DNA of 26,093 nt from positions 1-26,093 of IMG/VR virus record IMGVR_UViG_3300042566_000144. The stretch is one strand, 5' to 3'. Below the pieces are notes generated by a model, which was not told the origin of the DNA, searched no databases, and was given only the letters and a program-made list of their open reading frames with translations. Both the position numbers and the translations under genes were made by a program. How positions within the stretch are numbered: the first letter of the stretch is position 1; every line of letters begins with the position of its first letter. Source of the DNA: a virus. Below, in pieces: positions 1 through 26,093 of the stretch.

Positions 1-139
1 CCGTGCAGTTCTCCGCCCAATGGCCACCACGGTCTTGGCGAAGGACGGCGACAGCGAGAAGCGCATGATGCTGACCGAACTGACGCTCGTTTGCGAAAAC
101 GACGAAGCTTCGGGCTTGGCGAGCGCGCTGACCGCGTAA
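1..139 (+). CDS. Major capsid protein, C-terminal end (partial)
   Basis: An open frame enters from the left edge (first full codon at base 2) and ends with TAA at 137-139, giving the last 45 residues of a protein. The tail contains LAKDGDSEKRMMLTELTLV followed by ENDEASG. From memory this resembles the C-terminus of the SU10/DUF5309-type phage major capsid protein, where a phrase of the type 'GDxxKxxxxxExTLxxxNExAxG' is common. The context agrees: a terminator-like hairpin follows at once, as often seen after the highly expressed capsid gene, and the head-tail adaptor gene lies two genes downstream. Identity rests on a short C-terminal match plus gene order, so another head protein is possible. 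Confidence 0.55.
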   Translation, partial: RAVLRPMATTVLAKDGDSEKRMMLTELTLVCENDEASGLASALTA

Positions 140-146
140 GCAATAG

Positions 147-187
147 GGGGAGAGCGGCAGTTGGGTGTCGCTCTCCTCTTTACTCTT
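147..187 (+). terminator. Terminator-like hairpin after the capsid gene
   Basis: GGAGAGCG at 149-156 is a perfect inverted repeat of CGCTCTCC at 169-176. The stem can extend to 147-158 paired with 167-178 through G-T wobbles, leaving an 8-base loop. It is followed by TCTTTACTCTT, a pyrimidine-rich but imperfect T tract. It starts 7 bases after the stop codon of the capsid-like gene. The likely role is partial termination or 3'-end protection that sets capsid mRNA above the downstream tail genes. The short T run makes full Rho-independent termination uncertain. Confidence 0.6.
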
Positions 188-203
188 GAATGAAAGACCC
201 CCG

Positions 204-506
204 ATGTCCGACGAACTTAAAACTACCCTTGAGTTTGACCGCAACACGGGGCTTCACACACTGCGTCACACGCAGGATGTGACCTCAATTATCGACGCGA
301 ACAAACGCGCACAGGTCGACAGCATCGGCCAGAAATTCGGCGACTTTGCAAAGGTCGCGAGCATCCCTTACTCCGTAGTGCTTGAGTGGAAGCAGAAGTA
401 CGGCATCAACGCGATGGCCCCTTCCCCCGAAGATAAAATTCGCATGGTTGCTTTATTGAACGATCCAGACTATGCGTTTCTTCGGACACGCGGAGGTAAG
501 TTGTGA
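204..506 (+). CDS. Small head/tail-region protein of unknown function
   Basis: A 100-residue protein begins MSDELKTTLEFDRNTG and ends LRTRGGKL. An in-frame GTG at 165 would add 13 residues, but that codon lies inside the hairpin loop between the capsid gene and this gene. The ATG at 204, with a weak GAAAGA-type ribosome site, is therefore preferred. The protein is hydrophilic, with no signal peptide or membrane segment. The stretch around residues 40-65 (QKFGDFAKVASIPYSVVLEW) could form a short helical bundle. Genes of this size commonly sit between capsid and adaptor in short-tailed phages, but I do not recognise the family. Its stop overlaps the adaptor start in a GTGA arrangement, so the two are probably translationally coupled. 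Confidence 0.75.
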   Translation: MSDELKTTLEFDRNTGLHTLRHTQDVTSIIDANKRAQVDSIGQKFGDFAKVASIPYSVVLEWKQKYGINAMAPSPEDKIRMVALLNDPDYAFLRTRGGKL

Positions 507-1120
507 GCATAACCACCTACACCGAACTGAAAGCCGCTATCGCCGACTGGCTGAATCGCGACGACTTGTCTGATGCTCGGTTAGGTGACTTTGTGTCCTT
601 CGCCGAGAACCGCATCTACCACAAGCTGCGTATCCCGACGATGGAGCGTGTCGTTTTGCTCGACACCGATGGCGACGGCATGGCGTACATCCCAGCCGAC
701 TTTCTTGAAGCAAAGGACGTCTTTTTCAACGACGTGCCTCTCGACCGCATCTCGCTCACCGACTTGATGTCACGCGGCAGTGCCAGCGGCAAGCCCCAAG
801 CGTTTGCGCGCGAAGGCGGAATGCTGCGTTTCTGGCCTAACCCTGGCGACACAACGGATACAGACGACGAACTGCGGATGATTTATTTCGCGGAGCCTGA
901 AAGGCTCACCGCCACCAACGCCGACAACAGCGTGTTCCTACTGGCGCCTGATCTATACCTCTACGGCTCACTGGTTGCCGCTGGCGTATACATGACAGTG
1001 CCGCCGGAGAAGATCGGGCTGTGGAGCCAAGCGTTCGAAGACATCGCGGATCGCCTGATGGGCCACGCGCGTCAAGCTGAAGTATCGGGTTCCACCATGT
1101 CAATCCAAAGCGGTTACTGA
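503..1120 (+). CDS. Head-tail adaptor protein (phage adaptor family)
   Basis: A 205-residue protein starts at GTG 503, with GGAGGT at 492-497 just upstream, and overlaps the previous stop by four bases (GTGA). The opening pattern [21 protein letters not shown] is typical of phage adaptor proteins of the SU10/P22 gp4-like kind. So are the later [11 protein letters not shown], a Trp-Pro phrase in LRFWPNP, and a Tyr-rich helix [18 protein letters not shown]. These proteins form the ring under the portal that joins head to tail. Position after the capsid gene and before the fibre fits that role. No catalytic motif is expected. The family assignment is by recognition of these patterns and by gene order. 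Confidence 0.7.
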
Positions 1121-4100
1121 TGGGCAGCGGATTCTTCTCACAGGACAACCCGCCACCTCTTGAGCAGGGTGAAGCAGGCACAGGCCCAGGTAACGTCGTC
1201 GTACAAGAGCCGACCGGCGTAGACGGCGCGACGTCGTCGTTCTTTGGCCGTGGCGCGTCTCCGACGCTCCAAGCGTTTGAAGAAGACGCAAAGCAAGCCG
1301 CTGAAGCGGCTGCGGCGAGCGCAGAAGAAGCTGACGGCAGTGCCACAGCAGCGGCGGGCAGCGCGACAGCAGCGGCGGGCAGCGCGAGTGCTGCCGACAC
1401 CAGCGCAGATCAAGCATTAGCATCCGCGAACGCGGCAGCAGGCAGCGCGACCAGCGCAGCGGCGAGTGCGTCGAGCGCCACTGGCAGCGCGACCAGCGCA
1501 GCAGGCAGCGCCACCACAGCAACGACAAAAGCGGCAGAAGCGGTTGTCTCGGCCAACGCGGCCAACACCAGCGCGGGCAACGCTGCGGCCAGTGCCACTA
1601 CGGCAACCACAAAAGCGGCAGAAGCGTCCACCAGCGCCACGGCAGCATCTGGCAGTGCGACCAACGCTGCGACGAGCGCCACTACGGCGACCACAAAAGC
1701 AGCAGAAGCGTCCACCAGTGCGACCAACGCGGCTGGCAGCGCCTCCACAGCAACGACAAAGGCAGCAGAAGCATCCACCAGTGCGACCAACGCGGCTGGC
1801 AGCGCGACCGCCGCCGGCACAAGTGCGACATCGGCTGGCACAAGCGCGACGAACGCGGCTAACAGTGCTACAGCAGCCTCGGGGAGCGCCACAGCAGCCG
1901 CTGGAAGCGCGACTGCGGCCTCTGGTAGTGCAACGGCTGCGGCAAACGCCCAGACAGCCGCTGAAGCGGCACGGGACTCCGCCCTGGCGGCATACGACCA
2001 GTTCGACGACCGCTACCTCGGCACGAAGACGTCTGACCCGACACTCGACAACGACGGCAACGCGCTTGTCGCGGGTGCGCTGTACTTCAACAGCACACTG
2101 GGCGAGATGCGGCTGTACACCGGTATGCAGTGGACCGCAGCGTATGTATCGGGCGCAGGCGTCCTACTGATCTCCAACAACCTGTCCGACTTAGCCAGTG
2201 CGTCTGCCGCGCGGACGAACCTCGGCTTGGCGACCGTAGCAGCATCTGGCGCCTATGCCGATCTGACCGGCAAGCCAACGAACGTCTCGGCGTTCACGAA
2301 CGACAGCGGCTATCTGACGAGCTTCACCGAAGCAGATCCGACCGTCCCATCGCACGTCAAAGCGATCACGACGACGAAGATCAGCAATTGGGACACTGCT
2401 TTCGGTTGGGGCAACCACGCATCTGCGGGTTATCTGACGAGCTTCACAGAGTCCGATCCGACTGTACCGTCACACGTCAAAGCGATCACGACGACGAACA
2501 TCAGTAACTGGAACGCAGCTTTTGGCTGGGGCAACCACGCATCTGCGGGATACCTTACCGGCATCACGTCTGGCCAGGTCACCACAGCCCTTGGATATAC
2601 GCCAGCTAACAGGGCTGGTGATACGTTTACGGGAACCATAACTACTACTGGCTTGCTGGGCGTAGGAACGACATCGCCAACAGCTATAGGCGGCTATGGA
2701 ACCATCACCTTGGACGGGGCGACAGGCTCGTTCACTGACTATAGGCAAAATGGAACTAATCGGCTACGCATTGGCGGTGACAATGGAGCGGGGTTCATTA
2801 ACGCTCCATCTGGCACTCTGCGTTTGCTTACTAATGACGCAGACCGCTTGACAATCAATTCCAGCGGTAACGTCACAGCCGCTGTCGATGTTCGCGCACC
2901 TATCTTTTACGACAGTAACAACACTGGTTACTTTGTAGACGGCAGCAGCACTAGCGTTCTGCAAACCATTCAAGCTGTAGATGGCGATGGCTTTCGCTCC
3001 CTTAAAAACGGAAGCGCATCAATAACCAGCAGCATCTATTTCGCTAACGCCGCAAACACACGCGCATGGAACTGGCAGCTTGATGAAAACGACGCCGCCG
3101 CATTCTGGAGCTATGGCGGCTCGTCGTGGGGTAAGCGCCTTGGCTTGACGCATAACAGCGAACTGTTCTTGCGTAATTCGTCTGGCAGCGACGTGTCACT
3201 GGCATACCCATCCACGTTTGGATATTCGTCCAGCTACAAGACGATGGTTTTGGGTAATCAGTCCCTGACTACGGTCTGCATCGGCGTTTCTCCAGCGTCC
3301 AACCCAAGCGGCAGCTTTAACGGGGGTGGTCTTGGTCTTGAGGTTATGTTCCGTAATGGCGTTAACTTTATTACGCCAAACAGCGCGAACGACGGGTATC
3401 ACTTCCCGTTTAGCTTGGCTGATGGATATGCAGCCTCTAGTGGTAGCTTCCGCGCACCGATCTTCTACGACACCAACGACACTGGGTATTACGTTGACCC
3501 TGCCAGTGGTTCAAATCTAACGGGGCAAGTCCAGATTAACGGCGGGACTACAATGTCTGGCGGTTGGAACAGGGCGCTATACCTTGCGTCCCAATACCCT
3601 GTCATTGTGATGAACTCAGGAAGCGTCAAATACTCAGGCATTGGTGTCGATTACACTGAAGCTCAGAGTGGCATGGTGTTTTGGGTTAACGGCAACAGCG
3701 CCGACATAACCAACGGCTCTGCGACAGCGGCGCTGCGGATAAACACTGGAAACTTCGTCGTAGCTAATGATGTCCGTGCGACTGTCTTTTACGATAGCAA
3801 CAACTCTGCTTTCTACTTAAATCCCAACACCACCTCAAACGTCAGTGAAATGGTGTCCTATTCTTATCGTGGCAACGGCAACGTAGGCGGCACTGGCTCT
3901 GCATCATGGCATCCAAGCGGCATCTATTCGGCTGGGTATAACTGGCTCTACGGGGGTATCGGCGCGGGTGGCGGGGACATAACTGCTGTCAATGCTGTGT
4001 ATGCCAACGCCTACTATGACAGCGGCAACACTGCTTATTACGTTGACCCTGCCAGCGGGACGGTGCTTAACAGGCTTGTCTCCATAACAGGTGCGGGTAA

Positions 4101-5316
4101 CACCAACGGCGGCAACTTGCAGCTTGGTGATAGGGACGTAAACACCGCAAAGTGGTCTGTTTTAACTGGGGCGCACTACGGAGGCACATCGGAACCAAAG
4201 GGCGTTATGCTTATTGGTTCCTATTCGGCTTCTGGAAACAACAGTCTTAGCATCGGTGGCAACGTCTACGAAGCCAACCCCGCTACATACATCGCGTTTT
4301 ATACGGCTACCACTGGAACGCACCCGACAGGTGGGTTCAATCGGCTAAATATTAATGGAAGCGGTAACGTCACCGCTGAAGTCGATATTCGCACTCCAAT
4401 AGTATATGACGCTGACAACACTGGATTTTACGTCAACCCCGCTGGCACATATTCAGCAAACTTTGCTGGATACACATACTTCGGGAATCACGGCGGCGGG
4501 GTGGTCGGCAACTATAGCTCCTATCGCTACCAGCTTGTTTGGGCGATAGGTGACAGCTACAAAGGCACACTTGACGGAACAAGTGTAGCTGGCGGTTACG
4601 GCCTGTGGTTTTCCCACCCTAACGCTGGTGGAGTTGCATCAAACCTCTCCACTCACGGTTTAATGCTCATCCAAAACGGCGCTTTCATGGCATCGCTAGA
4701 CCCAAGTATGCGTGCCATTTACGATATGCGTTCGCCTATTTTTTACGACCTCAACAACACTGCTTACTTCCTCGACCCGAACAGCACATCCGTTTTGGCG
4801 ACAGTTCGTTCTGACCGCATCCAACACTCCAACGGAAACGAAGCCGTAACATTAAATAATGGTTCCTACTTAATGTTGCGTGACCCGACAGGACACATAG
4901 CTGCATACCTCGGCGGCGCTGACCCAGCCAACTACCACGACAACACCACTCATTATTTTCGCGACAGGGCTGGCTCAAACCGTTTTGTCATTGATAGTTC
5001 AGGAAATGTAACAGCAACTGGCAACGTCACTGCTTATTCCGACATCCGCGTTAAGGCTAACGTCGAGACGATCTCAAGCGCACTGGACAAGCTCGACCAG
5101 ATACGCGGCGTGACGTACACCCGCACAGACCTCGACGACAAAGAGCGGCGCTACGCTGGCGTCATCGCGCAGGAAATCGAAGCGGTTCTACCTGAAGCCG
5201 TGCGCGACCACGATGGCACCAAGGCGGTTGACTATAACGCCACCATCGGCTTGTTAATTCAGGCTGTAAAAGAATTGCAAATTGAGGTAGAGACTGTGAA
5301 GTCTCGGCTCCACTGA
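1120..5316 (+). CDS. Long tail fibre with C-terminal S74 self-cleaving chaperone
   Basis: A 1398-residue virion protein for receptor contact. Residues 1-50 look like a short virion anchor. Residues about 60-285 are Ala/Ser/Thr-rich with heptad-spaced repeats (predicted trimeric coiled coil). [16 protein letters not shown] is a common fibre linker, and two near-identical 40-residue units follow. Residues about 590-1230 hold six YDxNNTxYYVDP-type modules. The last 92 residues form an intramolecular chaperone (peptidase S74) with the dyad Ser1307 and Lys1312 in YSDIRVK, then [16 protein letters not shown] and a terminal coiled coil. In this family the chaperone trimerises the fibre and is released by self-cleavage near the serine. 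The ATG overlaps the adaptor stop by one base (TGATG). The middle is visibly AT-richer than the two ends. Confidence 0.9.
1525..1771 (+). repeat. Heptad-multiple coding repeats in the fibre shaft
   Basis: Four copies of an ACAAAAGCGGCAGAAG-like unit, coding for TKAAEA, begin at 1525, 1609, 1693 and 1756. The spacings are 84, 84 and 63 bases, i.e. 28, 28 and 21 residues, all multiples of seven. The surrounding Ala/Ser/Thr-rich tract (about 1312-1960) continues the pattern with shorter SATAAAG units. This is what in-register duplication of a heptad coiled coil would give. Confidence 0.85.
2308..2547 (+). repeat. Two tandem 120-bp units in the fibre gene
   Basis: Bases 2308-2427 and 2428-2547 are near-identical direct repeats of 120 bp, coding for two 40-residue units of the form [20 protein letters not shown], each followed by TTTxISNW and [11 protein letters not shown] third GYLTGI start at 2548 looks like a truncated copy. 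This module recurs in many phage fibres. Differences between the copies are mostly single substitutions, so the duplication is fairly recent or kept uniform by recombination. Confidence 0.9.
2896..4795 (+). repeat. Six dispersed YDxNNTxYYVDP modules in the fibre
   Basis: Related coding modules occur near 2896, 3454, 3778, 4006, 4393 and 4732. Their translations include [67 protein letters not shown] and [14 protein letters not shown]. Each tends to follow a V-R-A/T-P beta-type phrase, and all are separated by diverged inserts of about 75-185 residues. They look like repeated beta-structured shaft joints between variable domains. Confidence 0.85.
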
Positions 5317-5327
5317 AAGGTACGAAT

Positions 5328-5693
5328 ATGACACTTGCATACACCTGGGCGCTCAAGAGCCTGAAGAAAGTAGACACCAGCGACTTGTCTGGCGTGATTG
5401 TGCAGACACAGTGGACTTGCACTGGCACCGACGAAGACGGTGATAGCGGCACGTTCAACGGCGCGACACCCTTCAACCCGCAGGAAGTCGAGCTTGAAGG
5501 CTTCGTCGCCTACGAAGATCTGACTGAAGCAGTCGTCCTTGGCTGGATTCAGGAGGTGGTCGTAGGCGCATATAAGGACCACGTCGACGCGCAAATTATG
5601 AAGCAGATCCAGTTGCAGAAGACGCCCGTCGAAGAAGTACCGGACGGCCAGTTCCCGTGGTCGCCTCCCGTCGAAGAAGGAGAGGCTGCATGA
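5328..5693 (+). CDS. Small tail-associated protein (DUF7936-like)
   Basis: A 121-residue protein with a good GAAAGG ribosome site at the end of the fibre gene. Its plan is MTLAYTWALKSLKK at the start, a central segment QTQWTCTGTDEDGDSGTFNG, then FVAYEDLTEAVVLGWIQE and a C-terminal Pro-rich tail around PDGQFPWSPP. This matches, from memory, a family of short phage proteins (DUF7936) encoded right after tail-fibre genes. Its role is unproven; the position suggests a minor virion or fibre-associated part. It has no signal peptide or membrane segment. The stop overlaps the next start in ATGA. Confidence 0.65.
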   Translation: MTLAYTWALKSLKKVDTSDLSGVIVQTQWTCTGTDEDGDSGTFNGATPFNPQEVELEGFVAYEDLTEAVVLGWIQEVVVGAYKDHVDAQIMKQIQLQKTPVEEVPDGQFPWSPPVEEGEAA

Positions 5694-5863
5694 ACCCCGA
5701 ACTCGACAAGTACGACGCGGCCACTCAGCCCCCCACGTTTAAGCTCGACGTGACTGTGCAGGAGATCAACGTGATCTTCGCGGCCCTCGCCGAAATGCCG
5801 CACCGTGTGGCAGACCCGATCATGCGTAAGCTGTTTGAGCAGACGCAGAAGCCTGCGGTGTAA
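5690..5863 (+). CDS. 57-residue tail-region protein
   Basis: This gene starts at ATG 5690, which overlaps the preceding TGA and sits behind AAGGAGAG. A longer in-frame reading from 5657 would begin inside the previous gene with an Arg run (SRRRRRG) and lacks a ribosome site. The protein MNPELDKYDAATQPPTFKLD continues with VTVQEINVIFAALAEMPHRV, a pattern seen in many small phage proteins placed beside tail-fibre genes (LxxTVxEVNxIxxALxxMP). I know of no assigned function. It is soluble and probably helical. Confidence 0.7.
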   Translation: MNPELDKYDAATQPPTFKLDVTVQEINVIFAALAEMPHRVADPIMRKLFEQTQKPAV

Positions 5864-5866
5864 CCG

Positions 5867-6325
5867 ATGACACTGCCCACCGGAACCATATCTATGAGCC
5901 AAGTTAATACCGAACTTGGCCGGTCAAGCACAGCGACTATTTCGCTGGGCGAGACTGCTGTTCGCACATTGGCCGGTGTGGCATCTGGCACGATCTCGAT
6001 GAACAACCTTCGCGGCAAGTCGAACGTGGCATTTACGCCAGATGGCGGCACGTCGGCTGGCAGTCGCGTTGCTCTGTCAGACCAAGGGCAGCTATATGCA
6101 AGCGTAACAATTGACTGCTCTCAACCTGCTGTTTGGACTTGGAGTGGTGGTGGAGATGATTATTATGTGTCAGTTGCCAGCGGTGGCACTGCTCTCAGCA
6201 TTATATTTGAAGTTTCTGCATCAGTATTCGGCGGATTTGCTTATGCCAGCTTTACAGTACAAGCCACTGCTGGCGGCATAACTCGCTACTGGTCTGTTGA
6301 ACTTACAGCGGAAGATAACTCCTGA
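5867..6325 (+). CDS. Minor tail/virion structural protein
   Basis: A 152-residue protein. Residues 1-52 carry a phrase common in phage tail proteins: PTGTISMSQVNTELGRSSTA, then ISLGETAVRTLAGVASGTI and NNLRGKS. The rest (about 55-152) is Thr/Ser/Gly-rich and beta-patterned, ending in SFTVQATAGG and YWSVELTAED, which suggests an immunoglobulin-like or similar beta-sandwich. The second half is AT-richer than the first, as if the variable domain came from elsewhere. The stop shares its final A with the next start (TGATG). It is likely a decoration or tail-tip component. Confidence 0.65.
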   Translation: MTLPTGTISMSQVNTELGRSSTATISLGETAVRTLAGVASGTISMNNLRGKSNVAFTPDGGTSAGSRVALSDQGQLYASVTIDCSQPAVWTWSGGGDDYYVSVASGGTALSIIFEVSASVFGGFAYASFTVQATAGGITRYWSVELTAEDNS

Positions 6326-6543
6326 TGAGCGACCACCAAAACACGGACGTTGAACTGGCCCTGTTGCGACAGGACATGGACCAGATGAAAGAGGACATGA
6401 AGGGTCTTCGCCAAGACACCAAGGATCTTCTGGACGCCTGGAAGACGGCGACCAACGTGCTGGCATTCGTAAAGTGGACGGCTGGCCTAGGCACTGCCGT
6501 GGCTTTTTTGTGGGCGGCATTCAAGGCAAAGTTGGGGGGATAA
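6325..6543 (+). CDS. Coiled-coil plus one-TM protein, holin/XhlA-like candidate
   Basis: A 72-residue protein. Residues about 8-40 form an acidic/basic helical coiled coil (LALLRQDMDQMKEDMKGLRQ) and residues about 44-66 a single hydrophobic segment (VLAFVKWTAGLGTAVAFLWA), followed by KAKLGG. Coiled coil then one membrane span is the plan of XhlA-type lysis accessory proteins, and the endolysin gene follows within five bases. Position and topology suggest a holin or holin partner. A simple membrane-anchored regulator cannot be excluded. Confidence 0.55.
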   Translation: MSDHQNTDVELALLRQDMDQMKEDMKGLRQDTKDLLDAWKTATNVLAFVKWTAGLGTAVAFLWAAFKAKLGG

Positions 6544-6547
6544 CCGG

Positions 6548-7033
6548 ATGTTGACCGACCCCAAATGGTTGAAATATGCTCGCAGCAAGATCGGCGAACG
6601 CGAGATTAAAGGCCCACGGCATAACCCGTGGATTGTTCGCGGCTTGGCCAAGTTGAAGGCTTGGTGGTCGGACGACGAGACGCCGTGGTGCGGCTTTTTC
6701 GTGGCGTGGGCGATGGACGAGGCAGGACTGCCTTACCCGAAGCACTGGTATCGCGCGAAAGGCTGGTCCGATTACGGCGCGAACTTGCGCCCTGAACGCA
6801 TCGCGCCTGGCGCCATTCTCGTTTTCGACCGCAAAGGCGGTGGCCACGTTGGCTTCTACGTCGCCGAAAGTGCCACGCACTACCACGTCCTCGGCGGCAA
6901 CCAGAACAACGGCGTCAACATCGCGTCAATCGCCAAAGATCGGTGCGTCGCAATCCGCTGGCCGAAAGACCAGCCCGTGTTAGGCCGCATGGTCCGCAGG
7001 GCCACCGGCAACGTCTCTACCAACGAAGCATAG
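6548..7033 (+). CDS. Endolysin, CHAP/NlpC-P60-type cysteine amidase (TIGR02594-like)
   Basis: A 161-residue protein that would cleave peptidoglycan at the end of infection. The catalytic Cys48 lies in TPWCGFFVAWAM and the His100 in GGGHVGFYV. A third polar residue is offered by VLGGNQNNGV (Asn118-Asn121). This order and spacing, together with PKHWYRAKGW between them, is characteristic of the TIGR02594 phage/prophage cysteine hydrolases. There is no signal peptide, so export needs a holin; a 56-residue two-span candidate follows directly. A GGGGGGA ribosome site lies at the end of the previous gene. It is a full-length, single-domain enzyme without a cell-wall-binding domain, as expected for Gram-negative hosts. 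Confidence 0.85.
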   Translation: MLTDPKWLKYARSKIGEREIKGPRHNPWIVRGLAKLKAWWSDDETPWCGFFVAWAMDEAGLPYPKHWYRAKGWSDYGANLRPERIAPGAILVFDRKGGGHVGFYVAESATHYHVLGGNQNNGVNIASIAKDRCVAIRWPKDQPVLGRMVRRATGNVSTNEA

Positions 7034-7043
7034 GAGAAAACAA

Positions 7044-7214
7044 ATGTTTGCAGGACAAAAGACATACATCACCGCTGGCGTCGCTGTTATCGCGGCTGTC
7101 GCTGCATACCTGACCGGCGAAGCCGATCTGATGCAGACCGCCAATTTGGTGTTCACGGCTCTCATGGCCGCGTTCATCCGCAACGGCGTTACAGCAGAAA
7201 CCAAAACCAAGTGA
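7044..7214 (+). CDS. Small two-span membrane protein, holin candidate
   Basis: This short gene encodes 56 residues beginning MFAGQKTYITAGVAVIAAVA. Two hydrophobic segments (about residues 8-23 and 31-45) are separated by GEADLM, and the tail is charged (TAETKTK). The start is behind a strong TAGGAGAAAACAA ribosome site, ten bases after the endolysin stop. Its stop is overlapped by the next gene (GTGA). A tiny two-span hairpin between endolysin and spanins fits a small (class II- or pinholin-like) holin. No sequence family is recognised beyond that. Confidence 0.7.
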   Translation: MFAGQKTYITAGVAVIAAVAAYLTGEADLMQTANLVFTALMAAFIRNGVTAETKTK

Positions 7215-7432
7215 TACAGGGCATCAAGCAGTTGCTGCTTCTCTTACAGGCGATCTTTCGCCTGTTTGGGGATAGGCAACTGCTTGAGGCCGGTAAAGCG
7301 CAACAGCGCGACGCGGACGCCAAGGAGGTCATCAAACGTGAAGAAAAAGCTGAACAGGCTGTGGCTATTGATGATCCCGTTCGCACTGAGCGGCTGCGTA
7401 GCCGCTTCGACCGCGCCCGCAGTAGTGAGTGA
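7211..7432 (+). CDS. Inner-membrane spanin (Rz-like)
   Basis: A 73-residue protein starting at GTG 7211, overlapping the preceding stop by four bases. Residues 3-19 (QGIKQLLLLLQAIFRLF) form an N-terminal membrane helix. Residues 22-55 are a highly charged helix (LEAGKAQQRDADAKEVIKRE), and a basic tail follows. This is the layout of a short i-spanin, which spans the periplasm and pairs with an outer-membrane lipoprotein. That partner is encoded out of frame inside its 3' part, the classical Rz/Rz1 nesting. It is shorter than lambda Rz, but similar compact proteins are common in alpha- and betaproteobacterial phages. Confidence 0.65.
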   Translation: MIQGIKQLLLLLQAIFRLFGDRQLLEAGKAQQRDADAKEVIKREEKAEQAVAIDDPVRTERLRSRFDRARSSE

Positions 7433-7571
7433 TTACTGTCGCATCGCAACGCCGCTCACATACGACTCTGAGCGCGACACGATGCCGACGATAAAAGAGA
7501 TAGAGGCCCACAACAGCAAGTGGGTGTGTGTTTGTGAAAATGACTGTCCTAATAAAACGGTCGTCAATTAA
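7338..7571 (+). CDS. Outer-membrane spanin lipoprotein (Rz1-like)
   Basis: A 77-residue protein. The GTG at 7338 is chosen because a perfect AAGGAGGT lies at 7322-7329 and because the protein then begins with a lipoprotein signal: VKKKLNRLWLLMIPFALSGC. LSGC is the lipobox, with the lipidated Cys at residue 20. The mature part contains four further Cys (YCRIATP; WVCVCENDC) and ends NKTVVN. An upstream ATG at 7266 would bury the signal behind 24 basic residues and has no ribosome site. The gene overlaps the inner spanin by 95 bases in another frame, so the pair would fuse inner and outer membranes during lysis. Confidence 0.75.
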   Translation: MKKKLNRLWLLMIPFALSGCVAASTAPAVVSDYCRIATPLTYDSERDTMPTIKEIEAHNSKWVCVCENDCPNKTVVN

Positions 7572-7609
7572 ACGCTTCTGTGGTATCGCAGGCGTGAAAG
7601 GGTGTTCAA

Positions 7610-8917
7610 ATGGGTCTTGAGAGCGCGACATTTATTAACGGATTGGTCGAGACGAACCCGACGTCGTCGGACAACGCCAACCAGGGCGACAACCATCTGC
7701 GCCTGATCAAGGCTGCTTTGAAGGCGACCTTCCCCAACCTCACTGGCGCCGTAACGGCGACACAGGCGACGCTGAACACGCCGTATCTGCCCTTGGCGGG
7801 TGGGACACTTACTGGCGGACTGGCTGGCACCACAGCGAGCTTCAGCGGTGCGGTGACGGCCACAGGCGGCGTTGTGGGCAACGCCTCAACGGCGACGACG
7901 CTCCAGACCGCTCGCACGATCAACGGCGTGTCGTTTAACGGCAGCGCCAACATCTCGTTCGGCACCGACAGCGTGGCCGAAGGCTCCACGAACCTCTATT
8001 TCAGCAACGCCCGTGCGCGTTCAGCGATCAGCGCCAGTGGCTCACTGGCGTACAACAGCGCGACTGGCGTCATCAGCTTCACCGACGCGGTAACGTCCGT
8101 TGCGGGTAAGACCGGCGCGGTGGCATTGAACACCGCAGACGTCGCCGAAAGCGGCAATCTCTATTACAGCGATGCCCGCGCCCGTGCTGCGGTCAGCGTG
8201 ACAGGCGCTGGCTCATATAACAGCACGACAGGCGTGATTACCGTGAACGCGGCCCCCGTCTCCAGCGTAGCTGGCAAGACCGGCGCGGTGACACTAGCAA
8301 TTGCGGACACCTCCGGCCTACAGGCGGCGCTCGACGGCAAGCTCGGCACAGGAACGACGACAACCAGCATAAGTGAAGGCTCAAACCTTTACTACAGCGA
8401 TGGCCGCGCTCGTAGCGCGATCAGTGTCACTGGCGCCGGCTCGTACAACAGCACAACCGGCGTCATCACTGTAAACGCAGCCCCTGTCACCAGCGTGGCT
8501 GGCAAGACAGGCGCAGTGACCTTGGCCACATCGGACATCAGCGGCCTCGACAGCGCACTGGCGGGTAAGTTCTCGGCCAGTGGCGGCACCATCTCCGGCA
8601 ACGTGTCCGTGTCAGGCACAGTGACTGCCACTGGCGATATCACGGCGTTCTCGGATGAACGCACGAAGATAAACATCGAGACGATCACAGAGGCGCTGTA
8701 CAAGGTCAAGGCCATGCGTGGCGTCAGCTACATCAGCAAGTTCAACATGGAAGAGCGCATCGGCGTGGTCGCCCAAGAGGTTGAGCGCGTCGTGCCAGAG
8801 GTCGTCCACACTCACTCCAACGGCCTGAAGAGCGTGGCGTACCAGAACTTGGTCGGCCTGCTCATCGAAGCCATCAAGGCTCTTGAACTGCGTGTCGCGG
8901 AGTTGGAGTCCGCCTAA
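7610..8917 (+). CDS. Short tail fibre with S74 self-cleaving chaperone
   Basis: A 435-residue protein. The N-terminus MGLESATFINGLVETNPTSS with GDNHLRLIKAALKATFPNLT is a well-known anchor domain of phage tail fibres. The shaft (about residues 60-330) has three repeated units of type NLYYSDARARAAVSVTGAGS followed by YNSTTGVIT and SVAGKTGAVTL. The C-terminal chaperone has the dyad Ser348 and Lys353 in FSDERTK, then RIGVVAQEVERVVPEV and a final coiled coil. The fold trimerises the fibre and is then cut off by itself. It is the second S74 protein in the window, separated from the first by the lysis genes, and its anchor is unlike that of the long fibre. Confidence 0.88.
   Translation: MGLESATFINGLVETNPTSSDNANQGDNHLRLIKAALKATFPNLTGAVTATQATLNTPYLPLAGGTLTGGLAGTTASFSGAVTATGGVVGNASTATTLQTARTINGVSFNGSANISFGTDSVAEGSTNLYFSNARARSAISASGSLAYNSATGVISFTDAVTSVAGKTGAVALNTADVAESGNLYYSDARARAAVSVTGAGSYNSTTGVITVNAAPVSSVAGKTGAVTLAIADTSGLQAALDGKLGTGTTTTSISEGSNLYYSDGRARSAISVTGAGSYNSTTGVITVNAAPVTSVAGKTGAVTLATSDISGLDSALAGKFSASGGTISGNVSVSGTVTATGDITAFSDERTKINIETITEALYKVKAMRGVSYISKFNMEERIGVVAQEVERVVPEVVHTHSNGLKSVAYQNLVGLLIEAIKALELRVAELESA
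7991..8523 (+). repeat. Three shaft repeats in the short fibre
   Basis: Units starting at 7991, 8156 and 8384 each encode NLYxSxxRARxAxS, then YNSxTGVI, then SVAGKTGAV. Starts are 165 and 228 bases apart. The second and third copies are nearly the same, while the first is more diverged (VISFTDAVTS in place of VITVNAAPVSS). An extra linker with SGLQAALDGKLGTGTTTTSI separates copies two and three. Confidence 0.85.
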
Positions 8918-10488
8918 TGGTCATGGTTCCTCTACGGAACATCGGCGCTGGCGGGCTTGTCCCCGATCAGCAGCCGTATGACGTCGAACTGACCCAGTTC
9001 GCCGCCGGCAATAACGTGCAGATGTTCAACGGTCGTCTGGGCAAGTCCCTGGGCTACGTCGACGTGGCCACCGTGGCCAACGCCCCGACGCACGTCGCGG
9101 GCTGGCTGGTGGACGGCAACAACAGCATCGTCATCGGCACGACCAATAACCTCTATCGCTACGCTGGGTCCAGCGTCGTCAACGTCACCGCAGCGGCGTA
9201 CACCGGAGGCTACGCGAACAGCCCACGCTGGCAGACCAGCCAGATCGGCCTTGGCTTCTTGGCGAACAACGGCAGCGACAAACCACAATACATGGCGCCA
9301 AACGGCACAGAGTTCGCCGACCTCGCCAACTGGCCTGCTAATCTCCGCACGAACTGCATCCGCCCGTTCGTCTCATTCTTGGTGATGGTCGGCTACAGCG
9401 ATGGCAGCGACGAAGCGCCGTACACCGTGCGGTGGGGCGATGAGTTCGACCCGACGACGGTGCCAGGCAGCTACGACATCACCAGCACGACCAACTTAGC
9501 GGGTGAGAACATCCTCGGTGGCCGTCTGGGCAAGCTGGTGGACTGCCTACCGCTGGCCGGCAACAACATCATTTACGCCGAACGTGGCGCGTACTCAATG
9601 TCATTCATTGGCGCCCCGCTGGTGTTTGCGTTCCGCGACCTGTTCGACGACGGCGGCATCATCAACCGTGGCGCGGTCTGCGTGTTCGACAACCGGCATT
9701 TCGTGGTCGGACGTGACGACATCTACATCCACGACGGCTCGGCGAAGCAGCCAGTGGCCACGAAGCGCGTCAAAGACACGTTCTACAGCAGCGTGGCGGA
9801 CGCCCGCAGCGTGTTCGTCGTCCACGAACCTTCGACCAACGAGATCTGGGTCGGGTATGCAGACAAGAACGCGGCGAACGCCGAGACGGCCAACAGGGCG
9901 ATGGTGTGGAACTATGCCAACGACGCATGGACTTTCCGCGATCTGCCGAACGTGCGTTCGATGTGTGTCGGTCCTGCCATCGGCGGTGGCGGCAGCGGCA
10001 CAGGCGCGACCTGGGATGAACTGAACGTCCAGTGGGATAGCTGGTCGGCATTGTGGACTGACCTTGGCGCCGACACACAGGCTCGCAACACCCGTCTGTT
10101 CTCAGCCAATTACGGTGCATCCAAAATCCAAGCGCACAACGAGACGTTCGGCGCAGCCGCCGTGGCGTACACATCATTTGTCGAGACGACAAAGATCGAC
10201 CTCGACGCAGTGCTTCAGCGCCCGACAGAGCGTGTCCTTCAGATCAAACGCATCCTGCCGCAGATAAAAGGCAGCGGCGCGGTCACTTTTCGGGTCGGTT
10301 CGTCGCCCACCCCGCAGGGGCCGGTGACGTGGAAGACAACGAAAGAATACAACGTCGAAACCGATTACAAGATCGATACCCGTGTTTCTGGTCGTTATCT
10401 TGCGTTAAGGATTGAATCTTCGTCCGTTGCAGGGTATTGGCAGTTGGGTGGATTTGATTTGGATGTAGAAGAGGTGTCAGAGCGGTGA
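8917..10488 (+). CDS. Tail nozzle/hub-like structural protein
   Basis: A 523-residue protein beginning MVMVPLRNIGAGGLVPDQQP then FAAGNNVQMFNGRLGKSLGY. It is rich in beta-strand patterns with repeated Trp/Tyr/Gly blades such as WLVDGNNSIVIGTTNNLYRY, YGSKIQAHNE-like strands and WVGYADKNAA. The C-terminal third resembles a beta-sandwich (GAVTFRVGSSPTPQG; GRYLALRIES). A beta-propeller-like plan, length and position between fibres and ejection genes fit the nozzle proteins of short-tailed phages (analogous to T7 gp12 or P22 gp10). The assignment is by architecture and context, not by a diagnostic motif. The start overlaps the fibre stop (TAATG). The last 200 bases are AT-richer than the rest. Confidence 0.5.
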   Translation: MVMVPLRNIGAGGLVPDQQPYDVELTQFAAGNNVQMFNGRLGKSLGYVDVATVANAPTHVAGWLVDGNNSIVIGTTNNLYRYAGSSVVNVTAAAYTGGYANSPRWQTSQIGLGFLANNGSDKPQYMAPNGTEFADLANWPANLRTNCIRPFVSFLVMVGYSDGSDEAPYTVRWGDEFDPTTVPGSYDITSTTNLAGENILGGRLGKLVDCLPLAGNNIIYAERGAYSMSFIGAPLVFAFRDLFDDGGIINRGAVCVFDNRHFVVGRDDIYIHDGSAKQPVATKRVKDTFYSSVADARSVFVVHEPSTNEIWVGYADKNAANAETANRAMVWNYANDAWTFRDLPNVRSMCVGPAIGGGGSGTGATWDELNVQWDSWSALWTDLGADTQARNTRLFSANYGASKIQAHNETFGAAAVAYTSFVETTKIDLDAVLQRPTERVLQIKRILPQIKGSGAVTFRVGSSPTPQGPVTWKTTKEYNVETDYKIDTRVSGRYLALRIESSSVAGYWQLGGFDLDVEEVSER

Positions 10489-10730
10489 GTTACACCCCTG
10501 CACCAACTCTCGCCAAAACGGTCGAAGACTTGCGCCGCTGGGCGACACTTGAACTTCAACGTGTCTCCGTCAGTTTCAGGGCCGCGCAAACACCAACGAT
10601 CCCCGTTCTCTATGAAGCTCCGGCAAAACCCGTCACTGGCCAACACGCCATCGCGGATGGAACTTCATGGAATCCAGGCTCCGGTCGGGGGCTTTATTAC
10701 TTCGATGGTTCTTGGAAATTCATTGCGTAG
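10485..10730 (+). CDS. Small virion-region protein
   Basis: An 81-residue protein starting at GTG 10485, overlapping the nozzle gene stop (GTGA) behind an AGAGG-type site. Residues 8-35 are helical (LAKTVEDLRRWATLELQRVS). The C-terminal half reads PVLYEAPAKPVTGQHAIADG, then SWNPGSGRGLYYFDGSWK. The 'ADGxxWNPGSGxGxYxFDGxW' phrase is widespread at the ends of fibre-type or tail-tip proteins, where it marks a small beta domain. It is probably a minor tail component or assembly factor. No enzyme motif is visible. Confidence 0.6.
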   Translation: MSYTPAPTLAKTVEDLRRWATLELQRVSVSFRAAQTPTIPVLYEAPAKPVTGQHAIADGTSWNPGSGRGLYYFDGSWKFIA

Positions 10731-10739
10731 GATACAAAT

Positions 10740-12221
10740 ATGGTTGGTTTAGCTAGTCTTGGTTTTAACTCATCGAAAAGCAACAACGTCTCCTCGGGCG
10801 CGACCGCTGGCTATGATCTCCAAGAAAACATCAGCCAGAGCGGCTCGCAGCAGGGATCGAACGCTGCCAGTAGCGGCATCAATATCTCGCAGTCGGGCCA
10901 GAACATCTACGGTGGCCAGCAGCCGTACATCGACAACATCTACGCCAACGCGGCGAACCTATACGGCAACTACGGGATGCCCGACCGCCAGGTTGCCGAC
11001 ATAAATCCAATGTTGGCGCAGGGTCTAGGCCAGCAGTACGGCTTCAGCCAAGGCACTGGCAACGACATTTTCCGGCAGCAGCTTATGCAGTCACTCCAAA
11101 ACACGGGTGGCTTTGGCACGGCGAGCGATGCCGCCAACCGCATGGCCAGTGGCGGCGTGTACCAGGCGCCAACGGTGGCGAACGCCAACTACGGTGGCGC
11201 AGCACAGCTTGCCGGCATGACGGGCATGGCCGGCGCCCAATACGCCAATGACCCCAACCTCGCGTTCTCTAACCGCCTCGCGGGCAGCGCAGGCTTTTCA
11301 GGCGGCGCACAGTCCAATGTAAATCTAGGACTGGCCGGAGCTATCGCAAACAATCCATATCTGGACGGCCAGATCGACGCGGCAAGCCGTGACGTCATGC
11401 GTAACCTCGGCGAGAACCAGTTGACCGGCAACGCTGCTATGGCGGCAGGCACTGGCAACAGCGGCTCCAGCCGTCGCGCGGTCATGGACGCCATCGCGAT
11501 GCGCGGTGCAGGCGACCGCGTTGCGGACATTTCGGCAGGAATGCGCGGAGCAGCATACCAGCAAGGCGTGGCAACGGCGGCAGAACAGGCCGCGCTTAAC
11601 GCCAATCTTCGCCAGAACAACCAACAGTACAACGCTGGCCAATTCAACCAACTTCTCGGCCAAGGCGCGTCGATGGAGCAGCAGCGCGCTCTCCAGAACG
11701 CACAGCTTGGAACGCAGAACTCGCAGTTCAACACAGGCCAATACAACCAGATGCTTGGTCAAGGTGCTGGGTTCGCGCAACAGCAGGCCATCCAGAACGC
11801 CCAGCTTACTGGCCAGAACCAGGCACTCAACGCCGGCCTCATGGGGCAGGGCGCGAACCTCGCGTTCAACATCGGGCAAGCCGGTCAGACAGGCATGAAC
11901 CAAGCGTACAACACAGGCGTCAACAACGCCCAACTGGCGCAGGACACTGGCAACTACTTGCGTCAGTACCAGCAGCAGCTTCTCGACACGCAGTACAGCA
12001 ACCAGATGAACCCGTACAACTCGCTTCAGATGTACAAGTCGCTAATCGGCGATCCTACCGTCTTGTCGTCGAGCAACAGCATCGGTCTGGACAACTCGAC
12101 CAGCAACAGCTTTGGCAACAGCTTCAACAACAGCTACAGCTACGGCATGGGCGCGAACATGGGGTCGAACTCGGCCACAGGTAACTCCAAGTCGTTTGGT
12201 GCGAACATAGGGTTTGGGTGA
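10740..12221 (+). CDS. Gln/Asn/Gly-rich ejection (internal virion) protein candidate
   Basis: A 493-residue protein of low complexity. Ser/Asn/Gly-rich ends flank a helical middle. The phrase NPYLDGQIDAASRDVMRNLG, followed by GTGNSGSSRRAVMDAIAMRG, is one I know from many uncharacterised podovirus virion proteins. Residues about 285-390 hold repeated QFNQLLGQGASMEQQRALQ-like and QYNQMLGQGAGFAQQQAIQ-like units. The tail contains SFGNSFNNSYSYGMGANMG. The ATG is ten bases beyond the previous stop. Lack of signal or membrane segment, and position ahead of the large ejection-type protein, suggest a protein packaged in the head and delivered with DNA, like P22 gp7/gp20. Confidence 0.5.
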   Translation: MVGLASLGFNSSKSNNVSSGATAGYDLQENISQSGSQQGSNAASSGINISQSGQNIYGGQQPYIDNIYANAANLYGNYGMPDRQVADINPMLAQGLGQQYGFSQGTGNDIFRQQLMQSLQNTGGFGTASDAANRMASGGVYQAPTVANANYGGAAQLAGMTGMAGAQYANDPNLAFSNRLAGSAGFSGGAQSNVNLGLAGAIANNPYLDGQIDAASRDVMRNLGENQLTGNAAMAAGTGNSGSSRRAVMDAIAMRGAGDRVADISAGMRGAAYQQGVATAAEQAALNANLRQNNQQYNAGQFNQLLGQGASMEQQRALQNAQLGTQNSQFNTGQYNQMLGQGAGFAQQQAIQNAQLTGQNQALNAGLMGQGANLAFNIGQAGQTGMNQAYNTGVNNAQLAQDTGNYLRQYQQQLLDTQYSNQMNPYNSLQMYKSLIGDPTVLSSSNSIGLDNSTSNSFGNSFNNSYSYGMGANMGSNSATGNSKSFGANIGFG

Positions 12222-12222
12222 T

Positions 12223-12657
12223 ATGGCCAGTCTCTTCGACAAAATAATGCAAAGCGTCAAGACGGCGCCGTCGCGTCAAAGCTACGGCACGACCGCCGCG
12301 CCGCAGGCGATGCCGCAGAACGCCATGTCGATCTTCGACATGATACGGGCGCCGCAGCAGGCGCAGTTCAACGTGCAAGCAGCGCAAGGCGCCAAGGCGA
12401 AGAACTACCAGCCGACCTCAATCTCCATGACGGGGGTGCCGGTGGCGTCGGTGTTTGGTCTGCCAGGCGCGTCTGCGGTACCGCAGAACGTGTTCACTGT
12501 GACGCCAGCTACTGGGACCAAAGCGAAGAACTACAAGCCAGCGCAGATCGCGATGAACGCGCCATCGCTCGCTGGCCCAGCCGCGATGCAGCAGATGCTG
12601 GCAATGATGAGCAACAATTCTAGCGCGACTCCTTTCGCGCCTTTCGGTCAGGGGTGA
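12223..12657 (+). CDS. Small repeat-containing virion-region protein
   Basis: A 144-residue protein; ATG 12223 is preferred over an upstream in-frame TTG at 12214. Residues 1-12 form an amphipathic helix (MASLFDKIMQSV). Two related units, AKAKNYQPTSISMTG (about 57-71) and TKAKNYKPAQIAMNA (about 99-113), are separated by a Val/Pro-rich stretch, and the end is Met/Gln-rich (PAAMQQMLAMMSNNS). I do not recognise a family. The duplicated KAKNYxP motif and the neighbours suggest a small internal or scaffold-like virion component. Confidence 0.55.
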   Translation: MASLFDKIMQSVKTAPSRQSYGTTAAPQAMPQNAMSIFDMIRAPQQAQFNVQAAQGAKAKNYQPTSISMTGVPVASVFGLPGASAVPQNVFTVTPATGTKAKNYKPAQIAMNAPSLAGPAAMQQMLAMMSNNSSATPFAPFGQG

Positions 12658-12660
12658 CAA

Positions 12661-13638
12661 ATGGCGGTTAATTTCCAACGCAGGAATGTTGGCGTACTGG
12701 CCGACACACCGACTTTCGAAGATGTCGGGCGCAGTTCGTATGTGGACTACGCCGCCGCAGCGGCGCGGGCGCCAACAGCTAGCGTGATGCCCGCTGCCGT
12801 AAAGTCGGCAGAGGTACAAAAGACGCCCGCACTCGCTGGCCCGCAAACGCCAGAAGCGATGGCGGAGTACGAAGCAGCCCAACTCGCGGCTCTACAGCAA
12901 GCCGAAGAGGCGGCTTTGCGCCAGCGCCAGTCGGTAAAGAACCCACTCAACGTCGTCGGCAACGCGATCAGCGCCGTGGTCGGCACACCGTTCCGGCTTC
13001 TTGAGAACGCCATCGGTGGCGGCAACAACGATCTCGCGGCTCCGTTCCGCCCGAACCAAACAGCGCAGGATCGTTACCAGTCGAAACTGGCCGACATCAG
13101 CACCGCCAAACTGGGCCTCATGCAGACGATGGACGGTATGCGCGCAAACCAGACGCAGGCCATGACGAACCTCTTGACCGACCGCTCCAAGGTGTTGGGA
13201 GAGGCATACGACCTTGCAGCAAATCTGGCGCAGAACGCAAAAGGCGCGGCGGACCCTAATGGCACATACACCCAAGGTCTGGCCAATTTGCTACAAGACC
13301 CAGTGTACGGCCCTGTCCTCAAAAGTGTTGGCGTCGACAAGATGGCTTACACCCCAGATCTCGCGCGCACACTGGCCCGTGGTAAAGACATAACAACCCG
13401 TCTGGATGAAATGGGTAAACCGTTCTTCCAATCGATCACAGAAAACGGGACAGGCGTAGTCTACAACCCCGACGGCAGCATCAAACAGATCATTCAGTAC
13501 GGAGAGCCTATCCCCACTGGCGCGCCTCCGCCCGTGTCGTTGAACCCGACGCCACCCACCGAGTTACCTTCGTTTACAGAAGACGATTGGAACAACGCAG
13601 GAGGCACCAGCGGTAACGCTGGTGGCACCTTTCGGTAG
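12661..13638 (+). CDS. Internal virion / ejection-type protein
   Basis: A 325-residue protein. Residues about 65-92 form a charged Ala/Gln helix (EYEAAQLAALQQAEEAALRQ). Residues about 95-118 are more hydrophobic (VVGNAISAVVGTPFRLLENA). Residues 130-215 are helical (YQSKLADISTAKLGLMQTMD). The C-terminus is a Pro-rich linker (PTGAPPPVSLNPTPPTELPS) followed by a short Gly-rich end. There is no catalytic motif. The gene lies three bases after its predecessor, and the peptidase gene starts 13 bases after its stop, so the set is probably produced together. An ejection role is inferred from context. Confidence 0.5.
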   Translation: MAVNFQRRNVGVLADTPTFEDVGRSSYVDYAAAAARAPTASVMPAAVKSAEVQKTPALAGPQTPEAMAEYEAAQLAALQQAEEAALRQRQSVKNPLNVVGNAISAVVGTPFRLLENAIGGGNNDLAAPFRPNQTAQDRYQSKLADISTAKLGLMQTMDGMRANQTQAMTNLLTDRSKVLGEAYDLAANLAQNAKGAADPNGTYTQGLANLLQDPVYGPVLKSVGVDKMAYTPDLARTLARGKDITTRLDEMGKPFFQSITENGTGVVYNPDGSIKQIIQYGEPIPTGAPPPVSLNPTPPTELPSFTEDDWNNAGGTSGNAGGTFR

Positions 13639-13651
13639 GGACTTCGACCCA

Positions 13652-13948
13652 ATGGCCAATCTAGGAAAACTAGGGTTCACACCAACGAGCGGGTTTAGGA
13701 CACAAGCGCACCAAGACGCTCTTGTGGCGCAGGGTTTGACCAACACACGGACAGGTTCGCACCAAAGCGGCGACGGGTTGGACCTCGGCATCCCGAAAGG
13801 GATGACAAAGGCCGAAGCAATTGAGCGGATTAGGCTTGAATACCCTGGCAGTAAAGCTATCCCGTCGAACGGAAACGCTATACACGTCACATTCCCTGGC
13901 TGGGGCAACGCCCCCGACGTAAGTAATTCTCGTGGAAGGTACAAATAA
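13652..13948 (+). CDS. M15-like zinc D,D/L,D-peptidase, virion-associated candidate
   Basis: A 98-residue protein. SGFRTQAHQDALVAQG (13-28) and GSHQSGDGLDLGIP (35-48) match the substrate and zinc-binding phrases of the M15 carboxypeptidase family (SxHxxGxAxD), giving His37 and Asp44. His78 in NAIHVTF is the probable third ligand. This is close to the smallest M15 domain. Start ATG 13652 follows TAGGGA; an in-frame GTG at 13622, inside the previous gene, would add ten residues. Because a separate endolysin exists in the lysis cassette and this gene sits between ejection-type genes, it may open the cell wall during DNA entry. The fold is recognised from motifs; the entry role is inferred. Confidence 0.65.
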   Translation: MANLGKLGFTPTSGFRTQAHQDALVAQGLTNTRTGSHQSGDGLDLGIPKGMTKAEAIERIRLEYPGSKAIPSNGNAIHVTFPGWGNAPDVSNSRGRYK

Positions 13949-16900
13949 ATGGCAGAGCGTAAGGTCATCAATGGGTTCATCGTCGAGCGTCAGCCAAATG
14001 GTTCGATAGTGACTATCGGCCCTGCTGCGCCGACGCAAAACGGCCCTGCGGTAACGCGCGTTCCGCTTCCGCCTGCGACTGCGGCGAAGAACCAAGCAGA
14101 TCTGAGCAACACAGGGTCGCAGATCACCAGCCGCGCCGTTGGCGACGTCAACACGAACGCCAACACCGACAAGACCGTCCTTGATACAAAAATGACGGGA
14201 CTTGAATACGACGACGCGCTGAAGAACCGCGCCCGTGGCGTAGTTGTCGAAGACGCTGCCACGCAGGAAGTGCGTAACCAACTGTTGGCAGTGCGTAACG
14301 CGCGCCAATACAACAACGCATACAGCACCGGAACTATTGGTGGTTTGATTGGACGCCCCGACCGCCCTGGCGCTGAAGGCAGCGGCATCTCCGGCTTACC
14401 AGTCATTGGCGGGGCGCTGTACGCCGGCACCGACCGCGCTGGTCTTGAGGCCGCCCTTGGCACAATCCGCTCTGGCGCCAAGTTCAACATGATCCAGACA
14501 TTGAAAGAACGCGGTGCGGCGCAGGGCGCGCAAGGCACGGGTCTCGGTTCGACCGCCATCCCTGAATTTGAGGCACTTGGCCGTGTTAACTTCAACGTAG
14601 AACCTGACGCGCTCGACACCAACCCTCAATTCCTTTCCGGCGAACTGGACAAGGCAGAAGAGACCTTGCTGCGCCGCTATGCAGCGGTCACTCTGCCATC
14701 CGACGTTTTGGTAGGCGCCACCCGTGAACAGCGGAAGGCTTTACTTGACGCTTCATATGAGCAGGCGAAGCGTGAATATCTCGGCGGCTTTGCGCCTGGC
14801 GGTACAGACCAAGGCGGCGGTGGCCAAGGGGGTGGCGGCGTCCCATCGCTGACCCCAGAGAACATGTCCCGTGGGCCGCAGACCATCAGTAAGACTGAAT
14901 TCAAGCTTCTCCCCGATCCGGCGAAGAAGGGCTTAAACACCACGGTTCAAGGCATGATCCGTAACGGCTCGTCCGCGTCCGAAATCATCTCGCTGCTGGA
15001 GACACGCGGCGTACCGATGTCCGACGTGCTGGTATCGACGGTGCAGCGCAACGTGGAAGCCTACCGGCCATACGCTGGCAAGCCTCTGCCCAGCAACCTC
15101 CCAGACCCGCGTGTAAATGTTGAAGTGCAACTTGACGAGAATTCGCTCCTTGAGCGGGTTGCCGGCAACATGGCCGACACCGGCTACGGGGCTTTTGCCG
15201 TAGGCACGGCCAACGGTATGCTGTTGGGTGGGCTTGATGAAGTTGCCAGTGGTGGCGACCCTGAGCGTATGGCTCAAATCGACGCGTACAAGCGGTACAC
15301 CAGCGACAATTCACCATTCCTTTCTACCCTCGGCAACATCACGGGTGGCATCGCCAGCTTCCTGCCTGTTGGCCGTGGCATCAACGCAGCAGCGAAAGCA
15401 ACACAACTCAGCCCCACGGTAGCCCGTTTGGTGCAAGGTGGCGCGAACGTAGCTCTGGGCGCCACCGCTGGCGCGCTTGAGAACAACGAAGACCGTAAGA
15501 CTGGCGCCCTGATCGGCGGCGGCGCTGCTCTCGGCGGCGACTTGGCCGGTAACTACATAGGCGGCAAACTCGCCGGTCGTTTGGCGGAGACACCCAGCGG
15601 CGCGGAGTCGCTCATCGCCGAGAACGTGGTTAACCCTGTTCTGGCCCGTGAGACACTTGACCAAGCCGACAATCTCGGTCTGCCTGCAACACTGGCCGAC
15701 GCCGACCCTGGCGCTCGTTCACTCGCGTACAACGCCATCACAAACTCCGCCGAAGCAGGCCAGCAGGGGCGTCAGACCCTCCTTGGCAGGGATCGGGCGA
15801 GTGGCAGTCGCGCTGTATTGGCGGTAGACAGCAATCTCGCGGCAGAGACGAACGTCGTCAAGCTGGGTAAGGACATCACCGGCAAGGCGGTGCTTGACGC
15901 TGCGCCTATCAAACAGGCTGCGTTCTCCAAGATGTCGCCTGTGGCTGACCCTGAACTTAACTCACTGCTGCAACGGCCATCCGCGAAAGCGGGCCTGGCC
16001 AACGCGCAGAAGATCGCCAAGGAAGAAGGCCGCGACTGGAAGGCGCTTGGCGTCGACCTAGACGGCGAAGGCAATGTCGTGCTGAAGGAAGGCGCGTCGT
16101 GGGAGAGCCTCGACTATATGCGCCGTGGTATCGACTCTTACATCGACACGTTCCGCAACGACGCGGGCAAGTTGGTGTACGACCGTGGCGGCAATCTGCG
16201 CGCGGTGCTGAAGACCCGTGGCGAGATGGTCGACCGGATGCGTGGGCTGAACGAAGACTACGGCGGCTATCTCGACACTTTGTCGCCTGCGATGTCGCAG
16301 GCTGAACAGTTGACCCTCGGCGGTAAGGCGATCATGTCGCCAAAGACAAACGCCAAAGAGATCGCCGAACACATCAAAGACCTCTCGCCAGAGGATCTGG
16401 ACTCGTATCGCATCGGCGTGGCCAACAAGATCATCGACCAGATGAAGCGCAAAGGCCGCAACCAAGACCCTTGGGAAATGCTGCGTGGCGACGATATGCA
16501 GGAGAGGCTTAAGGTCGTATTCCCTGAAGCCGATGTCAGCAACATCAACACCCGCGCGGACTTCGAAGACCTCATGCGTGAGACGAAGCGTAACCTCATT
16601 GACGGTTCGCAGACCGACCCACGCCGTCTTGTAAGTGACAGTTTTGCATCCCAAGCCGGTCAGCCAGGCATTCTGGCCCGCGTGACTGAAGGTGGTGCAG
16701 CTATGTACACAGGCGGCGTGTCGTTGCTGCCGGCTCTTGTGCGCCAAGGGGCGTTGAGCTTCAAGAACGCAGGCAAGTTGGAAGCTGTCCGCAACCAAGA
16801 AGCACTGGCCAAAGAGCTTCAGCCTATCCTGCTGGAGACTGACCCGAAGAAGGCAAAGCAAGCACTTGACAAGATCCTCGCCAAAGTCGACACGTTCGAC

Positions 16901-16975
16901 AAGGTGAAGAAAACATCCAAGGAAGTGGGCCGGTCCGTAGGAGCCGGCGCAATGACAGGGATTTTAGCCCAGTAA
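13949..16975 (+). CDS. Large ejection (internal virion) protein
   Basis: A 1008-residue protein directly after the peptidase stop, with GGAAGG upstream. Residues 1-280 form a mixed domain (EVRNQLLAVRNARQYNNAYS). A glycine linker (TDQGGGGQGGGGVPS) lies near residue 285-300. A Gly/Ala-rich, weakly hydrophobic region (about 405-550) includes GAFAVGTANGMLLGGLDEVA and GALIGGGAALGGDLAGNYIG. The rest is long and helical, with the C-terminus VGAGAMTGILAQ. Length, plan and position fit the largest ejection protein of short-tailed phages (analogous to T7 gp16 or P22 gp16), which crosses the envelope during infection. The Gly/Ala-rich region could insert in a membrane. No transglycosylase motif is obvious. 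Confidence 0.55.
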   Translation: MAERKVINGFIVERQPNGSIVTIGPAAPTQNGPAVTRVPLPPATAAKNQADLSNTGSQITSRAVGDVNTNANTDKTVLDTKMTGLEYDDALKNRARGVVVEDAATQEVRNQLLAVRNARQYNNAYSTGTIGGLIGRPDRPGAEGSGISGLPVIGGALYAGTDRAGLEAALGTIRSGAKFNMIQTLKERGAAQGAQGTGLGSTAIPEFEALGRVNFNVEPDALDTNPQFLSGELDKAEETLLRRYAAVTLPSDVLVGATREQRKALLDASYEQAKREYLGGFAPGGTDQGGGGQGGGGVPSLTPENMSRGPQTISKTEFKLLPDPAKKGLNTTVQGMIRNGSSASEIISLLETRGVPMSDVLVSTVQRNVEAYRPYAGKPLPSNLPDPRVNVEVQLDENSLLERVAGNMADTGYGAFAVGTANGMLLGGLDEVASGGDPERMAQIDAYKRYTSDNSPFLSTLGNITGGIASFLPVGRGINAAAKATQLSPTVARLVQGGANVALGATAGALENNEDRKTGALIGGGAALGGDLAGNYIGGKLAGRLAETPSGAESLIAENVVNPVLARETLDQADNLGLPATLADADPGARSLAYNAITNSAEAGQQGRQTLLGRDRASGSRAVLAVDSNLAAETNVVKLGKDITGKAVLDAAPIKQAAFSKMSPVADPELNSLLQRPSAKAGLANAQKIAKEEGRDWKALGVDLDGEGNVVLKEGASWESLDYMRRGIDSYIDTFRNDAGKLVYDRGGNLRAVLKTRGEMVDRMRGLNEDYGGYLDTLSPAMSQAEQLTLGGKAIMSPKTNAKEIAEHIKDLSPEDLDSYRIGVANKIIDQMKRKGRNQDPWEMLRGDDMQERLKVVFPEADVSNINTRADFEDLMRETKRNLIDGSQTDPRRLVSDSFASQAGQPGILARVTEGGAAMYTGGVSLLPALVRQGALSFKNAGKLEAVRNQEALAKELQPILLETDPKKAKQALDKILAKVDTFDKVKKTSKEVGRSVGAGAMTGILAQ

Positions 16976-16993
16976 CAGAGAAAGCCCTTATGC

Positions 16994-17704
16994 ATGGCGC
17001 CAAAGATTCTGTTTTTGGACATCGAAACGAAGCCCGCAGTCGTGGCTTCGTTCGGTATCCGCGATCAACACATAGGCCATAAACAAATACTGAAAGACGG
17101 CGGCGTCATCTGCGTCGGAATGAAGTGGCTGGCCGACAAGAAAGCCCAGGTGTACAGCGACTGGGAGCATGGCCACAAGGAGATGCTCCAGATCGTCCAC
17201 GCGGCGCTTGAGGAGGCGGAAGCCGTGGCCACCTATAACGGCGCGTCATTCGATCTTCCGAAGTTGCAGGGCGAGTTCCTGCTGCACGGCCTTCCGCCGG
17301 CCCCGCACCTTACCCAGATCGACATTTACAGGTCGGTGCGGAAGCTGGGGTACATCTGCAACAAGCTCGACTACGTCGCCCAGATATTGGGCCTCGGCAG
17401 CAAGGTGAAGCACGAAGGCTTAGACCTGTGGCTCAAGGTGATGGACGGCGACGAAGCAGCCCAGCGCCGCATGACGAAATACTGCGCTGGCGATGTTATG
17501 CTGACCGAGAAGGTCTACAAGCACGTCAGGGCGTTCATCTCCACCCACCCGCACATGGGGGCCACCAAGCCTTTGGACTGCGGCGCCTGCGGCTCCAGCC
17601 GCACCCAGGCACGGGGCTTCCACCGGACGAAGGCCAGCATCCGCCAACGGTATCAGTGCCAAGCGTGTGGCAGTTGGAGCTTGGGGAACGCGAAGCGGGC
17701 TTGA
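16994..17704 (+). CDS. RNase H-like 3'-5' exonuclease with C-terminal zinc ribbon
   Basis: A 236-residue protein. The three exonuclease motifs of the DnaQ/YprB-like superfamily are visible: Asp9 and Glu11 in LFLDIET, Asn82 and Asp87 in TYNGASFDLPKL, and Tyr163 with Asp167 in KYCAGDVMLTEKVY. Residues 193-226 form a zinc ribbon (CGACG at 196-200 and CQACGS at 222-227, four Cys). This suggests a metal-dependent nuclease acting on DNA or RNA with an extra nucleic-acid-binding module. It follows the late genes on the same strand but sits beside the integration region, away from the replication operon. Its role could be end processing in recombination, host nucleic acid breakdown, or replication; the sequence does not decide. 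Confidence 0.75.
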   Translation: MAPKILFLDIETKPAVVASFGIRDQHIGHKQILKDGGVICVGMKWLADKKAQVYSDWEHGHKEMLQIVHAALEEAEAVATYNGASFDLPKLQGEFLLHGLPPAPHLTQIDIYRSVRKLGYICNKLDYVAQILGLGSKVKHEGLDLWLKVMDGDEAAQRRMTKYCAGDVMLTEKVYKHVRAFISTHPHMGATKPLDCGACGSSRTQARGFHRTKASIRQRYQCQACGSWSLGNAKRA

Positions 17705-17928
17705 CCACTGTACCAAATTTGTACCAACCCACTCGTAAGTCATTGAATATGAAGAATATCTCTAGCATGATGAATGTGACCGAGCGGACGTACATTTTCC
17801 CTCACGAATCATCAACTTAGGGGTTGCAACGGACACTTTATCTGGTACAGTGCCACTCATCGTAAGTCGTTGATTTGCGGTAGTGCAACACGCCAACACA
17901 CGTTGGCACTGTACCAAGGAGTGTACCG
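17705..17928. promoter_or_regulatory. Integrase control region and attP candidate
   Basis: A 224-bp gap without a convincing gene. CACTGTACCAA occurs at 17706-17716 and again at 17907-17917; TGTACCAA recurs at 17720-17727. CGTAAGTCATTGA (17734-17746) and CGTAAGTCGTTGA (17861-17873) are a direct repeat, each preceded by ACTC within a few bases. TGGTACAGTGCC (17843-17854) is the exact inverse of GGCACTGTACCA (17905-17916). GCCAAC-ACAC-GTTGGC (17892-17907) and GTTGCAAC (17823-17830) are palindromes. Repeats of this kind in front of a phage tyrosine integrase suggest arm-type integrase or excisionase sites plus an operator. No tRNA-like crossover core was seen. The ribosome site AAGGAG for the integrase is at 17916-17921. 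Confidence 0.6.
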
Positions 17929-18984
17929 ATGGCCGTTATCCAAAAGCGTGGCGACAGCTACAGAGTCCTGATCCGCAAGAAGGGCCACGCCGCAGTCTCC
18001 AAGACGTTCAAGACGAAAGCCCTGGCTGAACGCTGGGCGCGAGACACCGAATACAAGATCGACGAAGGCAAGTTCGCGGTGGACAAAGCCACCGTGGCCG
18101 ACACCGTCGAGGAATACCTCAAGCGCATGGCCCAGATCGGCAAGCCGGTGCCGTACAACAAGGCGATCATCGTCCGCCGTGCGGCCACTGACCTTGGCGA
18201 CAAGCGCCTCGACCAACTGACGACCGAAGTTCTGGTCGACTGGGTCAGCGGCAAGCGCGACATCCTGCCCAGCACCCGCCAGCAGTATGTAATTTACTTC
18301 CGCACCGTCCTGACCACCGCCGAGACGCTGTGGGAAGCACGGCCAGACATGGTGTCCTACGAACGCGCTGTGCGCTTCATGCGGACCCACGGCATCATCG
18401 CCGAGTCCAACGTGCGTGACCGGCGGGTCAGCGACGACGAGATCGATACCATCGTCGACCACTTCACCCACTCCCGCATCCCGTATGAGGACATCCTGCC
18501 GTTCCAACTGGCCAGTGCCTTCCGCATCGGCGAGACGTGCCGCCTGCGGTGGGACGACATCAACGAGGCCGACCGGACGATCCTGATCCGCCAGCGGAAA
18601 CATCCACGCAAGAAGCGTGACGAGATCGCCCCGCTGCTGGGCGCCGCGTGGGACATCGTCCAGCGCCAGCCGCGTACCAGTGAGTTCATCTTCCCGTACA
18701 AGGCAGATTCGGTCAGCACGGGCGTCACCGTTGCCGTCGCGGCAACTGGCATCGAAGACCTTCACCTTCACGACATCCGCCACGAAGCGATCAGCCGCCT
18801 GTTCGAACAGGGCTACGGCATCACTGAAGTGCAGCTTTGCTCTGGCCACAAAGACCTGAAAATGCTCCAGCGGTATCTGCATCTTCGCCCTGCGGATCTG
18901 CACAACGGCCCTGTGGCCATCCGCCGCTACCAAGAGAAGATCGAAGCGGCGGGGAACGTGATCCCTATGACGCGCGCCGCGTAA
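17929..18984 (+). CDS. int: Tyrosine-recombinase integrase
   Basis: A 351-residue site-specific recombinase that would insert the phage genome in the host chromosome. Residues 1-60 hold an arm-binding-type N-terminus (AVIQKRGDSYRVLIRKKGHA). Residues about 60-155 are the core-binding domain and 165-325 the catalytic domain. The full catalytic set is visible: Arg199 (ASAFRIGETCRLRW), Lys224 (RQRKHPRKKR), His281 and Arg284 (LHDIRHEAISRLF), His307 (CSGHKDL) and Tyr316 (LQRYLHL). AAGGAG lies seven bases before the ATG. The start is within 12 bases of an inverted-repeat arm, so autoregulation by a bound protein is plausible. The 3' end overlaps the opposing excisionase-like gene by 20 bases. Confidence 0.95.
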   Translation: MAVIQKRGDSYRVLIRKKGHAAVSKTFKTKALAERWARDTEYKIDEGKFAVDKATVADTVEEYLKRMAQIGKPVPYNKAIIVRRAATDLGDKRLDQLTTEVLVDWVSGKRDILPSTRQQYVIYFRTVLTTAETLWEARPDMVSYERAVRFMRTHGIIAESNVRDRRVSDDEIDTIVDHFTHSRIPYEDILPFQLASAFRIGETCRLRWDDINEADRTILIRQRKHPRKKRDEIAPLLGAAWDIVQRQPRTSEFIFPYKADSVSTGVTVAVAATGIEDLHLHDIRHEAISRLFEQGYGITEVQLCSGHKDLKMLQRYLHLRPADLHNGPVAIRRYQEKIEAAGNVIPMTRAA

Positions 18985-19174
18985 TCTGCTTGAGGCCGTC
19001 AGCACGTCGTGAAGCAAAGAACTGCTCCACGACGTGCTTGTCGGCCACCACACGCTTTCCTAGCTTGTAGGTAGGGACAGGGAAACGCTGCTCTGCGATG
19101 GCGTTGCGGATAGACCCCAGCGTCAGGCCGAACAGATCGGCCAGTTCCTTCAAACCAATCCAAGGGCGTTCCAT
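18965..19174 (-). CDS. Excisionase-like HTH protein (MerR/HTH_17 type)
   Basis: A 69-residue basic protein. WIGLKELADLFGLTLGSIRN (5-24) is a winged-helix/HTH of the MerR superfamily as found in phage excisionases and AlpA-like regulators. RFPVPTYKLGKRVV (30-43) is the typical wing. The tail is basic. ATG 19174 overlaps the upstream TGA by one base (TGATG), so the gene is coupled to the regulator upstream. A longer frame upstream lies wholly inside that gene and is not used. Convergent overlap with the integrase and the fold make an excisionase (directionality) role likely. A transcriptional regulator is the alternative. Confidence 0.7.
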   Translation of the reverse strand: MERPWIGLKELADLFGLTLGSIRNAIAEQRFPVPTYKLGKRVVADKHVVEQFFASRRADGLKQITRRAS

Positions 19175-19821
19175 CAGGTTTCCTCTGTCGGGTTGCGAAG
19201 CTGGCGCAGTTCGACACCGCCCAGCGTGTACCGGCCTTTCGGCGATCTCTTGATCAGCACCTCGACACCGCTGCCGGTGCGTGTGCCGTGGCGCAGCGCA
19301 AGCTCCGGCGGCACGTCCACGATCTCCAGATGCAGCGACTGGCCCTCGGTGGCAAAGACTGCCTGCCAGCGCGCCTCGACCGTTGCGGGGAAGGTGGCCG
19401 TCCACTCTCCCTTGGCCAGTGGCTGGCCCATTCGGGCCACAATAGATAGCTGGGTGCCATGCTTGATGGCGAAGACGTCGACCTTGCTCTCGCCTTGGGG
19501 GATCGCGACGTGGTAGCCGGCCAGTAGCAGATACGACATCACGCCGTAGACCGCTGCGTCCCCACGCTGTGCTGCCTGGCGCTTGTCGGCGATCTCCAGC
19601 GGGCTGGTGCCGAGTTGGAGCCACAGCGGGTCCACACCCAGCGTTTTGGCCAGTAGGGCGATCTTGTCAGGGCGGGGCAAGCTTTCGTTCTCCAGCCACT
19701 TTCTGACCGCCTCCTGTGTGACGTTCATCTTCTTGGCCAGATACACCTGACGGCCTTTGCCGTGTTCGGGGACTATCGGGCTTTCATCACACGCCTGCTT
19801 CAGACGCTTTGCGAATTCCAT
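19174..19821 (-). CDS. XRE-type regulator with a nuclease-like (PD-(D/E)XK-related?) C-terminus
   Basis: A 215-residue protein from ATG 19821; an in-frame ATG at 19875, three bases from the helicase stop, would add 18 residues. Residues 1-72 are a Cro/CI-type HTH (VYLAKKMNVTQEAVRKWLEN; LGVDPLWLQLG). The C-terminal part shows no S24 peptidase Ser/Lys sites. It instead reads AVYGVMSYLLLAGYHVAIPQ, then ESKVDVFAIKHG and QLSIVARM. This resembles the start of small PD-(D/E)XK domains (hydrophobic helix, GYxVxxPxG, D, then a strand), but the E-x-K pair is absent, so it may be inactive and used for DNA or ligand binding. It is placed at the end of the replication operon. It could be the lysogeny repressor or an early-gene regulator. 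Confidence 0.6.
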   Translation of the reverse strand: MEFAKRLKQACDESPIVPEHGKGRQVYLAKKMNVTQEAVRKWLENESLPRPDKIALLAKTLGVDPLWLQLGTSPLEIADKRQAAQRGDAAVYGVMSYLLLAGYHVAIPQGESKVDVFAIKHGTQLSIVARMGQPLAKGEWTATFPATVEARWQAVFATEGQSLHLEIVDVPPELALRHGTRTGSGVEVLIKRSPKGRYTLGGVELRQLRNPTEET

Positions 19822-19878
19822 GAGCAGCCACACTCCTACACTTCCAGCTATTGACGCAACTTGTGGTTGTATCATCTC

Positions 19879-21234
19879 TTAACTCTTCAATGTCTGCAAC
19901 TTTTTAATAGCCTCCAACAAGTCCTGCTGCGTTGCGTCTTTCTGGGTCAAAGTAGAATGGACTGCTTCATCCGCAGTACCGCTAACCAAGAGGTGGTAGA
20001 CCAGCACGGGTTTATCTTGGCCTTGCCGATGCAGACGGCCATTGAATTGTGCGTAAAGCTCAAGACTCCAAGGTAATCCGAACCAAACAATCGTGCGTCC
20101 TCCCTTCTGTAGGTTCAGCCCATGACCCGCACTCGCTGGGTGGGCCAGCAGCAGCGGGACTTTTCCTTCATTCCAACGGTCGATCACTTCGGGGTCTTTG
20201 CCCAAGAAAGTGGCTTGCGGAAACCGCTCACGCAACCTGGCGAGATCGGATTTGAACTGAAAAGCCACAAGCACTGGCTCATCAGTTTGTTCAAGTATTT
20301 CTGCCAAGGCGTCGAGCTTGTCGTTGTGTACGACCTCAAACCCGCCTTCTTCCAAATACACAGCGCCGTTGCACATCTGGAGCAACTTGCCTGTCTGCAC
20401 CGCGGCGTTGACCGCTGTGATCTCGCCCTGTTCCAGCGCGACCACGAAGTCTTTTTGGAGGTCGGCATACTGCTTACGCCATTTTTGTACAGGTAGGACT
20501 TCGATCACACTATCGACACGATCAGGCACATCTAAATAATCTTCTGCTGACATCCTGATAGTCAGGTCAGACAGAAGCGTGTACAGCGCGTCTCGCTTCT
20601 CTGGCTTGACCTCCCATTGGTTCCACTGCGGATTGCCGACCGTGCGGCAGAACTTCTCAAGGAACATCCCCTTCGTCCGACCTAACCGTTCGCCCTTGTC
20701 GAGCAAATAGATCTGCGGCCAGAGGTCGATCAAATTATTTGCGGCAGGCGTCGCAGTTAACTGCACCATCCGCTTGATTTTTGGCAGCACACTCCTAAGT
20801 GCGCGCCAGCGTTTAGCTTGCGTACTTTTAAATGCGCTAGATTCGTCGATGATGACCGTGTCGTATGGCCAGCGTTTGCCGTACACCTCGACCAGCCAAG
20901 GCACCAGTTCGCGATTGATGACGCTTACCTCGGCTGGCTGCACAAGCGCCTTCTGGCGCGCGGCTGGCGTCAGCCCAGCAAGCTGGTGGATGTACAGGTC
21001 GGAGAGAAAGTCCCACCGCTTGATTTCGTTTGGCCAAGTGGACAGCGCCACACGCAGAGGCGCGATGATCAGGACACGTTTCGCCACACCCTCGCGCAAC
21101 AAGTCTTTAACCGCCGTCAGTGTAGAGACGGTCTTGCCCAGGCCCATGTCGAGCCACAGGGCGCACGACGGCGTGTCCTTGATGAACTGCACCGCTTGGC
21201 GCTGGTAGGGGTGAAGATCATTCCGAGAGAGCAT
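19879..21234 (-). CDS. SNF2-family helicase/ATPase
   Basis: A 451-residue superfamily 2 ATPase of the SNF2 type found in phage replication modules. Visible motifs: Q-like HPYQRQAVQF (8-17); Walker A DMGLGKT (29-35); Ia APLRVALSTW; II IIDESSAFKS with Asp130-Glu131; III TATPAANN (160-167); V-like ASAGHGLNLQKG; VI QFNGRLHRQGQ with Arg400 and Arg403. There is no extra DNA-binding domain, so it is near the minimal length of the class. It probably remodels or unwinds DNA at forks together with the polymerase encoded upstream. The ATG overlaps the VRR-NUC gene by 17 bases, which suggests coupled synthesis. Confidence 0.92.
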   Translation of the reverse strand: MLSRNDLHPYQRQAVQFIKDTPSCALWLDMGLGKTVSTLTAVKDLLREGVAKRVLIIAPLRVALSTWPNEIKRWDFLSDLYIHQLAGLTPAARQKALVQPAEVSVINRELVPWLVEVYGKRWPYDTVIIDESSAFKSTQAKRWRALRSVLPKIKRMVQLTATPAANNLIDLWPQIYLLDKGERLGRTKGMFLEKFCRTVGNPQWNQWEVKPEKRDALYTLLSDLTIRMSAEDYLDVPDRVDSVIEVLPVQKWRKQYADLQKDFVVALEQGEITAVNAAVQTGKLLQMCNGAVYLEEGGFEVVHNDKLDALAEILEQTDEPVLVAFQFKSDLARLRERFPQATFLGKDPEVIDRWNEGKVPLLLAHPASAGHGLNLQKGGRTIVWFGLPWSLELYAQFNGRLHRQGQDKPVLVYHLLVSGTADEAVHSTLTQKDATQQDLLEAIKKLQTLKS

Positions 21235-21487
21235 CTATCGCACTTTCTACGCTGTCGCAGACCCAGACTTCGCAGCCAGCGTCTTTCAGTTTGCGGATCG
21301 TCTGCGCCTGAAGCGGTGTCGGCTTCTTCCCTGGCGCCTTGAATTCAATGAACACGACGTGGCCAGCCTTAATGAAGATCCGGTCAGGCACACCGCGCTG
21401 TGATGGGCTGACGAACTTGTAAGTCAGCCAGCCCTTGGCCTTGGCCCACTTCACGACCTTGGCTTCGATGTCACGTTCCAGAATCAC
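21218..21487 (-). CDS. VRR-NUC domain nuclease
   Basis: An 89-residue protein. GTG 21487 is preferred because it overlaps the polymerase stop in GTGA and lies eight bases beyond AAAGGT; a GTG at 21505 would add six residues. The single domain has the PD-(D/E)XK core of VRR-NUC proteins: VPDRIF (Asp35), VFIEFKAPG (Glu48, Lys50) and PTPLQ with Gln60, then a helix and GCEVWVCDSVESAI. Stand-alone phage VRR-NUC proteins cut branched DNA structures, and this gene sits between polymerase and helicase as in many phage replication cassettes. Confidence 0.9.
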   Translation of the reverse strand: MILERDIEAKVVKWAKAKGWLTYKFVSPSQRGVPDRIFIKAGHVVFIEFKAPGKKPTPLQAQTIRKLKDAGCEVWVCDSVESAIDALSE

Positions 21488-23397
21488 TTCCGATACCTTT
21501 CGCACTCAAAGCCCTCGACAGCCATCGGCAAGCCGGTGGCCCAGTCGGGCATTTCACACATCAGCCGTTCAAATTCTTCCAACGAGCCGAATCCAATCGG
21601 CGCTTCAGACACCACTTCGTCATGCACCGACATAACCACGGGATAGCCAGCGGCCTCGACGCGCAACATGGCGTCGGCCAACAGGTCACGGCTCACAGCC
21701 TGCGTGACGTTTTCGCACAGCTTGCCGCCGTAGGTTGTGAGCTTCGCCCAGCGTCCGCCAAGGCGGCTGTCCGTTCCCCAGAACTCCAGACCGCTGTTGC
21801 CGATGACCGGCTTGTAGTAGGCCAGCCTGCGGCCTGACGGCAGCTTGGCGAACAGGAAGTCGCCATGACATTTGAATGTGATCGGCCCAGCCTCAAACGC
21901 ATGGCCACGGTGAAGCACAGCGTTCTTCGCCGCTTCTTCCAGCGCGTACCAGAAACGCGAGATGTTCCGGTTCGCCTTGCGCCACTTCACCTTGATGTCG
22001 TCGGCCATCTCGTCGGAGATCTCGACGCGGTACGCCGCAGCCATTGTCTGGAACGCACCGACGCCGCCCTGGTAGCCCAGCGCCAGCACTGCGACCTTGC
22101 CGATCTGGCGTTCTTCCTTGTCGGCCTTGGTGATGGTGCGACCGTAGATGCTTGTTGCGGCGTGGCAGTAGATGCACTGCCCACTGGCGAATACGTCCAA
22201 GGGCGCCTGCTCGCCAGCGAGCCACGCCAAGACGCGGGCTTCAATTGCGTTGAAGTCGGCCACAAGAAGGCGGTTGCCGGCGTCAGGCACGATCATCGAC
22301 CGCAGGGTCGAGGACAGCGCCACCATCGGGTCGCCGTACAGGATCTCCAGCAGTTCAGGGTCGCGGTGTTCAAAGAGCTTCACGCAGTTGTCGGCGTCGT
22401 CGAACGCAGGGCGAGGTAGGTTCTGCGGCTGGAAGCCACGACCGGCCCAGCGGCCTGTCTGCGCGCCGTGATACGAGAAGACGCCACGGGCGCGGTCGTC
22501 GTAGCCGGCGAGGTTCTGCATGGCCAGATACTTTGACGTGGACGCCTTGCCCAGCGTCTGCCGAACCTTCAACACGTCCCGCACGTTGGCGGGTAGCGCA
22601 GGGTCGGCCAGTGCCGCAAGGATCTCGTTCTTGTCGTAGCCGCCCAGCCGGTAGCCCTGATCGCGGCACCACGCCATGACCTGTGCGCGAGAGCCGACAC
22701 CGGACAGCGCGCCGTCAGTCAAATCGACCACACTGGCGTTCAGGCGCTCTGCCGTGGCGATGATCAGGTCAAGAGCGTTCTCGACGTTCGGCACATCGAT
22801 GCCGACACCGCGCCAGTTGATCTCTTGGTCAAGCAGCCACACGGCACGTTCGTGTTCGCCCATTGGCTTATAGCGTTGGATGTAATTCTTGATGGCCCGC
22901 TCTGTGACGACGTCCTGCTTGCAATAGGCATAAAGCTCGTCGAGCAAATGCTGGTCGCTGCGGCGTTCGCCACGGTACGGCTTGCACAGCCGCTGGATCA
23001 GGAAACGACCACGGGTGTCCTTCTGGTCGGCCAGGTCCAACACCTCCGCGCACTTGCCCAGCGCGCGGGGCAGGGCGAGGGTGGCTGCAAGCGCGGCGGT
23101 GTCGTTCCACTGCTTGGGGTCGATGTCGCAGTACCAGCCATGCTTGTGCATCTGGTAGTGCCACACGGCGCGTTCGAACGCACAGTTCCACGCCCAGATG
23201 TCTGCGGCACCATCAATCGCGTCGTACAGGCGCTGCGGGATAGCCTCACCAGGCACCCACAGCTGCGGCTCTTCGTCGTCGATGGCCCACGCCATGCACA
23301 ACACCTCTGTCGAGGGGTGCGCTGCGTAGTTGTAGCCGCCGGCTGTCTTGATGTCGCATTCGCTGTAGGTTTCGAAGTCGATGGATATAGCTGTCAA
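21484..23397 (-). CDS. Family A DNA polymerase with 3'-5' exonuclease
   Basis: A 637-residue replicative polymerase. Exonuclease: Asp7/Glu9 in SIDFETYS, NCAFE (Asn71, Glu75), and YCKQD (Tyr158, Asp162). Polymerase: motif A LVADFNAIEARVLAW (Asp381, Glu386), motif B RQIGKVAVLALGYQGG (Arg430, Lys434, Tyr442), motif C SVHDEVVSE (His592-Asp593-Glu594). All catalytic residues are present, so proofreading should be active. No 5'-nuclease domain is present, typical for phages. The best start is TTG 23397, four bases after the upstream stop and behind AGAGAAAG; no ATG or GTG lies closer. The 3' end overlaps the VRR-NUC start by four bases. Confidence 0.95.
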   Translation of the reverse strand: MTAISIDFETYSECDIKTAGGYNYAAHPSTEVLCMAWAIDDEEPQLWVPGEAIPQRLYDAIDGAADIWAWNCAFERAVWHYQMHKHGWYCDIDPKQWNDTAALAATLALPRALGKCAEVLDLADQKDTRGRFLIQRLCKPYRGERRSDQHLLDELYAYCKQDVVTERAIKNYIQRYKPMGEHERAVWLLDQEINWRGVGIDVPNVENALDLIIATAERLNASVVDLTDGALSGVGSRAQVMAWCRDQGYRLGGYDKNEILAALADPALPANVRDVLKVRQTLGKASTSKYLAMQNLAGYDDRARGVFSYHGAQTGRWAGRGFQPQNLPRPAFDDADNCVKLFEHRDPELLEILYGDPMVALSSTLRSMIVPDAGNRLLVADFNAIEARVLAWLAGEQAPLDVFASGQCIYCHAATSIYGRTITKADKEERQIGKVAVLALGYQGGVGAFQTMAAAYRVEISDEMADDIKVKWRKANRNISRFWYALEEAAKNAVLHRGHAFEAGPITFKCHGDFLFAKLPSGRRLAYYKPVIGNSGLEFWGTDSRLGGRWAKLTTYGGKLCENVTQAVSRDLLADAMLRVEAAGYPVVMSVHDEVVSEAPIGFGSLEEFERLMCEMPDWATGLPMAVEGFECERYRK

Positions 23398-23400
23398 TTT

Positions 23401-23628
23401 TCAATCTTTCTCTGCGCCAAGTTCGCGAAGCACCTTGCGGAGATCGCCGATCTTGTTTTGGGTAGCTCTGTGGTCGGATGCCGTCAAGGACATGGCCACG
23501 AACCGGCTTCCCCGTTTGGTTTCGACGACCAGGCGTTCATGCTTGCCGCCTCTTTCGAAGCTGTGGCTAATGACGCCAGACCATTTGCCTAGCTCCTTGA
23601 TCAATTCCTTTTTCGCGTGACGGTCCAT
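23401..23628 (-). CDS. HicA-like small protein without a HicB partner
   Basis: A 75-residue protein starting MDRHAKKELIKELGKWSGVI. The central phrase GGKHERLVVETKRGSRFVAM then SDHRATQNKIGDLRKVLREL resembles the HicA/YcfA double-stranded-RNA-binding fold, with His30 at the place of the HicA active His. ATG 23628 has a strong CAGGAGAAAG ribosome site. A longer in-frame ATG at 23685 lies in a strong hairpin. The neighbours are the ssDNA-binding protein and the polymerase, and no HicB-like antitoxin is nearby. It may bind RNA or DNA in replication rather than act as a toxin. The fold assignment is from the pattern only. Confidence 0.6.
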   Translation of the reverse strand: MDRHAKKELIKELGKWSGVISHSFERGGKHERLVVETKRGSRFVAMSLTASDHRATQNKIGDLRKVLRELGAEKD

Positions 23629-23647
23629 GTCTTTCTCCTGAAGGTCA

Positions 23648-23680
23648 GGGCTGGGGGCGACTTCCAAACTCCCCCAGCCC
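23648..23680 (-). promoter_or_regulatory. Strong hairpin between SSB and HicA-like genes
   Basis: GGGCTGGGGG at 23648-23657 is a perfect 10-bp inverse of CCCCCAGCCC at 23671-23680, with a 13-base loop. It lies eight bases after the DUF2815 stop and about twenty before the next ATG. On the transcribed (minus) strand no T tract follows, so it is not a standard intrinsic terminator. It could stabilise the upstream SSB message, act as a processing site, or attenuate the downstream genes. The ribosome site of the next gene lies just outside the stem. Confidence 0.75.
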
Positions 23681-23688
23681 CTCATTGG

Positions 23689-24219
23689 TTAGTCGAGGAA
23701 GCTGTCGTTATCGTCTTCTTCGATTTCGCCAAACACGTCAGCCGTGACCTTCTTGCCGCCGAACGCATCGCCGTCCTTGACGAACTGGATGGCGTCGAGC
23801 GTCGCGTTCACACGCTTGCCCCACTGGTTGTCCTGCGCCCACAGCGAGATCGCTGCGTTGACGTAGCAGCCGGCGTAAGGCTTGCCGTCTTCTTCGGCCA
23901 GAGGGTTCTTCTTCTGGTCAACGATGACAGGGCGCACCTTGGTCGATGCCGATACGAACATCGAACCGTCGTAGCCGTCGTAATCCTTCTCTTCACCGTC
24001 GCCGATGCAGACCTTGAGCGACTTCGGCACGTCCTTGCCCCACTTCTCGGTGGCCACGGCCTTCACGGCTTCCTTGATCTTGGCGATCAGGTCAGCCTGG
24101 TCGGCCTTGTCGACAAGGAAGTTGGCGTTGAAGCGTGGCTCCTGACCCGTGGCGAACGCCTTTGGTGTCCAGATTTGTGGGAACGAGAGGCGGACATTCT
24201 TGAGTACTAGTGCAGTCAT
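23689..24219 (-). CDS. Single-stranded-DNA-binding protein, DUF2815 family
   Basis: A 176-residue protein starting MTALVLKNVRLSFPQIWTPK, with ATG 24219 behind AAAAAGGAAAAG. An in-frame start 45 residues earlier lies in the upstream gene and is rejected. Family marks include NVRLSFPQIWxPK, the phrase YAGCYVNAAISLWAQDNQWG, RVNATLDAIQFVKDGDAFGG, and an acidic tail (GEIEEDDNDSFLD) typical of SSB-like proteins that recruit partners. DUF2815 proteins have an OB-like fold and act as phage ssDNA-binding proteins. The order DUF2800, DUF2815, polymerase is a recurring replication cassette. Confidence 0.9.
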   Translation of the reverse strand: MTALVLKNVRLSFPQIWTPKAFATGQEPRFNANFLVDKADQADLIAKIKEAVKAVATEKWGKDVPKSLKVCIGDGEEKDYDGYDGSMFVSASTKVRPVIVDQKKNPLAEEDGKPYAGCYVNAAISLWAQDNQWGKRVNATLDAIQFVKDGDAFGGKKVTADVFGEIEEDDNDSFLD

Positions 24220-24232
24220 TGACTTTTCCTTT

Positions 24233-25393
24233 TTAAAATAGATCGACGGCGCCTGCGCCATAGGCAGGACGTGGATCGGAATCTGGAGCGAGCGAAGGCT
24301 TGCCCCGTGGCTTAACGACGAGATCGGCGATCTCGGCGGCTTTCGTCCGCCCAAGCAGCTTTTCTGCCTGAGTGGGTGAAATTACTTTCTTGGTAAAGGG
24401 GTCGAAGCCCTTGTCGTAAAGCACCTTGGCGGCGGTGTCTTCATCCACCCACTGCCTGTTGCTGCGGCCCTCGACCAGCTTGTAGCCAGGGACTACGCCG
24501 CCAGCGGAAAGTACGCTACTAGCGTATTCCTCAACGTCGTTGGCCCACGACTTGATCATCGACATCTTCGGCAGCAGCTTCGCGATCTCGTCGACAGACA
24601 GAAGCTCTGGCGCCGTAGGCTCCAGTGGTGCTTCAAGGTCGTCGAACTGGCCGACCGCGATTTCGTAGTTGTGTTTGGCCAGCGCCTTACACGTTGCTCG
24701 AGCCTTGCAGAAGCGACACGCCTTCTCGCTGGGTTCGAAGTTGTCCGACCCTTCAACGGCCTTGGCGGCGGCGGGGCGCACAACCTTGTCGGCCCAACGC
24801 AGCAATTCCTTCACCGTGATGGTGTACTCGCTGACGTAGTCGAGCCGTGGCATATGGATGTGCAGCACGAACGTATCGATGTTGAAGATCTGGCCATAGG
24901 TCTGCCACACGCCAAGGGCGTAGAGCATCGCCTGTTCGTTCTGATATGCGCTGACCTTGACGCCTTGGCCGAACTTCAAGTCGATGACGTGGCACAGGCC
25001 ATCGCCAACGATGATGGCGTCCGACGTACCGAAGCCACCAGGCACCCAGTCGGTAAACTCGACGCGCTGCTCTATGAACAGGTTGCTTTCACCGTCAGTG
25101 CCGTGGATGTTGCGGACGTAGTCGACGTAGTCAGCGACGTGATCGGCCATGTCCTTGGTGATGACCCAGCCCTCAAGCTCGTCGCCCACCATCTCGGTCG
25201 GGTGGATTTCCTCACGCAGGCACCACTCGGCCAGGGCGTGAGCCGCCGTGCCTTCACGGCTGAACTCGGTCGACTGGTCGGGCATCCCTGCCTCAAGCTT
25301 CACGCTGCCGGCGCAGTACAGCCAGCGGTGCGCTGACGACGGCGAAAGCTTTGCGTGGGCCGGTTCGGCCTCTTCGAACATTTCAATCTGCAT
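24233..25393 (-). CDS. DUF2800 Cas4/RecB-like nuclease
   Basis: A 386-residue protein. LSPSSAHRWLYCAGS (16-30) and EGTAAHALAEWCL open the domain; GTSDAIIVGDGLCHVIDLKF gives Asp125, Asp138 and Lys140 of the PD-(D/E)XK centre. CRFCKARATC (Cys226, 229, 235) with Cys27 would hold an iron-sulfur cluster as in Cas4. The C-terminus has a helical region and ends PAYGAGAVDLF. DUF2800 proteins are found in phage replication/recombination cassettes next to DUF2815, as here. They probably trim DNA ends or process recombination substrates. The ATG sits behind GAAAGGTAAATAA; the next gene follows 13 bases after the stop. Confidence 0.9.
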   Translation of the reverse strand: MQIEMFEEAEPAHAKLSPSSAHRWLYCAGSVKLEAGMPDQSTEFSREGTAAHALAEWCLREEIHPTEMVGDELEGWVITKDMADHVADYVDYVRNIHGTDGESNLFIEQRVEFTDWVPGGFGTSDAIIVGDGLCHVIDLKFGQGVKVSAYQNEQAMLYALGVWQTYGQIFNIDTFVLHIHMPRLDYVSEYTITVKELLRWADKVVRPAAAKAVEGSDNFEPSEKACRFCKARATCKALAKHNYEIAVGQFDDLEAPLEPTAPELLSVDEIAKLLPKMSMIKSWANDVEEYASSVLSAGGVVPGYKLVEGRSNRQWVDEDTAAKVLYDKGFDPFTKKVISPTQAEKLLGRTKAAEIADLVVKPRGKPSLAPDSDPRPAYGAGAVDLF

Positions 25394-25404
25394 TTATTTA
25401 CCTT

Positions 25405-25515
25405 TCAACCAAACACGAACGACAAGAACAGCACCAGCCAGAACACACCACACCACGACAGCGCGGTGACGCAGCCCCGTGCGGCGCGCAGATCGTCGTC
25501 TTCCTCGTCACGCAT
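25405..25515 (-). CDS. 36-residue single-span membrane protein
   Basis: A very short gene: ATG 25515 behind GGAGAAAGAAT, overlapping the previous stop by eight bases, with stop at 25405-25407. The protein starts MRDEEDDDLRAARGCVTALS, then WCGVFWLVLFLSFVFG, so an acidic cytoplasmic end is followed by one membrane helix. Small proteins of this plan occur in phage early operons. No function is known to me; superinfection exclusion or modulation of a host membrane protein are guesses. The good ribosome site and coding overlap support that it is real. Confidence 0.6.
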   Translation of the reverse strand: MRDEEDDDLRAARGCVTALSWCGVFWLVLFLSFVFG

Positions 25516-25684
25516 ATTCTTTCTCCATCGCGCGCAGTGCCTGCTCCGCCGTCAGCTTCACTTGGTAGCCGTGGTCGGTACTCCAGATACGCAGGGCAGC
25601 AGACAGTTCGGCATCGATGCTCTGAAGCATTGCGCGGAGCTTGCTGCGCTCTACGACCAGTGCGCGTAGCTGTTGGTCACTCAC
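25508..25684 (-). CDS. Small helical early protein
   Basis: A 58-residue protein starting at GTG 25684, which overlaps the previous gene's stop by eight bases and has AAGGA upstream; a TTG at 25708 is less likely. The sequence SDQQLRALVVERSKLRAMLQ then AALRIWSTDHGYQVKLTAEQ is helical and amphipathic, with a charged end MEKEYA. I do not recognise a family. The position in the operon suggests an early accessory protein. Confidence 0.65.
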   Translation of the reverse strand: MSDQQLRALVVERSKLRAMLQSIDAELSAALRIWSTDHGYQVKLTAEQALRAMEKEYA

Positions 25685-25964
25685 TGCCCAGTTCCTTCTC
25701 GGCAGCAAGCAGCACGACTGCGTAGCTTGTGTGGGGGAGGTCAGAAAGCTTGGCGGCTTTGTGGTCGGCGAGTAGCGCCTTGACGTGCGTGGCGCCCTTA
25801 ACAGAGGCCAGCTTGGTCAGCGCAGCGCGGACGTCTTCAAGCGTGACGACGGTGCCTGGGGCGATCTGGGGTGTGGCCGGTGCGGCCTTAGTGGGGGCAG
25901 ACAGTTCTTCTATCTGCGTCGCGATCTGGCGTAGCGCCTTCGCGATGTCTTCCAATTGGCTCAT
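25677..25964 (-). CDS. First gene of the early operon, unknown function
   Basis: A 95-residue protein from ATG 25964 behind CAGGAGAAATTGAA. Residues 1-30 are a coiled-coil-like helix (MSQLEDIAKALRQIATQIEE), then a Pro/Ala linker, then VVTLEDVRAALTKLASVKGA and HVKALLADHKAAKLSDLP. The second half resembles a short helical module seen in many phage early proteins of the form VTxEDVRxALxxLxxxKG. Its role is unknown. It opens the replication operon, and a leader of about 50 bases precedes it. Confidence 0.7.
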   Translation of the reverse strand: MSQLEDIAKALRQIATQIEELSAPTKAAPATPQIAPGTVVTLEDVRAALTKLASVKGATHVKALLADHKAAKLSDLPHTSYAVVLLAAEKELGSE

Positions 25965-26057
25965 TTCAATTTCTCCTGTTGACACTTTGTATCGGCGCTG
26001 TAAATGTGCGGCGACAACCCCCAGTTAGCAACTCAACAAAGTATGTCAAGGAGAAAA
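25965..26057. promoter_or_regulatory. Divergent promoter region of the early operon and right-end gene
   Basis: A 93-bp gap between genes that point away from each other. Plus strand: TTGACA at 25979-25984, then 16 bases, then TAAATG at 26001-26006 as a weak -10. Minus strand: TTGACA at 26049-26044, with TAACTG 16 bases beyond as a poor -10. Both -35 boxes are followed by nearly the same sequence (CTTTGT after zero and two bases), so the region has approximate mirror symmetry, which would suit a shared regulator. The -35 boxes are exact; the -10 calls are weak. Confidence 0.5.
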
Positions 26058-26093
26058 ATGATGATTGAAAATGAAGAAAACAAAATCCGCAGT
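26058..26093 (+). CDS. Start of a divergent plus-strand gene (partial)
   Basis: Only 12 codons are in the window: ATG ATG followed by codons for IENEENKIRS, with AAGGAG at 26048-26053. The strong ribosome site and the candidate promoter upstream support a real gene that runs beyond the right edge. Its function cannot be inferred. Divergence from the early operon makes a regulator or a second early transcription unit possible. Confidence 0.55.
   Translation, partial: MMIENEENKIRS

Follow-up and report, generated by a model that had tools for sequence, protein, structure and literature searches.

The window, that is, the whole 26,093-nt stretch of viral DNA analysed here, contains a cluster of ejection-type genes on the + strand. 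Within the cluster, a 98-residue ORF (13652–13948) holds His37, Asp44, and His78 at the positions named in the original prediction, which had read it as a minimal M15-like peptidase. The ORF follows the gene of a 325-residue protein and lies in a different reading frame. The junction between the two frames is composed of a Shine-Dalgarno-like sequence, a hairpin, a short spacer, and a putative shift site (Table 1).

Table 1. Features at the gene junction, in window coordinates
Feature	Position	Strand	Basis
Upstream gene, 0 frame, 325-residue ejection-cluster protein	12661..13638	+	ORF list, cluster position
GGAGG, internal Shine-Dalgarno-like sequence (0-frame codons GGA GGC)	13600..13604	+	Junction comparison
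Hairpin, arms 13605-13612 and 13617-13624, loop GUAA 13613-13616	13605..13624	+	Covariation, folding
5-nt spacer between hairpin and shift codon	13625..13629	+	Junction comparison
Shift site UUU-C, proposed tRNA-Phe slip UUU to UUC	13630..13633	+	Junction comparison
0-frame stop UAG, one codon past shift codon	13636..13638	+	Sequence
+1-frame extension, 104 residues with M15-like domain, stop TAA 13946-13948	13634..13948	+	
Zinc-ligand triad codons	H37 13760-13762, D44 13781-13783, H78 13883-13885	+	Window sequence, alignment
Next gene, 1008-residue ejection-type protein (phrog_5880, function unknown)	13949..16975	+	ATG abuts TAA

The ORF is far from the endolysin gene, a CHAP/TIGR02594 gene at 6548–7033, as had been noted originally. 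Adjoining the endolysin gene is a possible Rz1-like lipoprotein (7337–7571) with a KKKLNRLWLLMIPFALSGC lipobox, whose GTG start is preceded by AAGGAGGT and which is nested within the ORF at 7211–7432 in a different frame. Two tail fibres (1120–5316 and 7610–8917) both end in a Peptidase_S74 intramolecular chaperone. A polymerase exonuclease subunit is encoded apart, at 16994–17704 (phrog_403, E 1.5e-61), on the strand opposite to a large polymerase-like ORF (21484–23397), and its C terminus resembles a CxxC...CxxC zinc ribbon. The phage is probably temperate, because a tyrosine integrase is encoded at 17929–18984. A LUZ24 particle protein is 31% identical to the product of 8917–10488; no M15 domain was seen in the equivalent cluster of LUZ24, where gp50–gp55 have no relevant Pfam match.

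Relatives of the locus were collected in successive scans. The first pass gave 15 relatives with 58–98% identity, all of which keep the M15 frame. Wider scans yielded 67 loci, and a later scan gave 103 further matches, of which 80 were kept and 15 loci were new. A prophage in Pelagerythrobacter marinus H32 carries an M15 locus (1 of 23 candidate stretches). Altogether 84 loci including the window were analysed, or 83 after removal of L081, whose junction is identical to that of L034. Fifty-four distinct junctions were drawn from 81 loci, leaving out L080 and L096; many loci are close relatives, and even counts of distinct junctions overstate their independence. When the 98-residue protein, a freshwater version of the M15 domain, the 1008-residue protein, and one upstream protein were searched against phages by tblastn, nothing useful was found. 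The predicted fusion described below gave one weak Microvirus match (E 0.02), which was taken as unrelated.

The M15-like assignment of the domain stands. The zinc-ligand triad, of the form H-x6-D...H (H43, D50, and H84 in alignment A7), is invariant in 45 of 45 relatives, as are Arg22, His26, and Gln27. Peptidase_M15_3 matches 16 of these 45 family members (best E 1.8e-5). The window's own 98-residue protein has no Pfam or NCBIfam match, and against PHROGs it gives weak endolysin-type matches alone (best E 1.6e-4). An AlphaFold2 model of the domain, built from the 45 sequences, has a mean pLDDT of 94.9. The structures that align best with the model are all of the M15/LAS type, namely LysECD7 (Z 7.1, rmsd 2.8 over 87 aligned residues), ChiX (Z 6.2), 1lbu (Z 6.0), and Ply500 (2vo9; Z 5.8). 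A LAS-type fold of the predicted structure is likely rather than proven, because all Z values are below 8. A real M15-like, wall-hydrolase-like domain located in the ejection cluster is supported.

M15 enzymes usually carry an aspartate or glutamate three residues before the last histidine. In the 45 family members this position is occupied by glycine (31), asparagine (12), or serine (2), and in none by an acidic residue. The peptidase activity of the window domain is unproven because the canonical M15 catalytic acid is absent. Hedgehog domains, which have the same fold, are also among the structure matches, and this M15 subtype could be a zinc-binding, wall-binding pseudo-enzyme rather than a peptidase, in which case the fused protein would still be made. 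We give this reading a fairly low probability, as the zinc triad and Arg22, His26, and Gln27 are invariant and other phages place SLT transglycosylase and Peptidase_M15_3 domains in the same slot.

The original prediction had treated the domain as a free-standing 98-residue subunit. This almost certainly does not hold. ATG 13652 is preceded by a conserved coding sequence, FGRDFDP, and the predicted window peptide DFDPMANLGK lies partly upstream of this codon. Conservation of the +1 frame reaches upstream past any start codon and into the last codons of 12661–13638. The domain frame extends upstream of the domain in all 15 first-scan relatives, and F-x-x-x-F-[DN]-P or a similar motif precedes any start codon in most of 14 junctions (window included, two near-identical loci left out) at which the preceding gene terminates in another frame. 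An ATG equivalent to that at 13652 is present in only 4 of the 54 distinct junctions. In 25 of the 54, neither ATG nor GTG occurs in the interval from the last in-frame stop to the domain, and 12 of these lack TTG there as well. ATG 13652 thus does not appear to be the true beginning of the M15 coding region. Independent translation of the domain from ATG 13652 or GTG 13622, coupled to the upstream stop, is highly unlikely. Both codons are in frame in the window and may permit some independent initiation, GGAGG is located upstream of GTG 13622, and a genuine gene starts directly at 13949. Yet such initiation is at odds with the conserved residues before ATG 13652 and with the junctions devoid of start codons, to which the SLT transglycosylase versions L197, L226, and L227, with no start codon near the junction, can be added. 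It also leaves an invariant UUU unexplained.

All 54 distinct junctions have this UUU in the upstream frame; UUU itself was used to locate the sites, and the fourth base was left free. The next base is C in 49 junctions and U in 5, and in all five UUU-U junctions the next 0-frame codon is a stop. The 0-frame stop usually lies 1–4 codons past UUU-Y. Upstream of GGAGG, mismatches between relatives concentrate at the third positions of 0-frame codons (74 versus 24 and 24 at the other positions, 13 pairs). After UUU-Y, they concentrate at the third positions of +1-frame codons (1419 versus 352 and 336, 210 pairs). As the third-position excess swaps from the 0 to the +1 frame there, selection switches frame at UUU-Y. 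For tRNA-Phe, whose anticodon is GAA, UUC is a better pairing partner than UUU. The shift sequence is common in itself, with 43 in-frame cases of UUU-C among 11,559 upstream codons; therefore, the stimulators must carry the specificity.

The same fused product could in principle arise by −2 shifting or a short hop, which frame arithmetic cannot tell from a +1 slip, and a 5′ stem-loop is also used in gene 60 bypassing (excerpts of PMC5009743). However, the constraint switches frame at a UUU-Y that is ideal for +1 re-pairing, which makes this route barely credible.

The element preceding the shift site is built in a fixed order of GGAGG, a perfect hairpin of 7–8 bp, 4–5 nt, and UUU-C/U, with the hairpin starting 0–1 nt past GGAGG. 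Among 45 distinct junctions, the distance from GGAGG to UUU is 25 nt in 39, 28 nt in 5, and 24 nt in one (L080). GGAGG is present in all 45, which fixes the glycine codon as GGA, whereas GGA accounts for 131 of 818 glycine codons upstream. The hairpin occurs in two registers. The register with a 4-nt loop (9 sequences) has 72 of 72 cells paired, and both sides are changed in 7 of 8 pairs. The register with a 5-nt loop (28 sequences) has 99% of 196 cells paired, with both sides changed in 4 of 7 pairs. The covariation scores of both registers were reached by no shuffle, and consensus folding with alifold gave z values of −9.2 and −10.3. The stem forms in 41 of 41 distinct spacers, versus 0.9% under random synonymous recoding. 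On the 3′ side, no conserved structure was found in the 90 nt downstream (consensus folding z 0.6). Neither a sigma-70-like promoter nor a terminator-like site was found in 13400–14100, and the hairpin therefore does not represent a standard terminator. The element matches nothing in Rfam.

A search of both strands of 1.69 Mb gave 80 full motifs, every one at a junction, and 80 of the 83 protein-selected loci have it. Three loci deviate. In L080, which is one base shorter and has a degraded hairpin, the two frames form a natural in-frame fusion. L111 has GGGGGG in place of GGAGG. L096, near position 6000, would require a −1 shift (GGG GGG TAA) to enter the M15 frame and lacks the element; it is known from one record, in which an assembly error is possible.

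Just upstream of GGAGG, the upstream protein has a mosaic C-terminal tail. In L062, L048, L054, and others, differing tail segments abut an invariant GGQT...F end, as if recombination had taken place at the 5′ border of the element.

Viral contigs were then searched by the element alone, with no protein information, using two patterns. Of the 87 stretches found with the first pattern, 80 were examined; the base after UUU is C in 78 and U in 2. The +1 frames of these stretches encode the window-type M15 domain (54), an M15-like type with the motif SGYRGP...H...AVD...GPHWHV, hereafter GPHWHV (22), a lytic transglycosylase (3), and one M15_3-like domain (L175, assigned by eye). In the second pattern, five of the stem pairs were unconstrained, yet all 32 sites have a perfect 8-bp stem (G-U allowed), with 14 different arm pairs. 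One of the 32 +1 frames is cut by the contig end, and the others encode the window-type M15 domain (10), Peptidase_M15_3-like domains (9), SLT domains (7), an NNPGxLR lysozyme-like type (4), and GPHWHV (1). Thus, the two scans yielded 112 sites, and a wall-hydrolase-like domain is found in all 111 readable +1 frames. These contigs partly overlap the protein-selected set, and the two locus sets are therefore not independent; the other domain types are new to the protein-selected set. One 50.8-kb contig (IMGVR_UViG_3300035670_000305) carries two different copies of the element (L242 and L256), both with the window-type M15 domain. The pattern was absent from 396 of 396 Sphingomonadales genomes, which mainly shows its rarity by chance because the stem of the only known prophage among them differs.

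The appended domains comprise three M15-like types, a lysozyme-like type, and an SLT transglycosylase. Class assignment relied on scripted motif matching, and representatives were then searched with profiles. All four SLT representatives tested match PF01464 (E 3e-20 to 1.9e-9), and all four Peptidase_M15_3 representatives tested score above the curated cut-off. The NNPGxLR type matches the endolysin family phrog_873 in 2 of 2 tested (best E 8.6e-14) and Pfam in 0 of 3 representatives. The GPHWHV type, which we take to be M15-like from its motifs, has no relevant Pfam or PHROG match.

The upstream partner also varies. BLASTP groups the window with L002, and 43 other distinct loci form a second group; profile comparison of the two groups detected no link. 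In the larger group, phrog_917 ("released from the phage upon host infection") is matched by 4 of 27 proteins and phrog_2534 by 2 of 27 (best E 4.9e-6). The model of the larger-group protein is helical with a mean pLDDT of 74.3, and has a low-confidence C-terminal tail at the site where the extension attaches. A fold search with this model gave no trustworthy match. A large protein follows the domain in nearly all loci with enough sequence. The proposed position between two ejection-type proteins is consistent with gene order and with the phrog_917 relatives. For the upstream protein of the window itself, however, there is no trustworthy database match and no detectable similarity to the phrog_917-matching family.

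The element is also present in a cultured phage, the cyanophage Pam1. GGAGG, a hairpin, a 25-nt distance, and UUUU are found at the end of Pam1_14, annotated as "DNA/protein translocase of injectosome". Read in the +1 frame, the sequence yields an M15-like domain of the GPHWHF kind, whose annotated part is limited to the final 49 residues. The published 49-residue gene Pam1_15 (L276, 3630–3779) corresponds to the C-terminal half of the domain in the +1 frame, and its start site is probably mis-annotated. The 0-frame codon past UUU is UCG and not a stop, so a stop after UUUU is not a universal rule. Among the predicted tryptic peptides, GGQAAPPPAGFR would span the +1 junction, and GGQAAPPPAGFSDWL would come from the unshifted protein.

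Fusions of the domain to a neighbour, suggested as a check in the original prediction, are found in frame not only in L080 but also in Sphingopyxis phage VSN-002 and in large prophage ORFs. In VSN-002, a related domain is part of a "DNA/protein translocase of phage P22 injectosome". Among the 396 Sphingomonadales genomes, five more encode giant ORFs of 1489–1654 residues (L161–L165) that include a distant M15 domain in frame, at the N terminus in 3 and at the C terminus in 2. In Caulobacter phage Jess A, an SLT domain is in frame in a 759-codon gene.

These observations lead us to propose that programmed +1 ribosomal frameshifting produces a 428-residue protein with a C-terminal M15-like, wall-hydrolase-like domain, a reading to which we assign a probability of about 0.9. 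The junctions combine a +1 ORF lacking a conserved start codon, a codon capable of re-pairing, and a conserved element, from which we infer both the slip and its stimulation. Ribosomes translating 12661–13638 would pass GGAGG, and the hairpin would refold behind them, reducing the distance from GGAGG to the shift codon from 25 linear nt to about 5. The tRNA-Phe would then slip one base forward, from UUU to UUC (or from UUU to UUU). Slipped ribosomes would resume at 13634 and yield the ejection-cluster protein joined to the M15-like domain (12661–13945), with 324 residues from 12661–13632 and 104 from 13634–13945. Unslipped ribosomes would halt at 13636 and yield the 325-residue form. Depending on the efficiency of the slip, the resulting mixture would place a limited number of hydrolase-bearing copies in the virion, where they may be ejected and help open the wall. 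The combination of hairpin bridging with stimulation by an upstream hairpin as a +1 mechanism is our proposal, put forward by analogy with the systems compared below.

Initiation of the domain at a non-AUG codon at UUU/UUC, from a hairpin-bridged ribosome-binding site as in T4 genes 25 and 38, has a negligible chance of being correct: the geometry is the same (22 to 5 and 27 to 11 nt in T4 according to excerpts of PMC3014915, 25 to about 5 nt here), but the +1 frame has no conserved start or near-start codon, UUU is never replaced by AUG in the loci read, and initiation at UUU would be in the wrong frame.

Beyond the window, the hairpin-bridged internal Shine-Dalgarno sequence probably represents a natural class of +1 stimulator and a general cassette of short-tailed phages, in which both the ejection protein and the appended hydrolase are exchanged and the RNA sets the ratio of hydrolase-bearing to plain ejection proteins. 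If true, the element would add a natural stimulator class to a field with no general +1 frameshift motif (excerpts of PMC10885494) and show how podophages dose wall hydrolases in the ejection machinery. It would also explain a recurrent annotation error in which a very short separate gene, with a start inside the domain, is annotated in its place, as in the 49-residue Pam1_15; a 61-residue BFVD entry with 64% identity is perhaps the same error. The element is specific enough for DNA pattern searches and could thereby reveal further proteins of this kind, and its occurrence in a cultured phage makes it testable at once.

Several components of the proposed mechanism are already known. Phage structural genes can use +1 frameshifting, ejected proteins can carry wall hydrolases in frame, and internal Shine-Dalgarno stimulators and hairpin-bridged Shine-Dalgarno sites are each known on their own. 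No report of a hairpin-bridged Shine-Dalgarno +1 element that serves interchangeable hydrolases, or of a frameshifted virion M15 domain, was found among the papers listed in searches of the open-licence PMC literature, which is not proof of absence.

The element resembles that of prfB (release factor 2) in having an internal Shine-Dalgarno sequence and a P-site slip of one base forward. Shine-Dalgarno sequences that stimulate +1 shifting lie 3 nt from the shift codon, and prfB itself has this spacing before CUU, a stop in the A site, and an autoregulatory role (excerpts of PMC5009743). Unlike prfB, the element described here has UUU-Y, a Shine-Dalgarno sequence 25 nt away that is bridged by a hairpin, and a stop usually 1–4 codons later. 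The linear spacing is 25, 28, or 24 nt rather than 3 nt, and comes to about 5 nt only if the hairpin folds.

The Listeria phages PSA, A118, and A500 use +1 frameshifts in capsid and tail-shaft genes, and share with the window the C-terminal extension of a phage structural protein by +1 shifting. They differ in having a CCC shift site and a 3′ pseudoknot or stop, and neither a hydrolase extension nor a 5′ hairpin and Shine-Dalgarno element is part of their description in the excerpts of PMC5009743.

In T4 genes 38 and 25, hairpins shorten the spacing between the Shine-Dalgarno sequence and the start codon, from 22 to 5 and from 27 to 11 nt (excerpts of PMC3014915). The likeness lies in the hairpin between the Shine-Dalgarno sequence and the target codon; the split sites of T4 serve AUG initiation and not frameshifting, and the target here is UUU instead of an initiation codon. 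Engineered hairpins placed upstream, beside the E site of 70S ribosomes, stimulate +1 shifting and mimic an internal Shine-Dalgarno sequence (excerpts of PMC6321510). Those hairpins belong to reporters with CUUUGA and without RF2, whereas the window element is natural and conserved and combines a hairpin with a Shine-Dalgarno sequence.

Finally, the predicted fusion is similar to the T7 gp16-type internal virion proteins with an endolysin domain (phrog_342), in that an ejected protein bears a wall hydrolase, and an SLT version of the cassette matches phrog_342 (E 1.8e-7). To our knowledge, the gp16-type hydrolase is always in frame and part of a single product. The hydrolase at the window junction, by contrast, would be added by frameshifting, and the added domains appear to be exchangeable.
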